Shown: in pieces, positions 1 to 64,000 of the stretch
Position numbering within the stretch: the stretch's first letter is position 1
Layout of the letters: each line of letters starts with the position of its first letter
NCBI RefSeq assembly: GCF_000423625.1
Contig: NZ_AUII01000001.1
Coordinates: 310,001-374,000 of the forward strand
DNA: 64,000 bases
From: Pseudonocardia asaccharolytica DSM 44247 = NBRC 16224
GTDB taxonomy: Bacteria > Actinomycetota > Actinomycetes > Mycobacteriales > Pseudonocardiaceae
Reading direction: 5' to 3'
The notes under the pieces: model-generated
The model's database searches: none
What the model saw: only the letters and a program-made list of their open reading frames with translations
What the model was told of the DNA's origin: nothing
Made by a program: the position numbers and the translations under genes

Positions 1-16
1 CGCTGGGGAAGGGCGG

Positions 17-700
17 TCAGGGGGTCTTGATCTTGTCCGTCGCCGGGCGAACGTAGGCGATCAACGACGGCTGGAAGTACGGCCACGGCGTGCCCACGTA
101 GTTCGCCTGCCCGAACGACTGGGCGGCGGTGAGCGGGTTCCCGCTGACGCATTTGACCTTCGGCTCGCCCCGCTCGTCGACCAGCACCACGGTTCCGGCC
201 TGCAGCACGGCCGGGTAGGCGGTCGCGGCGCCGCCGGCGAAGCCGTGCTCGACGACCCCGGCGTCGGCGCGCAGCACCACCGGGGCGAGACGGGCGGTGA
301 CCTTGGCGATGTCGCCTGGACCGACGCCCAGCGCACCGGCCCAGGCGCTCGCCCGGCCCTGATCGGCCTGCAGGTCCGAGGCAAGGCGCTGCGCGTCGCA
401 ACCCCCGGCGCCGGGCGCACCGAACAGCCCTGCGGTGTCCGCGGGCAGCTCACCGGCGACACCGGCGGTCGGGGCGACACCGGCGCGGTCCTTGCCCGCC
501 GCGGAGGTGAACGGGCTCGGCCCCGGCGACGACGTCGCCTCCAGGCGCACCTCGACCGTCGTCGCGCTCGGGCTCAGCCCGGCCCAGAACGCGCCGCCGG
601 CCAGCCCGAGCGCGACCGCGGCCACGATCAACGTGATCTGGGAGCGCACGGGAAACCGGTGGGAGGTCACCGGACGGGGCGGTCGTCCGCTGTCGGCCAT
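17..700 (-). CDS. DUF6777-like membrane-anchored protein
   Basis: About 227 residues. A short basic N-terminus is followed by one hydrophobic segment (about residues 20-42), so the bulk of the protein should lie outside the membrane. The C-terminal half has two cysteines and the pattern AVLQAGTVVLVDERGEPKVKC followed by a GNPLT motif, which I associate with the actinobacterial DUF6777 family; its biochemical role is unknown. The ATG at 700 was chosen because it sits just before the hydrophobic segment; a longer upstream reading exists but is low-complexity Arg/Pro sequence. The gene reads away from the neighbouring glycan operon, and nothing links it functionally to that operon except position. 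Family assignment is from memory of the conserved pattern. Confidence 0.75.
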   Translation of the reverse strand: MADSGRPPRPVTSHRFPVRSQITLIVAAVALGLAGGAFWAGLSPSATTVEVRLEATSSPGPSPFTSAAGKDRAGVAPTAGVAGELPADTAGLFGAPGAGGCDAQRLASDLQADQGRASAWAGALGVGPGDIAKVTARLAPVVLRADAGVVEHGFAGGAATAYPAVLQAGTVVLVDERGEPKVKCVSGNPLTAAQSFGQANYVGTPWPYFQPSLIAYVRPATDKIKTP

Positions 701-830
701 CGCTGCTCCTCGTCGTCCGGGCGTGCCGCAGCGAGGATGGCGCCGGGCCGGGCGCCGGACGAGGGGGCTCACCCCCGGATCGGCGCCGCGCTCCCCCGGC
801 CGCGGGTAGGGCCTGCCCCCGGCCGGCCGG

Positions 831-1106
831 TCAGCCGATCTCCCGCGGCGCCTGGTCCGGCGGGTGGGAGCGGCCGGTCGCGGTGGACCCGTCGGGCAGG
901 CTGAACAGGTTGCGTTCCCAGCGCAGCCACCAACGCCGGCGCACCGCCACATACCGCGACCGGCACGTGCAGAGGAACTCGTCGCCGGCGTCGACGGGCG
1001 TGGGAAGCGGGCAGCGGTGGTTGTCGTCGATCGCGCCGCCCTCCCCCGTGCCCGCGGTGCCCGGCCGGCACCGCGCCCGCCGCCAGTCTCGATCCTCGCC
1101 GGCCAC
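831..1106 (-). CDS. Small Cys-x-Cys, Arg/Trp-rich protein
   Basis: Small frame of about 91 codons in the 585-base gap between the DUF6777-like gene and the glycan operon. Third positions are almost all G or C and the C-terminal half reads like protein: DEFLCTCRSRYVAV then RRRWWLRWERNLFS. A further cysteine upstream (NHRCPLP) with CTC could form a minimal metal-binding site. The start is uncertain: the GTG at 1106 is one option, and the open frame extends to 1262. I do not recognise a family. The rest of the gap (701-830 and 1107-1284) shows no gene and probably carries the divergent promoters. Confidence 0.4.
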   Translation of the reverse strand: MAGEDRDWRRARCRPGTAGTGEGGAIDDNHRCPLPTPVDAGDEFLCTCRSRYVAVRRRWWLRWERNLFSLPDGSTATGRSHPPDQAPREIG

Positions 1107-1284
1107 CCTGACAACCCACCGGGGACGCCCCGGGTAGGAGAGAACCCCCGTCCGGAGCGGGGGACGGCTCCACAGGCCCGGGGGAGCACACCATCGATCG
1201 TGCGCCGTCCCGGCGCCACGCTGTTCGTGCCGGACGCGCCAATGGTGGCCGCGTCGGCGCACGAGGACGGGAGGGCCCTCGGAG

Positions 1285-3324
1285 ATGTCTGCTCACCTCG
1301 CGGTCCATGAACCCGGCACCGCCCCCCGACCCCTGCCGCGCCACGGCGGGCGACGCCCCGAGCTGTCCGTCGTCATCCCGACGTTCAACGAGGCCGAGAA
1401 CATCGACGAGCTGCTGCGGCAGCTGAGCGCCGCGCTGCCTGCGGACCTGTCCGCCGAGGCGATCTTCGTCGACGACAGCACCGACGAGACCCCCTCGGTG
1501 ATCGCCGCGGCAGGCGAGCACCACCGGATCCCGGTCACCCTGTTGCATCGGCGCGAGGCCGTCGGCGGGCTGGGCGGCGCGGTGGTCGAGGGCCTGCGCG
1601 CCGCGCGCTCGCCGTGGGCCGTCGTGATGGACGCCGACCTGCAGCACCCGCCGTCGCTGGTCCCGACGCTGCTGGCGCAGGGCCGCGAGTCCGGCGCCGA
1701 CCTGGTCGTCGCCACCCGGTACGCGCCCGGGGGCAGCAACTCCGGGTTGGACGGCGGCTATCGCCGCGTGGTGTCGCGCGCGTCCACCGCGGTCGCGGCA
1801 ACGGTCCTCGGTGGGCCGGTGCGGGCGCTGACCGACCCGATGAGCGGGTTCTTCGCCGTGCGCACCGCCGCGCTGCGGCTCGACGCCGCCCGGCCGCTCG
1901 GTTACAAGGTGCTGCTCGAGCTGATCGTGCGGTCCGGTCTGACCCGCGTCGCGGAGGTCCCCTACCAGTTCCGCGCCCGGCACGCGGGCACCTCGAAGTC
2001 CACCCTCCGCGAGGGCGTCCGCTACCTGCGGCATCTCGCTGCGCTCCGGCAGGCGCAGCGAAGCGCGCCCCGGCCCTCCGCGGCCGGCGAGGCGGCCGCC
2101 GGGCCCGTCGCGGGCGAGGTCCGGCCCGCCCGATCCGTGCCGCCGCGCCACCACGGCGTCCTCGACCTGCGCGACCGCAGACCCGAAGGGGGCCTGGACG
2201 TCCTGGTCATCACGAGCGAGGCCCCGCCCATCGTGTCGGGCATCTCCCGGTGCGTGGACCGGCTCTCGACCGGGCTGCGCGCGCGCGGGCATCGCGTCGA
2301 CGTGCTCTCGTCGGTGCAGATCCCGCGGCTGACCGCGGGAGAGGTCCGGCTCAGCGCGCTCGCCGCCCGTTGGCCGGGGATCGCCCGCAGGCTCGACGAC
2401 TACGACGTGATCAACCTGCACGGGCCGGTGCCCACGATGAGCGACGTCGTCCTGCTGCTGGCCGGGAGCTGCCGCGGCACCCCGATCGTCTACACCCACC
2501 ACTCGGCGCTCGCGGTGCGCGGCGCGGAACGGCTGTGTGCGATCTACAACCGGATCCACCGCGCGCTGAGCGGGCGGGCCGACATGATCCTCACGACGTC
2601 CGAGCACTACGCGCAGCGGGAACGCAGGCCCGGTGGCCCCCCGGTGCGCGTCGTGCCGTGGGGCGTCGACATCCGGCCGCAGCCGCTGCGGCCGTGCATC
2701 GACCGGCCGCTGCGCGTGCTGTTCGTCGGCCAGATGCGTCCGTACAAGGGTCTGGAATGGCTGTTGCCCGCGGTCGCCGGCCAACCCGGCATCGAGCTGA
2801 CGCTCGTCGGCGACGGCCGGCACCGCCAGGACTACGAGCGGCTGGCCGCGGACCTGAACGCGTCGAACGTCCGGTTCCTCGGACGGGTGCCCGACGAGGC
2901 GTTGCACCACGAGTACGACCGCAACGACGTCGTGGTGCTCCCGTCGGTCACGCAGGCGGAGGCCTTCGGGCTGGTGGTCCTCGAGGGGATGGCGTCGGGC
3001 TGCGTGCCGGTCGTGTCGGACCTGCCCGGGGTGCGTGACGTCGTCGCCGATGCGGGCACGGTCGTGCCGCCGCGCGACGAGAACGTGCTGCGCGCGGCGC
3101 TGCTGGACCTCGCGGCGGACCGCGCGCGGCTGCGCCACCTCGGGAGGCTGGCTCGCCGGCGCGCCGAGGGGCTCGGCTGGGACACCTGCGTCGAACGCTA
3201 CGAGGACGCGCTCTTCGACGCCGTCGCCCACCGGGGACGGCAGGCGCGCCGGGCCGGCACCGAGCACCCCTCGGCGGTCGGGTGCCCGTCCGGGCCGGGC
3301 CTGCGCGACGAAGAGACGGGCTGA
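1285..3324 (+). CDS. Bifunctional GT2-GT4 glycosyltransferase fusion
   Basis: 679 residues with two glycosyltransferases in one chain. Residues about 27-250 are a GT2 of the polyprenyl-phosphate mannose synthase type: SVVIPTFNEAEN at about 27, FVDDSTDET, and VMDADLQHPPS at about 114 for nucleotide-sugar and metal binding. After a linker, residues about 304-640 form a GT-B/GT4 domain with LVITSEAPPIVSG near its start and the E-x7-E motif EAFGLVVLEG at about 558. By family, the GT2 half would make a lipid-linked sugar donor and the GT4 half would add a sugar to a lipid-linked acceptor at the inner membrane face. It is the first gene of a tight forward operon; the next gene starts 4 bases after its stop. 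Sugar and acceptor cannot be told from sequence. Confidence 0.85.
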   Translation: MSAHLAVHEPGTAPRPLPRHGGRRPELSVVIPTFNEAENIDELLRQLSAALPADLSAEAIFVDDSTDETPSVIAAAGEHHRIPVTLLHRREAVGGLGGAVVEGLRAARSPWAVVMDADLQHPPSLVPTLLAQGRESGADLVVATRYAPGGSNSGLDGGYRRVVSRASTAVAATVLGGPVRALTDPMSGFFAVRTAALRLDAARPLGYKVLLELIVRSGLTRVAEVPYQFRARHAGTSKSTLREGVRYLRHLAALRQAQRSAPRPSAAGEAAAGPVAGEVRPARSVPPRHHGVLDLRDRRPEGGLDVLVITSEAPPIVSGISRCVDRLSTGLRARGHRVDVLSSVQIPRLTAGEVRLSALAARWPGIARRLDDYDVINLHGPVPTMSDVVLLLAGSCRGTPIVYTHHSALAVRGAERLCAIYNRIHRALSGRADMILTTSEHYAQRERRPGGPPVRVVPWGVDIRPQPLRPCIDRPLRVLFVGQMRPYKGLEWLLPAVAGQPGIELTLVGDGRHRQDYERLAADLNASNVRFLGRVPDEALHHEYDRNDVVVLPSVTQAEAFGLVVLEGMASGCVPVVSDLPGVRDVVADAGTVVPPRDENVLRAALLDLAADRARLRHLGRLARRRAEGLGWDTCVERYEDALFDAVAHRGRQARRAGTEHPSAVGCPSGPGLRDEETG

Positions 3325-3328
3325 GCCC

Positions 3329-4798
3329 GTGCTGGACGTGCGGGCCGAGCGGACGGCGGCCGGTGGCAGCGTCGTCCTGCTGGCGGGGATCATCGTGACG
3401 GCGGCGCTGAACTACGGTCTCGGGCTCGGGCTGGCCTGGCTGTTGCCCCAGGACCAGTTCGGGGTCGTGGCGGTGTTGCTGACCGTGCTGCTGCTGGCCA
3501 CCTCCGTGCTGGCCGCCGGCTTCCCGTGGGAGCTGGCCCGGACGCTGGCCAGGGCCGACGGGCACACCTCGGCGACGGCCCCGGCCTTCCGCGCCGCCGT
3601 GCTGGGCAACGTCGGGCTCGGCGCGGTGCTCGCGGTCGCCTTCCTGGCCGTGCAGCTGGGCACCGGACGGCTGCTGCCGGACGCGGGCGTGGGGCCGACG
3701 GTACTGGCGGCGGCCGCGATCGTCCTGCTCGCGCTCGGCTCGGTGCTGGCGGGAGCGCTGCAGGGGATCCGCCGTTTCGCCGCGCTCGGTCTGACCAGGG
3801 TGCTGGAGGTCGTGGTCAAGACCGGGCTCGCGCTCGCCCTGGTCGCCGCGCTCGGCCTCGGCGTGACCGGGGTGGCCACCGCGCTGCTGCTCGGCGCGGC
3901 CGCCGCGGCGGCGTGGGCCTGGTGGGCACTGGGCGACCGGCTGCCCGGCCTGGGCCCGGTCGCGGGCGCGCGGACGTTCGCCGCCGCGGTCCCGATGGCG
4001 GTGGGCACCACCGGTTTCGGTCTGCTGGGCACGCTCGACGTCCTGCTGCTCGGGGTGCTCGGCCACGGCCACGGCGTGACGACGGCGGTGGTCGCGATCT
4101 ACCAGGCCGCCGTGATCCTCGCCCGCGCCCCGTTCTTCCTCGGCTCCGCGCTCTCGGATGCGGTGTTCCCGTTCATCGCGGGAGGCCGCACGGCCGCCGA
4201 CGCGCACCGCTGGTTGATGGTCGCGCTGCGCTGGGTGCCGCTCGCCCTCGTCCCGCTGCAGCTGGTGCTGTTCGTGGCCCCCGGCTCCGTCCTCGGTCTC
4301 GTCTTCCCGGCGGACTACGCCGCCGCGGCGCCGCTGTGCCGGATCATCACCGCGGGCACCGCCGGGCTCATCGTGGCCGACATGCTGCTCAAGGCGCTGT
4401 TCGCCCGCGGGCTGGCCAGCGCGGTCGCCGGGCGCATCCCGGTCGCCGTCGCGGTGCAGGGGGCGGCGCTGGTGGTGCTGATCCCGCGGTTCGGCGCGAC
4501 CGGTGCGGCGCTGGCCGCGGCCGCGGGCACCTGGACCGCCGCCGCGCTGCTGGCCGTCGTCTACCTGCGCCACCACCGGCCGGGCACGCTCCGCCCCGGC
4601 ACCGCCGCGCGCTGGTCGGTCGCGCTGGGCGTGCTGGTGGCGTTCCTGCTCGCCGCCGGGTCGGCCCCGCGGCCCGTCGACCTGCTGGTGGTCCTCGCCG
4701 GGCTCGGCGGCTACGCCGCGGTCGCCGTCCGCCTGCGGGTGGTGCCCGAGGCCGACGTGGTGAGGGCGCGCGCGCTGCTGGGCGGCCGCCGTGGCTGA
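3329..4798 (+). CDS. Polysaccharide flippase (MOP/Wzx-like)
   Basis: 489 residues, almost wholly hydrophobic, with roughly 12-14 membrane segments broken by short Arg-rich loops. Layout and composition match the polysaccharide-transport branch of the MOP/MATE exporters, which move lipid-linked oligosaccharides across the cytoplasmic membrane. GTG start at 3329, four bases after the stop of the glycosyltransferase fusion; its end overlaps the next gene by 8 bases, so translational coupling is likely. In this operon it would flip the lipid-linked glycan assembled by the GT2-GT4 protein toward the extracytoplasmic side, where the GT39 enzyme acts. The substrate is inferred only from the neighbours. 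Confidence 0.85.
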   Translation: MLDVRAERTAAGGSVVLLAGIIVTAALNYGLGLGLAWLLPQDQFGVVAVLLTVLLLATSVLAAGFPWELARTLARADGHTSATAPAFRAAVLGNVGLGAVLAVAFLAVQLGTGRLLPDAGVGPTVLAAAAIVLLALGSVLAGALQGIRRFAALGLTRVLEVVVKTGLALALVAALGLGVTGVATALLLGAAAAAAWAWWALGDRLPGLGPVAGARTFAAAVPMAVGTTGFGLLGTLDVLLLGVLGHGHGVTTAVVAIYQAAVILARAPFFLGSALSDAVFPFIAGGRTAADAHRWLMVALRWVPLALVPLQLVLFVAPGSVLGLVFPADYAAAAPLCRIITAGTAGLIVADMLLKALFARGLASAVAGRIPVAVAVQGAALVVLIPRFGATGAALAAAAGTWTAAALLAVVYLRHHRPGTLRPGTAARWSVALGVLVAFLLAAGSAPRPVDLLVVLAGLGGYAAVAVRLRVVPEADVVRARALLGGRRG

Positions 4799-7055
4799 CC
4801 CCGCCTATCGGCGGCGGCGCGTCGTCCACACCGAGTGGCTGGTCATTCTCGCCGGCGCGCTGCTCACCGGCGCGACGATGTTGTGGAACATCACCGCCAG
4901 CCCCGACACCCAGTACGACGAGGTCGTCTACACCCGCGCCGCCCAGCAGGTGGCCCAGGGCTGGCACCTGACCTGGACGAACAGCCCGATGTTCGTGCAC
5001 CCCCCGTTGTCGTTCCTCGCCCAGGCCGCGTGGCTGCGCCTGCTCGGTCTCGGCTCCGCGCCGCTGGGCGACGCGATCGTCGCCGCCCGGGTGCTGACCG
5101 CGGGCGTGACCGTGTTCGCGGTCCTGCTGCTCGGCCTGATCGCGGCCTATCTCGCGCCCGTGGCGGGCCGGCGCCGCGGCCTGCTGCTGGTCGGCATCGT
5201 CGTCGCGCTCGCCGCGACCGACCCGGTGCTGCTGCGCTACGGGCGGCTCGCGCTGATCGAGCCGCTGGCCCTGGTCGTGGCGCTGCTGACGTTGTGCCTG
5301 GCGATCTGGCTGCGCCGGGAACGTGCGTTGATCTACGTCCCGGTCGTCGGGCTGGCCTCCGGGCTGACCCTGCTGACCAAGGAGGTCACGGTCTTCCTGC
5401 TGTTCACGCCGGTCCTGCACGCCGTGCTGGGCCGGGAGTGGCGGCGCGCCGCGATCGTGCTCGGCGGGTTCCTGTGGGGGCTGGGGCTGTGGCTGCTGTT
5501 CCCGCTGTGGTCGGTGGCGCTGGGGCTCACCTCGGACTTCGTCGACATCAAGTTCGCCACCGTCCAGCGGCTGCTCGGTCTGCTGCAGATCACCGGCTGG
5601 AACCGGCCGGGCGTCTCGTTCCTCGCCGCGATCGGCGACCAGTTCGGGCAGTACGCCGCCTCGTATGTCGTGCTGGCCTGCGGGGGGATCGCGCTGGTGT
5701 GGCTGCTGACCCGCGCGGTCACCGGGGCGTCGCGCTGGCTGCTGGCCTGGCTGCTGACCAGCTACGCCTTCGGCGCCTACACCGTCCTGCTCGGCACGCT
5801 CAACGAGCAGTTCTTCGTCTACATCCTGCCCGCCGCGATCGTGGGCTCCGTCCTGGCCGGCGACGCGGCGATCGCCCGGCTCGCCGCCGGGCGCCGGCCG
5901 GCGGGACGGCGGTTCCCGAAGGCCCTCGCCGGGGCCGTGGCCATCACCGCGGTGACCGTCGCGGTGCTGGGCTCCTCGCTGGGCGGCTGGGTGCGCCTGT
6001 ACGCCTCGGACAACGACGGCGTCTTCACCCTCGCCGACACCGTGCGGTCGCGGTTCCCGTCCTGCGCGGCGCTGGCCGTCACCGGCGACCCCGACAAGTA
6101 CGCCTATCTGCTGCCGGGCCACCCGGTCGCCGCGTTCGCCACCGGCCAGGGCGCGCAGAGCCACGGCCTGCACCTGTTCGTGCTCAGCGACAAGGACGTC
6201 GCGGCCGGCTACGGCAACGCCACCAAGGAGCTGACCACATGGGTGCGCGCCCGCGGCACCCTGCTCGCGACGTTCACCAGCGCCACCTACCAGGGGCTGC
6301 AGCTGTGGGAGACCCCGCTGGACCCGTACGACCCGCTCGCCGACGTCGAGCCGCTGCCCGGCGGGGTCTTCGTGGGCACCGACACCGCGCGCTGCGGCGG
6401 CTTCCCGGTGCTCGACGGCCCGGGCGGCGATTTCGCGACGGCCTGGCGGGCGCTGGGCGGCAAGGCCGTGCTGGGTGCACCGATGAGCGCGAGCTGGACC
6501 GCGGCCGGCACGTCCTACCAGGTCTTCACCGGCGCCGTGCTGACGCTGGACGCGAACGGCCGGGCGGCGGCGCTGCCGGTCGTGCCCGACCTCGCGAGGA
6601 CCGACCCCGCCGGGTACCGGGCCGCGGGGCTGCCCCCGGTGAGCGGCGCTCGGGCCCTCACCGATCCGGCGATCGCGGCCGCCTACCGGCAGGAGCCGAT
6701 GAACGCGCTGCTCGGCGACCCGGCCGGGCCCGCCACCCCGATGCCCGACGGGCGGGTGCGCCAGGCGTTCGCGGGCGGCGTGCTCGAGCGGGCCGCCGAC
6801 TCCGACCGCGTGCGGCTGGCCCCGATCGGGCGCCTCGCGCTCGACGCCGGACTGGTGCGCCCCGACCGGGAGGCGGCCGACCGGGTCGCCGCGCCGCCGC
6901 TGCCCTCGGACCTCGGACCGCCCCAGCCCACTACTGTGCAGCCGTTCGTGATTTCGCTGCTGGCCGGGCTCGCGCTCTACACCGGGCTGCCGGTGGTGTT
7001 GATCGAGCTGGCCCGCCTCGGGTACCGCCGACCCGATCGGAGGTGGCCGTCATGA
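4791..7055 (+). CDS. GT39-family membrane glycosyltransferase
   Basis: 754 residues. About 12 membrane helices fill residues 15-410, with the acidic pair PDTQYDEVVYTRAA at about residue 42 in the first outer loop, where GT-C/ArnT/PMT enzymes hold their catalytic Asp-Glu. Such enzymes transfer a sugar from a polyprenyl-phosphate donor on the outer face. Residues about 400-720 are soluble, including GG(K)AVLGAPM...YQVFTGAV near 560-590, resembling an LGFP-type cell-wall binding repeat (weak assignment). A final helix lies near residues 725-745. GTG start inside the end of the flippase gene; the stop overlaps the next ATG (ATGA). It probably modifies the glycan exported by the operon or a surface protein. 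Confidence 0.8.
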   Translation: MADPAYRRRRVVHTEWLVILAGALLTGATMLWNITASPDTQYDEVVYTRAAQQVAQGWHLTWTNSPMFVHPPLSFLAQAAWLRLLGLGSAPLGDAIVAARVLTAGVTVFAVLLLGLIAAYLAPVAGRRRGLLLVGIVVALAATDPVLLRYGRLALIEPLALVVALLTLCLAIWLRRERALIYVPVVGLASGLTLLTKEVTVFLLFTPVLHAVLGREWRRAAIVLGGFLWGLGLWLLFPLWSVALGLTSDFVDIKFATVQRLLGLLQITGWNRPGVSFLAAIGDQFGQYAASYVVLACGGIALVWLLTRAVTGASRWLLAWLLTSYAFGAYTVLLGTLNEQFFVYILPAAIVGSVLAGDAAIARLAAGRRPAGRRFPKALAGAVAITAVTVAVLGSSLGGWVRLYASDNDGVFTLADTVRSRFPSCAALAVTGDPDKYAYLLPGHPVAAFATGQGAQSHGLHLFVLSDKDVAAGYGNATKELTTWVRARGTLLATFTSATYQGLQLWETPLDPYDPLADVEPLPGGVFVGTDTARCGGFPVLDGPGGDFATAWRALGGKAVLGAPMSASWTAAGTSYQVFTGAVLTLDANGRAAALPVVPDLARTDPAGYRAAGLPPVSGARALTDPAIAAAYRQEPMNALLGDPAGPATPMPDGRVRQAFAGGVLERAADSDRVRLAPIGRLALDAGLVRPDREAADRVAAPPLPSDLGPPQPTTVQPFVISLLAGLALYTGLPVVLIELARLGYRRPDRRWPS

Positions 7056-7705
7056 GGGACGCGCCGCTGCCGGACACGCCCGCGCTGGGTGCGGTGGCGC
7101 CGCTGGGACGGCGCCGGGTCCTCGCCCGCGCCGGGCTGCTGCTCGGCCTGCTCGTGCTCGCGATGCTCGTGCGGGCCACCGGGGTGCTGCACCCCGACCC
7201 CGGCCCCGATGCCCTTCCCCCGCTGCCGGCCGCCGCCAAGGTGGTGCCCGGGCTGCTGCGCGCGGGCGCGCCGACCGAGACCGATCTCGTCCTGCTGCGG
7301 GACACCTTCGCGGTCCGCGGGGTCGTCGTGATCGGCGCGGCGAGCGTGGAGGAGCAGGCCGTGGTGCCCGCGCTGGGGATGCGGCTGCTGCAGCTCGACG
7401 TGGCGGAGGGCGCCGCACCCACGGCGGCGCAGGTGCAGCAGCTCGACGCGTTCGTGCGGTCGGTCCGGGCCGAGGGCCCGGGCGTCGTGTTCATGCACGA
7501 CGCGTCGGGCACCGGGCCGGTCGTCGTCGCGGCGGCGATGGAGCAGCTCGTGGCGGGCCGGCCGCTACCCGAGGTGCTGGCGGGGCTGTCGGCCGCGGAG
7601 CTGGACGGCCTCAGCGCGGCCCAGCTGCAGGCCCTGCGGGACGCGGCCCGGGCAGCGCCGGCCGCCGGCAGTTCAGTCTCGAATTCGACGGAGGCGACGA
7701 GATGA
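7052..7705 (+). CDS. Membrane-anchored phosphatase-like protein without catalytic residues
   Basis: 217 residues: one hydrophobic anchor (about 25-45), then a dual-specificity-phosphatase-like fold, recognisable by VVPGLLRAGAPTETDLVLL, a VRGVVVIGA strand, ALGMRLLQLDV and a C-terminal P-loop. The loop should read H-C-x5-R but here reads HDASGTGP: the nucleophilic Cys is Asp and the invariant Arg is Pro. It is therefore probably a pseudophosphatase, perhaps binding phosphorylated lipid or sugar intermediates or a partner enzyme. ATGA overlaps on both sides place it firmly inside the glycan operon. Fold assignment is by pattern; the missing residues are seen directly; the role is inference. Confidence 0.65.
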   Translation: MRDAPLPDTPALGAVAPLGRRRVLARAGLLLGLLVLAMLVRATGVLHPDPGPDALPPLPAAAKVVPGLLRAGAPTETDLVLLRDTFAVRGVVVIGAASVEEQAVVPALGMRLLQLDVAEGAAPTAAQVQQLDAFVRSVRAEGPGVVFMHDASGTGPVVVAAAMEQLVAGRPLPEVLAGLSAAELDGLSAAQLQALRDAARAAPAAGSSVSNSTEATR

Positions 7706-8844
7706 CGACGATCGAGGCGCGCGTGAGCGGTGGTGGCACGGTCCGGATCACCAGCCCCGCCCCCCGGGCGGCGTGGCGGACCGTGTTCGGCGGCGACGCC
7801 GACGCGGTGGCCACCCAGGCCCCGGAATGGATGGACGCCCTGCGCACCCGCGGCTACGCCGACGCCAGCAGGCTCTACGAGCTGGACGACGGGCGGCGGC
7901 TCGTGCTGCCGCTCGCGGCCCGCCGGGTGGCCGGCATCGGGCTGACGGAGGAGTCCTGGCCCTACGGCTGGGGCTACGGGGGGCTGCTCGCCGAGGGTGG
8001 GCTCACCGCGGCCGACTGCCGGCTGGTGCTGGCGGATCTGGCCCGGCGGCCCGCCGTGCTGCGCGCGGTCGTCCCGATGCCGCTGCACGGCGCGCGGTGG
8101 GCGGCGGCGGCACCGGGGCAGGTGCGCCCGGTGCCCTACACGGCCCAGGTCATCGACCTCGACGGCGGTTTCGACGCGGTGTGGTCGACGCGGTTCCGGC
8201 GCCAGGCGCGCAACTCCGTGCGCAAGGCCGAGCGGTTCGGTCTCGACGTCCGCCGCGAGCACGGCGGCGATCCCGGCGGGCGCGGGCTGGAGATCTTTGC
8301 GCAGCTCTACGCCGGGGCGGTGGACCGGTGGGCGGCCCAGCGCGGCCAGCCGCCGCGGGTGGCCCGGCTGCTCGCCGCGCGCCGGGACCGGCCGGGTCAG
8401 CTGGGTGCCGCCGCCGCGGCGCTGGGCGAGCGGTGCGTGATCTGGTCGGCGTGCCACCGCGGCGAACCCGTCGCGGTGAACGTCGTGCTGCAGGGGGCGC
8501 ACCACAGCGTCGGCTGGCTGTGCGCGATGCACCCCGAGCTGGCCAGGCAGACGCTGGCCACCTACCTGCTGCATTCGCTGACCATCGCCGACGCCTGCCG
8601 GGCCGGGGTGCGCCAGTTCCACATGGGCGAATCCGACGCCGGTTCGGGCGCGGAACATTTCAAGCGCTACTTCGGCGCGACGCCGGTGGAGTACGCGGCG
8701 CTGCGTTTCGAGCGGCTGCCGCTGCACCGGGTCGAGCAGCGGCTGCGCGCGGCCTACGCCGCGGTGTCCCGGCGCAGCCCATCGTCGCTGCGCAGCCCGT
8801 GGTCGCGCAGCCTGCGCCCGGCCGAGGGGAGCGACACCCCGTGA
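7702..8844 (+). CDS. FemAB/GNAT-like acyltransferase (BioF2 type)
   Basis: 380 residues in the broad GNAT/FemAB fold often annotated as acetyltransferase family 6 or lipid II glycyltransferase-like. Seen features are FRRQARNSVRKAERFGL at about 165-185, typical of FemAB-like enzymes, the core GEPVAVNVVLQ...SVGWLCAMHPE near 255-275, and the C-terminal MGESDAGSGAEHFKRYFGA, a pattern common to CelD/FemAB-type proteins in polysaccharide clusters. Family members transfer acyl or aminoacyl groups to sugars or peptides. ATGA overlap upstream and GTGA overlap downstream indicate coupled translation within the operon. A second, divergent acyltransferase lies at 9938-11059. Acceptor unknown. Confidence 0.75.
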   Translation: MTTIEARVSGGGTVRITSPAPRAAWRTVFGGDADAVATQAPEWMDALRTRGYADASRLYELDDGRRLVLPLAARRVAGIGLTEESWPYGWGYGGLLAEGGLTAADCRLVLADLARRPAVLRAVVPMPLHGARWAAAAPGQVRPVPYTAQVIDLDGGFDAVWSTRFRRQARNSVRKAERFGLDVRREHGGDPGGRGLEIFAQLYAGAVDRWAAQRGQPPRVARLLAARRDRPGQLGAAAAALGERCVIWSACHRGEPVAVNVVLQGAHHSVGWLCAMHPELARQTLATYLLHSLTIADACRAGVRQFHMGESDAGSGAEHFKRYFGATPVEYAALRFERLPLHRVEQRLRAAYAAVSRRSPSSLRSPWSRSLRPAEGSDTP

Positions 8845-10100
8845 GCCGCGCGGACGTCGTCCTGTCGATCTACGATGACCTCGGCAACCCGCACTACGGC
8901 GGGGGCGGCGCCGTCGTCGTCGCCCGCATCGCCGCGCGGCTGGCCCGCGACCACCGGGTCACCGTCTACGCCGGGTCCTACCGGGGCAGCCGCTCGCAGC
9001 TCCGCGACGGCGTGCGGTATGTGTTCCTCCCGGTGGGGTGGGCCGGGCCGCGGGCCGGGCAGCTGCTGTTCGCGCTGCTGCTCCCGCTGGTCGCGCTCGT
9101 GCACCGGCCCGGGGTGTGGGTGGAGAGCCTCACCCCGCCGTTCTCGGCGAGCCTGCTGCCGGTCGTGGCCCGCTGCCCCGTCGTCGGGCTCGTGCAGATG
9201 CTGTCCGGCGCCGACATGGCCCGCCGCTACCGGCTGCCGTTCCCCGTCGTCGAGCGGTGGGGGCTGGCCCTCTACCGGCATTTCGTGGTGCTGAACGAGA
9301 CCGACGGGCAGGCCGTGCGCCGGGCCAACCCGCGGGCCCGGGTGACCCTGATCCCCAACGGGGTCGACCTCCCGCCGGTCGATCCGGCCGGCTACGGCCG
9401 CGGCCGGTACGCGCTGTTCCTCGGCCGGATCGAGGTGCAGCAGAAGGGCCTCGACCTGCTGTTCGACGCGTTGGGGCCGCAGCCGCCGCTGCCGGTGGTC
9501 GTCGCCGGGGGCGGTCCGCCCGCGCAGGAGGCGCGGCTGCGTGAGCTGGTGCGCGGCGCGGCGCCGGACCGGGTCCGGCTCCCCGGGCGTGTCGACGGCG
9601 CGGTCAAGGAGGCGCTGCTGCGGGACTGCGCGTTCCTGGTCGTGCCCTCCCGCTACGAGACGTTCTGCCTCAGCGCGCTCGAGGCGATGGCGCACGGCAA
9701 GCCGGTGGTGCATTTCGACCTGCCGCGGCTGGCCTGGATCGGGCCGGGCTGCGGGATCGCCGTCCCGGCGTTCGACGTCGCCGCGCTGGGCGCGGCGCTC
9801 GCGCGGCTCGCCGCGGATGAGCCCCTGCGGGCCCGGCTGGGCCGGGGGGCGCGCGCCCGCAGCGCGGATTTCGGCTGGGACGCCGCGGCGGCGCGCTACG
9901 CCGGACTGGTGGCCGGGTTGCTGGCGGGCCCCGCCGGTCAGCGGCGCAGCCGGTTGCGCACCGCCGAGAGCCGGGCCCGGGTCTCGCCGGACATCCGGTG
10001 CACCAGCGACGCCCGCAGCCGCACCGCCGAGACCACCGCGGCGCGCTCCAGCGGCCCGATCCGCGGGCTCGGGAAGATCTGCAGGCGGATCTGCTCGTGA
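8841..10100 (+). CDS. GT4 glycosyltransferase, last gene of glycan operon
   Basis: 419 residues, GT-B fold, GT4 type. The N-terminal lobe begins ADVVLSIYDDLGNPHYGGGG; the C-terminal lobe carries ALFLGRIEVQQKGLDLL (about 193-210), VAGGGPPA and the motif RYETFCLSALEAMAHGKPV at about 270, whose two glutamates form the family E-x7-E. GTG start at 8841 overlaps the previous stop (GTGA). The glycosyltransferase domain seems to finish near residue 366 (about 9940); the remaining ~50 residues are read opposite the 3' end of the next, convergent gene and look like noncoding-strand translation, so the native stop may have been lost. Expected to add one sugar residue at the cytoplasmic face. Confidence 0.8.
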   Translation: MSRADVVLSIYDDLGNPHYGGGGAVVVARIAARLARDHRVTVYAGSYRGSRSQLRDGVRYVFLPVGWAGPRAGQLLFALLLPLVALVHRPGVWVESLTPPFSASLLPVVARCPVVGLVQMLSGADMARRYRLPFPVVERWGLALYRHFVVLNETDGQAVRRANPRARVTLIPNGVDLPPVDPAGYGRGRYALFLGRIEVQQKGLDLLFDALGPQPPLPVVVAGGGPPAQEARLRELVRGAAPDRVRLPGRVDGAVKEALLRDCAFLVVPSRYETFCLSALEAMAHGKPVVHFDLPRLAWIGPGCGIAVPAFDVAALGAALARLAADEPLRARLGRGARARSADFGWDAAAARYAGLVAGLLAGPAGQRRSRLRTAESRARVSPDIRCTSDARSRTAETTAARSSGPIRGLGKICRRICS

Positions 10101-11059
10101 GTGCCGCTGGCGAGATCGGCCTTGTACTGCTCGTTCTCGCCCAGCAGGTCGAGCCGGGTGAGGCCGGGCTGGGCGAAGGCGTGGTCGATCAGATGCTGGG
10201 TGAGCACGACCCCGGGCCCGAGTTTCTGGTAGGCGTCGTCCATCCCGAGCTTGAGGAAGTACAGCGTCGAATGCTGCTGGATGAGGTAGCCGAACGCGAT
10301 CGGCCGCCCGTCCAGGCGCAGGAAGGCCAGCCGGAGGAGGTCCTGGTCGGCCGCCCACCGGGCGGCCGCGGTGTAGAACCGCAGCGCGGCCGGGCGGGAC
10401 AGGATCGCCGAACCCGCCGCCCGCTTCCATTCCCTGGCTTCGAGCCGGAACCCGTCGCGCAGCAGTTCGTCGAGGTCGGCGCGGCCGTCGTGCACGGTGA
10501 AGGTGAGCTCGCCCGCGTCGCGCAGCCGGTTCGCCAGCCTGCGCAGGCCGTGCCGCCGGTTCTTCGACAGACCCCGCTGGAACGCGGCCGGATCGCCGCT
10601 GACGTCGATATGGGGCGACTGCCGCAGCGGCCGCCGAAGCGCGCTCACCCCGTTGCGCGCCACCGCGTCCAGCAGCACCTTCGACGCGGCCTGCTCTCGC
10701 GCGAGCGCGTCCAACTCGACGGCGCCGGTGCGCACCGACAGCAGCCGGTGGGCCAGCAGGCCCGCCGCCCCGGCGTCGGTAGCGATCGGGCAGAACAGCG
10801 GCGTCTCGGAGTTGGTGGGGGAGCGCAGGGTCCAGCGCCCGGCCAGCAGCGGCAGCGCCGCGACCGGCTCCCCGTCGCGCTCGACGGTCAGCAGCCGCAG
10901 GTCCCTCGTCCTGCCGAACGCGGCCGCCCAGGCCCGCAGCCAGCCCGGGCGCACGAACGGCGGGCTGCCCGCGTCGAGCGCCAGCTGGTCCCACCGCAGT
11001 TCGAGGGCCGCATCGATCGGGCCCGGCGTTGCTCCGGTGACCGATCGCGTCGACGACAT
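9938..11059 (-). CDS. CelD/BcsL-family GNAT acyltransferase
   Basis: 373 residues of the CelD/BcsL acyltransferase group (GNAT-like). Seen are LLTVERDGEPVAALPLL near 55-72, SPHIDVSGDPAAFQRGLSKN then RRHGLRRLANRL near 150-180, and LRLAFLRLDGRPIAFGYL, LKLGMDDAYQKLGPGV and LTRLDLLGENEQYKADLASG in the C-terminal domain. Genes of this type sit in cellulose and exopolysaccharide clusters and are thought to acylate the polymer. The ATG at 11059 has a GGAG ribosome site about 7 bases upstream. It is transcribed toward the operon and overlaps its last gene by 163 bases. A 127-base gap separates it from the divergent lipoprotein gene. Confidence 0.8.
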   Translation of the reverse strand: MSSTRSVTGATPGPIDAALELRWDQLALDAGSPPFVRPGWLRAWAAAFGRTRDLRLLTVERDGEPVAALPLLAGRWTLRSPTNSETPLFCPIATDAGAAGLLAHRLLSVRTGAVELDALAREQAASKVLLDAVARNGVSALRRPLRQSPHIDVSGDPAAFQRGLSKNRRHGLRRLANRLRDAGELTFTVHDGRADLDELLRDGFRLEAREWKRAAGSAILSRPAALRFYTAAARWAADQDLLRLAFLRLDGRPIAFGYLIQQHSTLYFLKLGMDDAYQKLGPGVVLTQHLIDHAFAQPGLTRLDLLGENEQYKADLASGTHEQIRLQIFPSPRIGPLERAAVVSAVRLRASLVHRMSGETRARLSAVRNRLRR

Positions 11060-11186
11060 CCGGTCGCTCCGGTTTCTCCGCGACGGCGACCGGGCATCGA
11101 CGGTCCGGCCGGTGGCGCGGGTCTGCGTGTGCGGGGGAGGCTACTGCCGATCACGCGGCGGGTCGAGCACGTGCGAGGTGGTCGGG

Positions 11187-12428
11187 ATGGCTGACCCGGG
11201 ACGCGGCCCGCGGGCGCCCGCGCTGCTCAGCGTCGCGCTGGTGGTGCTGGTGGTGCTGACGGCCTGCGGCGGCGCCGCCGAACCCGCGCCACCACCGGGC
11301 CCGGCGTTCGGGACGCTCGTCTCGCTGGCCGAGCACGCGCGCGAGGAGGCGGACGCGGGGGTGTCGGCCGGGATGGTGGAGCTGTCCTGGCGGCGGGCCC
11401 AGCCCGCCGCGGGCGCCTTCGATGATGCCTACCTGCGGTCGGTCCGGCGCGATATCGAGGCGCTGCGCGCCGCCGGGCGCACGGTGACGCTCGGGCTGGG
11501 CCTGCACGACGCGCCGCCGTGGGTGATCGCGATCCCGGGCAGCCGCTTCGTCGACCAGACGGGCGAGGAGTCCGACGAGGTGAACCTCGTGTTCGACCAG
11601 CGGCTGCGCAACATCGCCGAGCACTATCTGGCCCGTCTCGCCGCGGCGCTGGACCTCGGCGAGGTGGACGCGGTGCGGCTGACGTCGGGCGGACTGCCCG
11701 AGGTCCTCTACCCCGGGGGGGAGCGCTACTGGGCGTTCGACCCGAACGCCCAGGGCGGCCCGGACCGGCCCGCCTCGATGCCGCCGAACCCGTTGCCGGG
11801 CTGGCGGCCCGGGGAGGGCGGGGTGAGCCGGCAGGAGGTCCGGGCGTGGGCCGACTGGTACGTGGGCGCACTCGTCGACGTCGTGGAGTGGCAGATCGCC
11901 ACGCTCTCGGCGCTCGGGTTCCGCCACACCTACCAGGTGCTCACCCCCGGCGTCGGCGTCGGGCCGGCGGCGTACGACGCGGCGGTCCGCCGCGGCCTGC
12001 CGCCCGGGCTGCTCGGTTCCGGTGCCGCCTGGCGGGTGTTCTACGAGCGGCTGCCCCGCCGCGATGACCTGGTGGCCTATGTGAGTTCCGTCGCCGACGG
12101 CTCCGGCCGCAACGACAGCTGCGAGCCCGGCGACGCCGCCGTCCCGCTGGACGCCCCACAGGCCGCGACCTGGTCGGCGACCCGCTGGGTGAGCAGGCTC
12201 GCCCGCGAGTACGGCCACCCGGTCGCCGGGGAGAACCCCGGCTGGAACCAGTCGGCCCGGCTCGACGAATCCTATGTGGATCTTTCTGACGACGGCATGC
12301 TGGCCGCGGCACTGCGGCAGGCGCGCGGCTGCGGCTTCCGGTCCTTCTACTGGGCCCATGACGAGCAGCTGTGGGACGGGACGGTGCCCTTCGACGCCTA
12401 CGCGGAACGGATCGCGCGCGGCTCGTAG
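11187..12428 (+). CDS. Lipoprotein with glycoside-hydrolase-like barrel
   Basis: 413 residues. The N-terminus has a signal peptide ending in a lipobox, VVLVVLTACGG, with Cys at about residue 29, so it should be anchored on the outer membrane face. The mature part resembles TIM-barrel glycosidases of the beta-galactosidase/GH42 and GH-A type: MVELSWRRAQPAAGAFDDAY, TVTLGLGLHDAPPWV, VRLTSGGLPEVLYP and, near the C-terminus, AGENPGWNQ and FRSFYWAHDEQLWDG, where carboxylates could be catalytic. Membership is by pattern and the catalytic pair is not proven. It could trim or bind the surface glycan made by neighbouring genes. ATG at 11187 has GGTCGGG upstream. The 3' end overlaps the PIG-L gene by 31 bases on the other strand. 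Confidence 0.7.
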   Translation: MADPGRGPRAPALLSVALVVLVVLTACGGAAEPAPPPGPAFGTLVSLAEHAREEADAGVSAGMVELSWRRAQPAAGAFDDAYLRSVRRDIEALRAAGRTVTLGLGLHDAPPWVIAIPGSRFVDQTGEESDEVNLVFDQRLRNIAEHYLARLAAALDLGEVDAVRLTSGGLPEVLYPGGERYWAFDPNAQGGPDRPASMPPNPLPGWRPGEGGVSRQEVRAWADWYVGALVDVVEWQIATLSALGFRHTYQVLTPGVGVGPAAYDAAVRRGLPPGLLGSGAAWRVFYERLPRRDDLVAYVSSVADGSGRNDSCEPGDAAVPLDAPQAATWSATRWVSRLAREYGHPVAGENPGWNQSARLDESYVDLSDDGMLAAALRQARGCGFRSFYWAHDEQLWDGTVPFDAYAERIARGS

Positions 12429-13219
12429 TAGATCTCCGGCCGGCGCGGGATCGTCCCGCCGGGAAACAGCGCGTCCGCCTGGGTGCGGTAGTCCCGGATG
12501 AGCCGGCGCTTCTCGGCGATCCCGTGCTCCCAGGTCCACGGCCACAGCCGGTGGCGTTCCAGGAAGTCCCGGTCGGGCGTGGCGGACAGGGCGTAGGGGA
12601 AGTCGGAGTAGTGGACGACGGGCCTTCCCAGGCGTGCGCCGATCCCGCGGGTGAGCAGATGGTCGACGTGGTTGCCGACGCCGACGGGGCAGAACACCAG
12701 CTCGGCACCGGTGGTGGCGACCAGGTCGGAAACCTGCCTGGCCAGGCCGGCGGCCAGTACGCGATCGCCCGCGGCGACGCGTCCCCGCGCGATGTCGAGG
12801 CGGTAGGTCGGATACCGGTGCACCAGTTCGGGTACCGCCCGGCCGAGCCGCCCCAGCGCGGCGCGCGATCCGCGGGTGCGAAACAGCGCGTCGACCGCCC
12901 CGAGGTGGACGTGGGCGACGCCGAGCCCGGCGAGCACGTCGCGGTCCTCGGTCCGCCGGTCGGCGAACAGCGCGTCCGCGTCGGTAGCCCCGCACTGACG
13001 CAGGAACGACCGCGCCGCGCGGGTGTGCGGCGGGTCGGTGGCCGCGGTGAACACGGTGGCCACCGTCACCGGACACCGGGGGGCCAGCGCGGCGAGCAGG
13101 GCGCCGCAGGACAGCACCGCGTCGTCGAGGTGGGCGGACAGGAACAGCAGCGGAGCGCCCGCCGACACCGCGGCGTCCAGCCGCGGGGAGGGGATGCTCC
13201 GGAGGTTCACGCGGTTCAC
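12398..13219 (-). CDS. PIG-L/LmbE-family deacetylase
   Basis: 273 residues. The N-terminal motif FLSAHLDDAVLSCGALL (about residues 24-40) is the LmbE/PIG-L AHPDD-type zinc site, and GVGNHVDHLLTRG further on supplies the second histidine pair. These zinc enzymes remove N-acetyl groups from GlcNAc-containing lipids and glycosides such as GlcNAc-inositol or bacillithiol and mycothiol precursors. Beside a glycan cluster, deacetylation of the polymer or a precursor is plausible. The GTG at 13219 overlaps the stop of the small upstream gene (GTGA), which favours it over the in-frame GTG at 13210. Convergent with the glycosidase-like lipoprotein gene (31-base overlap). Confidence 0.8.
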   Translation of the reverse strand: MNRVNLRSIPSPRLDAAVSAGAPLLFLSAHLDDAVLSCGALLAALAPRCPVTVATVFTAATDPPHTRAARSFLRQCGATDADALFADRRTEDRDVLAGLGVAHVHLGAVDALFRTRGSRAALGRLGRAVPELVHRYPTYRLDIARGRVAAGDRVLAAGLARQVSDLVATTGAELVFCPVGVGNHVDHLLTRGIGARLGRPVVHYSDFPYALSATPDRDFLERHRLWPWTWEHGIAEKRRLIRDYRTQADALFPGGTIPRRPEIYYEPRAIRSA

Positions 13220-13458
13220 GCGGCCTCGAGGAGTGTGCGGCCCGCCGGGGTGAGCCGCGGGCGCAGCGGCGCCTGGCCCGATGCCGCGACGAGACCGGCG
13301 TCGACCAGGCGCACGCCCGCGAACTGGTCGCAGAAGGACAGGCCGTCGACGGTGAGCGAGGTGCCGTGGTCGTCGGAGACCGTGCAGCGGTCCGCGGCGA
13401 TCGCCCGCAGCAGGGCGCGGTCGCGGCCGCTCAGCTGGGGGAATGTGATGCAGGCCAT
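13216..13458 (-). CDS. Small winged-helix-like hypothetical protein
   Basis: 80 residues, beginning MACITFPQLSGRDRALLRAI. The start at 13458 follows an excellent ribosome site (AAGGAG, 7-8 bases upstream). The second half, VRLVDAGLVAASGQAPLRPR then LTPAGRTLLEAA, has the look of the last helix and wing of a small winged-helix domain, but two inner cysteines and the short length keep the family open. Its stop overlaps the PIG-L start (GTGA), so the two genes should be co-translated. It may be a small regulator or partner of the deacetylase; that is inference. Confidence 0.7.
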   Translation of the reverse strand: MACITFPQLSGRDRALLRAIAADRCTVSDDHGTSLTVDGLSFCDQFAGVRLVDAGLVAASGQAPLRPRLTPAGRTLLEAA

Positions 13459-13612
13459 GATCCTCGCTCCTTCCGGCGTCGTCCCGGATCTGGGGTTGCG
13501 GTTCGTCCGACGGGAGAAAGGATCCGCCGCCGCGGCCTCGCACAACATCGAGTCGCCCCTACAGTCGCCCGGGACAACCCGCGGGTGCAGGTAGGGATTG
13601 TCCCCGGGCGGA

Positions 13613-15040
13613 TCAGCGGGCCTGCGGCGGCGCGGCTACGGCCGTCACCACGGCGATGCTTCGGGGCGGAGTCAGGGTGCCTGCGGAGTCGCCCCGCAAC
13701 CGGACGATCACGAAGTAGGTGACCACCGCGACGAGCACCGCCACCGCCAGCAGGGCCACCCCGACGACGAGCATCCGCCCGATCGAGGCGCTTCTCCAGT
13801 CGCCGTCGGTGCCCGGGTGGGTGTCGTCGGGTGGTTCCGGGTCCGGCGGAGCCTGGCGGTGCGGCGCCGGCCGGGACGCCGCCGGCGCGGGTTGCGGTGC
13901 CGGTATGGGTTGCGGTGCCGGCGCGGGTCGTGGCGTCGGTGGCGCGGAGGCCGGGCGTCCAGGCGGGTGGGCCACCGCGGGCACCGGGCGGGCGGCGAGC
14001 GCGGCGGCGCCGAGCGCCGTGGCGTGGTCGGGATGCAGACGCACCAGCGGGACGCCGAACTCGCCCTGCACCGCGCGGGCGACCAGCGGGATCCGCGTGC
14101 AGCCGCCGACGAGCAGCACCGCGGCGAGGTCGCGCGGGGTGACGCGGGCCGAGCGCAGGGCCCGTGCCAGCGCGCCGAGGGTGGCCTCGACCGGCGCGCG
14201 CAGCATGTTCTCGAACTCCGCGCGGGTGATCCGCACGTCGAGGTGCCGGTCGGGCAGCAGCACCGGCACCGTCGCCTCGGTGTCGACCGTCAGCGTCTCC
14301 TTCGCCAGTGCGCAGTCCTGACGCAGCCGGGCCAGCGCGACTGCGGTCCGCGGGTCCTGCAGGTCGAGCCGGCTCAGCGCGTCGTCGATCCGGTAGTTGA
14401 CATACGACAGGATCGTCTCGTCGAAGTCGATCCCGCCGAGGCGCTCGATTCCCTCGGGATCGCCCAGCAGTTGCATGCCGGACGGTTGATTGACCAGGAC
14501 GGCGGCGTCGAAGGTGCCCCCGCCCAGGTCGTAGACGGCGACGACCTCGCCGTCGCGGGGCCGCCGTGTCGCCGCGAAGTGTGCCGCGGTCGCCTCGGGA
14601 TCGATGACGGTGCGGACCCCGCGCAGCCCGGCCATCGCCGCGATCTGGTCGAGCAGCCGGTACCGGGTCGGGCTCCAGCTGGCCGGCCGGGTCAGCACCA
14701 CGTGGTCGGGAGGGCCGCCCGCGGTGGTGACGACCGTGCGCACGGCGTCGCGCAGGATGGACGCCAGCAGGTCGGTGACCGAATGGGGCGCACCCCCGAG
14801 GATCACCGGCGTGGGGTCGCCGAGGCGGCGGCGCAGGCCGCGGCCGATCCGTTCCGGGCTGCTCAGGGCGCTCCTGCTCGCCGCGTCCCCGGTGACGACG
14901 GTGCCGTCGTCGCGCAGGTGCACGACGGCCGGGGCGATCACGGACCGGTCGCCGAGGATGACCATCTCGGTCCCGCCGGGACGGCAGATCGCGGCCGCGA
15001 CGGAGGACGTGCCCAGATCCACGCCGAGGCCGTAGCGCAC
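13613..15040 (-). CDS. Hsp70-like protein with P/A-rich linker and membrane anchor
   Basis: 475 residues. Residues 1-350 form an Hsp70/actin-type ATPase: GLGVDLGTSSVAAAI at the N-terminus (phosphate 1), VAVYDLGGGTFDAAVL (phosphate 2) near 175, and LLVGGCTRIPLVARAVQ (adenosine motif) near 310. The usual peptide-binding domain is absent; instead there is a Pro/Ala-rich linker with repeated PAPQP units (about 360-420), one membrane helix (about 430-450) and a short tail. Actinobacteria have several such Hsp70-like membrane proteins of unknown client; a sensing or scaffolding role is often suggested. GTG start at 15040 with GGGAGG upstream. It stands alone, with short gaps on both sides. Confidence 0.85.
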   Translation of the reverse strand: MRYGLGVDLGTSSVAAAICRPGGTEMVILGDRSVIAPAVVHLRDDGTVVTGDAASRSALSSPERIGRGLRRRLGDPTPVILGGAPHSVTDLLASILRDAVRTVVTTAGGPPDHVVLTRPASWSPTRYRLLDQIAAMAGLRGVRTVIDPEATAAHFAATRRPRDGEVVAVYDLGGGTFDAAVLVNQPSGMQLLGDPEGIERLGGIDFDETILSYVNYRIDDALSRLDLQDPRTAVALARLRQDCALAKETLTVDTEATVPVLLPDRHLDVRITRAEFENMLRAPVEATLGALARALRSARVTPRDLAAVLLVGGCTRIPLVARAVQGEFGVPLVRLHPDHATALGAAALAARPVPAVAHPPGRPASAPPTPRPAPAPQPIPAPQPAPAASRPAPHRQAPPDPEPPDDTHPGTDGDWRSASIGRMLVVGVALLAVAVLVAVVTYFVIVRLRGDSAGTLTPPRSIAVVTAVAAPPQAR

Positions 15041-15067
15041 CGCACCTCCCCCGTGGCAGGACGTCGT

Positions 15068-15967
15068 TCATCGTAAACCGGCGATGGCGCGGGCGAGGCC
15101 CGCGATGTCGGCCGGACCCACCCGGCAGCACCCGCCCACGATCGTCGCGCCCCCGGCCACCCACCGCCCGGCCTGCTCGACCGAGTAGCGTGCGGATCCC
15201 GTCCACCGTCCTCGGCGCGCGTCCCACCCCTCGCCGCTGTTCGGGTACACGACCACCGGTTTGCCGGTGACGGCCCGGGCCGTCGCGATCGCGGGGGCGA
15301 CGTCGGCCGGGGTGCAGCAGTTCACCCCGACCGCCACGATCTCGGGGACGTCGGCGAGCAGCGCGAACGCCTCGGCCAGCGGCTGCCCGGCCCGGGTGCG
15401 CTCGGCGTCGATCGAGTACGACAACCAGGCCGGGACGGGCGAGCCGGCGATCGCGGCGACGAGCGCGCGGGCCTCGTCGGCGTCGGGAATCGTCTCCAGC
15501 GCCAGCACGTCCGGGCCCGCGTCGACCAGCACCTCCAGGCGCGGCCGATGCCAGACGGTCAGCTCGGCGACGGTCAATCCGTAGCGGCCCCGGTACTCCG
15601 AGCCGTCGGCCAGCGCGGCGCCGTACGGGCCGACGGACGCGGCGACCCAGCGGCGGCGGCCGTCGGCGGCCAGCTCCGCGCGGGCGGCGCCGGCCAACTC
15701 GACGCCCAGCCGCAGCAGCTGCTGCGCGTCGGCCCGCCCGAGGCCGCGCGCCGCGAACCCGGGGAACGAGGCCTGGTAGGTGGCGGTCGTGGCGATCGCC
15801 GCGCCGGCGCGGAAGAAGGCCAGGTGGGCCGCGACGATCGCGTCAGGGTCGTCGGCCAGCAGCCGGGCCGACCACAGCGCGTCGGACAGGTCGTGCCCGC
15901 GCGCCTCCAGCTCCGTGGCCAGACCGCCGTCGAGCACCGTGACCGCGTCGGCCGGCGGGAAGTCCAC
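15068..15967 (-). CDS. mmuM: Homocysteine S-methyltransferase
   Basis: 299 residues, full length for the MmuM/BHMT family. The TIM barrel opens with VTVLDGGLATELEARGHDL, and the zinc cysteines are in GVNCCTP (about 216-222) and the C-terminal GGCCRVGP (about 279-286). The enzyme moves a methyl group from S-methylmethionine or S-adenosylmethionine to homocysteine, giving methionine, in the cytosol. The donor cannot be told from sequence. It lies 27 bases downstream of the Hsp70-like start on the same strand with no obvious functional link. Confidence 0.9.
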   Translation of the reverse strand: MDFPPADAVTVLDGGLATELEARGHDLSDALWSARLLADDPDAIVAAHLAFFRAGAAIATTATYQASFPGFAARGLGRADAQQLLRLGVELAGAARAELAADGRRRWVAASVGPYGAALADGSEYRGRYGLTVAELTVWHRPRLEVLVDAGPDVLALETIPDADEARALVAAIAGSPVPAWLSYSIDAERTRAGQPLAEAFALLADVPEIVAVGVNCCTPADVAPAIATARAVTGKPVVVYPNSGEGWDARRGRWTGSARYSVEQAGRWVAGGATIVGGCCRVGPADIAGLARAIAGLR

Positions 15968-16101
15968 CGCGTCACGATAGGACGCCGGTCACCGCACGGC
16001 GGCCAGGACGAGGTTGGCGCCGGTGTCGGCGGTCGTGCCGGTGACGTCGCCGCGGTACATCCGGTTCATGAGCGTCCGTGATCCTGAGTGACCGGGCCGC
16101 C

Positions 16102-16614
16102 CTACGGGCGGGCGCCGAAGGCGGGGTGGTGCGTGACCCGCCCCGCCGGCCTGCCCGCGCCGAAGGCGAGCAGCTGGACATACCGCTGCGGCACGCCGTC
16201 CATCGTGACGTCCGGGCGGCTGCGGAAGCCGAAGCGCCCGTAGAGCGCCGGTTCGCCCACAACGACGCAGCCCGCCGCCCCGCGGCCGCGCAGCCCGGCC
16301 AGCCCCGCGTCGATGAGCGCCCGCCCGATGCCCTGACCCTGCCGGGCCGGCGCGACCGAGACCGGGCCCAGGGCGTACCAGCCCGCCGACCCGTCCGAGA
16401 ACTCCACCGACGAGAACGCGATATGCCCCACGACCTGCCCCGCCGCCTCCGCGACCAGCGACATCGACAGGGCGTCTCCTCGGCGCAGCTGCTCGATGAT
16501 GTGCTGCTCGGTGTGCTCGCTGTGCGGGTGGTCGCGGAAGGCCAGCTCTGTGACGCGGGTGATGGCGGCGGCATCGTCCGGGCATTCCGGTCGGATAGCC
16601 ACATGTGCTGTCAA
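16102..16614 (-). CDS. GNAT N-acetyltransferase
   Basis: 170 residues, complete GNAT fold: AIRPECPDDAAAITRVTELA at the N-terminus and the acetyl-CoA loop SVAPARQGQGIGRALIDAGL near 87-106, followed by VVVGEPALYGRFGFR. The pattern is that of predicted N-acetyltransferases of the YhbS type; the substrate is unknown. The TTG at 16614 was preferred because GGAGAGGG lies 7 bases upstream; the GTG at 16602 is an alternative. The gene diverges from the toxin-antitoxin pair. In the 134 bases between it and the methyltransferase there is only a 26-codon frame that I do not call. Confidence 0.85.
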   Translation of the reverse strand: MTAHVAIRPECPDDAAAITRVTELAFRDHPHSEHTEQHIIEQLRRGDALSMSLVAEAAGQVVGHIAFSSVEFSDGSAGWYALGPVSVAPARQGQGIGRALIDAGLAGLRGRGAAGCVVVGEPALYGRFGFRSRPDVTMDGVPQRYVQLLAFGAGRPAGRVTHHPAFGARP

Positions 16615-16723
16615 GGCTTTACCCTCTCCGGTTTCGCAGCATCGACGGGCCCCGAGTGCGCGGCGCGCCGCGGTTCTCGTGCGCTCGTTCCCGGCCGGCG
16701 ACCCGTTTTCGTCCGGCTCGCGA

Positions 16724-16749
16724 TTGACCAGGTCTGACCAGGCTAGGAT
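16724..16749 (+). promoter_or_regulatory. Promoter/operator of the Phd-VapC pair
   Basis: Just before the antitoxin ATG are two direct copies of TGACCAGG (16725-16732 and 16735-16742), the junction also giving GGTC-T-GACC. A TTGACC and a TAGGAT frame the repeats as possible -35 and -10 elements, though with a short 14-base spacer. Phd antitoxins usually repress their own operon through such short repeats. A mutated relative lies at 36810-36827, ahead of an antitoxin relic. Confidence 0.5.
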
Positions 16750-16756
16750 TGTCGCC

Positions 16757-17023
16757 ATGGCCGAGAAGGTGAACGTCTATGAGGCGAAGACCCACCTGTC
16801 GCGGCTGCTGGAGCGCGTGGAGGCGGGTGAGGAGATCGTCATTGCCCGCAACGGGCGGCCGGTCGCGCGGCTGGTGCCCGCTCAGCGCACGGCTCCCCGG
16901 CGGGAACCGGGTTCGCTGCGGGGGAGGATCTGGGTCGCGCCGGACTTCGACGAACCCGAGGAGGACCTGGTCGATGCCTTCTACGAGGGCTCGATCTTCC
17001 CGGGTCCGGAGCGCGATTCGTGA
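16757..17023 (+). CDS. Phd/YefM-family antitoxin
   Basis: 88 residues. The N-terminal half is classical Phd/YefM: VNVYEAKTHLSRLLERVEAG followed by EEIVIARNGRPVARLVP, the dimeric DNA-binding fold. The acidic C-terminus (DFDEPEEDLVDAFYEGSIF) is the expected flexible toxin-neutralising tail. It should bind the adjacent PIN toxin and repress the operon at the repeats immediately upstream. ATG at 16757; its stop overlaps the toxin start (GTGA), typical of coupled toxin-antitoxin genes. A degraded relative of this gene is found at 36841. Confidence 0.9.
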   Translation: MAEKVNVYEAKTHLSRLLERVEAGEEIVIARNGRPVARLVPAQRTAPRREPGSLRGRIWVAPDFDEPEEDLVDAFYEGSIFPGPERDS

Positions 17024-17403
17024 GGTTGCTCGTCGACAGCCACGTCCTGCTGTGGTGGCTCGAGGGCGGCCCTGGGCTCTCGCCGGCGGCGTTCGAGGCG
17101 ATGGCGGACGGCGCCAACGAGCTGTTTCTCTCGGCAGCCAGCGTGTGGGAGCTGTCCATCAAGCAATCCGTCGGCAAGCTCCGCGTGGACGTGGACCTGC
17201 GGGCGCACGCCGGGGAGCAGGGCTTCACGGAACTCCCGGTCACCGGCGCGCATGCCTCGGTCGTTCGCGATCTGCCCTTTCATCACAAGGACCCGTTCGA
17301 CCGCATGCTCGTGGCCCAGGCACGGGTCGAAGGGCTGACCCTCGTCACCGCCGATCCCGCGCTGCGCGCCTACGACGTCGCGATCCTGCCGGCGACGGGC
17401 TGA
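17020..17403 (+). CDS. vapC: PIN-domain toxin (VapC family)
   Basis: 127 residues, usual PIN length. Acidic residues of the Mg-dependent RNase site are visible: LLVDSHVLLWWL (Asp near residue 6), SAASVWELSIK (Glu near 46), DPFDRMLVAQA (Asp near 91) and VTADPALRAY near 112. VapC toxins cut tRNA or rRNA and stop growth when freed from their antitoxin. GTG start overlapping the antitoxin stop. The partner is Phd-like rather than AbrB-like, a frequent pairing for this PIN subgroup. All catalytic carboxylates seem present, so it is probably active. Confidence 0.9.
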   Translation: MRLLVDSHVLLWWLEGGPGLSPAAFEAMADGANELFLSAASVWELSIKQSVGKLRVDVDLRAHAGEQGFTELPVTGAHASVVRDLPFHHKDPFDRMLVAQARVEGLTLVTADPALRAYDVAILPATG

Positions 17404-17456
17404 CGCCGCGTCGGGGAGCAAACGGCCACGACTCGCCCGCTCGGGTGGTGGGCCAG

Positions 17457-17506
17457 CGCCGCGGTGCTCGCACACCGGACGGAGCGTTTGTGCGAGCACC
17501 GCGGCG
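17457..17506. repeat. Perfect 18-bp stem-loop after the toxin gene
   Basis: CGCCGCGGTGCTCGCACA at 17457-17474 is exactly complementary to 17489-17506, with a 14-base loop. Overlapping it, GCGTTTGNGCGAGCAC occurs twice in tandem (17484-17499 and 17504-17519). It lies between convergent genes, so a bidirectional terminator is possible, though there is no U tract. The shared sub-repeats suggest a member of a dispersed intergenic repeat family. The surrounding 17404-17592 gap shows no gene. Confidence 0.7.
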
Positions 17507-17592
17507 TTTGGGCGAGCACGACGAACCCTCGTGTGCCGGGTGCTCCGACGGGGCCCCGCCCGTGACCGGCCACCCTGCCTTGTCCGGCTTGC

Positions 17593-18753
17593 TCAGCCTG
17601 CGACGAGCAGGCCGGTGAGGTACATGACGAGCGCGCCGCCGGCGAGGCCGCCGATCACCGGCGCGTCGAGGCTGCGGCCGGCGGCTCCGCGCAGCAGCGG
17701 CGTGATCTGTACGGCGACCTGCGCGATGGCGCCGATCCCGAGGCCGAGCAGGAACGCGGCCTGGGCGGGGGTGGTGACGGTGGCGCCGAGCACGGTGCCG
17801 AGCATCGCGGGCGCCCCGGCGACCAACCCGAGCCCGAGGAGCCGGCTCGGAGTGGCCCGTTGCCCGGTGAGTGGTGCGACGACGGCGATGCCCTCGGTGG
17901 TGTTGTGCACGGCGAACCCGACCAGCAGAGCCGTCCCGAGGGCCAACTCCCCGACCGCGAACGCCGAGCCGACCGCGAGCCCCTCGCCGAGGTTGTGCAG
18001 GCCGATGCCGATGGCGATGAGCAGCGCCAGGTGCGGCCCGGTGGCGCCGCGGCGCGGGATGCGGTCGACGGCGGCCAGCGCGAGGAACGCGAGCGCGGCA
18101 CCCAGGGCGACCAGGGCGACCCCGCCGAACGCGCCGCCGGTCGCGGCGGCGAGGTCGGACCCGTCGATCGCCGCGTCGACGGCGAGGAACCCGAGCAGCC
18201 CGACGGTGAACGCGAGCAGCACCCGCGTGGCGGTCGGCCCGGCCCGGCGCAGCACCGGCAGCGCGGTCATGCCGAGCAGCACCGGGACGATCCCGATGAG
18301 CGCGCCGAGCAGCGCCATCCGCCCGAGGGAGGGGGCGTCGACGGCCGGGGTGGCGACGGCGACCGGGATCTCGTGTTCGATGACCAGCCCGGTCGAGGTG
18401 AGCAGCCCGACGCGGTAGGGCATGCCGTCCTGCCAGGGGTAGTCCAGGCGGAGCGTGGCCGTCCCGAGCCGGTCGATCGGTTCGGTGCCGCCGGCCACGT
18501 CGACGAACGAGTCGTCGACGGTGACCTGGGCGACGGTGACCGGGTCGGGGCCGGTGTTGCGGACGGTCAGCTCGATCGTGCCGGGGTGAAGGACGGTCCG
18601 CTCGACGGTGAGCTCCTCGACCGGCGGCCCGGTGCGGGCCGGAAGCACGGCGGCCCCGAACACGGCCAGCGCGGCCAGCCCGGCGGACACCACGGCGAGG
18701 ACGCCGGCCACGAGGGCCCAGCGCGGGGCGCGGGCGATGGCTTTCTGCAACAT
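17593..18753 (-). CDS. ZIP-family metal transporter with extracytoplasmic N-domain
   Basis: 386 residues. One N-terminal helix (about 12-35) precedes an Ig-like extracytoplasmic stretch of about 100 residues (TIELTVRNTGPDPVTVAQV). The remaining ~240 residues hold seven to eight helices with both ZIP metal motifs, HNLGEGLAVGSA and HNTTEGIAVVAP, in neighbouring helices. ZIP proteins bring Zn, Fe or Mn into the cytoplasm. The N-terminal domain is an unusual addition. It is last in a same-strand group behind the multicopper oxidase (13-base gap) and the DtxR-type regulator, pointing to Fe or Mn. The metal itself is not shown by the sequence. Confidence 0.85.
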   Translation of the reverse strand: MLQKAIARAPRWALVAGVLAVVSAGLAALAVFGAAVLPARTGPPVEELTVERTVLHPGTIELTVRNTGPDPVTVAQVTVDDSFVDVAGGTEPIDRLGTATLRLDYPWQDGMPYRVGLLTSTGLVIEHEIPVAVATPAVDAPSLGRMALLGALIGIVPVLLGMTALPVLRRAGPTATRVLLAFTVGLLGFLAVDAAIDGSDLAAATGGAFGGVALVALGAALAFLALAAVDRIPRRGATGPHLALLIAIGIGLHNLGEGLAVGSAFAVGELALGTALLVGFAVHNTTEGIAVVAPLTGQRATPSRLLGLGLVAGAPAMLGTVLGATVTTPAQAAFLLGLGIGAIAQVAVQITPLLRGAAGRSLDAPVIGGLAGGALVMYLTGLLVAG

Positions 18754-18766
18754 CTGCTCAGCACCC

Positions 18767-19810
18767 CTACTCGGTGACCTCGAAGTAGCCCATCCAGCCC
18801 AGCTCGGCGAACTCGGTCTTGTGGGCGTGGAACATGTAGCGGCCGGGATGCGGGAAGCGCACCTCGCAGATCCCGCGCTGGCCCTGGCCCTGGACGACGG
18901 TGTCGGTGAAGTCCGCCGGCTCCAGCCGGGTGCCGGTGGGGTAGTACTCGAAGAAGTTGCCGTGCAGGTGGAAGCTGTTGATCGGGTCGTACTCCAGCAC
19001 GTTGACCAGGTAGATCCGGACCAGCTCGCCGCGGCGCACCCGGATCGGTTCGTGCGCGTAGTGGAACGGGATGCCGTTGACCGCGTAGAGCTGGTTGCCC
19101 TCGCCGTCGAACGTGGTGTTGTAGCCGTGCTGGACCAGGACCAGCTCGTCCGCGGCCGGCCGCCCGCCCGGCGGGTCGATGATGAACGTGCCGTACATCC
19201 CGCGGGCGATGTGCTCGGCCAGCGGCCCGACGTGGCAGTGGTAGAGGTGCAGCCCGAACGGTTCGGCGTCGAACTCGTAGGCGAACTCCTCGCCGGGCGA
19301 GATCACCCCCCGGCCGATCATCGGGACGCCGTCCATGTCCGCCGGGTGGATCCCGTGGAAGTGCATGGTGTGCGGGTGCTCCGACGCGTTGCGGAAGCGG
19401 ACCCGGAGCCGGTCGCCGGCCCGGCAGCGCAGGGTCGGCCCGGGGATGCGCCCGTTGAAGGTCCACGCCGGGAACCGGGCACCGGGGGCGACCTCGATCT
19501 CCTGGTCCCGGGCCACGACATCCCACTCCCGCAGCGTCCGGCCGTCGGACAGCTGCGAGGTGCGCCCGTAGTCGAAGTCGCGCAGCAGTTCGCTCGGGTG
19601 GAAGCCGTTCGCGGCGTGGTCGACGACCTGGCCGGCGCGGAACGTCGCCCCGTTGATCCCGCCGCCGTGTCCCGAACGGTCCGGTGGGGTGCGCCCGCCT
19701 TCGTGTGCCTGGGCGGCCCCCGGGGCCAGCGTCCAGCCCAACGCGCCGACCCAGGCGGCGGCACCCGCGCTCCCGGCAAGGAACCGCCGCCGCGACGTCG
19801 CCGCGCTCAC
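18767..19810 (-). CDS. Tat-exported two-domain multicopper oxidase
   Basis: 347 residues. The N-terminus SRRRFLAGSAGAAAW is a twin-arginine signal. Two cupredoxin domains follow with copper ligands HTMHFHG, HLYHCHVGPLAEHIARGM (Cys, His and Met of a type 1 site), NSFHLHGNFFEYYP and YMFHAHKTEF. The length and position of the type 1 site resemble nitrite-reductase-like or two-domain oxidases rather than three-domain laccases. It should act outside the membrane, oxidising metal ions or phenols. GTG at 19810 overlaps the stop of the regulator gene (GTGA) with GGAGG upstream. Next to a DtxR-type repressor and a ZIP importer, a role as ferroxidase or Mn oxidase is the best inference. Confidence 0.85.
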   Translation of the reverse strand: MSAATSRRRFLAGSAGAAAWVGALGWTLAPGAAQAHEGGRTPPDRSGHGGGINGATFRAGQVVDHAANGFHPSELLRDFDYGRTSQLSDGRTLREWDVVARDQEIEVAPGARFPAWTFNGRIPGPTLRCRAGDRLRVRFRNASEHPHTMHFHGIHPADMDGVPMIGRGVISPGEEFAYEFDAEPFGLHLYHCHVGPLAEHIARGMYGTFIIDPPGGRPAADELVLVQHGYNTTFDGEGNQLYAVNGIPFHYAHEPIRVRRGELVRIYLVNVLEYDPINSFHLHGNFFEYYPTGTRLEPADFTDTVVQGQGQRGICEVRFPHPGRYMFHAHKTEFAELGWMGYFEVTE

Positions 19811-20523
19811 CGCTCCTCCCGGCCGTGCACCAGTGCGGCCAGCCGGTCGCTCAGCGCCTGGCGGCGGCCGCCGATGGACAACCAGAGGGGGCCTCCGAAG
19901 GGTTCGTGTTCGTGCATCTCGACGGTCACCCCGGGCTGCACTCCGAGGTCGGCGAGGTAGCGCAACGCCGCGCTGTCCCGGTCGTAGACCCGCTCCACCC
20001 GGAACCGGGTGCCCGGGCGGACCTGGTCCAGCCGTTGCCCCCAGGACTCGACGTGGTTCCCGCCGAGGGAGGGGATCGGGTCCCCGTGCGGGTCCAGGGT
20101 GGGGTGGCCGAGCAGCTCGTCGATCCGGGCGAGCAGCCGGTCGGACACGGCGTGCTCGAGCACCTCGGCCTCGGCGTGCACCTCGTCCCAGGGCACGTGG
20201 AGCACCTGCGCCAGGAACGCCTCGAGCAGCCGGTGCCGCCGCACCATCTGCTGCGCGTGCCGGGCGCCGTGCGCGGTCAGGGCAGCCAGGTGGTCCTCGG
20301 TCCGGTGCACCAGGCCGTGCGCCTCCAGCCGCTTCAGCATGCTCGACGCCGTCGGCGGCGTCACCGCCAGCTCGTAGGCCAGCGCCGAGGTGCTCACCGG
20401 CGACCCTCGCCCGGCCAGCACGAAGATCGTCTTCAGGGTGTCCTCGACGGCATCGGTATGCGTCAGGTCGCAGCACGACGGATGACGTCGTTCGGCTGCA
20501 CCGCGCGTGCTGAGTTCCGGCAT
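19807..20523 (-). CDS. DtxR/MntR-family metal-dependent repressor
   Basis: 238 residues with the three-part DtxR layout: winged helix (about 25-85, LAYELAVTPPTASSMLKRLE), dimer and metal domain (MVRRHRLLEAFLAQVLHVPW then DEVHAEAEVLEHAVS, with Glu and His ligands) and a C-terminal SH3/FeoA-like domain (VRPGTRFRVERVYDRDSAAL onward). It should bind Fe(II) or Mn(II) and repress its own operon and perhaps others. N-terminal cysteines (HPSCCD) are unusual. The ATG at 20523 abuts a palindromic operator, and the gene overlaps the downstream multicopper oxidase by GTGA. Confidence 0.9.
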   Translation of the reverse strand: MPELSTRGAAERRHPSCCDLTHTDAVEDTLKTIFVLAGRGSPVSTSALAYELAVTPPTASSMLKRLEAHGLVHRTEDHLAALTAHGARHAQQMVRRHRLLEAFLAQVLHVPWDEVHAEAEVLEHAVSDRLLARIDELLGHPTLDPHGDPIPSLGGNHVESWGQRLDQVRPGTRFRVERVYDRDSAALRYLADLGVQPGVTVEMHEHEPFGGPLWLSIGGRRQALSDRLAALVHGREER

Positions 20524-20536
20524 TAGAGACCTCTAA
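20523..20536 (-). promoter_or_regulatory. Probable DtxR-type operator over the regulator start
   Basis: TTAGAGACCTCTAA is an inverted repeat with six-base arms and a two-base centre, directly against the ATG of the DtxR-type gene. On the coding strand it reads TTAGAGGTCTCTAATG, so the only purine-rich ribosome-binding candidate (AGAGG) is inside it. Bound repressor would cover both the transcription start and the ribosome site. DtxR-family boxes commonly begin with TTAG and end with CTAA. Confidence 0.65.
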
Positions 20537-20788
20537 GTGCAGGAGGAAGAGTGCTCGAACGTCTCGATACGGTAGGTGTTCGCACTTCGTTTCGACGTCT
20601 CACATTGAGAATCCCCGCACGCTCCCCAGGGATGGGTCCCGCGGCGGCCAGTCGCGAGATCGGTGCCCGCCCAGCGCAGCGCTCCTCGACGGGAACAGCG
20701 CGACGAACCTCATTCCACCGCGGCCGTCGGGTGCTGATCCTCTACGGTCGTCCTCGGCAGGCAGGGCGGGCAGCGGAGGAGGGGAAGC

Positions 20789-23700
20789 GTGGAGGCCAAC
20801 TCGAGCCGCTGGCACGAGATCACCCCGTCGTCGTTCGCCCACGAGCAGGCCGCGCTGCGCTACGTCCGGGATCTGCTACCGGACCGACATCCCTACCAGG
20901 CGTGGTCGAACTTCACCTTCATCTCCGACCACGGCCACATCCGCGAGGTCGACCTGCTCGTGGCCGCGCCCACCGGCCTGTTCCTGATCGAGATCAAGAA
21001 CTACCGGGGTGGGCTCACGAACAGCGGCTCGACGTGGATCCTCACCGGCGACCGGTCCCGCTCCTTCGACAACCCGCTCCCGCTCGCCGACCAGAAGGCC
21101 AAGGAGCTCAAGAGCCTGCTCGGCCGGGCCGCCGCGAAGGACCGCAGCATCCGGATGCCGTTCGTCCGCGGCTGCGTCTTCCTCGCCGAACCGCAGATGA
21201 CGTGCGCTCTCGATCCCGAGCAGCGCCACCACGTCTACGTACCCGATGAGAGCCGCGCCGCCGGGACGCTGGGGCGTATCGGGGCCGGTCTGCTGCTCGC
21301 GCCGGTGACGCACGCGCCGCCGCCACCGGAGTTCCTGTCGGCGCTGCCGCGGCTGCTGCAGAAGGTGGGCATCCACCGCACGCGGCGCAGCGTCGCGGTC
21401 GGCCCGTGGCAGGTCGAGCCCCGGCCGTATGACTCCGGTCCGACGTGGCAGGACCACCATGCGTCCCGCGAGGACCTGCCGGGCGCCTACCGGCGTATCC
21501 GCATCTACCTCCATGAACGGCAGGCCGACCCGGAGGCCCGCACGTCGGTGCGACATGCGGCGCAGCGCGAGTTCCTTGCCGCGCAGGGCATCGAGCATCC
21601 GGGCCTGCTCGTTCCGCGTGAGCTGCTCGACCACGAGATGGGCCCCGCGCTGGTGATCGACCAGCACGCCGAGGCGAGGCGGCTCGATCACTACATGACG
21701 GGTGAGGGCAAGGCCCTCGATCTGCCCGCCCGTCTCGGGCTCGTCCGGCAGCTCGCCGAGGCCGTGGGCTACGCCCACGACCGGCGCCTGGTGCACCGCG
21801 CGCTGTCCCCCCGCGCGATCATCGTCGAGCCGGGGGAGCAGGGGTGGTCGGCACCACGGCTGCGGATCGGGGAGTGGCAGTCGGCGGCCCGCGGGCTCTC
21901 GTCGACGAGCACCACGCATCGGGTCGAGCCGACCACGCACGCCGGTCGCCACGTCGAGGCCGCCGCAGGCCCCTACCTGGCCCCGGAGTTCACCGGCGAG
22001 GTCGACGGCACGGTCGGCATCGACGTCTTCGGCCTCGGCGCCACGGCGTATCTCCTGCTCACCGGGGGTCCGCCGGCGGAGGGGCGGTCCGAGCTGATGG
22101 AGCGGCTGGCCGCGGAGGGCGGGCTGCACCCGTCGGTCGTGTTCGACGCGATCCCGCCGGACGTCGACGCCCTGGTGGCGCTGACGACCGCACCGCGGGT
22201 CTCGGATCGCCCGGACGTCGAGGAGTTCCTCGTCGAGCTCGACCGGGCGATCGGCAATGCGCAACCGCAGGATCAGCCCGTCGACCCGTGGGACGCACAG
22301 GTCGATGCGGAGCTGCCCGACGGCTACCGGGTGCGGCGGGTGCTGGGAACGGGCGCGACCGCCCGCGCGTTCCTCGTCGAGCGCGACAGCCTGGAGTCCG
22401 TGCTCAAGGTGGGCCGCTCGGCCCAGGCGGAGGAGCGGCTCGGCGACGAGGCGATCGTCCTGGAGGGGCTGCGCCACGAGCACCTCGTGCTGCTGCGGCG
22501 CGGCGTTTTCGAGCTGGGCAGCCGGCATGCGATCGAGATCGACTACGCCGGCGACCAGACGCTCGCGCAGCTGCTCCGCGCCGAGGGCGCGCCGGTGCCC
22601 GACCAGCTGCAGCGGTTCGGCGACCAGCTGCTCGACGTCGTCGACTACCTCGGCAGGCGGGAGACGTTCCACCGCGACATCAAGCCCGACAACCTCGGCG
22701 TGCGGCGGCATCCCAAGCGCGGCCCGGCCCTGGTCCTCTTCGATTTCTCGCTCGCCGGCGCGAGCGCCTCCGACGTCCTGGCGGGGACCCGGGGCTACCG
22801 CGACCCGTTCCTCGGCACCGACCGTCGTCCCACCTACGACGGCGCCGCCGAGCTGTACGCGGTCGCGGTCACCTTGCACGAGATGGCGAGCCTGGAGCTT
22901 CCCCTGTGGAGCGAGGACGGGACCGACCCGCGGTTCGCCGACGAGGTGACGATCTCCTCGGAGCTGTTCGAGGCCGGGCTGCGCGAGCCGTTGACCGCCT
23001 TCTTCCGGCGGGCGCTGGACCGCGACGCCGACGAGCGCTACCCGACGGCCGGGGCGATGCGGCAGGCGTGGAACCGCGTGTTCACGGCGATGGACGAGCA
23101 GGCGCCGGCCCGCACGTCCCACTCGTCCACCGAGGACCCGAAGGAGATGCGGGAGGAGGCGGCCTCGGCCGCGACGGCGGACACCGCGCTCGACGCCGCC
23201 GGTCTGTCGCTGCGGGCCGTCGCGGTGGCCCAGCGGCTCGGCGCGAGCACGGTCGGCGAGTTGATGCAGATCTCGACCCGGGATCTGTGGCGGGCGCGGG
23301 GGCTTGCCCGCAGCACCCGGCTCGAGCTCGTGAACCGGACGACGTGGTGGCGCAGGAATCTGCTGACGGCCGCGCCGGGCCCGGTCCGCGCGCCGGTCCC
23401 GGACACGGGGGACGGCCTGCCGCCCACGTTGGACGCGATCGTGGCCGGGCTACTTCCCGCCCCCACCAAGCGGGGCGCCGACCAGCGCGAGCTCACGCGT
23501 CTCCTGCTGGGTCTGCCCGGCGACGACGGCACCCTGCCTGCCGTCCGGTGGCCGACGCTGGCCGACGTCGCCGCGCCGTCGGGCCTGACCCGCGCCCGGA
23601 TCAGCCAGATCGTCGGCAAACGACGGATCGAATGGGCCGCGGTCGCCGCGGTCGACGGCGTCCGCGAGGACCTGGCCGCCCAGCTGCGGGCGCTCGGGCG

Positions 23701-24976
23701 GGTCGCCGCCGCGAGTGAGCTCGTCGACCAGCTTCTGATCACCCGTGGCTGCGACCGCGAGGAGGACCCGCAGCGCCGCCGGGCGTACGGGTACGCCGTG
23801 CTGCGCGCCGCCTGCGAGACCGACTCGATCGCCGAGAGCCCGATGTTCGCGACGCGCAGGCATCGCGATCGCGTCCTCGTGGCGCTGCAGGTCGGCGACG
23901 AGGAATCACTGGAGACGCCCAGCGACGCGCAGCTGCTGGACATGGCGGTCGAGCTGTCCGACGAGGCGGTGCGGCTCGCGAGCCTCGATCCGCTGCCGAC
24001 TCCGGTGGCGGTGGTGCGTGCGCTGGAGACCGTGGCGCGCAGACATGATCAGGTTCCGGCGGAGCGGCGGCTCGTGCAGCTCGCCGCGGCGGCGTCGGGC
24101 ACCGTCCTGGCGAACGCGCGGCTGGAGCTGTATCCGCGCGATCTCGACCCGATCCGGGCGCTGCGGCTCTCCCAGGCCGGGGCGGGTGTCCCGGACAACG
24201 GGCTGAAGCCGGACGCCCTCGTGCGGCGGGTGGCCGCCCGCTTCCCGGGGCTGGCGGCCTTGCCGGAGGGGCTGGAGTTCGTCCGGCTGCTGCGCGAGGC
24301 CGGCTTCGACCTGCGGTGGGACGGCGACCTCCTCGTCCCGCCCCGGACCGTCGCGTCCAGCAGTTCGTGGCGTTCGGAGACGTCGACGGGCGGCGCAGCC
24401 GTGGCCGCTGCGCCGGCGGGCGAGAGCGGGCCCGAGGCCCGGCTGCGGTACGTGCTCGAACACGGTGGCGTCCGGATGGTCACCGTCCGGCGGTCCCGGT
24501 GGGCGGCGTGCCGCCGGCATGTGGCCGGACTCGTCGGAGCCGAGGTCGTCGACGCGTCGGCCGCGTTCGTCTCCGCGTTGCGGGAGATCGCGCGGGAGCG
24601 GCGGATCGCCGACTTTGGTGTCGTGCTGCGGGCCGACGCGCCCGACGCGGACCCGCGCGCCCGGGCGAACCTGCAGCGCGTGGTGGACGAGGCCTGGGTA
24701 CGGCTGCGCGACGGGTGGGACGCGGCGGATGTCCTTGTGCTCGATGCGCTGACGCCGTTCGGTCGCTACCCGGGCGGCGTGGCGGTGCTGGACCGGCTGC
24801 TCGACGCCGCCCGCCGCGCCGGCCGGGACGGCGGCCCGCGCACCGTCGTGTTGCTGTGTCCCGCTCAGGACGAGCAACAGGCCCCGCGGATCGGGGCGCA
24901 GGCGGTCGGGCTCACGACCGCGGAGGAGTGGATCGTCGCGCCCGCGCGGTGGACGGCGGCCGCAACGGTTGCGTAG
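20789..24976 (+). CDS. pglW: BREX type 2 serine/threonine kinase PglW
   Basis: 1395 residues. A NERD nuclease-related domain is N-terminal (about 15-130; GHIREVDLLVAA and LFLIEIKNYRGG). A first kinase-like lobe (about 225-480) has HRALSPRAIIV where HRD would be, so it looks inactive. A second kinase (about 510-780) has LGTGATARAF, Lys at about 538, FHRDIKPDNLG at about 628 and DFS in place of DFG. The tail includes helix-hairpin-like LSLRAVAVAQRLGASTVGEL and a helix-turn-helix (GLTRARISQIVGKRR, about 930). In Pgl/BREX-2 systems PglW is a kinase needed for phage growth limitation. GTG start with GGAGGAGGGG just upstream. The gap before it (20537-20788) shows no gene and should carry the promoter. 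Confidence 0.92.
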   Translation: MEANSSRWHEITPSSFAHEQAALRYVRDLLPDRHPYQAWSNFTFISDHGHIREVDLLVAAPTGLFLIEIKNYRGGLTNSGSTWILTGDRSRSFDNPLPLADQKAKELKSLLGRAAAKDRSIRMPFVRGCVFLAEPQMTCALDPEQRHHVYVPDESRAAGTLGRIGAGLLLAPVTHAPPPPEFLSALPRLLQKVGIHRTRRSVAVGPWQVEPRPYDSGPTWQDHHASREDLPGAYRRIRIYLHERQADPEARTSVRHAAQREFLAAQGIEHPGLLVPRELLDHEMGPALVIDQHAEARRLDHYMTGEGKALDLPARLGLVRQLAEAVGYAHDRRLVHRALSPRAIIVEPGEQGWSAPRLRIGEWQSAARGLSSTSTTHRVEPTTHAGRHVEAAAGPYLAPEFTGEVDGTVGIDVFGLGATAYLLLTGGPPAEGRSELMERLAAEGGLHPSVVFDAIPPDVDALVALTTAPRVSDRPDVEEFLVELDRAIGNAQPQDQPVDPWDAQVDAELPDGYRVRRVLGTGATARAFLVERDSLESVLKVGRSAQAEERLGDEAIVLEGLRHEHLVLLRRGVFELGSRHAIEIDYAGDQTLAQLLRAEGAPVPDQLQRFGDQLLDVVDYLGRRETFHRDIKPDNLGVRRHPKRGPALVLFDFSLAGASASDVLAGTRGYRDPFLGTDRRPTYDGAAELYAVAVTLHEMASLELPLWSEDGTDPRFADEVTISSELFEAGLREPLTAFFRRALDRDADERYPTAGAMRQAWNRVFTAMDEQAPARTSHSSTEDPKEMREEAASAATADTALDAAGLSLRAVAVAQRLGASTVGELMQISTRDLWRARGLARSTRLELVNRTTWWRRNLLTAAPGPVRAPVPDTGDGLPPTLDAIVAGLLPAPTKRGADQRELTRLLLGLPGDDGTLPAVRWPTLADVAAPSGLTRARISQIVGKRRIEWAAVAAVDGVREDLAAQLRALGRVAAASELVDQLLITRGCDREEDPQRRRAYGYAVLRAACETDSIAESPMFATRRHRDRVLVALQVGDEESLETPSDAQLLDMAVELSDEAVRLASLDPLPTPVAVVRALETVARRHDQVPAERRLVQLAAAASGTVLANARLELYPRDLDPIRALRLSQAGAGVPDNGLKPDALVRRVAARFPGLAALPEGLEFVRLLREAGFDLRWDGDLLVPPRTVASSSSWRSETSTGGAAVAAAPAGESGPEARLRYVLEHGGVRMVTVRRSRWAACRRHVAGLVGAEVVDASAAFVSALREIARERRIADFGVVLRADAPDADPRARANLQRVVDEAWVRLRDGWDAADVLVLDALTPFGRYPGGVAVLDRLLDAARRAGRDGGPRTVVLLCPAQDEQQAPRIGAQAVGLTTAEEWIVAPARWTAAATVA

Positions 24977-25050
24977 AGCTTCGGCCGGTGACCGATCTCT
25001 AGGCGCCCTTCTCACCGGTGTCGGCAATAATCACCGGTGAGGAGGCGGAC

Positions 25051-25625
25051 GTGGTCGGCGGCAGGTTGATGGAGCTGAGGGTGGAGAACTTCCGCTCGGC
25101 CCGCTCAACGTTCTCGTCGGACCGAACGGCTCGGGCAAGACGAATGTGCTCGACGTTTTCCGGTTCCTTGCCGACGTCATCCGCACTGACCTCGAACCCG
25201 CACTCATGTTTCGTGGCGGCTATGACGAGTTCGTGTTCCGCGGCGGAGAGAAGACGCCCACCTTTATGAAGATCGCGGTCAAGGCCTCGTGGACGACTCA
25301 CAGTCATGCCGGGCTCCCGATGAGTACCAGCTGCGGATTGAGAATCGGCCTGGACGGAATCTCTCGCGCAAGGAAACGTTCACCTTCAAGCGGACGCAGG
25401 GGCGCGGCCGTCGGATCACGATCACCGGCGAGAAGGCGGTCCTGAGCAACATCGGGCCGGACCAGGTCGAGGTCCCGCAGCGAAGTATCGGACTGCGGCG
25501 ACTCAGCAGCGGGCTCTCGACCCTGCCCCGCCTCTCCGACACGGGCACATCGATACGCCGTCGGGGACGAACCGCTCGTGGACTCGGCTCCGACATGATG
25601 TCGGGCAGTGCTGCGCCGATCACCT
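25051..25625 (+). pseudogene. Frameshifted, truncated AAA ATPase (AAA15/RecF-like)
   Basis: Remains of an ABC-type AAA ATPase spread over three frames. GTG 25051, after GGTGAGGAGG, gives MELRVENFRSAR. A shift near 25105 leads into LNVLVGPNGSGKTNVLDVFR (Walker A) and FRGGYDEFVFRGGEK. A second shift near 25290 leads into DEYQLRIENRPGRNLSRKET, FTFKRTQGRGRRITI and LSSGLSTLPRL. Homology stops before Walker B, where a transposase fragment begins. In defence islands such ATPases often pair with a TOPRIM or DUF4276 effector as abortive-infection systems; no partner remains here. It follows pglW by about 75 bases on the same strand. Confidence 0.75.
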
Positions 25626-25630
25626 GAGAC

Positions 25631-26023
25631 GTGGTCGGCGAAGAGCACATGATCCGGCTCTGGAAGCAGACCCTGGGCTGGACCGCCCCGAAGATCCGCT
25701 CACCCGAAGCCGCCGACCGCTGGACCTGGCTGATCATCACCGCGCACACCCGGCTACGGCTGGCCCGCCCGCTGGCGGTCGATCTGCGCCGGCCCTGGGA
25801 GAGACCGCTGGCGCCGGAGCGGCTGACCCCCGCCCGGGTCCGCCGAGGATTTCGCTGCCTGCGGCAGAAGACCACCCAGCCGGCCAGCGCGCCGAAACCC
25901 TCCCGACCCGGACCCGGACGCCCGCCCGGCGCCAAGAACCAGCACCGCGCCGCCCGCTATGCCGTCGGCAAGAGCGCCAAACCAAACGCCATCGACAGCT
26001 GCGACCCGCAGGTCAGCGGTTAA
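25631..26023 (+). pseudogene. C-terminal fragment of a DDE transposase
   Basis: About 130 codons beginning EEHMIRLWKQTLGWTAPKIR, then SPEAADRWTWLIITAHTRLR and LARPLAVDLRRPWERP, ending in a Pro/Arg-rich tail GRPPGAKNQHRAARYAVGK. This is the C-terminal end of actinobacterial IS4/IS701-like transposases (I recall the label NF041680). The catalytic DDE core is missing, so the element is dead. Its 5' edge coincides with the end of the AAA ATPase homology, so insertion followed by deletion explains both breaks. No clear terminal inverted repeat was found at 26024-26148, which otherwise holds no gene. Confidence 0.7.
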
Positions 26024-26148
26024 ACGTCAAGCTGAGGCGCCGGGCGTTCTGCCTACCGGCTGATGCGCTCGCGGGTCGTTGCCCGCCTCCGCCGCGGTGG
26101 ACGATCTCAGCACTGGTAGCTGAAACCTGGGACGTCTCGGTGCTCGCC

Positions 26149-26935
26149 TCAGAACGTCTCCCAGCCAGGGCCGCTCATCGGCTCGTACCCGACTGGCGCC
26201 CGGCCGTCGAGCCGGGCCAGGAGTCGCAGGTGCGCCGGTGCCTCCGGTCCGTTGACGTGCTCGACGGTCACCGCCACGGGACCGCTGCGCTGCAGAACGC
26301 GCAGGTGCTCCAGCAGTAGATCGGGGACGTAGCCGAGCGGCTGCCCGGTGCGGGTGCACACGCGCACGGCATCGGAGTTGATCGGGTTCTCGGGCTCCTC
26401 CTGTAGGACGAGCCGCTCTCCCGGCGAGAGCTGCGGCAGGCGGCCGCCGGTCACGTGCCGGATTCCGTGGACCAGGAACAGGCACGTCGTGGAGCCGTCG
26501 GACTCGACCCGCGGGATCGGGAACACCTGAACGGTGTCTCCGGTGCTGCGACCTCCGGAGCGAGCGAGCTGCTCCCAGGGGGACGCGTCCCGCGCGAGGT
26601 GTAGCTGATCGAGGAACTCGCCGAAGTCGGTCGGCGGGCGCTCATGATTCGCTGAGAGAACAACGGGAACAGGTGCTCGGACGTGTAGGTCCGGCTCCAC
26701 TCCGGGAAGCTCAGGAACGGGAGGAAGCCAGGTGTCTGCGTCGCCGGCGCAAGTACCGGAATCGATAACTGCCATCCGCTGACAGCTCCAGAAGCCCGAC
26801 GGGCGCGATGAGCCGCGTCTCGGGGTTCTGCCAGGCAACGATCAATCTGCCGGACGAGCCCCTGGCCTCGCCGGCGGCTGACCTCGAGCCGGAGAAGGGC
26901 GCCTCCAAGAGCCCGGCCGCCACGTCAGTCGTCAT
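26149..26935 (-). pseudogene. HIRAN-domain protein with two frameshifts
   Basis: A gene of about 262 codons readable only by joining three frames. From the ATG at 26935: LIVAWQNPETRLIAPVGLLE and SYRFRYLRR. After a shift near 26745: TPGFLPFLSFPEWSRTYTSE and HLFPLFSQRIMSARRP. After a shift near 26615: DFGEFLDQLHLARDASPWEQ, LFLVHGIRHVTGGRLPQLSP and LQEEPENPINSDAVRV to the stop at 26149. The last part is a HIRAN domain, a predicted DNA-end or damage-binding module found with nucleases, helicases and MTases. It overlaps the HipA-like gene upstream by 11 bases, so both formed one operon opposite to pglW. The few indels suggest recent decay, or sequencing error. Confidence 0.75.
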
Positions 26936-27530
26936 GAAGCAGCCTCCTCCGGTGGATGTCGAGCACTCCGATGATGAACTTAGCCGTCGGCTCCGACAGC
27001 CGCGGGATACTTCTCACGACGTCCTCGATCTCATCCTGTTCGATGTCGCGCAGACGGCCGGTCCAGTAGCGGCGATCTCGTTCGCCCACCAGGTCGAGGG
27101 CCTGATGAGCGGTCGCCACCAGTGTAGGGATCTCGCTCTTGGGGCGGCCCCGCGGGTTCAGGCGGCCTTCCTGGTAGTTCGGCACGACCGTGCCCCTCAG
27201 TTCGGACCCCAGGACTCGGCTCCAGCCGTCGGAGATGACGTTGCGTGAGATCGCGCCTTCCTCTCCGTCGTGCACGGCGAGCCGCACCTCGGCGCAGGGG
27301 ACGCCGAGCAGGCGACCCAGTTCGCTCACGATCTTCTCCGCCCAGTCCTCGCCCTGGCGGTGCCCATGTTGCGGGATGACGACCGGTTTGTAGAGCCAGT
27401 CGCGCTCTCGGCTGAGTGAGTCCTTGGGTGCGCCGGGCTCCCGCAGCCAGAGTTTTCGGTCGCGGCCGATCGGCTCGACGTTGACGACCTCCCACGCCGA
27501 AACGTCCACAATGGGAAAGTTCCGGATCAT
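26925..27530 (-). pseudogene. HipA-like kinase with core deleted
   Basis: 201 residues starting MIRNFPIVDVSAWEVVNVEP. The N-terminal part, DWLYKPVVIPQHGHRQGEDW then AEKIVSELGRLLGVPCAEVR, matches the nucleotide-binding lobe of HipA-like or phosphatidylinositol-kinase-like proteins. Around residue 120-150 the chain jumps to EIPTLVATAHQALDLVGERD and a tail (PRLSEPTAKFIIGVLDIHRR) that normally ends a protein of about 320 residues. The catalytic centre (N-x-D-R-H-x-x-N and the metal Asp) is absent, so an in-frame deletion probably removed it. The ATG at 27530 lies 143 bases before divergent pglX. Together with the HIRAN gene it looks like a decayed two-gene accessory module. Confidence 0.6.
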
Positions 27531-27672
27531 GAGGGCAGCGTACGGAGACAACCGTTCGAATCCGATCGCCATGGGCCGCAGCGGTGCCCGCTGCTTCCTC
27601 CGGCCCGGTGTGCCTGGAACGATCAGCGGTCCCGGCCCGATGAGGTCACCGGGGGCACGGAGGGAGAACCGG

Positions 27673-30600
27673 ATGATCGACTCGAAGGCGCTGCTGGAGG
27701 ACCTGCGCGGGCAGGTGCGGTTGCTGGAGGTCGATCTGGCCGAGCAGTCGACGGCGGTGCCCGGGTTGGCCGACGTGCTGCGCGAGGAGCATGCGGCCGA
27801 GCGCAAGGCGCGGCGGACCGCGGCGGAGTGGCCGGCGTGGCGGGACGCGCGGCTGACCCAGGTCGCGGTCGCGTGGGTGCTGGGCACGGTGTTCCTGCGG
27901 TGGAGCGAGGACAACGGGCTGATCGACCCGGTGCTGTCGGGTCCGGGGGAGCGGTTGGCCGTGGCCGAGGACGCCCAGCTGGGGCACTACCGGCGCCATC
28001 CCGAGCACCACGACGGCGAATGGCTGGCCGAGCAGTTCGAGGTGCTGCGCAGCACCGACGCCGGGCGGCTGCTGTTCGACCCCGACCACAACCCGATGTA
28101 CTGGGTGCCGATCTCACACGACGCGGCGAAGAACCTGGTCGCGTTCTGGCGCTCGACCGACGGCCGCACGCTGCGCCACGACCTCACCGACCCCGGGTGG
28201 GACACCCGCTTCCTGGGTGACCTGTACCAGGACCTGTCCGAGGACGCGAAGAAGCGCTACGCCCTGTTGCAGACCCCGCGGTTCGTCGAGCGGTTCATCC
28301 TCGACCGGACGCTCACGCCCGCCATCGACGAGTTCGGGCTCGACGGGCTGCGGCTGGTCGACCCGGCGTGCGGGAGCGGTCACTTCCTGCTCGGCGCGTT
28401 CTCCCGGCTGGTGGAGGCCTGGCGGGAGCAGTCGCCGGGGCTGGACGGCTACGAGATCGTGCGGCGGGCGCTCGGCTCGGTGCACGGGGTGGACACCAAC
28501 CCGTTCGCGGTGGCGATCGCCCGGTTCCGGCTGCTGGTCGCCGCGCTCAAGGCCGCCGGGGTGACGACGTTCGCCCAGGCCGCCGGGCAGGGCTGGCGGC
28601 CGGTGGTGGGCTGCACCGACTCGCTGCGCACGCCGGAGCGGCAGGAGTCGATCGCCGAGGTGGACGCGGCGGTCGGGTACCGGGCGCGGTGGGAGGACGT
28701 CGAGGAGTTCGCCGACGAGCGGCTGCTCGCCTCGGACTCGTATCACGCGGTAGTGTGCAACCCGCCCTACATCACGATGAAGGACCCGGAGCAGAACGAG
28801 TACTACCGCAAGCGGTGGTCGGCCTGTCACCGGCAGTTCCAGCTCACCGTGCCGTTCGCGCAGCGGATCTTCGACCTGGCCCGGCGCGCCGGGGAGGACG
28901 GGCTCGGTGCCGGGTACACCGGGCAGATCACCTCGAACGCGTTCATGAAGCGGGAGTTCGGCACCAAGCTGGTCGAGGAGTTCTTCCCGACGGTCGAGCT
29001 GACCCATGTGGTCGACACCTCCGGCGCCTACATCCCGGGACACGGCACACCCACGGTGATCCTCATCGGACGGAGGGCGAAGCCCGATCGGCGCGAGACC
29101 GTGCGGGCGGTCCTCGGGGTGCGGGGCGAACCCTCGCAGCCCGCGGACCCGGAGAAGGGTCTGGTGTGGACGGCGATCGAGGCCCAGGTCGACCACCCGG
29201 GCAGCGAGAGCGACTGGGTCAGCGTGGTCGACCTCCCGCGCTCACGGCTGGCGAGCCACCCGTGGTCGCTGTCGGGCGGCGGGGCTGTTGAGCTTCTTCA
29301 ACACCTTGAGAGTGTTTCACCGACCCGGATCAAAACGGTTTGCGAGCTTATCGGCTTTCTTGCGCTGACGCGTGAGGACGATGCATACGTTCTCGACCGG
29401 GCTACGGTCAGCAGGCTTGAACTAACGGATACCGCGCATCAATTCGCGATCGGAGCCGAGATACGCGACTGGGCGCACGAGACAGATCTGTATGCGGTTT
29501 TCCCCTACTCGGCGAATGGCGAACGAGGGCGGCTCACCTCGGCTGCATTCCACCTTCTATGGCCCAACCGAGTTCTTCTGCTGAAGCGTCGGGCACTATC
29601 CGGTTATCATATTGATCGCGGGCTCGACTGGTTCGTGTACTCGGACTTTCATCCACCGCGCTGGCAGGCGTCCCGCTTGATTGCGTTCGCGGAAGTGACG
29701 ACGCACAACCATTTCGTGCTGGACCGGGGCGGGAAGGTGTTCAAACAGACTGCTCCGGTGATCAAGCTGCCGGCGGAGGCGAGCGAGGACGACCACCTGG
29801 CGCTGCTCGGGGTGCTGAACTCGTCGACGGCATGCTTCTGGCTGAAACAGGTATGCACACAAAAGGGCGGTGGTGGCGTCGGGTGTGGCTTCAAGACTGA
29901 GCGCTGGGAAGAGCGGTTTGCGTTCAATGGGTCGAACGTCGAGGAGTTCCCGCTGCCCGCCGATCTCCCGTTGAATCGCGGCCGCCAGCTCGACTCCCTC
30001 GCCCGGCAGCTGGCCGCCACCACCCCCGACGCGATCGCCGCCACCGCGACCCCGACCCGCGACCGCCTCGCTGCTGCCCGGATCCAGCACGAGCGCCTGC
30101 GCGCGGAGATGGTCGCCGCGCAGGAGGAGCTGGACTGGGACGTCTACCGCCGCTACGGCCTGCTGTCGGACACCGAGGCGGCGGAGGTGCTCGGCGACGG
30201 TGCCGCCGAACCGCTGAACCTGGGCGAGCGGGCGTTCGAGATCGTCCTGGCCCGCAGGGTCGCGGCCGGCCAGGCCGACACGCAGTGGTTCGCCCGCCAC
30301 GGCTCCACCCCGGTCACCGAGCTGCCCACGCACTGGCCAGCGGAGTACCGCCGCACGGTCGAGGCACGGATCGCGCTGATCGAGCGGCGCCGGGATCTCG
30401 CGCTGATCGAGCGCCCGGAGTGCAAGCGGCGGTGGGCCACGGAATCCTGGGAGCGCCAGCAGGAACGCGCGCTGCGCAGCTGGCTGCTCGACCGGCTCGA
30501 ATCCCGGGCGCTGTGGTTCACCCCGGACATGAACGGCGAGGAGCAGCCGGCCCCGCAGACCGTGCGCACCCTGGCCGACCGGCTCCGCGGCGACCAGGAC

Positions 30601-31584
30601 TTCGGCTCGGTCGCCGCGCTGTGGGCGGGCGGTGCGCTGGGGCGCCCGGACGCCGACCTCGCCGAGATCGTCGGCGAGCTGATCGACGCCGAGCACGTGC
30701 CGTTCCTTGCCGCCTACCGCTACAAGCCGAAGGGCCTGGCCAAGCGCGCGGAGTGGGAGCACACCTGGGCGTTGCAGCGGCGGGAGGACGCGATCGCGGC
30801 CCGGCTGGGCCACGACGACGTCACCCACCCGGAGGTCCGGGCGGCGATCGCCACGGAGATCGGGGAGGTGCCGGTCCCGCCGAAGTACGGGTCCGGGGAC
30901 TTCCTGCGCGGCAGCTACTGGAGCCGGCGGGGCAAGCTCGACGTGCCCAAGGAGCGGTTCGTCTCCTATCCGGGCGCCGGCCGCGACGGTGACGGCAGCC
31001 TGCTGCTCGGCTGGGCCGGCTGGGACCACCGGGAGCAGGCCCAGGCGCTGGCGGTGCTGGTCAGCCAGCGCCGCGGGGACGACGGCTGGCCGGCCGAGCG
31101 GATCACGCCGCTGCTGGCCGGGCTGGCCGAGGTGCTGCCGTGGGTGCGGCAGTGGCACGCCGAGATCGACCCCGTGTACGGCGCGGCGCCCGCCGACATC
31201 TACGACGGATTCCTCGACGCCCAGCTCGGGGAGCTGCACCTGAGCCGCGACCAGCTCGCCGCCTGGCGCCCCGCCGGGCGCGTCGACGTCGCCCCGATGC
31301 CGCGGCGGGCAGCCTCGCGCGGCCCGCGCGGCGGTGAGTCGGGCGCGCCCCGTGCGCGGCGTTCACGGTCGGCCCCCGACCCGGAGCACGTCGACGCGGT
31401 GCTGACGGCGGCGGCGACCGGACCGTTGTCGAACGAGCAGATCCGCGACCTCACCGGCCTCGACGCCGCCGGTGCGCGAGCCGTCGCGACATACCTGGTG
31501 AAGCAGGGCCGGCTCGTCACAACCGGGCAGCGCCGCGGGATGCGCTACGGAAGCTGCCGCACGAGATCCGAGGGTGATGGTTGA
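27673..31584 (+). CDS. pglX: BREX type 2 adenine-specific methyltransferase PglX
   Basis: 1303 residues. The SAM-binding motif LVDPACGSGHFLLGAF is at about 230 and the catalytic NPPYITMKDPEQNEY at about 363, both intact, giving a gamma-class N6-adenine methyltransferase. The segment from about 535 to 770 should contain target recognition and part of it is AT-richer than the rest. The C-terminus ends in a winged-helix-like LTGLDAAGARAVATYLVKQG. PglX marks host DNA and is required for BREX-2/Pgl phage exclusion. ATG 27673 was chosen for GGGAGAACCGG upstream and because MIDSKALLEDLRGQV is the usual start. The last residues (SCRTRSEGDG) are read from sequence shared with the convergent monooxygenase gene, so the original 3' end may be altered. 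Confidence 0.92.
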   Translation: MIDSKALLEDLRGQVRLLEVDLAEQSTAVPGLADVLREEHAAERKARRTAAEWPAWRDARLTQVAVAWVLGTVFLRWSEDNGLIDPVLSGPGERLAVAEDAQLGHYRRHPEHHDGEWLAEQFEVLRSTDAGRLLFDPDHNPMYWVPISHDAAKNLVAFWRSTDGRTLRHDLTDPGWDTRFLGDLYQDLSEDAKKRYALLQTPRFVERFILDRTLTPAIDEFGLDGLRLVDPACGSGHFLLGAFSRLVEAWREQSPGLDGYEIVRRALGSVHGVDTNPFAVAIARFRLLVAALKAAGVTTFAQAAGQGWRPVVGCTDSLRTPERQESIAEVDAAVGYRARWEDVEEFADERLLASDSYHAVVCNPPYITMKDPEQNEYYRKRWSACHRQFQLTVPFAQRIFDLARRAGEDGLGAGYTGQITSNAFMKREFGTKLVEEFFPTVELTHVVDTSGAYIPGHGTPTVILIGRRAKPDRRETVRAVLGVRGEPSQPADPEKGLVWTAIEAQVDHPGSESDWVSVVDLPRSRLASHPWSLSGGGAVELLQHLESVSPTRIKTVCELIGFLALTREDDAYVLDRATVSRLELTDTAHQFAIGAEIRDWAHETDLYAVFPYSANGERGRLTSAAFHLLWPNRVLLLKRRALSGYHIDRGLDWFVYSDFHPPRWQASRLIAFAEVTTHNHFVLDRGGKVFKQTAPVIKLPAEASEDDHLALLGVLNSSTACFWLKQVCTQKGGGGVGCGFKTERWEERFAFNGSNVEEFPLPADLPLNRGRQLDSLARQLAATTPDAIAATATPTRDRLAAARIQHERLRAEMVAAQEELDWDVYRRYGLLSDTEAAEVLGDGAAEPLNLGERAFEIVLARRVAAGQADTQWFARHGSTPVTELPTHWPAEYRRTVEARIALIERRRDLALIERPECKRRWATESWERQQERALRSWLLDRLESRALWFTPDMNGEEQPAPQTVRTLADRLRGDQDFGSVAALWAGGALGRPDADLAEIVGELIDAEHVPFLAAYRYKPKGLAKRAEWEHTWALQRREDAIAARLGHDDVTHPEVRAAIATEIGEVPVPPKYGSGDFLRGSYWSRRGKLDVPKERFVSYPGAGRDGDGSLLLGWAGWDHREQAQALAVLVSQRRGDDGWPAERITPLLAGLAEVLPWVRQWHAEIDPVYGAAPADIYDGFLDAQLGELHLSRDQLAAWRPAGRVDVAPMPRRAASRGPRGGESGAPRARRSRSAPDPEHVDAVLTAAATGPLSNEQIRDLTGLDAAGARAVATYLVKQGRLVTTGQRRGMRYGSCRTRSEGDG
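29281..29980. other. Low-GC mosaic segment inside pglX (probable target-recognition region)
   Basis: By hand count, six 60-base lines from 29281 to 29640 average about 57% GC, against about 75% in the line at 28681 before the segment. The edges are sharp: GC-rich codons end at SLSGGGAVELL and resume around KVFKQTAPVIKLP, with a second AT-richer patch at about 29850-29940 (QVCTQKGGGGVGCGFKTERW). The frame stays open. The position, well after NPPY in a BREX MTase, is where DNA-sequence specificity is expected to reside. Confidence 0.65.
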
Positions 31585-33173
31585 TCCGAGCCGAACCACC
31601 GACCGGCGGCGGCTCGCAGGGCTGCTCGCTCGGCGGCGTCCGGGGTCGCCGAGTCGGACGCCCAGGCCACGTAGCAGTCCGGTCGCAGCAGCAGCGCGGT
31701 GGCCTGGCCGGCGCGGCTGTCGTGGCCGGTGAGCTCGGGCCGGGCCGCGACCATGGTGACGCGGTCGTCCCATCCGGTCAGAGCCCCGGCGAGCGAGCTG
31801 CCCGTGGTGAGGTCCAGCAGTAGTGGCCGGGCGGTTCGGGTCAGCTCGGCCAGCCGGACGGGCCCCCTCGGCGTGTGCAGGTTCAGCTCCGGAGCGCACC
31901 GCCCGACCAACGGATGCGTACGGTCTCGGTCGTGGCCGTCCTGGCCACGCTGGTCGACGCCGGCCATGTCGTAGCGGATGTCGGTGCCGGCGGTGAGCGC
32001 GGCCAGCCGCTGCACCGTGCTGCGGTCCTCGAGCAGCTCGCCGAACAGCTCCCGCAGCGCGGTGACGTCGCTACCCGGGGCCAACAGCGCGGACAGCGCC
32101 TGTGCGTAGCCGGTGACCCGGCGGGCGGCGAGCTGCCGCTCGGAGTCGTAGCTGTCCAGCAGCCCGGCCGGAGCGTCGCCGCGCAGCTGCGCGGCGAGTT
32201 TCCAGCCCAGGTTGAGCGCATCCTGCAGACCCAGGTTGAGGCCCTGCCCGCCGGCCGCGTCCACATGCGCGGCGTCACCGACCAGGAACACCCTCCGGTC
32301 GCGGAATCGCTCGGCCCGCCGGTTGTTACCGCCGACCAGGCGGCGCAGCGCGTGCGGTCCGTCCCCGGTCGGTGGCCCCATCGGCACGTCGGCACCCAGC
32401 ACCCGGCCGACGCTCTCCCGCAGCTCCGCGAGGCTCATCGGGCCGTCCGGGACCGGTCGGTCCCATTCGGTCGTGGCGATCATCGGTGCCCGCCCGGGTA
32501 GTGGTGCGTAGGAGAAGGTGCCGTGTTCGGTGCGGATGCCGATGAACGGGGAGACCGTCCCGTGCCCGGGCACATCGAGTCCGCCGGTCGCCGGGTCGAG
32601 CCAGTCGTCGGGTACCGAGACGTGTGCCCACCGGCTGGTCGTGCGGTCGTAGCTGACGCCCGGGAAACCGATGCCCGAGAGCTTGCGGGTCATGCTGTGT
32701 GCCCCATCCGCCCCCACCAGGTATCGGGCCGGAAGCCGATAGCTCCCGTCCGGGCCCGCGACGTCAACCCCGACGGCGTCGGCGTCCTGGGACAGGCCGA
32801 CGACGCCGTGGCCCCACCGGATCTGCGCACCGAGCTCGATCGCCCGTTCCGCGAAGAGCTGGACGATCCGGTGCTGCGGCACCGGCAAGGTGTAGATCGG
32901 GTTGTCGTCGAGCAGGCCCAGGTCCAAGCCCATCCCGGCGAACATGAAGTACGGCGCCGGTCGGGGCGGCTCCGGGCTGCCGCTGAGGCGTTCGTACAGG
33001 CCACGGTGATCGACCATGCGCACGACCTGCCCGAGCAGGCCGTTGGCCTTGGCCTCGTCGCTCGGCTCGGTCAGCCGCTCCAGCACGATCGGCCGGACAT
33101 CGGCCAACCCGAGCTCGCAGGCCAGCATCAATCCGGTCGGGCCGGCTCCGACGATGACGACGTCGACGTCCAT
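31545..33173 (-). CDS. FAD-dependent aromatic hydroxylase (PheA/TfdB type)
   Basis: 542 residues. The FAD site VVIVGAGPTGLMLACELGLA is N-terminal; YLVGADGAHSMTRKLSGIGF (DG motif) and VFLVGDAAHVDAAGGQGLNL (GD motif, about 290-310) follow, and a thioredoxin-like C-terminal domain ends the chain. The family hydroxylates phenols and aromatic antibiotics with NAD(P)H and oxygen; relatives inactivate rifampicin or tetracycline or act in polyketide tailoring. GGAGGAG precedes the ATG. Together with the TetR gene 30 bases upstream it looks like a drug- or phenol-inducible pair that arrived between pglX and pglY. Its 3' end overlaps pglX by 40 bases. Substrate unknown. Confidence 0.85.
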   Translation of the reverse strand: MDVDVVIVGAGPTGLMLACELGLADVRPIVLERLTEPSDEAKANGLLGQVVRMVDHRGLYERLSGSPEPPRPAPYFMFAGMGLDLGLLDDNPIYTLPVPQHRIVQLFAERAIELGAQIRWGHGVVGLSQDADAVGVDVAGPDGSYRLPARYLVGADGAHSMTRKLSGIGFPGVSYDRTTSRWAHVSVPDDWLDPATGGLDVPGHGTVSPFIGIRTEHGTFSYAPLPGRAPMIATTEWDRPVPDGPMSLAELRESVGRVLGADVPMGPPTGDGPHALRRLVGGNNRRAERFRDRRVFLVGDAAHVDAAGGQGLNLGLQDALNLGWKLAAQLRGDAPAGLLDSYDSERQLAARRVTGYAQALSALLAPGSDVTALRELFGELLEDRSTVQRLAALTAGTDIRYDMAGVDQRGQDGHDRDRTHPLVGRCAPELNLHTPRGPVRLAELTRTARPLLLDLTTGSSLAGALTGWDDRVTMVAARPELTGHDSRAGQATALLLRPDCYVAWASDSATPDAAERAALRAAAGRWFGSDQPSPSDLVRQLP

Positions 33174-33203
33174 TCGATCGCTCCTCCGGGATCGGGCGGG
33201 GTG

Positions 33204-33833
33204 TCATGGGACCGGGAGGCCGGCCCGAAGCTGCTCGAGCGCGTCCCGCAGGACCGGCCCGAGCGGTGTCGGAGCCTCGGCGCGCAGGCAGTGCTCGATG
33301 GCCACGGCGACGGCCGAACCGGCCGCGGCGGCCACGAGAGCGGGGTACAGGTCACGAGCGGGGTCGGTGCCGGTGCGCTCGGCGATCGCCGCGGCCAGCT
33401 CGTCCTGAGCCAGCGCATGCGCCCGGGCCAGCTCGCCCTGCAACGCCGGCTCGGTGAGCATCACCCGCACCCCGTCGACCTGCGCAGGGTCGGGCGCGGG
33501 CACGGCGTCCAGGTCCTCGTCGGGGGCGAACTGCGCCTCCACCGAGGAGACGAGGGCCTCCCACAACGGCTCGTCGCCCGGGCGGACGCGCAGCTCGTCG
33601 GCGATCCGCCGCATCCGGTCCAGGTGCCGGGCGGCGACCGCCTCCGCCTTACCGGAGAAGTAGTTGCGAAACGTCCGCACCGAGACGTCCGCGGCCGCGG
33701 CGATGTCCTCCACCGTCACCGCGGCCCACCCGCGCTCCACGGCCAGCCGGATCGCCGCCAGGCTCAACGCCTCGCGGGTCCGCTGCTTCTTGCGCTCCCG
33801 CAGCCCGCCGCGGCCGGCATGTCCGCCCACCAT
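33204..33833 (-). CDS. TetR-family repressor
   Basis: 209 residues. The N-terminal helix-turn-helix is plain: LRERKKQRTREALSLAAIRL, then TVEDIAAAADVSVRTFRNYF. The C-terminal two-thirds are helical and variable, as expected for the ligand and dimer domain. The start at 33833 (ATGGTGGGC) was chosen to match typical TetR length. It stands 30 bases ahead of the flavin monooxygenase on the same strand and is preceded by two copies of a 15-base imperfect palindrome, so it most likely represses itself and the monooxygenase until an aromatic ligand binds. Confidence 0.85.
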   Translation of the reverse strand: MVGGHAGRGGLRERKKQRTREALSLAAIRLAVERGWAAVTVEDIAAAADVSVRTFRNYFSGKAEAVAARHLDRMRRIADELRVRPGDEPLWEALVSSVEAQFAPDEDLDAVPAPDPAQVDGVRVMLTEPALQGELARAHALAQDELAAAIAERTGTDPARDLYPALVAAAAGSAVAVAIEHCLRAEAPTPLGPVLRDALEQLRAGLPVP

Positions 33834-33854
33834 GCCGACAAGCCTAAACAGAAT

Positions 33855-33886
33855 ATGCCGGATCGGCAATATTGCTGATACGGCAA
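33855..33886 (-). promoter_or_regulatory. Tandem TetR operator
   Basis: Two related inverted repeats, ATGCCGGATCGGCAA (33855-33869) and TTGCTGATACGGCAA (33872-33886), with centres 17 bases apart. They lie 22 bases upstream of the TetR start. This spacing puts two dimers on nearly the same helix face separated by about 1.6 turns. Confidence 0.65.
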
Positions 33887-33993
33887 GATAGGGCGCCGCC
33901 GTCGAGAGAGCCGTCGTGTCCGGGGCGGCCGGGGCGCGCGTTCGGCCGGCATCCGGCGGTTGCGGGGTTCGCCTCCGTTTGGTAGCTTCATTC

Positions 33994-34009
33994 ATAAGTT
34001 GAAACTTAT
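33994..34009 (+). promoter_or_regulatory. ArsR-type operator
   Basis: ATAAGTTGAAACTTAT, seven-base arms around GA, an AT-rich island in GC-rich DNA immediately ahead of the ribosome site (GGAGTGAG) of the SRPBCC-ArsR pair. ArsR-type regulators of this SRPBCC-linked group usually autoregulate through such a palindrome. Confidence 0.65.
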
Positions 34010-34026
34010 TTATGGAGTGAGTGGGC

Positions 34027-34677
34027 ATGGCGATCGATCTTGTGGCCACGGCTGGTCTGGTGACTCGGGAGGTCCGTAGCGGCACCCGCGACGGGGTACC
34101 CACGAAGATCGCCGTCGCTCGTCGTCGCTACCCCACCGATCAGGCCGATCTCTGGGACGCGCTGACCAACGGTGACCGCATCCCCCGGTGGTTCGTGCCC
34201 GTCAGCGGGGATCTCCGCGTCGGCGGCCGCTATCAGGTCGAGGGCAACGCCGGTGGTGTCGTCGAGCGCTGCGAGGAGCCGGAGATGTTCGCCGTGACGT
34301 GGGAGTTCGGGCCGATGGTGTCGTGGCTCGAGGTCAGGCTCACCCCGGCCGGCGACGGCACCACCCTCGAGCTGGCCCATGAAGCGCAGGTCGACCCCGA
34401 CCTGTGGGGACAGTTCGGTCCAGGTGCGGTGGGCGTCGGCTGGGACCTCGGCCTCATGGGGCTGGGTCTCCACATCGAGAGCGGAGCACCGGTCGACCCG
34501 GAACTGGCTGCCACGTTCCCCACCTCGCCGGAAGGCGTCGAGTTCGTCCGCCGGGCCGCTGCGGGGTGGGCCGAGGCCGCTGTGATCGACGGCGACGAGC
34601 CCGGACCGGCGTACGAGGCGGCAGAACGCACGGTAGCCGCGTACACCACCCAGCCCGAGGACGTTCCCGAGGGCTAG
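34027..34677 (+). CDS. SRPBCC/AHSA1-domain protein
   Basis: 216 residues. A START-like AHSA1 domain spans about 25-150: DLWDALTNGDRIPRWFVPVS, GDLRVGGRYQVEGNAGGVVE and MVSWLEVRLTPAGDGTTLEL. The fold has a deep hydrophobic pocket for small lipophilic ligands; this subgroup is nearly always encoded with an ArsR-type regulator. The ATG at 34027 is preferred over GTG 34021 because GGAGTGAG lies at the right distance. Its TAG stop is immediately followed by the ArsR ATG, showing co-translation. Ligand unknown. Confidence 0.85.
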   Translation: MAIDLVATAGLVTREVRSGTRDGVPTKIAVARRRYPTDQADLWDALTNGDRIPRWFVPVSGDLRVGGRYQVEGNAGGVVERCEEPEMFAVTWEFGPMVSWLEVRLTPAGDGTTLELAHEAQVDPDLWGQFGPGAVGVGWDLGLMGLGLHIESGAPVDPELAATFPTSPEGVEFVRRAAAGWAEAAVIDGDEPGPAYEAAERTVAAYTTQPEDVPEG

Positions 34678-35073
34678 ATGGACGAGGTCTTCGATGCGCT
34701 CGGCGACCCGACCCGCCGGCAGATCCTGGAGCTGCTCGCCGCGGGTGAGCAGCCGGTGGGGACGGTCGTCGCAGCGCTTCAGGACCGAGCGCCGATCTCG
34801 CAACCTGCCGTTTCACAGCACCTCAAGGTGCTCCGCGAGGCCGGGCTCGTCACTGTGCGCGCCGAGGGGCCCCGCAGATTCTACGTCATCGACGGGGCCG
34901 GCCTCGATGCCGCCCGTGCCTGGCTCGCCCGGCTCGCCGACCCCCTCGCGCCGTTCGCCCAGCCGCTCGACGCGCTCGCGACCGAGATCGCACGCGGCCG
35001 ACGGGCCCGTCGAGCTGCTCCCGTCGAGCGGCCCGGACAGCATCCAGGCGACCAGGACAGCCGGCTCGCCTGA
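34678..35073 (+). CDS. ArsR-family regulator
   Basis: 131 residues. Winged helix: VFDALGDPTRRQILELLAAG, then ISQPAVSQHLKVLREAGLVT and RFYVIDGAGL. No cysteine metal site is present, so it belongs to the non-metal, ligand- or SRPBCC-linked ArsR branch. It starts right after the SRPBCC stop and should repress both genes from the palindrome at 33994. The C-terminal ~30 residues are Arg- and Pro-rich. Like the adjacent monooxygenase-TetR pair, it is a passenger between pglX and pglY. Confidence 0.88.
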   Translation: MDEVFDALGDPTRRQILELLAAGEQPVGTVVAALQDRAPISQPAVSQHLKVLREAGLVTVRAEGPRRFYVIDGAGLDAARAWLARLADPLAPFAQPLDALATEIARGRRARRAAPVERPGQHPGDQDSRLA

Positions 35074-35105
35074 CCCGTGCAGGACATCCAGTGGCGCCGA
35101 ACGAG

Positions 35106-36755
35106 TTAGAACGGTGGTGGGTCGTCGTCGGGGGTGGGTGGGGGTTCGGGTTCCGGTTTCGCTGCGACCGCGGCGGCGGTGAACTCGGCGCGCAGGGCGG
35201 CGAGTTCGGTGTCGGTGCGGTAGTCGTAGGGCTCGGTGGTGTAGACGTGCCCGGTCGGGGTGGTCCAGGTGACCCGGCCGTCGGGGTGCAGGGTGGTCTG
35301 CCAGCCGGCGTGGTGTTTGAGCTTGTGCCCGTGCTGGCACTTGGAATCGACGTTCGATTCGGCGGTCGGCCCGTCCGGGAACCGGATGATGTGGTCGAGC
35401 TCGCAGCCGGCCGCCGGGCGCATACACATCGGTTCGCGACAGTAGCCGTCGCGGGCGCGGATGTGATCGGCCAGGGCGACCGGGGGGTGGTAGGTGGTGC
35501 GGCCGTAGTCGAGCAGCGCCCCGGAGGCCGGGTCGGTGAGCAGGCGGTGCCAGACCGCGTCGGCGGCGAGCTCCCGGGCCAGCTCGGCCGGGAGGGTGCC
35601 GTAGCCGACCAGCTCGCACGGCTCGTCGGTCTGCCCGGTGAGCGTGGGGTAGGGGACCACGACCTGGATGAGGGGTTTGCCGGGGGTGACCGGGCGCAGA
35701 TACATCCGGCCTGACCCCGCCTCGGAGGCCCCGGGCCCGGGCGGAGATTCCGGCGTGGCCGTCGCGTCTCCCTCGGGATCCGTGAACTGCTGGTCCGGAT
35801 CGCTGTTGGTCTCGCCGGTGGTCTGCTCGGCGTCCCCGTTCTCGGGGGCGAGGAGATCGACGTCGGTGCTATCGGTGTCGGGGGCGACGGTGAGTCGGCC
35901 GGTGAGCAGGTCGCGCAGCAGGTCGGCGCGGCGGGCATCCATGCCGCGGGAGTCGGCGGCGCCGAGGCCGCGGGCCAGCCGGGTGAGCCACTCGTAGGCC
36001 GAGTACGCGTCCGGGGCCGAGAGCAGGGCCCACAGCGAGGCCATGCCGTCCTCGCGGGCCTGCACGGTGACCCGCCGGTCGTGCCGGGCGCGGCGGTGGC
36101 GGTTCGCGGCCCCGTCCGGGTCGACCGCGATCACCGCGCGGCGCAGCGCCGCGCGCAGCTGGGCCAGGCTCTGCCCGCCCGCCTTGGGGAGCACCCGGGC
36201 GGCCACCGCGGTGGCCTGGGCCGGGTCCAGATACAGGGTGGTCTCGTAGAGGGCGCGGACCTTGGCCGCGTCCAGCTCGCCGCGCTCGTACGCGTCGCGC
36301 ACCGCGTGCAGGGGGCCGGCCAGGGCGGTGGCCTGGGCGAGCAGGAATGTCGCCCAGCCGCGGGAGACCGCAAGCGCGCAGCCGATCTCGTCGGGGGCGA
36401 ACCGGCTGCCCACGCTGGGCTCGTTCGCCCGCAGCATGTCCGAGGGGTCGGCGGGGCGGCGGCCGGCGAACTCGGCCAGCAGCCGCGCCTGCCGCGCCCC
36501 GGCCCAGGACATCAGCCGGTGAAACCCGGCGATGGTCTCGACCAGCGCGGCGTCGTCCATCGAGGCCGGGTCGGCGGTGCCCAGCTCCAACTCCAGGGCC
36601 GCCCACCCGGAGGGCATGAACCCGGCTCCGGCCGGGCGACCCTCGGGTTCGGGCCGGGTCGACGGTGGGTCGACCGCCCAGACTCCCGGGGCGGGGGCGA
36701 TCCCCGGTCCGGGGGCTTCGCGGCGGACGCTCACCGCCGACCAGGTCTCGAACAC
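35106..36755 (-). CDS. 13E12-family HNH endonuclease (DUF222)
   Basis: 549 residues. The DUF222 part (about 60-330) includes DEIGCALAVSRGWATFLLAQ and YERGELDAAKVRALYETTLY. A C-terminal HNH nuclease (about 430-500) shows GYCREPMCMRPAAGCELDH then DGPTAESNVDSKCQHGHKLK with the His-Asn-His residues and four Cys/His zinc ligands. A long acidic linker separates them. This is the multi-copy 13E12 repeat family of actinobacteria, thought to be mobile and, in mycobacteria, partly under LexA control. GTG start at 36755 lies within a perfect LexA-type box. DNA nicking or cleavage is expected; its biological use is unsettled. Confidence 0.88.
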   Translation of the reverse strand: MFETWSAVSVRREAPGPGIAPAPGVWAVDPPSTRPEPEGRPAGAGFMPSGWAALELELGTADPASMDDAALVETIAGFHRLMSWAGARQARLLAEFAGRRPADPSDMLRANEPSVGSRFAPDEIGCALAVSRGWATFLLAQATALAGPLHAVRDAYERGELDAAKVRALYETTLYLDPAQATAVAARVLPKAGGQSLAQLRAALRRAVIAVDPDGAANRHRRARHDRRVTVQAREDGMASLWALLSAPDAYSAYEWLTRLARGLGAADSRGMDARRADLLRDLLTGRLTVAPDTDSTDVDLLAPENGDAEQTTGETNSDPDQQFTDPEGDATATPESPPGPGASEAGSGRMYLRPVTPGKPLIQVVVPYPTLTGQTDEPCELVGYGTLPAELARELAADAVWHRLLTDPASGALLDYGRTTYHPPVALADHIRARDGYCREPMCMRPAAGCELDHIIRFPDGPTAESNVDSKCQHGHKLKHHAGWQTTLHPDGRVTWTTPTGHVYTTEPYDYRTDTELAALRAEFTAAAVAAKPEPEPPPTPDDDPPPF

Positions 36756-36768
36756 ATGTTCGAGTATA
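36748..36768 (-). promoter_or_regulatory. LexA (SOS) box over a probable leaderless promoter
   Basis: TCGAACACATGTTCGA (36748-36763) fits the actinobacterial SOS consensus TCGAAC-N4-GTTCGA exactly. On the coding strand TATACT (36768-36763) is a good -10, and TTGCGT lies 17 bases further upstream. Transcription would start about at the GTG (36755), giving a leaderless mRNA with LexA covering -10, start point and start codon. Confidence 0.75.
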
Positions 36769-36840
36769 GTCCATTCGGATCAACCACGCAAATGCATGCC
36801 GATCGCCTTGGTCAGTCCTGACCAGGCAGAACCTGCAGCC

Positions 36841-37016
36841 GTGGCCGAGCCGGTGAACGCATCGGAGGCGAAGGCGCACCTGTCGCAGTGGCTGGAGCGG
36901 GCGGAGGCCGCGCCGAGGAGCTGCTCACCACGGGCGCGGGCGGACACTTCCGGTTCGACCCGGAGCACGACCGGCTCCGGGCTCTCCGGCAGCGGGGAGA
37001 CGCAGAACGGACCTGA
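36841..37016 (+). pseudogene. Relic of a Phd-type antitoxin gene
   Basis: GTG 36841 opens VAEPVNASEAKAHLSQWLERAEA, clearly related to the intact antitoxin at 16757 (EKVNVYEAKTHLSRLLERVEAG). Its upstream DNA also carries a relative of that operator: GGTCAGTCCTGACC at 36810-36823 running into TGACCAGGC. After about 25 codons the homology ends; in another frame 36912-37016 reads AEELLTTGAGGHFRFDPEHD to a TGA, which looks coding but belongs to a family I do not recognise. No PIN toxin follows. The 311-base gap between the HNH gene and pglY holds only this relic and the promoters. Confidence 0.6.
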
Positions 37017-37066
37017 TCACGGTGCGACTAGGGTCGCCACGGACTGCGACAGTGGAGGAGCGAGGG

Positions 37067-40000
37067 GTGACAACTGCGGGACAGGCGGGCCGGCCACTCC
37101 TTCGCGAGCTGATCAGGATCCCGGAACGGATCCACCAGGGCGATTTCGTCCTGCGCCTCACCGAGGGCGTGCAACACACGCGATCCACCCTGGACAGCTA
37201 CGTCATCACCCCCCAGCTGCGCGTGGCGTTCGACGAGGCACTCGGGCTGATCGGTTCCGCGCTCGCCGAGGGCCGGTCGAAGGCCAGCTACCTGCACGGC
37301 TCCTTCGGGTCCGGCAAGAGCCACTTCATGGCGGTGCTGCACGCGCTGCTGCGCGGTGACGTCGCCGCCCGGTCCCGTCCGGAGTTCGCCGACGCGCTGG
37401 CCCGGCACCGCTGGCTGGGCCAGCAGCGGTTCATGCTCGTTCCGTACCACCTGATCGGGGCGGAGAGTCTGGAGGCCGCGATCCTCGGCGGCTACGTCGA
37501 CCACGTCCGCCGGGAGCACCCCGACGCGCCGCTGCCGCCGGTGTACCGCGTGCAGGGCCTGCTCGACGACGCCCGCGCGATCCGCGACAGCATCGGCACC
37601 CGGGCGTTCCTGGACCGGCTGCCCGCTTCGCAGGACGACGAGTGGGGGACCGTCGAGGCGCCGTGGACGCCCGAGCAGCTCGACGAGGCGTTCGCCGCCG
37701 CGCCGGACTCCCCGCTCGCCCAGCGCCTGATCAGCGACGTCGTGCCGGTCTTCATGCCCAGCTACGCCGACTCGGTGCGTGGTGCCGCCAACGCGTTCGT
37801 GCCGCTCGACCCGGGGCTGGCCGCGATCAGCGCGCACGCGAAGCGGCTCGGCCACGACGCGGTGATCCTCTTTCTCGACGAGCTGGTGCTCTGGCTCGCC
37901 GGCAAGATCGGTGACCCGGCGTTCGTCTCCCGGGAGACGGAGAAGGTCGCGAAACTGGTCGAGTCGTCCGACGCGTACCGGGCCGTGCCGATCGTCAGCT
38001 TCATCGCCCGGCAACGCGACCTGCGCGAGCTGATCGGCGCCAAGCGCACCGGCGCGGAGACGCTGTCGTTCCAGGACCAGCTCTCCTATTGGGACGGCCG
38101 CTTCGCCACCGTCACCCTGGAGGACCGCAACCTCGAGCTCATCGCCGAGAAGCGCATCCTCGCGCCCATCGACGAGGTGGCCGCGCAGCGCATCGCCGAG
38201 GCGTTCCGTCGCACCGACAACCTGCCCGGCGCCACCCGGGACGTACTGCTGACCGACGGCGACGGCGAGGCGTTCCGGCGCACCTATCCGTTCAGCCCGG
38301 CGTTCATGCAGACGCTGGTGCACGTGTCCTCGGCGCTGCAGCGCGAACGCACCGCGCTGAAGCTGATGCAGCAGATCCTCGTCGACCGCCGCGACGACCT
38401 GCGCCTCGGCCAGCTCGTCCCGCTCGGCGACCTCTTCGACGCCATCGCCGACGGCAACGACCAGCCGTTCACCGAGAAGCTCAAGCACGAGTTCGACCAG
38501 GCTCGCACGCTCTACCAGCGCACGCTGCGGCCGATGCTGCTGGAGCAGCGGGGGCTCACCGAGGAACAGGCCGCCGGGCACACCGAGGCGCCGCCCGCGG
38601 TCCTGGCCACCTTCCGCGCCGACGACCGCATCGTCAAGACGCTCCTGCTCTCCGCGCTGGCCCCGGACGTGCCCGCGCTGCGCGGCATGACCGCCCGCCG
38701 GCTCGCCGCGCTCAACCACGGCACCGTCATGACCCTCATCCCCGGCCAGGAGGTCGCCGAGGTCATCCGGCGGCTGCGCAGCTGGGCGGGTCACGTGGGG
38801 GAGCTCAAGGTCGGCGAGGAGGATGATCCGAGCGTCCGGCTGCAGCTCGTCGGGGTCGACATCGGACAGATCCTCGACCGCGTCACCCACGTCGACAACG
38901 ACGCCAGCCGCCGCCGCCTGTTCCGCGACCTGCTGCTCGGCGAGCTCGGCATCCGCGACGACGGGGCGTTCGAGCTGGAGCATCCGGTGGTGTGGCGGGG
39001 GAGCAGGCGCACCGTCGAGATCGTCTACGGGAACGTCCGCGACCGCACCGAGCTGCGCGACGAGGTGTTCGAACCCTCCCAGCCCGGGCGCTGGCGGCTC
39101 GTCGTCGACTACCCGTTCGACGCGGCCACCTACTCCGCCGCAGAGGACCGGATGCGGCTCATGGAGCTGCGCGCCCGGCCCCGCCGCTGCGTCGCGTGGC
39201 TGCCGGCGTTCGTCACCGGCAGCGTCCTGGCGAAGGTCGGCACGCTGGTGCGGATCGACCACCTGCTGTCGGGGAACCAGCTCGACGAGAACGCCGCCCA
39301 CCTCGGCGCCGACGACCGGCAACGCGCCCGCGACCTGCTGCGCAACCAGGGTGACGCGCTGCGCGCCGAGCTGCGGATGGTGCTGCGCGAGGCCTACGGG
39401 CTCGCCAAGGCGAACGAGTCCCACGTGCTGGACTGGTCCGACCACCTGATCAGCCTCGACCCGGCCCTGACCCCGCGGCTGGACGTCGGCCGCCCCTTCT
39501 CGGACGCGCTGGCCCACCTCGTCGACCAGTGCTTCGCCGCGACGTACCCGGATCACCCCCACCTCGACCCGCAGCGCAAAGGCACACCGGTGACGACGGC
39601 GGAGCTGCGGACCGTCCTGGAGGTGGTACGCCGGGCCGCCGACGCCGAGGGCGGGCGGACCGAGACCGACAAGTCCGAGCGCTCCGCGGTGGCGAAGCTC
39701 GCCCATCCCCTGCGCCTCGGCGAGGAGCACGGCGGCCCGTTCGTCCTCTCCCGCGACTGGGAGACCGAGTTCGAGCGGCGCGCCGCGCAGGCCCGGACGG
39801 ACGGCGCCGACCTGCCGGTCCGGCAGGTCCGCGGCTGGCTGGCCGAGCTCGGTCTGGAGGACCGCGTCGCGAACCTCGTCATCGCGACGTACGCGGAGCT
39901 GAGCCGCCGGGCGTGGGTGCGGGCGAACCGGGTCGTCGAGCCGCCGAGGTCGGTCGACGAGGTGCGCGACGACATGCTGCTACGGCCACAGCCGATGCCG

Positions 40001-40741
40001 GACCCCGCGGACTGGGCGGTGGCCGTGGAACGAGCCGGCGTGCTGTTCGGCGAGAAGATCGACGCCCGGGTGATCTCCCCGCGGTCGGTGGCGCGGTTCG
40101 CCCGCGTCGGCGGCAAGGCCGACCAGCTGCGCGCCCCGGCGGCCGACCTGCTGGCCGTGCTGGAGAGCATGCTCCCCCGCCTCGAGGTGCCGAATGAGCC
40201 CGTCGCGCCGCGGCTGCACACCGCCGAGACCGGGATGCGGCTGCTCGACGCGCTGCGGCGCGCCGACGGCCCGACCGAGCTCGTCGCCGCGCTGGCCCGC
40301 GAACCGATCGACGTCCCACTGGTCACGCTCAGCCGGTCGCTCTCCTCGGCCGCGACCGTCGCGCAGGCGCTGCGGGACGCCGACTGGCAGGTCCTCGACC
40401 GGCTGTCCTCGCTCGATCATCCCGACGCCGACCCGGTCCGCGAGACACTCCGGACCGGAGCCGCGACGAACGAGAACGCCGCCTCGCTGGCCGAGGTCAT
40501 CGCCGAGGCGCGGCGACGGGTGCTCGACCTGATCGTCGTCGCGGCGCCGGGCCGGCCTCCGCGTCCGGCCCGGTCTCCACAGCCGGCCCAGTCTCCGCCG
40601 GTCGGCCCCGCTCCGGGTCCGGCGCGCGTGCGGACGCTGCGGGGCCGCCGGGACGAGGTGCTGGCGCAGCTGCGAGAGGTGCTCCCGCGGGGTGTGGACG
40701 TCGAGATCACCGTCCGGGTCCTCGGCGATGTCCACGGCTGA
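37067..40741 (+). CDS. pglY: BREX type 2 ATPase PglY
   Basis: 1224 residues. Walker A is YLHGSFGSGKSHFMAVLHAL (about 75-94) and Walker B AVILFLDELVLWLAG (about 265-280). The remainder is long and mostly helical, without other motifs I can name, as in PglY/BrxC-type P-loop proteins. PglY is one of the two large core proteins of the Pgl system and works with PglZ, whose gene overlaps it by 14 bases. GTG at 37067 is preferred because GAGGAGCGAGGG precedes it; an in-frame GTG at 37022 is weaker. It begins the second half of the locus, separated from pglX by about 5.5 kb of unrelated genes. Confidence 0.92.
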   Translation: MTTAGQAGRPLLRELIRIPERIHQGDFVLRLTEGVQHTRSTLDSYVITPQLRVAFDEALGLIGSALAEGRSKASYLHGSFGSGKSHFMAVLHALLRGDVAARSRPEFADALARHRWLGQQRFMLVPYHLIGAESLEAAILGGYVDHVRREHPDAPLPPVYRVQGLLDDARAIRDSIGTRAFLDRLPASQDDEWGTVEAPWTPEQLDEAFAAAPDSPLAQRLISDVVPVFMPSYADSVRGAANAFVPLDPGLAAISAHAKRLGHDAVILFLDELVLWLAGKIGDPAFVSRETEKVAKLVESSDAYRAVPIVSFIARQRDLRELIGAKRTGAETLSFQDQLSYWDGRFATVTLEDRNLELIAEKRILAPIDEVAAQRIAEAFRRTDNLPGATRDVLLTDGDGEAFRRTYPFSPAFMQTLVHVSSALQRERTALKLMQQILVDRRDDLRLGQLVPLGDLFDAIADGNDQPFTEKLKHEFDQARTLYQRTLRPMLLEQRGLTEEQAAGHTEAPPAVLATFRADDRIVKTLLLSALAPDVPALRGMTARRLAALNHGTVMTLIPGQEVAEVIRRLRSWAGHVGELKVGEEDDPSVRLQLVGVDIGQILDRVTHVDNDASRRRLFRDLLLGELGIRDDGAFELEHPVVWRGSRRTVEIVYGNVRDRTELRDEVFEPSQPGRWRLVVDYPFDAATYSAAEDRMRLMELRARPRRCVAWLPAFVTGSVLAKVGTLVRIDHLLSGNQLDENAAHLGADDRQRARDLLRNQGDALRAELRMVLREAYGLAKANESHVLDWSDHLISLDPALTPRLDVGRPFSDALAHLVDQCFAATYPDHPHLDPQRKGTPVTTAELRTVLEVVRRAADAEGGRTETDKSERSAVAKLAHPLRLGEEHGGPFVLSRDWETEFERRAAQARTDGADLPVRQVRGWLAELGLEDRVANLVIATYAELSRRAWVRANRVVEPPRSVDEVRDDMLLRPQPMPDPADWAVAVERAGVLFGEKIDARVISPRSVARFARVGGKADQLRAPAADLLAVLESMLPRLEVPNEPVAPRLHTAETGMRLLDALRRADGPTELVAALAREPIDVPLVTLSRSLSSAATVAQALRDADWQVLDRLSSLDHPDADPVRETLRTGAATNENAASLAEVIAEARRRVLDLIVVAAPGRPPRPARSPQPAQSPPVGPAPGPARVRTLRGRRDEVLAQLREVLPRGVDVEITVRVLGDVHG

Positions 40742-43373
40742 GATCGCGTCGGCCGGCGAGCGCGCCGTCCTCGAACGGGTGCGCAGCCAGCTGGCGCGGG
40801 TCACCGAGCCGCACGGCCTCGTGATCGGTATCCGGACGCTCGAACCCCCCGTCTGGCAGAGCGAGCCGGAGCAGCGGATCGACGAGCGGCCGGTGCGGAT
40901 CGCCGCGTGCCCCTCCGTGCTGGCCGTGCTCGACGCGCTGGCCGGCGCCGACCGGGCGGGCGTGACCGTGCTGCTCACCGACCAGCCGGAAAGCGAACTC
41001 GGCGACGCGGTCCTCGCCCGGCTGCATCGCGGCAAGCTCCTGGAGGCCGACCGGTACACGCTGCTGGGCGATCTGCTCGACGCGCGCACCCTCGACCCCC
41101 GCATCCGCGCCGAGAGCTGGCTGGTCGACGCGCTGATCGCGCTCGCGGGGGCCGAGGCGCTGCCGTCGGTGACGGGGGCGGCCGTCAGCCGCCGGCGGGC
41201 CGTCGGCCTCGTGGCGGCCGCCCGCCTCGGCGTCGACCCGGAACAGCAGGATCTGCCCGGCCTGGTCGCGGTCTTCGACGAGACCGCCGTCCGGTCGGGC
41301 TGGCGGGTGCTGGGCGAGGCCGAGCGTGCCGGCCTCGTCACCCACCTCGAGGAGCTGCACGGGCGGGGCGCGGGGGCCGTCGCGACGCTCGCGCAGCAGC
41401 GCGACGACGTCCTCGCCGAACTGCTCGTCGCCGCAGCCATCACCGCGGCCCCGGCCTCGGAAACACGCGCGGCGATCGCGCTCGGCGGTTTCACCCAGTC
41501 GCGTTTCCCCACGCCGCGTCCCACCCCGGCGGATCTCACCGCCGCCGGGCGCGCCGCGGTCGAACACACCCGGCGGGCCACGTCCGCGCGGGTGAGCCAG
41601 CAGATCCGGCGTGCCGAGGCGCTGCTCGACGAACTCGACGCCGCGGCCGTCGCGACATACAGCGACGTCCTGCCGCGCGGGTTCGGTGAGCGCCTCGCGC
41701 ACGCCGCGACGTCACTCGAGGCGCCGGCGCTCACCGCGCTGGAGGCCCATGTGGAGGCGCGCGCGCAGCAGCACCGCGTCTCCCGGGTCCGCGCTGCGCT
41801 GCGCCTGCAGCGGTGGCTCGACACCCGGCCGACCGCCGACTACCGGACCACCGGCGAGGCCCTTGCACACCACGCCCGGGAACTCGCGTGGGTCGACAGG
41901 GCCCTCGCCCAGGTCCGTGCAGGCGATGCGGATCCGCGCGTCGCCGCCGTCCTCACCCGGGTTGCCGCGCAGGCAGGGCCGGCCCGCACCCGGTTCGACT
42001 CCGCCTTCGTGGCCCGACTCGCCGTCGCCCCGGACACCCCGGCCGAATCGCTCGCCGTGGAGACCCTGTTGCCCACGGTCGTCGGTCCGCTCGCGCACAC
42101 CCGCGGCGTCCTGCTGGTCGTCGTGGACGGAATGTCCGGTGCGGTGGCGGGTGACCTCGCCGAGCGGCTCACCGACCATCGCAGCGGATGGACCGAGATC
42201 GTGCGCTCCGCCGACGGCGGGCGAGAGGCCGTCCTCGCCGCGCTGCCCAGCGAGACCCGCTTCAGCCGGGCGAGCCTGTTCCTCGCGGCGCTGAGCGTCG
42301 GGGGGCAGTCCGACGAGCGAGCCGCCTTCGCCGCCCACCCCTTCTGGCCGCCCGGTGGTGCGGTGCTCATACACAAGGCGGGCCTGGCCCCCCGCAACGG
42401 CGGTGACCTCGGGCCCGAGCTGGAGACCGCGCTCGCGCCCGCAGAGGGAAGCCCCCGCGTCATCGGGGTGGTCCTCAACGCCGTCGATGACGCGCTCGGC
42501 AAGGGCCGACAGTCGATCGACCCGGCGTGGCGGCCGCAGGACATCCCGGGGCTGCCCCAGCTTCTGGACCGCGCGGCGACCGCGGGCCGGGTCGTCGTGC
42601 TGACCAGCGACCACGGCCACGTGCTCGAACACGGATCGCAGCTGCGCAACCACTCCGGCGGCGGGGCGCGCTGGCGGCCGGCCACCGAGCCGGTGGGCCC
42701 GGATGAGGTGATGGTCGCCGGGCCGCGGATGCTGTCGGGCGACGGGCGCGCGGTGCTCGCGGCGACCGACGGCCTCCGCTACGGCGCCCGCGCCTACGGC
42801 TACCACGGCGGGGCGACGCTGGCCGAGGTGGCGATTCCGCTCCTGGTCCTGCTGCCGCCCGGCGTCGACGTTCCGCCCGGATGGAGGCAGACGCGCGGCG
42901 CGCCGGAATGGTGGACCGGGGCCGCCGCGACGCCCGCTTCCGAACCTGCACCGGCGCCGCGCAGCGCCGAGACGACAAAGACGAGAAAGAAGCCGTCGGC
43001 GCAGGGCGAGGGCCTGTTCGCCCGGCCGGCGCCGGCGCCCCGGCCGGCCCGCCGCTCCGGCCGCGGGGCCGCGCTGCTGGCCTCGCCGATCTTCCAGGCC
43101 GCGCACGCGGAGATGCCGGCCAACCGGGTTCCGGCGCCCGCGGTGTTCGCCGCTGTGGTGGACGCGCTCGTCAAGGCCGGGGGCCGGTTGCCGTCGGCCG
43201 CGGTGCTCGCCGCCGCGAACAGCCCCGGACGCAACCCGCGCGGCCTGGTCACCGCGATGGGCCGCGTGCTGAACCGGGACAGCTACGCCGTGCTGACGCC
43301 CGTCGACGGCGGTCGCGCCGTCGCGCTGGACCTCGCCCTGCTCGACGAGCAGTTCCCACCGAAGCGGTCGTGA
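40728..43373 (+). CDS. pglZ: BREX type 2 phosphatase-domain protein PglZ
   Basis: 881 residues. An alkaline-phosphatase-like PglZ domain occupies the middle: LLVVVDGMSGAVAGDLAERL at about 463, then VVVLTSDHGHVLEHGSQLRN at about 623 with the metal-binding Asp-His-His pattern. PglZ domains are the signature of all BREX systems. In Streptomyces coelicolor PglZ is required alongside the toxic methyltransferase PglX and appears to restrain it. A Pro/Ala-rich linker (about 730-785) precedes a C-terminal helical domain. Start ATG 40728 inside the end of pglY; its stop overlaps the brxD start (TGATG). Confidence 0.92.
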   Translation: MSTAEIASAGERAVLERVRSQLARVTEPHGLVIGIRTLEPPVWQSEPEQRIDERPVRIAACPSVLAVLDALAGADRAGVTVLLTDQPESELGDAVLARLHRGKLLEADRYTLLGDLLDARTLDPRIRAESWLVDALIALAGAEALPSVTGAAVSRRRAVGLVAAARLGVDPEQQDLPGLVAVFDETAVRSGWRVLGEAERAGLVTHLEELHGRGAGAVATLAQQRDDVLAELLVAAAITAAPASETRAAIALGGFTQSRFPTPRPTPADLTAAGRAAVEHTRRATSARVSQQIRRAEALLDELDAAAVATYSDVLPRGFGERLAHAATSLEAPALTALEAHVEARAQQHRVSRVRAALRLQRWLDTRPTADYRTTGEALAHHARELAWVDRALAQVRAGDADPRVAAVLTRVAAQAGPARTRFDSAFVARLAVAPDTPAESLAVETLLPTVVGPLAHTRGVLLVVVDGMSGAVAGDLAERLTDHRSGWTEIVRSADGGREAVLAALPSETRFSRASLFLAALSVGGQSDERAAFAAHPFWPPGGAVLIHKAGLAPRNGGDLGPELETALAPAEGSPRVIGVVLNAVDDALGKGRQSIDPAWRPQDIPGLPQLLDRAATAGRVVVLTSDHGHVLEHGSQLRNHSGGGARWRPATEPVGPDEVMVAGPRMLSGDGRAVLAATDGLRYGARAYGYHGGATLAEVAIPLLVLLPPGVDVPPGWRQTRGAPEWWTGAAATPASEPAPAPRSAETTKTRKKPSAQGEGLFARPAPAPRPARRSGRGAALLASPIFQAAHAEMPANRVPAPAVFAAVVDALVKAGGRLPSAAVLAAANSPGRNPRGLVTAMGRVLNRDSYAVLTPVDGGRAVALDLALLDEQFPPKRS

Positions 43374-44707
43374 TGTCCGGCAACGTGTCCTCGGTGAGTC
43401 CCGCCCGCCGCCGCACGGTGCTGGCGGCGCTGCGGCGGGGCACCGTCCCGGACAGTGGGCTCGACCTGCTCGCCGTCGGGTTGGAGCGCCTGGCACCCGC
43501 GTTCCAGGCCGAGCTGACGGCATGTCGCGCCGGCGGTGCGGCCTTCACCGCGATCCGCGGTGAGTACGGCTCGGGCAAGACGTTCGTCTCGCGGTGGCTC
43601 GGCGAGCGCGCCAAGGCGTCGGCGATGGCCGTCGCCGAGGTACAGATCTCGGAGACGGAGACCCCGCTGCACCGGCTCGAGACCGTGTACCGGCGCCTGT
43701 GCGAACGACTGGCGACGGCGACGGATCCGCCCAGCGCGTTCCGTCCCGTCCTCGACGCCTGGCTCTACGCGCTGGAGGAGGACGTGCTCGCCGAGGGCAC
43801 GGTCGCGGCCGATGACGCGGACGCGCTCGGCGCCGCGGTCGACGCGCTCCTGGAGCAGCGGCTGGCCGCGCTCGCCCGGGTGGCGCCCGGCTACGCCGCC
43901 GGGCTCCGCGGATATCGGCGCGCGCTCGCCGACGGCGACGTCGACACCGCGGACGGGGTGGTGGCCTGGCTGGCCGGACAGCCGCACGTGGCCGCGGCGG
44001 CCCGGCGGACCGCCGGGGTTCGCGGGGACATCGACCACTTCCTCGCGCTGGGGTTCCTGCAGGGCCTGCTCACCGTGCTGCGCGACGCCGGGCACCCGGG
44101 CCTGATGCTCGTCCTCGACGAGGTCGAGACGCTGCAGCGGGTGCGCAGCGATGCGCGGGCGAAGGCGCTCAACGCGCTGCGCCAACTGCTCGACGAGCTC
44201 GACGGCGGCCGATTCCCCGGGCTCTACCTCGTGATCACCGGGACGCCGGCGTTCTTCGACGGGCGCCAGGGTGTCGCGCTGCTCCCACCGCTCGCGCAGC
44301 GGCTGCACACCGACTTCTCGACCGACCCGCGGTTCGACAACCCGCGGGCCCCTCAGGTGCGGCTGCTCGGGTTCGACCTGGGCGGGCTCGTCGAGCTCGG
44401 CGTGACGGTCCGCGACCTCTTTGCCGCGGGGGCGTCGGACCCGGCGCGGATCCGCCAGGTCGTCGACGACGGGTACCTGCGCGTTCTCGCCGGCGCGGTT
44501 GCCGGCGGCCTCGGCGGGCAGGTCGGCGTCGCGCCCCGGGTGTTCCTGCGCAAGCTGGTCGGAGACGTCCTGGACCGCGTCGACCAGTTCCCCGACTTCG
44601 ACCCGCGCGTGCACTACACGCTCACGCTGTCGGCGTCGGAGCTGACCGCGGTCGAGCGGAACGCCGCCGCCCGCCGCGCCGACGACGTCGAGCTCGACCT
44701 GCCGTGA
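43373..44707 (+). CDS. brxD: BREX ATP-binding protein BrxD
   Basis: 444 residues. Walker A GEYGSGKTFVSRWLGERAKA at about 62 and Walker B LMLVLDEVETLQRVRSDAR at about 243 mark an AAA/STAND-type ATPase. The C-terminal part is winged-helix-like (FLRKLVGDVLDRVDQFPDFD). BrxD is specific to type 2 and some other BREX loci and always sits beside the helicase BrxHI. Overlaps on both sides (TGATG upstream, GTGA downstream) suggest strict co-translation from pglY to brxHI. Confidence 0.9.
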   Translation: MSGNVSSVSPARRRTVLAALRRGTVPDSGLDLLAVGLERLAPAFQAELTACRAGGAAFTAIRGEYGSGKTFVSRWLGERAKASAMAVAEVQISETETPLHRLETVYRRLCERLATATDPPSAFRPVLDAWLYALEEDVLAEGTVAADDADALGAAVDALLEQRLAALARVAPGYAAGLRGYRRALADGDVDTADGVVAWLAGQPHVAAAARRTAGVRGDIDHFLALGFLQGLLTVLRDAGHPGLMLVLDEVETLQRVRSDARAKALNALRQLLDELDGGRFPGLYLVITGTPAFFDGRQGVALLPPLAQRLHTDFSTDPRFDNPRAPQVRLLGFDLGGLVELGVTVRDLFAAGASDPARIRQVVDDGYLRVLAGAVAGGLGGQVGVAPRVFLRKLVGDVLDRVDQFPDFDPRVHYTLTLSASELTAVERNAAARRADDVELDLP

Positions 44708-46791
44708 CCGTCGACCGGCTCCACCCGGTGCTCGTGCATCACCTGGTCAACTCCCTGGGCTGGCGCTCGCTGCGGCCCCTGCAACACCAGGCCGTGGCAC
44801 CGCTGCTCGACGGTGCCGACGCCGTGCTGCTCGCCCCCACCGCGGGCGGCAAGACCGAGGCGGCGATGTTCCCGCTGCTCACCGCGATGGAACAGCAGGG
44901 GTGGTCCGGGCTGTCGGTAGTGTACGTATGCCCGCTCAAGGCGCTGCTGAACAACCTGACCCCGCGGTTGGAGAGCTACGGGGCGTGGCTGGGCCGGCGC
45001 GCCGCCGTCTGGCACGGCGACGTCGGGGCGTCGGCCCGCCGGCGGATCCTGCGCGACCCGCCCGACGTGCTGCTGACCACCCCCGAGTCGCTGGAGGCGA
45101 TGCTGGTCAGCGTCAAGGTCGATCACCACCGGCTGTTCGCCGGGCTGCGTGCGGTGGTCGTCGACGAGGTGCACGCCTTCGCCGGCGACGACCGGGGCTG
45201 GCATCTGCTCGCGGTGCTGGAACGCCTGGCCCGGGTGTGCGGGCGGCCGGTGCAGCGGATCGGGCTCTCGGCCACCGTGGGCAACCCGTCCGAACTGCTG
45301 GCCTGGTTGCAGGGCACCGGTCGAGGATCGCGGGAGGCCACCGTCGTCGCGCCCGAGGCGGCACCGGCCGCCGAGATCGACGTCGAGCTCGACCACGTCG
45401 GCTCGGTGGACAACGCCGCGACCGTGCTCGCCGCGCTGCACCGGGGCGAGAAGCGGCTCGTGTTCTGCGACTCGCGGGCGCTGGTCGAGAAGCTCGGCGC
45501 GGCGCTGCGCGAGCGCGGCGTGACGACGTTCCTGTCCCACGCCTCGCTGTCGGTAGAGGAGCGCCGCCGCGCCGAACAGGCCTTCGCCGAGGCCCGGAAC
45601 TGCGTGATCGTCTCCACCTCGACCCTGGAGCTGGGGATCGACGTCGGCGACCTCGACCGGGTCGTGCAGGTCAACGCGCCCACCACCGTCGCGTCGTTCC
45701 TCCAGCGCCTCGGCCGCACCGGACGCCGGGCGGGCGCCACCCGCAACTGCCTGTTCCTCGCGCTCGACAAGCACTCGCTGCTCTGGTCGGCCGGGCTGTT
45801 GCAGCTGTGGGCCGGCGGCTACGTCGAGCCGGTGACCGCCCCGCCGCAGCCGCGCCACATCGTCGCGCAGCAACTACTCGCGCTGTGCCTGCAGGAGGGA
45901 ACCGTCGGCAGCCGGCTGTGGGCGCAGACCTGGAACGGGCTCGCGCCGTTCGACCGCAGCGCCGAACCGATCGTCACCCACCTGCTCGACGAGGGGTTCG
46001 TCGAGCGCGACGGCGAGCTGCTGTTCATCGGGCCGCAGGCCGAGCAGCGGTTCGGCCGACGGCATTTCATGGGAATGACGGCCGTGTTCACCGCGCCGCC
46101 CCAGTTCACCGTCGTCGAGGGGCGCCGCGAGATCGGCCACGTCGACCCGTCGCTGCTCACCGACCGGGTGGAGGGCCCGCGGCTGCTGCTGCTCGCCGGG
46201 CGCAGCTGGCGGGTGACCTGGGTCGACTGGACCAGGCAGCGCTGCTTCGTCGAGGCCGTCGACGCCGGTGGCCGCGCCCGCTGGCACACCGGCGGGGTCG
46301 GCGGGGCGAGCTTCACGCTGGCCCGCGCGGCGCGGGAGGTCCTGCTCGGCGCGGACCCACCCGTCGCGCTGACGAAGCGGGCGGTGCGGGCGCTCGGACA
46401 GATCCGCGACGAGCAGATCGCGACCGTGCACCCCGGAGGGACGGTGATCCTGCGCCATGGCGGGGAGGTGCGCTGGTGGACGTGGGCGGGCTACCGCGCG
46501 AACGCGACCCTCGCCGCCACCGTGTCCGATCTCGTCGACGCGACCCAGCGCGCCGACGACGTCTCGATCCGGCTGCGCGGCGATCTCACCCCGCAAATGT
46601 GGCGCGGCGCGACCGCGGATGCCGCCGAGCGGCTGTGCCTGCCAGACGTCGACCGGCGGGCCCTCGACGGGCTGAAGTTCAGCGAGGCCCTGCCCGAGCG
46701 GCTGGCGACCATGACCCTGGCCGCGCGGTTGGCCGACCTCGACGGGGCGGCTCGCGTCCTCGCCGAACCCACCCGGATGGTGGGTTCGTGA
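44704..46791 (+). CDS. brxHI: BREX Lhr-like helicase BrxHI
   Basis: 695 residues of superfamily 2 helicase. Motif I LAPTAGGKTEAAMFPLL at about 42, motif II VVVDEVHAFAGDD (DEVH) at about 150, motif III GLSATVGNP at about 187 and motif VI QRLGRTGRRAG at about 333. The C-terminal ~300 residues are the Lhr-like winged-helix and accessory region. It is the last gene of the Pgl/BREX-2 set. GTG start overlapping the brxD stop. No obvious downstream member follows, so the locus seems to end here. Confidence 0.92.
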   Translation: MTVDRLHPVLVHHLVNSLGWRSLRPLQHQAVAPLLDGADAVLLAPTAGGKTEAAMFPLLTAMEQQGWSGLSVVYVCPLKALLNNLTPRLESYGAWLGRRAAVWHGDVGASARRRILRDPPDVLLTTPESLEAMLVSVKVDHHRLFAGLRAVVVDEVHAFAGDDRGWHLLAVLERLARVCGRPVQRIGLSATVGNPSELLAWLQGTGRGSREATVVAPEAAPAAEIDVELDHVGSVDNAATVLAALHRGEKRLVFCDSRALVEKLGAALRERGVTTFLSHASLSVEERRRAEQAFAEARNCVIVSTSTLELGIDVGDLDRVVQVNAPTTVASFLQRLGRTGRRAGATRNCLFLALDKHSLLWSAGLLQLWAGGYVEPVTAPPQPRHIVAQQLLALCLQEGTVGSRLWAQTWNGLAPFDRSAEPIVTHLLDEGFVERDGELLFIGPQAEQRFGRRHFMGMTAVFTAPPQFTVVEGRREIGHVDPSLLTDRVEGPRLLLLAGRSWRVTWVDWTRQRCFVEAVDAGGRARWHTGGVGGASFTLARAAREVLLGADPPVALTKRAVRALGQIRDEQIATVHPGGTVILRHGGEVRWWTWAGYRANATLAATVSDLVDATQRADDVSIRLRGDLTPQMWRGATADAAERLCLPDVDRRALDGLKFSEALPERLATMTLAARLADLDGAARVLAEPTRMVGS

Positions 46792-46803
46792 CCGCGCAGT
46801 CGC

Positions 46804-46832
46804 AGTGTTGACGTTGACCGATCAGCAACACT
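46804..46832. repeat. Inverted repeat downstream of brxHI
   Basis: AGTGTTG and CAACACT flank a 15-base loop, 12 bases after the brxHI stop. It may be a weak terminator of the pglY-brxHI operon or an operator for the short frame that follows. No U tract. Confidence 0.4.
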
Positions 46833-46861
46833 CGATCTCGACCCCCGGTACGCTGCCGGAC

Positions 46862-46933
46862 ATGGCTCAGCCGGACGATCTGGAGGCGCGCGTGGCCGCG
46901 CTGGAATCCCAGATGCGAGAGCTGGCTGAGTGA
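46862..46933 (+). pseudogene. Truncated coiled-coil protein fragment
   Basis: Only 23 codons: MAQPDDLEARVAALESQMRE then LAE and TGA. The sequence matches the common N-terminus of small actinobacterial coiled-coil proteins of about 110-120 residues, whose remainder is missing; the next sequence belongs to the opposite-strand acyltransferase. It is probably a leftover at the right edge of the BREX island, though a genuine micro-peptide cannot be excluded. The rest of 46792-46962 is empty. Confidence 0.4.
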
Positions 46934-46962
46934 ACGAGGTCCGCGGCGAGACCCCCGCCGGG

Positions 46963-48732
46963 TCATCGGTCCAAGGCCGCGGCGATCGCGGCCGCAAGCG
47001 CCGTTCGCCCGGCCGCGGTCGGGTGCACCTGGTCCGGGCCGAGCAGCCCGGGATCAGCGGCCGCGACCGCCGCCCAGTCCACCAGCACCACGGTCGGGTG
47101 CCGCTGGGCCGCGGTGGCGAGCGCGGCGTTGTCGGGCTGCTGCCAGCGGCGGGGCACCGCGACGGTGACCAGCACCACGGGCCGCGGACCGGCGGCGGCG
47201 ACGACCGCGTCGACGTCGGCGTCCCGCACGATCCCGTTGCTGCCCAGGTGCACGACGACAGGGCCGGGATGCTGGGCGACCCAGGCCGCGACGATCGCCG
47301 GCGCCGTGCTGAACTGGCGGCCGACCACGGCGTCGACCGTCGTGCCCGGGCCGAGCGCGGACCGGATCGCGTCGGCGCTGCCGAGCACCACCGAGTCCCC
47401 GACGACCAGCGGCGGCGGGGCCGGTAGTGCCGGGGCGGACGGCGCCGGAGTGGACGGTGCCGGTTCCGCCGACGGCGCCGCGGGCGCCGCCACCGGGGTC
47501 GCGGGTGGCCTCGGCCCGAGGGCACCGGGCACCGGCGTCGCGGTCAGGGCCAGCACCGCGACGGCGGCGGCACCGGTCGCGCCGACGGCGGCCACCGCCG
47601 GCCGCCACCGCGCCCAACCTCCCGGGCCGCGCCGCAGGCCGCGGCGCACCGGGAGCTCGATCCAGCGGTAGGACACCGCGGCCAGCAGCAGGGTCGCTCC
47701 AACCCGGCCGAGGTCGGCCAGCCGCGGCTCCCCGGACGGGTCCCGGATCAGCACGAAGATCGGCCAGTGGTAGAGGTAGATGCCGTACGAGCGCTGCCCG
47801 AGCCACACCAGCGGGGTGACACCGAGCAGTCGCGACAGCCCGGTCGCGGGGTGCGCCGCCGCGGCCACGACCGCCGCCGTGAGCAGCCCGACGAGGGCGA
47901 AGCCGCCGCGCCGGTACAGCTCTTCGTCGAACTCCGACACGCGCACGAACGCCCAGAGCAGCCCGATCAGCGCGGCCGCCCCGACGACGTCGAGCGCCCC
48001 CGACGCCGCGGTGCGCCTCGGCCGCGCCGTCCGGGGCAGCACCGCCAGTGCCAGGGCCGCGCCGATCAGGAACCCGGCTGCCCGGGTGTCGGTGCCGTAG
48101 TACACCCGGCCCGGCTCGTCCAGGTCGACCAGCGCGGCCATCGCCACCGCGGACGCCGCGGCGAGCGCGAGGGTCACCGCGGCGGCGCGCCGCCGGCCGG
48201 CGTAGGCGAGCGACCCCACGAGCAGCAGCGGCCACAGCAGGTAGAGCTGGCCCTCGACCCCCAAGGACCACAGGTGCAGCAGCGGCGACGGGCGGTCGAA
48301 CACCTCGCCGTAGGGCACGTGGCCGAGCACGAGCTGCCAGTTCTGGACGTAGGCCAGTGAGGCCAGTGCGTCCCGACGCCACCGCGTCAGGTCCCCTGGC
48401 GAGACCCAGGCGACCAGGGCGACGGTTCCGACGACGCAGACCAGCAGCGCCGGGAGCAGCCGCCGGGCCCGCGCCAGGGCGAATCCGCCGAGGTCGACGC
48501 GGCCGGTGCGGCGCAGCTCGGCCACCAGCAGCGCCGTGACCAGGTAGCCGCTGAGGGTGAAGAACACCTCGACGCCGAGGAACCCGCCATCCGCCGGGCC
48601 GCCTACGTGGTAGGCGAGCACGGCGACGACGGCGACGGCGCGCAGCCCGTCCAGGCCGGGGCGATGCGGGATGCCCCGCCGCGGCGGACGTGGGTTCACC
48701 CGCCGGGCCGGGACGATGCCGGGCTCGATCAC
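46963..48732 (-). CDS. OafA-type membrane acyltransferase with SGNH domain
   Basis: About 589 residues. The N-terminal acyltransferase-3 domain has some 10 helices with LDGLRAVAVVAVLAYHVGG (catalytic His), FFTLSGYLVTALL and LHLWSLGVEGQLYLLWPLLL. After a Pro/Ala-rich linker (about 405-440) an SGNH-like hydrolase domain starts with LVVGDSVVLGSADAI and contains VVHLGSNG and DQVHPTAAG. Such proteins O-acetylate cell-wall or surface polysaccharide using cytoplasmic acetyl-CoA. GTG 48732 was chosen for the purine-rich GGGGGTGA before it; a start at 48792 is possible. It could act on the glycan of region 1, but this is speculation. Confidence 0.85.
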   Translation of the reverse strand: MIEPGIVPARRVNPRPPRRGIPHRPGLDGLRAVAVVAVLAYHVGGPADGGFLGVEVFFTLSGYLVTALLVAELRRTGRVDLGGFALARARRLLPALLVCVVGTVALVAWVSPGDLTRWRRDALASLAYVQNWQLVLGHVPYGEVFDRPSPLLHLWSLGVEGQLYLLWPLLLVGSLAYAGRRRAAAVTLALAAASAVAMAALVDLDEPGRVYYGTDTRAAGFLIGAALALAVLPRTARPRRTAASGALDVVGAAALIGLLWAFVRVSEFDEELYRRGGFALVGLLTAAVVAAAAHPATGLSRLLGVTPLVWLGQRSYGIYLYHWPIFVLIRDPSGEPRLADLGRVGATLLLAAVSYRWIELPVRRGLRRGPGGWARWRPAVAAVGATGAAAVAVLALTATPVPGALGPRPPATPVAAPAAPSAEPAPSTPAPSAPALPAPPPLVVGDSVVLGSADAIRSALGPGTTVDAVVGRQFSTAPAIVAAWVAQHPGPVVVHLGSNGIVRDADVDAVVAAAGPRPVVLVTVAVPRRWQQPDNAALATAAQRHPTVVLVDWAAVAAADPGLLGPDQVHPTAAGRTALAAAIAAALDR

Positions 48733-48866
48733 GACGTCACCCCCCAGCCGACGGACGCCGCGCCGCCGACCCCCCGTTCGGGACTGTCGCACACCGGGCC
48801 CCGGCTGATCGAGGGGACGCGCGGGCGGGCCGCGGATGGGGTCTCACGCGCGGTGGCGTCGCCCTC

Positions 48867-49346
48867 TCACTCGGTGGGAGGGCGAATCGCGACCACCTCC
48901 GCGACGATCTCACCGTCCGGACCGGCGTAGGTGATCCGCTCGCCGGGGCGGGCGCCGACGAGCGCGCGCCCGAGCGGGCTGTTGCGGGTCAGGGTGTCCG
49001 ACGAGTCCGGCGCCTCCTCGAGGATCGCCACGACCCGCATCGTGTCGGTGGTGCCGTCGCTGAACCGCACCGTCACCTCGGTGCCCGCGGGCAGGGAGTC
49101 CGCGGCGGACGGCGGGATCCTGCCCGCAAGCACGTCGACGAGCTCCCGGATGTGCTCCGCGACGCGGGCGAGGTCGTCGGCGAGCTCGAGCCGCTGCGCC
49201 TGATCGGCGCGGTCCTCCACGCCGTCGATGCTGGAGATGACCTCGTCGAGCGCGCGGTGCCGCGCGCGCAGCTCGGCGAGCTCCCGTTCGAGCCGCTCCC
49301 GGGTCTGGGCGCTCAACCGAAGGCCGCCGCGTTGTTGCTTGTCCAC
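48867..49346 (-). CDS. greA: GreA/GreB-family transcript cleavage factor
   Basis: 159 residues. An N-terminal antiparallel coiled coil (LSAQTRERLERELAELRARH, then RLELADDLARVAEHIRELVD) is followed by a FKBP-like C-terminal domain (GTEVTVRFSDGTTDTMRVV, NSPLGRALVGARPGERITYA). The coiled-coil tip retains acidic residues (EVISSIDGVEDRAD), but spacing differs from housekeeping GreA, so it may be a paralogue of the Rnk or mycobacterial type. It binds the RNA polymerase secondary channel and promotes cleavage of backtracked RNA. GTG start at 49346. Confidence 0.85.
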   Translation of the reverse strand: MDKQQRGGLRLSAQTRERLERELAELRARHRALDEVISSIDGVEDRADQAQRLELADDLARVAEHIRELVDVLAGRIPPSAADSLPAGTEVTVRFSDGTTDTMRVVAILEEAPDSSDTLTRNSPLGRALVGARPGERITYAGPDGEIVAEVVAIRPPTE

Positions 49347-49519
49347 GATGCTTGCCTCCCCGCTCGCCGATGAGCTCGCCGTGCCATCATCATCCCCTCT
49401 TCCACCCGCCGGCCGGGTCTCCCGCTACCCGGGAGACCTGCTGGGTGAACCGCCCCGGGTTTCATGGAGGCGCTGAACCCACGACAAGGTGGATCAGCGC
49501 CTGCTTCCCGGAGGTAGCC

Positions 49520-49645
49520 CCTGAGCTGCGTGAGCGCGCAGCGGCTGGTCGCGAAGGCGATGACGGAGGACCCGTCGCTGCCGCGAACGCGGCGGTGAAG
49601 CGGATCGGCCCGCGAGTCGGCATCGTGCCGGTAACACTGCGGCCT
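49520..49645 (+). pseudogene. IS3-family OrfA relic
   Basis: Fragments of an IS3-type OrfA in three frames: PELRERA, then RLVAKAMTEDPSL, then NAAVKRIGPRVGIVPVTLR, in the order found in intact OrfA helix-turn-helix domains. No OrfB or terminal inverted repeats were recognised. The whole stretch 49347-49943 has no intact gene; besides this relic it contains a short tandem repeat at 49820. Confidence 0.55.
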
Positions 49646-49819
49646 CGCTTAGTACCTCGGCCCGTACCTCCGAGACCGCCACGCGGAGCGAGATCACGAA
49701 GTCCGGCTGGACCAGATCCTCGCCGAGTGTGGGGCAAGCGTGTGGTTGTCGGCCTTCTCCGTGGTGATCGGCGACCGGGAGTCGCACGCCGCGGCACGCG
49801 CGGCCGCGGGGACCGAAAC

Positions 49820-49853
49820 GGCGATCATGAAAGCAAGGCGATCATGGAGACAA
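49820..49853. repeat. Two-copy 17-bp tandem repeat
   Basis: GGCGATCATGAAAGCAA and GGCGATCATGGAGACAA stand head to tail, followed by another GGCG. It is about 90 bases downstream of the MaoC-type gene. Function unknown; possibly a replication-slippage product. Confidence 0.5.
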
Positions 49854-49943
49854 GGCGCGGTTTCGAGGAGCGCCTGGAGGAGAAACCCACCGCACGGCCC
49901 GGCCGAGGGCGGCGTTGTGGCGCGGTCAGGACAGCGGGTGGGA

Positions 49944-50360
49944 TCAGGACACGGCGATGACCGCGCTGCCGGCGACGGTGACGGTGCCGTCGGCGAGGGT
50001 AACGGCGAGCTCCAGCGTGGCGCGCCGCTCGCCGTCGACCTCCTCGATGGAGACCACCCGGCCGGTGCAGGTGGGCCGGCCGTGCACCGGGGTGACGGCG
50101 GTGAACCGGACGCCGAACGAGCGGAGCCGGCGCTGGTCGACCCAACCGGTGAGCAGCCGGCCGAGGTAGGCCATCGACAGCATGCCGTGGGCGAGCACGT
50201 CGTCGAGCCCGGCCGAGCGGGCCACGTCGAGGTCGAGATGGATCGGGTTGAGGTCGCCCGATGCCGGGCCGAACAGCGCCAGCGTGGTGCGGCTGATCGG
50301 CGGCAGGGCCAGCGGCGGCAGTTCGGCCCCCACCCGGACGTCGGAGAGGGTCACGGTCAC
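49944..50360 (-). CDS. MaoC-like hydratase
   Basis: 138 residues, a single hot-dog domain. The hydratase 2 motif is LFGPASGDLNPIHLDLDVAR (about 29-48), with the catalytic Asp-x4-His. LAHGMLSMAYLGRLLTGWV follows. Such proteins hydrate enoyl-CoA or enoyl-ACP, commonly as a heterodimer with a partner lacking the motif; the partner is the gene directly upstream, overlapping by GTGA. In actinobacteria such pairs serve fatty-acid, steroid or mycolate metabolism. This pair could act with the ligase and thiolase genes nearby. Confidence 0.85.
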   Translation of the reverse strand: MTVTLSDVRVGAELPPLALPPISRTTLALFGPASGDLNPIHLDLDVARSAGLDDVLAHGMLSMAYLGRLLTGWVDQRRLRSFGVRFTAVTPVHGRPTCTGRVVSIEEVDGERRATLELAVTLADGTVTVAGSAVIAVS

Positions 50361-50806
50361 GACGCACCTGCGGGCTCGCGCACGATCAGGGTCTCCCGCA
50401 GGTCGGCGATCGGGCTGCCGTCGTCGCGCCGGACGGCGATCTCCCGGATCAGGAACTGCAACGAGCCCGCGCGTTTGCTGAACACGTCGACGATCCGCGG
50501 GGTGAGGGTCAGGGTGTCCCCGGCGTGCGCGACCTGGTGGTAGGTGAAGTGCTGCTCGCCGTGCAGGACGCGGCGCAGGTCGACGCCGAGCCCGGTGAGC
50601 CAGGCGAAGTCGCCGGCGCCGAGGCCGAACAGGAACGTCGGGGGCACCGGCAGGTCGGGGTGCCCGGCCGTGCGGGCGGCCTCGAGGTCGGTGTAGACCG
50701 GGTCGGTCTCGCCGATGGCATGGGCGAAGGCGCGCAGCCGGCCGGGCTCGACATCGACGGTCACCGCCGGTTGCGCGGTGCCGACGACCGCGGGGTCGAT
50801 CGCCAT
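50357..50806 (-). CDS. MaoC N-terminal-like (FAS1-type) dehydratase subunit
   Basis: 149 residues. It is the partner type of MaoC hydratase, with RLRAFAHAIGETDPVYTDLE near residue 23-42 and VPPTFLFGLGAGDF in place of the full hydratase motif, then HGEQHFTYHQVAHAGDTLTL. Its stop overlaps the start of the catalytic-type subunit, so the two should form an (R)-hydratase heterodimer like mycobacterial HadAB or ChsH. ATG at 50806. Upstream, 50807-51200 has no intact gene. Confidence 0.82.
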   Translation of the reverse strand: MAIDPAVVGTAQPAVTVDVEPGRLRAFAHAIGETDPVYTDLEAARTAGHPDLPVPPTFLFGLGAGDFAWLTGLGVDLRRVLHGEQHFTYHQVAHAGDTLTLTPRIVDVFSKRAGSLQFLIREIAVRRDDGSPIADLRETLIVREPAGAS

Positions 50807-50895
50807 CAGCCGGTTCCTCCCCAGGTCGTAGGGCCGTCCGGATCTTCCCCGGCGTGCAGCCACGGTACCGCCCTCGATGGTCGGGCCCGAGGCGG

Positions 50896-51022
50896 ATCCG
50901 GCGGTCCGTGCCGTGTCAGCCGCGGCGCCTCGGTGCTGCCCGTGCGGCCCGGCAGGAACCTCTCGGCCGCGCACCTCGCCGTCCGGCGGATGCGAGACCG
51001 GGCGCGCCACCAAGCCGTATGA
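50896..51022 (+). pseudogene. AraC-type regulator N-terminal remnant
   Basis: The plus strand reads SVLPVRPGRNLSAAHLAVRR then MRDRA before diverging to a stop at 51022. LS-x-AHLAVRRMRDR is the typical first helix of a common actinobacterial AraC/XylS-type DNA-binding protein, in which the helix-turn-helix would follow; here it is gone. A short homology, so tentative. The rest of 50807-51200 holds nothing recognisable. Confidence 0.35.
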
Positions 51023-51200
51023 CTCCCGTCCTGCGCGACCGAAGCCATAACCGGTGGTGATGACCAGCCGCTCGGCAGGAACGTACGCCAGTGCGCCGGA
51101 TGAAATTCGCTGCCTGATCCGGGACTCGACAGTGGTTCAGGAACGAGCAATGGCAGGTACTGACCATTTGGGCCGTGCCGTGACAACCAGCCTGCGCGGG

Positions 51201-51677
51201 TCAGGCGCCCTCGACGGAGCCCGGCGGCAGGAACTGGACGTCGCACTCCGCCGAAAGGCGAACCACCTCCGCGGGGTCATCCAGGTTGTGCAGTTTGTCG
51301 AACAGTTCGGCGAGGCGGCCTGCGGGGCTCACCCAGAACAATCCGCGGGTCACTTCTTCGCTTCGGTTGTAATACGCGTGCGGAAGGTTCTTCGGCATCA
51401 GTACGGTGTCGCCGGGACCCGCGGTCTCCCAGTCGCCGTCCAGGTACAGGGTGAAAACACCTTCGAGCACGTAGATGTGCTCGTCCTGGGTCGGATGGAC
51501 ATGTGGCGGAACGCCCGTCCCGGGTGGGTCGAGCGTTTCGAACGCGAAGCTGGAGTCACTGGCCGCCTTCATGAAGTAGGTGTGGCCAAGAATGTTCCAC
51601 ACCTTCTTCTTCATGCCCTCCCCGGCCAGGGTTATACCCTTCGGAAGTGGTCCGAGAACGATTTCATCACCCGTCAT
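51201..51677 (-). CDS. Cupin-domain protein
   Basis: 158 residues. A double-stranded beta-helix cupin: GTGVPPHVHPTQDEHIYVLE gives motif 1 (G-x5-H-x-H-x3,4-E) and GDTVLMPKNLPHAYYN motif 2. Metal-binding residues are present, so it may be a small dioxygenase or isomerase-type or quercetinase-like protein. ATG at 51677 has GAGGAG 6 bases upstream. DNA here is visibly less GC-rich than in the neighbours. The 257 bases up to the ligase gene hold no gene. Confidence 0.8.
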   Translation of the reverse strand: MTGDEIVLGPLPKGITLAGEGMKKKVWNILGHTYFMKAASDSSFAFETLDPPGTGVPPHVHPTQDEHIYVLEGVFTLYLDGDWETAGPGDTVLMPKNLPHAYYNRSEEVTRGLFWVSPAGRLAELFDKLHNLDDPAEVVRLSAECDVQFLPPGSVEGA

Positions 51678-51934
51678 GGCTTCTCCTCGATCCGGGGAAT
51701 CGTGACATCGGTTTGGGCGGACTGGCCGAGGCGACGCCAACCGTATGCACGCATCGTGACGCCCGTCAAGAGAGAGGCAATTGGCGCGGAGATCCATGGA
51801 CCCTGCCTACGAGATCAACGTTCGGGCAGCGGGAGCCGCGCAGATCGCGGCCGGCCCTGCCGATTCGCTGATCATGGGGCCCCGATTGGGAGCGTCTGCG
51901 CGGTGTTCCGCCCAACGCCGCACGCACAGGGGCA

Positions 51935-53725
51935 TCAGGCCAGGGGGACGACCTGCGGCGGGCACGGCTCGGCGCTGAGCAGGGCGACCTTGTCGGCGCG
52001 GCGTTCCCGGACGGCGCGCTGGTTGACATAGCCCTTGTCGGTGCTCTCCCCGGTGTCCAGCGCGGGGGGTTCGAGCAGGACGGCGAGCCGGTCGATCCGC
52101 TGGGACGAGCCGCTGCCCTCGGCGGCGAGCCGGGCCATGGTGGCCGCGAGGTCGGCGCGCAGGCCAGCGTCGGGGACGCCATCGGCGTCGCAGCGGTGGG
52201 CGTGGTCGGGGTGCAGCCACACCAGCGCGGTCACGCGGTCACCGTTCTCCCCGCAGATCACGGCGTCGGTGAGCAGGCCGGCCGACGCCGAGAGCAGCTG
52301 CGGGCGCAGCGTGCCGACGCTGACGAAGGTGCCGGTGGCGAGCTTGAAGTCCTCGGCGATCCGGCCGCGGAAGACGAGGCCGGCGGCCGGGTCGTCCGGG
52401 TCGGCGAGCGCGACGGCGTCGCCGGTGCGGAGGTAGCCGTGCTCGTCGAAGGCGGTCTCGGCCAGGTCGGGACGACGGTGGTAGCCGGGGGTGATGTTCG
52501 GCCCGCGCAGTCGGACCTCGAGCTTCTCGCCGACCGGCACCAGGGCGACCTCGATCCCGGGCAGCGGGACACCGAGGCAGTCGCTTCGGGTGATCGGGAA
52601 ATGCGCGGACGTCGCCGCGGGCGACGACTCGGTCAGCCCCCACGACGTCGTCATCCGCATCGACGAGTGGTGCTCGGCGGCCAACCGGGACAGCCGGTCC
52701 CACATCTGTTGTGGCAGCGCCGCCGCGGCGAAGAAGCCCAGCCGCAGCCGCTCGAAGAACGCCCTGGCCGCGGCCGGGTCCCGTTCGAGGTGCGGTAGCA
52801 GCGCGGCGTGGCCGGCGGGGACGTTGAAGTAGGTCGTCGGGCGGGCGTCGGCGAGGTTGCGGACGGTGCGTTCGATCAGGGCCGGCGCCGGGCGGCCGTC
52901 GTCGATCCACAGCGTGCCTCCGCCGGTCAGCACCATGTTCAGGTTGTGGTTGCCGCCGAAGGTGTGGCTCCACGGGAGCCAGTCCAGTAGAACCGGCGGC
53001 TCGTCGAGGAGGAACGGCCAGACCTGGCGCATCTGCTGCTGGTTGGCCGCCAGCATGCCGTGCGTGTTGAGCACGCCCTTCGGCACACCGGTCGAGCCGG
53101 ACGTGAAGAGGATCTTGGCGACGTCCTCGGGCCGCAGCCGGGCGCACCGCAGGTCGACTTCCGCGCGTGGCTCGGCGGACAGTTCGTCGAGGGTCATCGA
53201 ACCGGGGATCCCGCCCTGGCTGAGCACCGGTCGTCCGGCGGCCACGGCGGGGGCGAACGCGGGGTCCTCGGCCACCATCAGGCCGGGGTCGGTCAGCTCG
53301 ACCATCGCGCGCAGCTTGGCGTGGTCGGTGCTCTGCAGCGAGTAGGCGACGCTCGCGGGCACCAGCGGCACACCGACCGTCATAGCGGCCAGCGTGACCA
53401 CCAGGTGCAGCCGGCTGTTGCCCGACAGCACCATCACAGGACGGTCGGTGAGGCCGCGGTCGAGCATTCCTTGGGCCAGCCGGTCGGCCTGCGCACGGAC
53501 CTCCCCCCAGGTCGAGCGGGCCCACTGCCCGTCGGCGTCCCGCTCGGCCACGAGCAGCCGCTCGGGGTGCGCCTCGCTGTGCGCGCGGAACTCGTGGATG
53601 ACGCTCGTCGCGCGGGGGCCGAGTGGCTCGGCCGAGCGCAGCAGCAGGCGCCCGTCGGGACAGGCCTGGGACTGAATGTGCGGGAGTGCAAAGGTTGGGC
53701 GGCAGGCGGGCGGGGCGGTGGTCAT
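51935..53725 (-). CDS. Feruloyl-CoA synthase-like acyl-CoA ligase
   Basis: 596 residues of the ANL adenylating family. The AMP-binding motif is ILFTSGSTGVPKGVLNTHG (about 205-223); SWGLTESSPA and FDEHGYLRTGDAVALADPDD follow. FRGRIAEDFKLATGTFVSVG is a hallmark of the feruloyl-CoA synthase branch, where the usual GR-x-KD reads GRIAEDF. The enzyme should activate a phenylpropanoid or related carboxylate to its CoA thioester in the cytosol. It overlaps the thiolase gene by four bases (ATGA), indicating one catabolic transcript. Confidence 0.85.
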   Translation of the reverse strand: MTTAPPACRPTFALPHIQSQACPDGRLLLRSAEPLGPRATSVIHEFRAHSEAHPERLLVAERDADGQWARSTWGEVRAQADRLAQGMLDRGLTDRPVMVLSGNSRLHLVVTLAAMTVGVPLVPASVAYSLQSTDHAKLRAMVELTDPGLMVAEDPAFAPAVAAGRPVLSQGGIPGSMTLDELSAEPRAEVDLRCARLRPEDVAKILFTSGSTGVPKGVLNTHGMLAANQQQMRQVWPFLLDEPPVLLDWLPWSHTFGGNHNLNMVLTGGGTLWIDDGRPAPALIERTVRNLADARPTTYFNVPAGHAALLPHLERDPAAARAFFERLRLGFFAAAALPQQMWDRLSRLAAEHHSSMRMTTSWGLTESSPAATSAHFPITRSDCLGVPLPGIEVALVPVGEKLEVRLRGPNITPGYHRRPDLAETAFDEHGYLRTGDAVALADPDDPAAGLVFRGRIAEDFKLATGTFVSVGTLRPQLLSASAGLLTDAVICGENGDRVTALVWLHPDHAHRCDADGVPDAGLRADLAATMARLAAEGSGSSQRIDRLAVLLEPPALDTGESTDKGYVNQRAVRERRADKVALLSAEPCPPQVVPLA

Positions 53726-54755
53726 GGGTCGGTCACCTCCACGACGAGGGCGGCACCGGTGTCGCCGGCGGCGCAGCCGGTGAACAGGCCGACGCCGCCG
53801 CCGCGCAGCCGCAGGGTTTCGATGAGCTCGGCGATCGAGCGCAGACCGGTGGGGCCCTGCGGGTGGCCGAACACGAGGCTGCAGCCGTAGGCGTTCATGT
53901 CCTCGGGTTTGACCCCGGTCTCGCGGGCGAAGTACAGGTCGTTGACCGCGAATGGGTTGTGCGTGGTGATGGCGTCGACGTCCGTGATCTCCCGCCCGGC
54001 GGTCTGCAGGGCCGAGAGCGCGGCGGGCACGGGCGCCTGCGGCATCCGGCTCTTGGCCACCCGCGCGAAACCGCTCGCGAGCACCCGCACCACGCCCTCG
54101 CCGGTGGCCAGCGTCAGCGTGCCCTTCCGCTGTGGGAGCTCCACCGGCACCTGGTAGCGGCGCTGGAACGCCCGGTCCTCGGCGAGCCCGGCGGCGTACT
54201 GCGCCCAGCGCAGCGCGGTCAGATCGTCGAGCTCCTCACGGGTGGCGCCCATCTCCGCGGCGACCGCCTCGGCGGCGTCGAGCATCCCCGCACCCGCCCA
54301 CGGGTCCCGGACGAAGCTGTCGAGCACCCAGTGCGAGGTGACCGGCGCGCCGCCCTGCCGGCTGGGCGCGGGCCAGCTGAGCAGCGCCCGTTGGAGATCC
54401 GGTCGGCGGTGACGACCAGCTGGGGCCCCGCACCGGCCGCGACCGCGCCCGCGGCCGCATGCAGCGCGGCGACGCTCGTCGCGCAGGCCTGGCTCACCAT
54501 CGGCCCGGAGATGCCGGTCGCGCCGAGCCTCGCGGCCAGCGTCGGAGCGCCGTAGAAGATGTCCGGCTGTGGCACGGTCCAGCCGAAGACGATGCCGGCG
54601 AACCAGGCGGGATCCACCCGGCGGTCGGCCAGGGCGCGCGCCGTGACCGCGGTCGCCACGTCCACAGTGGACAAATCGGCCAATGTGCCCTGCCACTTCG
54701 CGAACGGCGAGGACCAGGTATGTCCCAACGGAATCGCGACGTCGCAGTACCGCAT
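53722..54755 (-). pseudogene. Thiolase with a single-base frameshift
   Basis: Thiolase-family gene of 1034 bases, one short of a 345-codon frame. ATG 54755 with AAGGAG begins MRYCDVAIPLGHTWSSPFAK; VSQACATSVAALHAAAG supplies the acyl-accepting Cys. Near 54393 the frame breaks after VTADRISNG and resumes one base off with LLSWPAPSRQGGAPVTSHWV to the end (GCAAGDTGAALVVEV). The CDS would otherwise be normal, cleaving or condensing acyl-CoA and following the adjacent CoA ligase. Either a real inactivating deletion or a base-calling error in a GC-rich run. Confidence 0.8.
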
Positions 54756-54866
54756 ACAGCTCCTTCGACATACGCACGTGTGATGTAGACCATCCACCCA
54801 TACGGGAGGGATGGGTCAAGATGGACACTTGACTACTTCATTGGACGATGCGGTCCGGTAACTCGA

Positions 54867-55466
54867 TCAACCGCTGGCGAACTGCTGCACTTGCGGAACG
54901 GTCGTGACGACGTGCAGCACCGCCCGGCCCGACGTGCAGCGGAACAGATGCGGGAGATCTCCGGGGAATCGGATGAAGTCCCCCTCGGCGACCGTCGTCT
55001 CCTGTCCGACGGGACCCGCGACCACGGAGCCCGCCACGACGAAGACATGCAGGAGAGCGCCGGTCGGCAGGGCGGGAAGGACCTCAGGACGACCGTCGAC
55101 GAGCTCCATGACGAACGTGGTGACCTGGCCCGATCCGTATGTCTGGTCGAGGGTTCGCACTCGTCGGTGCCGTTCTGGGTCCATTCGGCCTCGTCGGCGC
55201 TGCACGTAGACCGGGGTGCCCCATTCGGTGAGCAACCACGTCACGCCGACGTCGAGGGCGCGAGCCACCGCGAACAGCGTCTCGATCGTCGGGTTGCCCG
55301 TCCCGTTCTCCAGGTTGGCGAGGGTCTGCTTGGCCAGCCCCGCGGCCTGGGCGAGCCCGCCGAGGCTGAGGCGGCGCTCGTGCCGAATGCGCCGGACGTT
55401 GCGCCCGACCATCGCGCTGCCGTTCACGGCGGCACCGTGCCGCACCGCGCGGTCCTTGTCCAGCAC
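54867..55466 (-). CDS. XRE-family regulator with cupin sensor
   Basis: 199 residues. The HTH is VGRNVRRIRHERRLSLGGLA then QAAGLAKQTLANLENGTGNP (about 20-60). The C-terminal half is a cupin (LHVFVVAGSVVAGPVGQETT then EGDFIRFPGDLPHLFRCTSG). Proteins of this build sense small molecules and control adjacent catabolic or resistance genes. It lies 111 bases upstream of the thiolase on the same strand; that gap contains candidate operators, for example TCAAG-N7-CTTGA at 54817-54833. ATG at 55466; the GTG-rich start region leaves some doubt. Confidence 0.8.
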   Translation of the reverse strand: MLDKDRAVRHGAAVNGSAMVGRNVRRIRHERRLSLGGLAQAAGLAKQTLANLENGTGNPTIETLFAVARALDVGVTWLLTEWGTPVYVQRRRGRMDPERHRRVRTLDQTYGSGQVTTFVMELVDGRPEVLPALPTGALLHVFVVAGSVVAGPVGQETTVAEGDFIRFPGDLPHLFRCTSGRAVLHVVTTVPQVQQFASG

Positions 55467-55707
55467 GATGGACGGCGGTCCAGCTCTACGGGCGGGACGT
55501 TGCGTAGAACCCGCGTCCAGCGGTCACCCGTCGGGTGCGCCGTGTTGACCCGGATCGAGTGCGGCGCAAGCTCGTTGGCCAGCGTGCGCATCAGCCCGAC
55601 GAGCCCGTGCTTGGCCGACACGTAGTGGGCGGTGTGGGTCATCCCCTTGATGCCCGCGGTGGAGCTGGTGATCACGATCGACCCGCCGTCGCCGGTCTGG
55701 AGCAGCG
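55424..55707 (-). pseudogene. C-terminal part of a disrupted short-chain dehydrogenase
   Basis: Reads LLQTGDGGSIVITSSTAGIK then HYVSAKHGLVGLMRTLANEL, with the SDR catalytic Ser, Tyr-x3-Lys, and IRVNTAHPT. After about 55529 homology is lost (GDRWTRVLRNVPP) and the frame stops at 55424. The N-terminal half of the same gene is at 56700-57034; a TnpB element lies between, and about 30 codons are missing. The pattern is that of mycofactocin-linked carveol-type dehydrogenases. Confidence 0.7.
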
Positions 55708-55708
55708 G

Positions 55709-56633
55709 CGGGTCAACTACAACCAGACGTCGGCGCTGCTGACCGAGTGGAAACGCGACCCGGAGCTGGCGTTCCTGACCGAGGTGCCCTCGGTGCCGCT
55801 CCAACAGGGACTGCGGCACCTGCAGACGGCGTTCGTGAGTTTCTGGGACAAGCGCGCCCGCTACCCCCGGCACAAGTCCCGCAAGCGCGGCAAGCAGTCC
55901 GCGGAGTACACCCGCTCGGCGTTCCGCTACCGCGACGGTGTCGCTCGACCCGGCCGGCCGCTGGCACGTGTCCCTGCGGTGCGAGGTCACCGTGCACGAC
56001 GGCCCGGCCACGGACTCCGTCGTCGGTCTCGACGCCGGCAGCACCTCCCTGGTCACCCTGTCGACCGGGGAGAAGGTCACCAACCCGCGGCACGAACGGA
56101 CCGACCGGGCCCGCCTCGCGCGGGCCCAGCGGCAGCTCGCCCGCACGCAGAAGGGCTCGAACAACCGAGCCAAGGCTCACCGCCGGGTGGCCCGCGTGCA
56201 CGCGCGAATCACCGACCGGCGCCGTGATCACCTGCACAAGCTCACCACCCGGCTCGTCCGCGACAACCAAGCGGTCGTGATCGAGAACCTGAGCGTGCGC
56301 AACATGCTCGGCCACCACTCCCTCGCCCGCGCCATCTCCGACGCGGCCTGGGCACAGATGCGGGGCATGCTGGAGTACAAGTGCCAGTGGTACGGCCGCG
56401 ACCTGGTCGTGGTCGATCGCTGGTTCCCGTCGTCGAAGCTGTGCTCGGTGGGCGGGGCCGGGCAGGACAAGATGCCGCTGGGCGTCAGGGAGTGGACGTG
56501 CCCCTGCGGGGCGGTCCACGACCGCGACGTGAACGCGGCCCGCAACGTGAGAGCGGCCGGGCTGGCCGTGCTCGCCTGTGGAGACGGTGTGAGACCGGCC
56601 AGGGCGGAAGCCCCGGCAGGCAGTCGTCGCTGA
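55709..56633 (+). pseudogene. tnpB: Truncated, frameshifted TnpB (IS200/IS605-type)
   Basis: The first part, RVNYNQTSALLTEWKRDPEL and RYPRHKSRKRGKQSAEYTRS, is the TnpB wedge/REC region without its first ~50 residues. Near 55937 a deletion of about 30 codons shifts the frame into SLDPAGRWHVSLRCEVTV. RuvC residues remain: VVGLDAGSTSL (Asp), VIENLSVRNML (Glu) and HDRDVNAARN (Asp). The zinc finger reads CSVGGAG...CPCG, one Cys replaced by Gly. TnpB is an RNA-guided nuclease that promotes retention of its transposon. This copy is dead; no TnpA is nearby. It interrupts a dehydrogenase gene. Confidence 0.85.
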
Positions 56634-56660
56634 AGCAGGAAGGTCGCTGCCGCGAGGCAG

Positions 56661-56697
56661 GGAATCCCCCGCCTTTAGGCGTGGGGAGGAAGCCAAC
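56661..56697 (+). ncRNA. TnpB right-end hairpin (3' end of the guide RNA scaffold)
   Basis: CCCCCGCC-TTTA-GGCGTGGGG (56666-56686) sits 28 bases after the tnpB stop, followed by AGGAAGCCAAC and then dehydrogenase sequence. In IS605-type elements this structure is both the transposon right end and the 3' end of the omega/reRNA scaffold; the next ~16-20 bases (from about 56698) would be the guide. Exact end inferred. Confidence 0.6.
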
Positions 56698-56699
56698 AT

Positions 56700-57034
56700 C
56701 CAGGTGTTCTCGACCCGGCGATGCTGGCGTTGGCGCACACGATGTCGAGGCGCCCGAGCGCGCGCACACCCTCGTCGACGACCTCCTGCACCGCCGCGAG
56801 GTCACAGACGTCGGCCTCGCGCGCGACGATGCGCCGGTCGAGCTCCTCGACCTGCCGCGCGGTCTCCTTGAGGTCGTCCGCACTTGCCATCGGGTACTCG
56901 ACGGTGTCGAACTGCCGGCAGATGTCGAACGCGATGATGTCGGCGCCCTCCTTCGCGAACGTCACCGCGTGCAACCGCCCCTGACCGCGGGCGGCCCCCG
57001 AGATCAGCACGACCTTCCCGTCGAACTTCCCCGT
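56700..57034 (-). pseudogene. N-terminal part of the disrupted dehydrogenase, start codon mutated
   Basis: Reads GKFDGKVVLISGAARGQGRL (Rossmann glycine motif), FAKEGADIIAFDIC, EADVCDLAAVQEVV and LDIVCANASIAG, then runs into the TnpB right end. A strong ribosome site GAGGAGGAG is followed by ACG at 57034-57032 exactly where ATG is expected (T-G-K-F-D-G-K), so the start codon seems lost as well; a TTG further upstream is possible. The enzyme type is an NAD(P)- or mycofactocin-linked alcohol dehydrogenase. Confidence 0.7.
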
Positions 57035-57124
57035 CGCTCCTCCTCGAGTTCGTGAGTCCAACGGGGCCGGGGCGGACGGTCGGCGCTGACCGCCCGCCCT
57101 GTGGTGTGTACCACTCGATCGACT

Positions 57125-57140
57125 GAAGATTCAAATCTTC
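57125..57140. promoter_or_regulatory. 16-bp palindrome between dehydrogenase relic and methyltransferase
   Basis: GAAGATTCAAATCTTC has perfect seven-base arms. It lies between the diverging dehydrogenase and methyltransferase genes, about 70 bases before the latter, and is AT-rich against its surroundings. Likely a repressor operator; the regulator is unknown. Confidence 0.5.
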
Positions 57141-57211
57141 GGTCAGTCGCTGACAGAGTCCGGCAAGCCGCGGTCAAGCGCCGGGCAAGTGCAGATGCGC
57201 AGGCTGAGCGC

Positions 57212-58185
57212 ATGACAACCACCACAACCCCCACCCAGGTCGACGAGACGCGGATCGAGCAGTTCGCCGGGCAGTTCGGCACCGACCTTTCGGCCGCGGC
57301 GGCCACCGCCATGACGGTGATCGGCGACCGTCTCGGCCTCTACCGGGCGATGACCGGTACCGGGCCGCGCACCGCGGCCGAGATCGCCGCCGACACCGGC
57401 CTCAATGCCCGGCTGGTCACCGAATGGCTGGCCGCACAGACGGTCTCCGGTTACCTCACCTACGATCCCGCGGCCGAGCGGTACGAGCTGCCGATCGAGC
57501 ACGCGATGGTGCTGGCCGAGACAGAGTCACCGGCCTACGTGATCCCCGCCGCCGAGGTCGTCGCCGCCCAGTACCTGACGCTGGAGCACCTGGAACGGGC
57601 GCTGCGCGGCGGGGGTGGCATCGACTGGGCAGCGTTCCCCTCGACGCTGCACTCCGGCGTGGCGCGGTTCTTCCGCACCGCCTACCTGCACCAGCTGCCG
57701 ACCACCTGGTTCCCCGCGGTACCGGGCCTCGTCGAGCGGCTCGACGCCGGTGTCAGGGTCGCCGACGTCGGCTGCGGCCACGGGGTGTCCACGCTGCTGA
57801 TATCGCGGCACTGGCCGGCATCGACGTTCGTCGGCGTGGACTTCCACGAGCCCTCCATCACCGCCGCGCAGGCCAAGGCCGTCGAGGCGGGAAACCCGCC
57901 GAACGTGTCCTTCGAGGTCGGTGCCGCCACCGGCACGACGCCCGGCGCGTTCGACGTGATCGTCTTCTTCGACGCGTTGCACGACATGGGCGACCCGCCC
58001 TCCGCGCTCCGCCGCGCGCACGCGTCGCTGACCGACGGCGGCATCGTCGTGGCCGTCGAGCCCTGGTCGACCGACCGGCTCTGCGACGGCATCGGCAACC
58101 CGGTGGTCCGGATGAACTATGCGATCTCCACCTCGGTGTGTACGCCGTGCGCGCTGGCCCAACCCGGCGGGCACGGGAGCCGACA
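57212..58185 (+). pseudogene. C-terminally truncated SAM-dependent methyltransferase
   Basis: Winged-helix N-domain (AAEIAADTGLNARLVTEWLA) plus class I methyltransferase: VRVADVGCGHGVSTLLISRH (SAM loop), STFVGVDFHEPSI, VIVFFDALHDMGDPPSAL. It resembles the Rv2258c-type family. After NYAISTSVCTPCALAQPGGH, near 58180, the usual last ~40 residues are missing and the frame runs on without a stop through downstream DNA to 60781. That tail is the complement of the SARP gene and not native. ATG at 57212. The truncation joins closely to the next gene's ribosome site, suggesting a deletion. Confidence 0.7.
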
Positions 58186-58211
58186 ACCCCACAACCCACA
58201 GGGAGACATCG

Positions 58212-58547
58212 ATGTACGTACAGATCATCACATTCCGGCTCGACGGCCTGAGCCCGGCGGAGTTCGCCGAGGTCAACGCCCAGGTCGCCACCCAGTACGG
58301 CGGTGTGCCCGGCCTGGTGAGCAAGATCTTCCTCGCCGATCCCGACGACGACCACGCCTACGGCGGGGTCTACCTCTGGGAGAGCAGGACCGACGTCGAG
58401 CGGTACCTGCGCGAGGGTCTCGCGCAGATCCTGGTGACGGATCCGCGGTTCGTGGACCTGCACACTCGGACCATGGCGGTGCTGGCGGCTCCGACATCGA
58501 TCACCGGAGGCCCGGTCGCGGATCTCGTTGCGCGGCCCGCGGCCTGA
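58212..58547 (+). CDS. YdhR/ABM-like monooxygenase-fold protein
   Basis: 111 residues, starting MYVQIITFRLDGLSPAEFAE. The ferredoxin-like ABM/YdhR fold is suggested by PGLVSKIFLADPDDDHAYGG and VYLWESRTDVERYLREGL. Such small proteins act as cofactor-free monooxygenases or isomerase-like helpers, often next to aromatic metabolism. GGGAGAC precedes the ATG. Its 3' end overlaps the SARP pseudogene by 47 bases. Expressed perhaps from the methyltransferase promoter. Confidence 0.75.
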   Translation: MYVQIITFRLDGLSPAEFAEVNAQVATQYGGVPGLVSKIFLADPDDDHAYGGVYLWESRTDVERYLREGLAQILVTDPRFVDLHTRTMAVLAAPTSITGGPVADLVARPAA

Positions 58548-60634
58548 GCGACACCCGAGCCACCCGGCGCACCCATCCGGCCATCCCCAACGTCCGGAAC
58601 TGCTCGGCGGCGGCAGCGGCCAACGGGCGCGCAGCCTGGCCGTCGCCGAGGTTGCGTGATCGACTGCTCCCACCCGGTATCCAGCGCCATGGCCAGCGCG
58701 TCCCGAGCTCCGATGTGGGTGGTGAGCTGCCAGCTCATCCGGTCCGTCGGCACCCGGGCCGCGAGGGCGTCGGCCGCCCCCAACGCCGCCGTCGCGGCAG
58801 CCAGATCGCCGAGCGCCGTGTGGCACCGGGCGACACAGGAGCGGCAGTACAGCTCCCAGGCAAGCTGGCCTCGGCTCTGGGCGGCTACCGCATCGGCCGC
58901 GAAGCGGGGCAGGGCCGCGGCGAAGTCACCGACCAGCAGCAACGCCACGGTCGGGTCGTCGGCGGCGTCGTCGGGGAGCCGTGCTCGGCTGCCGTACACC
59001 GCGGCCATCGCGTAGCGCCCCAGGTCGGCGCGCCCGGAAAGGCGGCCGGACTCGCTGAGGATCCACAGTGCACGGCGGCGCTCGGGAACGTCGAGCGGGA
59101 TGCCGGGGTTGGCGGGGTCGGTGGCCTCGCGCCGATCGAGGTCGAGCAAGGTCAACGCGGCCCAGCTTGCCTGGTCGGCCCACGCCTCGAGCTCGGCGAA
59201 GCCGAGCCCGAGCTGCGTCAACTGCCACGCGTGCACGTTGCTCCCCGCTGCGGCGAGGGTGGTCGCGATCTCGGCGGCGACGGCGGCAGAACCGCTGTCG
59301 CGGGCGGTGGCCTCCACCGCGGCTCGGCCGACCGTGACCGCCTCGTCGAATCGCAGCGACCAGGCCAGCGCGATCGCGGAGCGGGCCAGCAGCTCCGGCA
59401 GCCGGGAGTCCCCGGGCGGCGCGAGCTCGCGGGCGAGACGGAGGAATCGGGCGTCCTCGTCGTGGGCGCCGGCCGTCCGGGCGAGATCGGCTGCCTCCAG
59501 CGCCGGCTCGACGCCGTGGTGGGCGCCGGGCAGCGCGGCCGCGAGCGGGCGGCCCGCGGTCGCACCGAGCAGCCGATCCACCGCGTACGGCTCGAGCCCG
59601 CCGAGCTGGACGGCCGTGCACTCGGTTTCGCTGCGCAGCTCGGCCAGCGCGTCGCTGAGCGGATGATCGGCCGCCAGCTCGCTGCCGCGATAGGCGCCGA
59701 TCAGCACCAGCCGTGCATCGCGCGTGCTCCGGGCGACGTGACGCAGCATGGCGATCGTGCTCGATTCGGCCCAGTGCAGGTCGTCGATCGTCACCACGAC
59801 GGTGCGCGTCCTGGTCGGCGAGAGCAGGAATCGGACCACCGCATCGAGCAGCCGCAGCCGCAGCTCGTCGGGCTGCAGGCGTGGTCCCGAGGGCTGCTCG
59901 GCCGCCGGCCTGGCCCGTCGGGGAAGGAGCGGGGCAACGGCGGCGAGGTCCGCGGGCGTGCTCTCGTGGCCGGCGGCCAGCAGGTCCTTGAGCGCGTCCG
60001 CGAACGGGTGGTACGGACCTGCTCCCGCCCCGCCAAGGCATCGGCCGGACAGCACGAGCGCCCCGCGGCGGGTGGCCACCGCGTCGAGCTCGGCCAGCAG
60101 CCGGGTCTTGCCGATCCCGGGTTCACCCGCCACCAGCACAACCCCGCCCCGGCCGGAATCGGCCTCGCCGACCCGTTGCAGCAGCCGGCCCAGTTCCACG
60201 CGGCGACCGACGAACTTCCCGCCCGCCACCCTGCGGCGCGACTCGGGCGAACCGGTGGGCGCCGGCGGCGGGCGCGGTGTGCGCCCGCCGGCGAGCAGGC
60301 GCCGCCGCAGGTCCGCCAGCGCGGGACTCGGGTCGAGGCCGGAGTCGTCGGCCATCCGGCGGCGGAACCCGTCGAGCGCGCGCAACGCCTCCGCGGTGCG
60401 TCCAAGGTCCTGCAACGCCCGGGCGAGGAGGAGGCTCAGGCCTTCCCGGAGCGGGTCGGCACTCACCGCCAGCTCCAGATCGGGCAGCGCAGGCCCGGCC
60501 TGTCCCGCGGCCAGGCGCAGGGTGAACCACTCCTCCTGCAGTTGCCGACGCCACTTGGCCAGGCGGGCCAGAGAGTCACATCCGGCGATGGGCCGGCACC
60601 TGCGCGAGGCGGTGCGGACCGGAACGTGGTGCTC
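58501..60634 (-). pseudogene. SARP/LuxR-type ATPase regulator, truncated and frameshifted
   Basis: Long regulator remnant. Upstream it begins within a bacterial transcriptional activation domain (LAKWRRQLQEEWFTLRLAAG, ALRALDGFRRRMADDSGLDP) without the DNA-binding winged helix; an in-frame TAG is at 60635-60637. An AAA domain follows (VLVAGEPGIGKTRLLAELD; VVTIDDLHWAESST), then TPR-like helices. Near 58655 the frame shifts and the true C-terminus is in another frame (AAEQFRTLGMAGWVRRVARV) to a TGA at 58501. A GTG at 60466 could still start a partial protein. Intact relatives activate secondary-metabolite or catabolic genes. Confidence 0.7.
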
Positions 60635-60689
60635 CTACCAGCCCGTCGACCCGATCCGGTGGCAGCTCTGATCGCAGCTTTCGAGCCGA

Positions 60690-61502
60690 CTAGCGCTCCG
60701 GGCGGAGCCAGACAGTCCATCTCTCGAGGGCGACATAGCCCATCCGTTCGTACACCGGCCGCCCGTCGTCGCTGGCGATGAGCACCGCGGGTGCCTCGGG
60801 ATCGGCGAGCGTGGCGGCCCACGTCACCGCCGCCCCGGCCCCCCGACCGCGCGCCACCGGCAGCGTCGCGACGTACTCGACCAGCGTGATCCCGCCATGG
60901 GAGTGGGCCGCCGCCACCGCGACTGGCGAACCCTCCAGCCACGCGAGCCACACCCTGGTATCGGCCTGCAGAAGCGCCGGTCCGAGGAGGTCCCCCGGCT
61001 GTAACGGTTCGAGCTCCGGCATCGGGTAGCCCTCGACGAGAACCCGCTCGGCAAGCGCCAGCCCGTCCGCGTCGTGGACCTCGCGCACCTCGACCGCCGA
61101 ACCCGGCCGCCCCGGCGGCGGACCCGGGAACCGCACCATCAGCGGCGGGTGCCCGACCAGCCCCAGCCCGTGCGGTCGTAGATCGGGAGTGGGCCACGCG
61201 CTGATCAACGCGTAGGGGACGTGGGATGGGAACAGATCGGCGATGTCGGCGAGCGTGCGTTCGGGACGAGTCAGCGGCTGCATCAACACGACCGGGTTCG
61301 TCAGTGCCCCACGGTCGCCGATCCAGCCGCCCGCCCACCCTGCCCCGGATCGCCCCGGCCGCCCCGCGGCGCGCGCGACCGCCACCGGCCAGGACGCATG
61401 CACGAGCACCGCCTGCCGCAGCAGGGTATCGCCGGGCGGGAGGTCCGGCTCCCATCCCGTCGTGAGGTGCTCGCCCTCCGGCGGGAGTATCGACGCGCTC
61501 AT
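60690..61502 (-). CDS. GNAT acetyltransferase
   Basis: 270 residues. The N-terminal ~145 residues form an unrecognised or degenerate GNAT-like half; the C-terminal half is a clear GNAT: VWLAWLEGSPVAVAAAHSHG, VEYVATLPVARGRGAGAAVT (acetyl-CoA loop) and PVYERMGYVALERWTVWL. Substrate unknown. ATG at 61502; no strong ribosome site was seen. Diverges from the methyltransferase remnant at 61638. Confidence 0.8.
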   Translation of the reverse strand: MSASILPPEGEHLTTGWEPDLPPGDTLLRQAVLVHASWPVAVARAAGRPGRSGAGWAGGWIGDRGALTNPVVLMQPLTRPERTLADIADLFPSHVPYALISAWPTPDLRPHGLGLVGHPPLMVRFPGPPPGRPGSAVEVREVHDADGLALAERVLVEGYPMPELEPLQPGDLLGPALLQADTRVWLAWLEGSPVAVAAAHSHGGITLVEYVATLPVARGRGAGAAVTWAATLADPEAPAVLIASDDGRPVYERMGYVALERWTVWLRPER

Positions 61503-61637
61503 GGAGGAACGATGACGGCGCGTCCGCCGGGCCACAAGGCCGCACGCGGATCGAGCGGCCGTGAGGTTCGGCCTTCCGGCGTGCGGGCCATCCTCCCGCC
61601 TGTCCGGGTGCAGGCAACACCGACGAAGGAGCACCCG

Positions 61638-61870
61638 ATGTCCGCCACCACCCTCGACGAGCGCCTCATCGAGGCGACCGCCGGCACCCTGGAGCTGTTC
61701 GGGATCTACCTGGGCGCCCGGCTGGGGCTGTACCGGACCCTGACGCAGCGCGGCAGCTCACCGCCCGCGGGCTCGCCGACGCCGCCGGAATCCACCGCCG
61801 TCCCGGCCGCGGCAGCGCGGGCCAGGAACGGCTGCCGGACCGTCGAGCACGCTACCGGCGATGGAGGTTT
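61638..61870 (+). pseudogene. N-terminal remnant of a second methyltransferase
   Basis: ATG 61638, after GAAGGAG, gives MSATTLDERLIEATAGTLEL and FGIYLGARLGLYRTL, the usual start of winged-helix methyltransferases like that at 57212. Near 61748 the frame shifts to QLTARGLADAAGIHRR, after which homology ends and the opposite-strand GntR gene begins. No catalytic domain remains. Confidence 0.6.
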
Positions 61871-61916
61871 CGCGTATGGACCGGATCCGGTGTGGTCGCT
61901 CCGTCGCCGACGTGGC

Positions 61917-62600
61917 TCAGTCCGCGTGCGGCGGGCCTGCGCTGGTCGAGGGCGGTTCGACCAGCAGGGACTGCACGCGCGCCCGGTACTCCTGGTAGAT
62001 GGCGCGGTAGCGCTCGACGGCCGCAGGTCGATCGCCACCCTCCAGCAGCGTGAGCGTCTCGCGGTACCCGTCGATCCAGATCTGCCACAGGTCGCTGTCG
62101 GAGTTGAGGGCGAGCAGCCGCAACGTGCGGGCGACGACGAGGTCGACGTGGGTCTGCAGCTCCCGGTTCCCACTCGCCATGATCATGATCGTGCTGACGT
62201 CGGCGCCCGCCGCGGCGGCGGCCGTCACGTCCCCGCGCTGCAGGCCGGTCACGAACTCGTCGAGACGTTGCCGCATCCGCTCCAGGTGGGTCTCGGTGAG
62301 GTTGTCCACCCCCCATTCGACGCCGGCGCATGCCAGCACACCCATGACGTCGATCAGCTCGAGCGCGTTCTTCTGGGTCACGTGGGTGACCCGTCGGACG
62401 CGGTTGGGCGCGATGTCGATGAGCCCTTCGGCGGCGAGCTGGGCGATGGCCTCGCGGACCGGGGTGATGCTCACCCCGAGTCGCGCGGCGAGCTCGGCGT
62501 CCTTGATGACCGTGCCGGGGGACAGGGTGCCGGTGACGATCTCGTCGCGGAGCTGGCGCACGATCGCCTCGCGCCGGGTCAACGGGACGGCATAGGACAT
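61917..62600 (-). CDS. GntR-family (FadR/FCD) regulator
   Basis: 227 residues. Winged helix: LRDEIVTGTLSPGTVIKDAE then LAARLGVSITPVREAIAQLA. The helical FCD-type effector domain follows (residues about 85-215), with Asp and His positions that could hold a metal. ATG at 62600 with GGAGGAG. Lies 104 bases downstream of the Baeyer-Villiger monooxygenase on the same strand and may control it. Effector unknown, probably an organic acid. Confidence 0.85.
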   Translation of the reverse strand: MSYAVPLTRREAIVRQLRDEIVTGTLSPGTVIKDAELAARLGVSITPVREAIAQLAAEGLIDIAPNRVRRVTHVTQKNALELIDVMGVLACAGVEWGVDNLTETHLERMRQRLDEFVTGLQRGDVTAAAAAGADVSTIMIMASGNRELQTHVDLVVARTLRLLALNSDSDLWQIWIDGYRETLTLLEGGDRPAAVERYRAIYQEYRARVQSLLVEPPSTSAGPPHAD

Positions 62601-62704
62601 CGCGGCGCTCCTCCATCGGCTCGGCACCCGAATGCTAGAGGGCAGGAGGACCGGGGACGGCACGTCGTCGGGCCGCCCGCCGGTCCGGTCCGGGGTCGCG
62701 GTGG

Positions 62705-64000
62705 TCAGGCGCGGGCCAACGCCCCCTCGAGCGCGAAATCCTCGTACCCCTTCGCCGCGATCTCGTCGCACAGCTGGCGGTAGACGCCGACGCCGCCGAT
62801 GTAGGCCATGAACACCCGCGGCTTACCCGGCACGTTCGAGCCCATGTACCAGGAGTCGGCGGTCGGGTAGAGCGTCGCGTTGCCGACCTCCTCGACGTGT
62901 GCGACCCACGCGTCCTCGGCCTCGACGGTGGCGTCGATCTCGGCGAGCCCGCGCTCACGCAGGTAGGCCAGGCAGTCGCTGACCCAGTCGACGTGCTGCT
63001 CGATCGAGACGATCATGTTCGACAGCACCGAGGGGCTGGACGGGCCCGTGATCGTGAACAGGTTCGGGAAGCCGGCGACGGTGAGCCCCAGGTATGACCG
63101 CGGACCCTCGGCCCACTTCTCCTTGAGCGCCACCCCGCCCTTGCCGCGGATGTCGATCGCGCCCAGTGTGCCGGTCATGGCGTCGAAGCCGGTCGCGAAG
63201 ACGACCGCGTCGAACTCGTACTCCCGCTCCGAGGTCCGCACGCCGCGCTCGGTCATCTCGACCAGCGGGGTCTTGCGCAGGTCGACCAGGCTCACGTGGG
63301 GCTTGTTGAACGTCTCGTAGTACCCGGTGTCCAGGCAGGGCCGCTTGGTGCCGAACGGGTAGCTGGTCGGGCAGAGCGTCTCGGCGACCTCGGGATCCGT
63401 CACGGTCTCGCGGATCTTCCGCCGGACGAACTCGGCCGCCGTGTCGTTCGAGGCCTTGTCCGTGATCGAGTCCGTGTACGCGGTGAGGATCGCGACGAGG
63501 TTGCCCTTGTCCCACCCTGCCTGATAGACGGCGTTGCGCTCCTCCTCGGAGGCCTCCAGCGCCGACTTCGTGGGCAGCGGAACCGGCACCCCGAACCCGG
63601 AGGTCCGCTGCGCCTCGCGCCAATCCCGGTAGTTGGCCTTCATCTCCGCGATCTCGTCCTCGGACAGCGGACGGTTCCCGGCCGGCATCGAGAAGTTCGG
63701 CGTGCGCTGGAAGACCGTGAGCGTCGCGGCCTGCTCGGCGAAGATCGGGATCGACTGGATGCCCGACGACCCGGTGCCGATCACGCCGACGTTCATGCCG
63801 GAGAAATCGACGCCCTCGTGTGGCCAGTGCCCGGTGTGGTAGGTCGGGCCCTGGAACCTCTCCAGCCCGGGGATCTCGGGCAGTTTCGACGTCGACAGAC
63901 AACCCGTCGCCATGATCAGGTACCGGCTGTCGATCGACTCACCGGTGTCGGTCTCCACCCGCCACTGCCGACGCGCCTCGTCGTAGTGGGCGGTGGTCAC
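62705..64000 (-). CDS. Baeyer-Villiger flavin monooxygenase (5' end outside window)
   Basis: At least 431 residues; the N-terminal FAD site lies beyond the window. The BVMO fingerprint F-x-G-x3-H-x3-W appears as FQGPTYHTGHWP, followed by the NADPH loop VGVIGTGSSGIQSIPI and FQRTPNFSMPAGNRPLS. ATGF (VVFATGFDAMTG) and FTITGPSSPSVLSNM follow, as in cyclohexanone, cyclopentadecanone or phenylacetone-type monooxygenases. The enzyme would insert oxygen beside a carbonyl using NADPH and O2. The internal ATG at 64000 is not the real start. Confidence 0.88.
   Translation of the reverse strand: MTTAHYDEARRQWRVETDTGESIDSRYLIMATGCLSTSKLPEIPGLERFQGPTYHTGHWPHEGVDFSGMNVGVIGTGSSGIQSIPIFAEQAATLTVFQRTPNFSMPAGNRPLSEDEIAEMKANYRDWREAQRTSGFGVPVPLPTKSALEASEEERNAVYQAGWDKGNLVAILTAYTDSITDKASNDTAAEFVRRKIRETVTDPEVAETLCPTSYPFGTKRPCLDTGYYETFNKPHVSLVDLRKTPLVEMTERGVRTSEREYEFDAVVFATGFDAMTGTLGAIDIRGKGGVALKEKWAEGPRSYLGLTVAGFPNLFTITGPSSPSVLSNMIVSIEQHVDWVSDCLAYLRERGLAEIDATVEAEDAWVAHVEEVGNATLYPTADSWYMGSNVPGKPRVFMAYIGGVGVYRQLCDEIAAKGYEDFALEGALARA

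What the first reader, a model, noticed from the sequence alone, without database searches (positions are those of the whole stretch)
29281..29980. Low-GC mosaic block in pglX: probable swapped specificity domain
GC falls from about 75% to about 57% with sharp edges while the reading frame stays open, at the position expected for target recognition. This suggests that only the specificity module was exchanged by recombination, changing what DNA the BREX system marks.
Basis: partly seen in the sequence, partly recalled or inferred. Interest (0 to 1): 0.75.

Follow-up and report, generated by a model that had tools for sequence, protein, structure and literature searches.

The report
Swapped two-part specificity region in PglX
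An anti-phage gene in an actinobacterium carries a foreign-looking stretch exactly where the protein should read DNA, and relatives suggest that this stretch consists of two pieces that bacteria exchange separately, which would let them mix and match the DNA words the defence system uses to tell self from phage.

Summary
The low-GC block is real: third-position GC is 0.67 in codons 538-752 (29284-29928) against 0.95 in the rest of pglX, far beyond 200 permutations. It lies between the methyltransferase domain and DUF7008 of a complete BREX-2 (Pgl) locus, at the target-recognition domain (TRD) by alignment to CamA and by fold. Against the closest relatives, identity falls from about 80-90% to 15-40% there. 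The block is two tracts around a conserved 150-bp anchor. Among 84 PglX proteins the two pieces show no association with each other and TRD1 little with the rest of the gene; 22 further sequences agree. Codons beside the TRD are nearly saturated at synonymous sites between otherwise close pairs, a mark of recombination. Low GC alone does not prove a recent swap: 81 of 84 BREX-2 pglX, 14 E. coli BREX-1 pglX on average and 25 of 30 hsdS share it. Module exchange is a known kind of event; the two-cassette layout inside one BREX methyltransferase and the GC valley were not seen in my literature searches.

The parts
27673..31584 (+). pglX, BREX-2 adenine-specific DNA methyltransferase and specificity factor, 1303 aa
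   Evidence: NCBIfam NF033451 1668.9 bits (cut-off 400); PADLOC PglX 1630.9 bits
28360..28380 (+). SAM-binding motif I DPACGSG (aa 230-236)
   Evidence: all residues but A232 invariant in the 64-sequence alignment; motif name recalled and as used in PMC11341690 passages
28759..28770 (+). catalytic motif IV NPPY (aa 363-366)
   Evidence: invariant in the 64-sequence alignment
29257..29286 (+). left conserved anchor HPWSLSGGGA, last native stretch before the exchanged block
   Evidence: alignment with the closest relatives
29284..29694 (+). TRD1: first exchanged tract (aa 538-674), GC3 0.61, inferred to read the first bases of the motif
   Evidence: identity to L002, L082, L083 0.25-0.30 against 0.79-0.85 in the flanks; best match 0.60 in Actinosynnema L007; CamA base-contact positions map here (with PMC8187626)
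29695..29844 (+). central conserved anchor (aa 675-724, THNHFVLDRGGKVF...LNSSTACFWLKQ), GC3 0.88, native by comparison with L082 and L083
   Evidence: 25-29 of 30 bases identical per 30-bp window to L082 and L083; fourfold-site identity 0.88 and 0.81 with them, but 0.26 with L002
29845..29943 (+). TRD2: second exchanged tract (aa 725-757), inferred to read bases next to the methylated adenine
   Evidence: 16-21 of 30 bases identical per window to L082 and L083; no association with TRD1 among 82-84 PglX
30109..31278 (+). DUF7008, C-terminal domain of PglX
   Evidence: Pfam PF22654 539.4 bits
20789..24976 (+). pglW
   Evidence: NF033442 1368.6 bits, above cut-off
37022..40741 (+). pglY (BrxC-type ATPase)
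   Evidence: PADLOC BrxC 1398.5 bits; NF047891 1223.8 bits, below its cut-off 1700
40692..43373 (+). pglZ
   Evidence: NF033446 661.1 bits, above cut-off
42881..44707 (+). brxD (ORF as listed; the BrxD match begins at residue 170)
   Evidence: PADLOC BrxD 662.7 bits
44704..46791 (+). brxHI helicase
   Evidence: PADLOC BrxHI 1091.6 bits

Best explanation
The block is the target-recognition domain of a BREX-2 PglX methyltransferase, and its present form was put together by homologous recombination. Crossovers lie in conserved DNA on either side of the TRD and in a conserved anchor in its middle, so that two cassettes can be replaced separately. In this genome (Pseudonocardia-like by its nearest named relatives) both tracts differ from those of the nearest relatives while the anchor between them matches two of them closely. 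Shown by computation: the location, the concentration of divergence there, the recurrence of the same TRD1 family on different gene backbones, and the lack of association between the two cassettes. Inferred: TRD1 reads the 5' bases of the motif and TRD2 the base or bases beside the methylated adenine, so each replacement changes which DNA word is methylated and defended, and combinations multiply the repertoire. Also inferred: such regions stay AT-rich because diverse alleles are kept by turnover and are not pulled to the host's GC.
For: GC3 segment far beyond permutation. Identity to L082/L083/L002 falls to 0.15-0.40 within aa 541-660 and returns to 0.85-0.95 at 681-700. Pairwise identity: N with C flank rho 0.90, TRD1 with either flank 0.17. 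Each flank's data lose only 213-275 log units on the other flank's tree (shuffled trees: about 7300-9600), while TRD1 data fit the flank trees (-22352, -22348) no better than shuffled-label trees (mean -22295). Fourfold-site identity of 18 close pairs falls from 0.78 to 0.35 in conserved codons beside the TRD (41). 42 TRD1 and 21 TRD2 classes in 84 genes, mutual information not above permutation (p 0.19); Mantel TRD1-TRD2 rho -0.03 p 0.70, while the two halves of TRD1 give 0.33 p 0.001. In 22 other sequences TRD1-TRD2 rho -0.19, TRD1-N -0.03. The window's TRD1 class otherwise holds only Actinosynnema L007, 60% against 51-57% in the rest. The family profile aligns to CamA over positions 362-741, E 1.2e-18; fold matches CamA, M.BseCI, BrxX, PglX, MmeI (62).
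Against: No donor closer than about 60% in TRD1 was found, so source and time of the exchange are unknown. TRD1 of the window and of L007 are near saturation at synonymous sites (13 of 38 identical), so the shared family is old. Against L002 the anchor too is saturated (0.26). TRD2 is only 33-34 aa, so its classes are coarse. Weak shared signal remains: the AU test rejects even the two flank trees against each other, flank data fit the TRD1 tree somewhat better than any of 15 shuffled trees, and TRD2 data fit all other trees slightly better than the shuffled ones; TRD1-C flank Mantel 0.146, p 0.001; TRD2 with flanks 0.22-0.33 in the 22 further sequences. BrxX and Salmonella PglX superpose poorly on the model as a whole (TM 0.38-0.49). 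No motif or activity data exist here for any of these proteins.
Confidence: 0.8

Rival explanations
1. The TRD is exchanged as one unit; the apparent two-cassette structure is an effect of the short, noisy TRD2 and of strong constraint on the middle anchor.
For: TRD2 is only 33-34 aa. In 14 E. coli BREX-1 PglX the variable zone (about aa 525-950) is one run with no conserved anchor.
Against: Windows of the same length inside TRD1 are linked to each other (rho 0.17-0.37) but not to TRD2 (-0.04 to 0.00). The window's anchor is close to L082 and L083 at synonymous sites (0.88, 0.81), while both sides differ. L002, L004 and L082 share TRD1 class 37 but have two TRD2 classes.
Confidence: 0.17
2. 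No recent exchange in this gene: a low-GC, fast-evolving specificity region is simply a standing property of the family.
For: 81 of 84 pglX show the GC3 dip, as do 21 of 22 more by a slightly looser criterion and 4 of 4 proteobacterial plasmid copies; 25 of 30 hsdS are at least 0.1 below a neighbouring gene.
Against: The same-genus relatives L082 and L083 have TRD1 GC3 0.90 and 0.80, the window 0.61. Near-saturated synonymous sites beside the TRD in close pairs, and the same TRD1 family on different backbones, need recombination.
Confidence: 0.1
3. Programmed switching: silent cassettes or an invertase change the TRD within the strain.
For: Known for some hsdS loci (PMC3077401, passages) and phase variation is reported for pglX (PMC4365076, PMC11341690, passages).
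Against: No second copy of the block in the own genome at E 0.1; no homopolymer of 6 or more in this pglX. No search for an invertase was made.
Confidence: 0.03

Closest known systems
Type I specificity subunit HsdS, TRD exchange
   Same: two variable recognition parts separated by conserved sequence and exchanged by recombination (PMC3077401, passages); low GC3 in 25 of 30 hsdS of the window's order
   Different: HsdS is a separate protein whose two TRDs read two halves of a split site; here both parts sit in one TRD of one methyltransferase that should read one continuous motif
BREX-1 BrxX/PglX (E. coli HS, Salmonella)
   Same: TRD after the MTase domain; 351 of 5426 E. coli genomes match brxX but only 4, HS included, cover at least 80% of it; identity and GC3 both fall across about aa 525-950 in 14 sequences
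   Different: variable zone is one unbroken run in those 14, with no conserved central anchor; the BREX-1 and BREX-2 TRDs could not be aligned by profile
CamA, M.BseCI and MmeI-type enzymes
   Same: N6 methyltransferase with C-terminal TRD; CamA and M.BseCI matched by sequence profile, all three by fold
   Different: CamA is an orphan methyltransferase and MmeI a restriction enzyme; this one is part of a six-gene BREX-2 system

Membership tests
BREX type 2 (Pgl) | PglW, PglX, PglY/BrxC, PglZ, BrxD and BrxHI together | tested here: met
   the NCBIfam PglY model scores below its cut-off, the PADLOC BrxC model matches at 1398.5 bits
BREX type 2 (Pgl) | PglX with motif I and NPPY of an N6-adenine methyltransferase | tested here: met
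   DPACGSG and NPPY present; NPPY and all of motif I but one residue invariant in 64 sequences
BREX type 2 (Pgl) | phage limitation and site-specific adenine methylation | not testable with these tools
   no phenotype or methylome data
TRD exchange by recombination (as in HsdS and other specificity genes) | divergence concentrated in the recognition region between conserved flanks | tested here: met
TRD exchange by recombination (as in HsdS and other specificity genes) | recognition-region tree in conflict with the rest of the gene | tested here: met
   with 15 label-shuffled trees as control; judged by size of the likelihood loss, since AU rejects the flanks against each other too
TRD exchange by recombination (as in HsdS and other specificity genes) | exchange changes the recognised motif | not testable with these tools
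   inferred from CamA and BrxX contacts only
Phase-variable specificity shuffling (silent cassettes or inversion) | second TRD copy in the genome | tested here: not met
   1 place only, the gene itself (71-contig assembly, completeness 100)
Pgl phase variation by G-tract in pglX | long homopolymer in pglX | tested here: not met
   none of 6 or more bases

The most novel reading that the evidence does not exclude
BREX-2 PglX carries a two-slot combinatorial specificity code within a single TRD: TRD1 (bases 1-3) and TRD2 (bases beside the target adenine) are ancient allele families shared across genera and shuffled independently through a conserved central anchor. Because alleles are kept diverse and are repeatedly moved, the region never reaches host GC, leaving a lasting AT-rich valley that marks specificity modules of BREX and type I systems in both high-GC and mid-GC bacteria.
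Probability: 0.45. Interest if true: 0.72.

Novelty: new variant of a known kind. Interest (0 to 1): 0.56.

Why it matters
If each cassette sets different bases, BREX-2 motifs could be predicted from sequence by typing two short segments, and defence specificity could change by one recombination event without damage to the rest of the system. Dozens of TRD1 families times about twenty TRD2 families give a large natural test set for a recognition code. The AT-rich valley gives a simple sequence signature for locating specificity modules in unannotated genes, and raises a testable question: why do these segments stay AT-rich while the outer parts of the same genes do not?

Tried and rejected
Silent cassette in the own genome: none. 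Phase-variable homopolymer: none. Phage or viral source of the block: no match in phage records; in viral contigs 2 stretches matched a pattern but neither encodes a relative. The plasmid collection gave 6 records at 36-46%, five annotated as BREX-2 pglX and one without annotation. Donor search in the class: 50 of 394 genomes match, the own included; the best other match has 53% over the block but only 0.30 in TRD1; TRD1 identity was printed for 8 of the 22 sequences kept (highest 0.36), and 23 of the 52 other places were not fetched.

Import from one common low-GC donor pool as the cause of the valley: disfavoured, because TRD1 GC3 in BREX-2 lies near 0.6 with no grouping by TRD1 class (intraclass correlation 0.03), while in E. 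coli BREX-1 it is about 0.28 with flanks near 0.6, so the level seems to go with the host. I could not decide between weaker GC-raising forces on rare alleles and a general AT-richness of mobile genes.

Residue-level mapping to E. coli BrxX by profile failed outside motif I, so CamA was used. A block-only search of solved structures gave nothing. A first topology test used too few resamplings and was repeated with 10,000 and shuffled-label controls.

Full report
OBSERVATION. pglX spans 27673-31584 on the + strand and encodes 1303 aa without a stop. GC in 200-bp windows is 0.56-0.63 between 29300 and 29999. A scan for the single segment that best explains third-position GC picked codons 538-752, 29284-29928: 0.674 inside, 0.951 outside, log-likelihood gain 59.9 against at most 12.0 in 200 permutations. 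The same kind of scan on the window's pglW, pglY and pglZ gains 4.4, 12.0 and 4.5. The block is not uniform: GC3 0.61 at aa 538-672, 0.88 at 673-720, 0.73 at 721-768, 0.97 at 769-830.

SETTING. The gene is BREX-2 PglX (NF033451, 1668.9 bits) in a locus with pglW, pglY, pglZ, brxD and brxHI. Pfam finds the Eco57I-type methylase at aa 270-449 and DUF7008 at 813-1202, with nothing between. A profile of 64 PglX (64 of the 84 collected) aligns to CamA over profile positions 362-741 (whole-sequence E 1.2e-18) and to M.BseCI over 356-730. The published CamA TRD is residues 320-577 (PMC8187626, passages read), which corresponds to the block. An AlphaFold2 model of aa 1-1200 (mean pLDDT 84.3, pTM 0.73; tip of TRD2, 732-746, under 50) finds CamA, M.BseCI, E. 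coli BrxX, Salmonella PglX and MmeI among its best matches; the BrxX and PglX superpositions are poor as a whole (TM 0.38-0.49). So the block is most probably the target-recognition domain.

WHICH BASES. Mapped by hand from the alignment (the chain there is numbered one higher than in the paper) and the contacts in PMC8187626: CamA residues contacting bases 1-3 (Gln346, Ile349, Arg425, Gln438, Trp439, Arg441) fall within TRD1. The wedge residues Tyr455/Lys456 and the base-4 contacts Ser472/Ala473 fall at the end of TRD1 or in the central anchor. Ser514, Ile517 and Tyr521 (bases 4 to 6) lie just past the end of the alignment, about where TRD2 begins. In BrxX the TRD has two alpha/beta subdomains, reads the first four base pairs (K681, D684, R751, Q784, N823) and is the most variable part (PMC11842806, passages read). 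In Salmonella PglX, T802 and S838 correspond to MmeI A774 and R810 (PMC11341690, passages read). This is inference by homology; could not align BrxX to the BREX-2 TRD directly.

COMPARISON WITH RELATIVES. The genome collection gave the best 80 of 141 confirmed stretches. A search of 60 genomes, the own included, gave matches in 9; three PglX (L082, L083, L084) were added and L085, with stops inside, was not. With the window's gene this is 84 sequences, among them fragments L004, L006 and L063. Two of the six seed peptides used lie in TRD1, so the sample may lean towards similar TRDs. Identity of the window's protein to L082, L083 and L002 is mostly 0.7-1.0 per 20 aa in the flanks, 0.15-0.40 at aa 541-660, 0.85-0.95 at 681-700, and 0.35-0.70 at 721-760. 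At DNA level the central anchor has 25-29 of 30 bases per window identical to L082 and L083.

EXCHANGE, NOT FAST DRIFT. Across pairs, N- and C-flank identities correlate at 0.90, TRD1 with either flank at 0.17. With 81 sequences (L004, L006, L063 dropped), N-flank data lose 213 log units on the C-flank tree and C-flank data 274 on the N-flank tree, against about 7300 and 9600 on shuffled trees; TRD1 data on the flank trees (-22352, -22348) do no better than on 15 label-shuffled trees (mean -22295, best -21871). Against a clean picture: the AU test rejects even the two flank trees against each other, so size of loss and not p is the evidence; flank data fit the TRD1 tree better than any shuffled tree (-19398 against best -19783 for N); and TRD2 data fit the other trees (-4191 to -4255) slightly better than the best shuffled one (-4274). 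For 18 close pairs chosen by hand for flank similarity, with members shared between pairs, fourfold-degenerate identity is 0.78 at aa 1-100, 0.48 at 301-380, 0.35 at 461-537, 0.29 in TRD1, 0.42 in the anchor, 0.58 at 766-830 and 0.79-0.81 beyond 1000. Codons at 461-537 encode fairly conserved protein, so this is best read as replacement together with the TRD; lower GC also lowers chance identity somewhat. For the window against L082 the values are 0.60 at 461-537, 0.27 in TRD1, 0.88 in the anchor, 0.36 in TRD2 (n 14) and 0.80 after it: two separate tracts. Against L083 the anchor is 0.81, against L002 only 0.26.

TWO CASSETTES. Clustering gives 42 TRD1 and 21 TRD2 classes in 84 genes. Their mutual information is 1.872 against 1.834 +- 0.039 in permutations (p 0.19); TRD1 with flank clade is above chance (0 of 2000 permutations reached it), TRD2 with flank is not (p 0.14). 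TRD1 class 32 has 7 members in 7 TRD2 classes. In a linkage map of 33-aa windows (82 sequences; L006 and L063 dropped), TRD1 windows correlate with one another at 0.17-0.37 and with TRD2 at -0.04 to 0.00; Mantel tests give TRD1 halves 0.33 (p 0.001), TRD1-TRD2 -0.03 (p 0.70), TRD1-anchor 0.08 (p 0.07), TRD1-C flank 0.146 (p 0.001), N-C flank 0.91 (p 0.001). In 22 further sequences (29 of 52 other places fetched, the best-scoring; 7 dropped as duplicates by exact core match) TRD1-TRD2 is -0.19, TRD1-N -0.03, and TRD2 with flanks 0.22-0.33.

SOURCE OF THE WINDOW'S TRD. TRD1 groups only with L007, Actinosynnema sp. (60% against 51-57% in the rest), yet synonymous sites are near saturation (13 of 38 identical), so L007 is not the donor. 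No closer donor turned up in phage records, viral contigs, plasmids, or 394 genomes of the class (with the limits told in Tried and rejected). The own genome shows no second copy.

THE GC VALLEY. In 81 of 84 pglX, TRD1 GC3 is at least 0.1 below the gene's own flanks (mean 0.60 against 0.87-0.90; the three misses by the printed values are L006, a frameshifted fragment, L069 and L082). It is also there at fourfold sites of columns conserved in at least 90% of sequences, where pooled GC falls from about 0.9 to 0.45-0.59, so it is not an amino-acid effect. 21 of 22 new sequences show it against the higher of their flanks, as do 4 of 4 proteobacterial plasmid pglX, which were found through this block. 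A drop of at least 0.2 with gain of at least 20 occurs in 72 of 91 pglX but also in 6 of 74 pglW, 6 of 65 pglY and 2 of 43 pglZ. In 14 E. coli BREX-1 pglX (HS and 14 hits picked from the 50 listed of 351, less one frameshifted), mean GC3 falls from about 0.6 to about 0.28 over the stretch where identity falls. Of 30 hsdS loci, the best matches from 49 of 150 genomes of the order, 25 are at least 0.1 below the higher of their same-strand neighbours (mean 0.65 against 0.83; neighbours picked by length only). Low GC here looks like a general mark of specificity modules, and its cause is open.

KNOWN OR NEW. TRD variability in BREX is published (PMC11842806; divergence in pglX noted in PMC9009780, passages read) and TRD exchange and movement are known for HsdS (PMC3077401, passages read). 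My searches for two-part shuffling or low GC in PglX or HsdS TRDs (open-licence full text only) did not show either. I read passages of nine papers and none whole, so this is weak evidence of novelty.

Noticed in passing
window 26149-27914 (-): Two ORFs between pglW and pglX, on the opposite strand, match the candidate defence pair PDC-M03A/PDC-M03B (the M03B one with a HIRAN domain); the best M03A stretch covers only positions 4-115 of 299.
   Followed up: partly
window 31273-31584: PglX has a C-terminal extension (about aa 1205-1303) that about nine in ten of the 83 homologues lack over aa 1241-1300; stand-alone matches to about aa 1229-1293 occur in three other genomes.
   Followed up: no
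   Followed up: no
L101-L130: hsdS genes from the window's order have lower GC3 than an adjacent gene by 0.1 or more in 25 of 30 loci.
   Followed up: yes
L131 and E. coli BREX-1 pglX: Only 4 of 351 E. coli genomes with a brxX match cover at least 80% of the HS gene; in the 14 compared, the variable AT-rich zone is about aa 525-950, longer than the published TRD 651-837.
   Followed up: partly
L097 (Thiodictyon plasmid pTs417): pglX is annotated as two separate genes with a small ORF between them.
   Followed up: no
window 31545-33173 (-): An ORF with FAD_binding_3 and aromatic-ring hydroxylase domains overlaps the last 40 bases of pglX on the other strand, inside the BREX locus.
   Followed up: no
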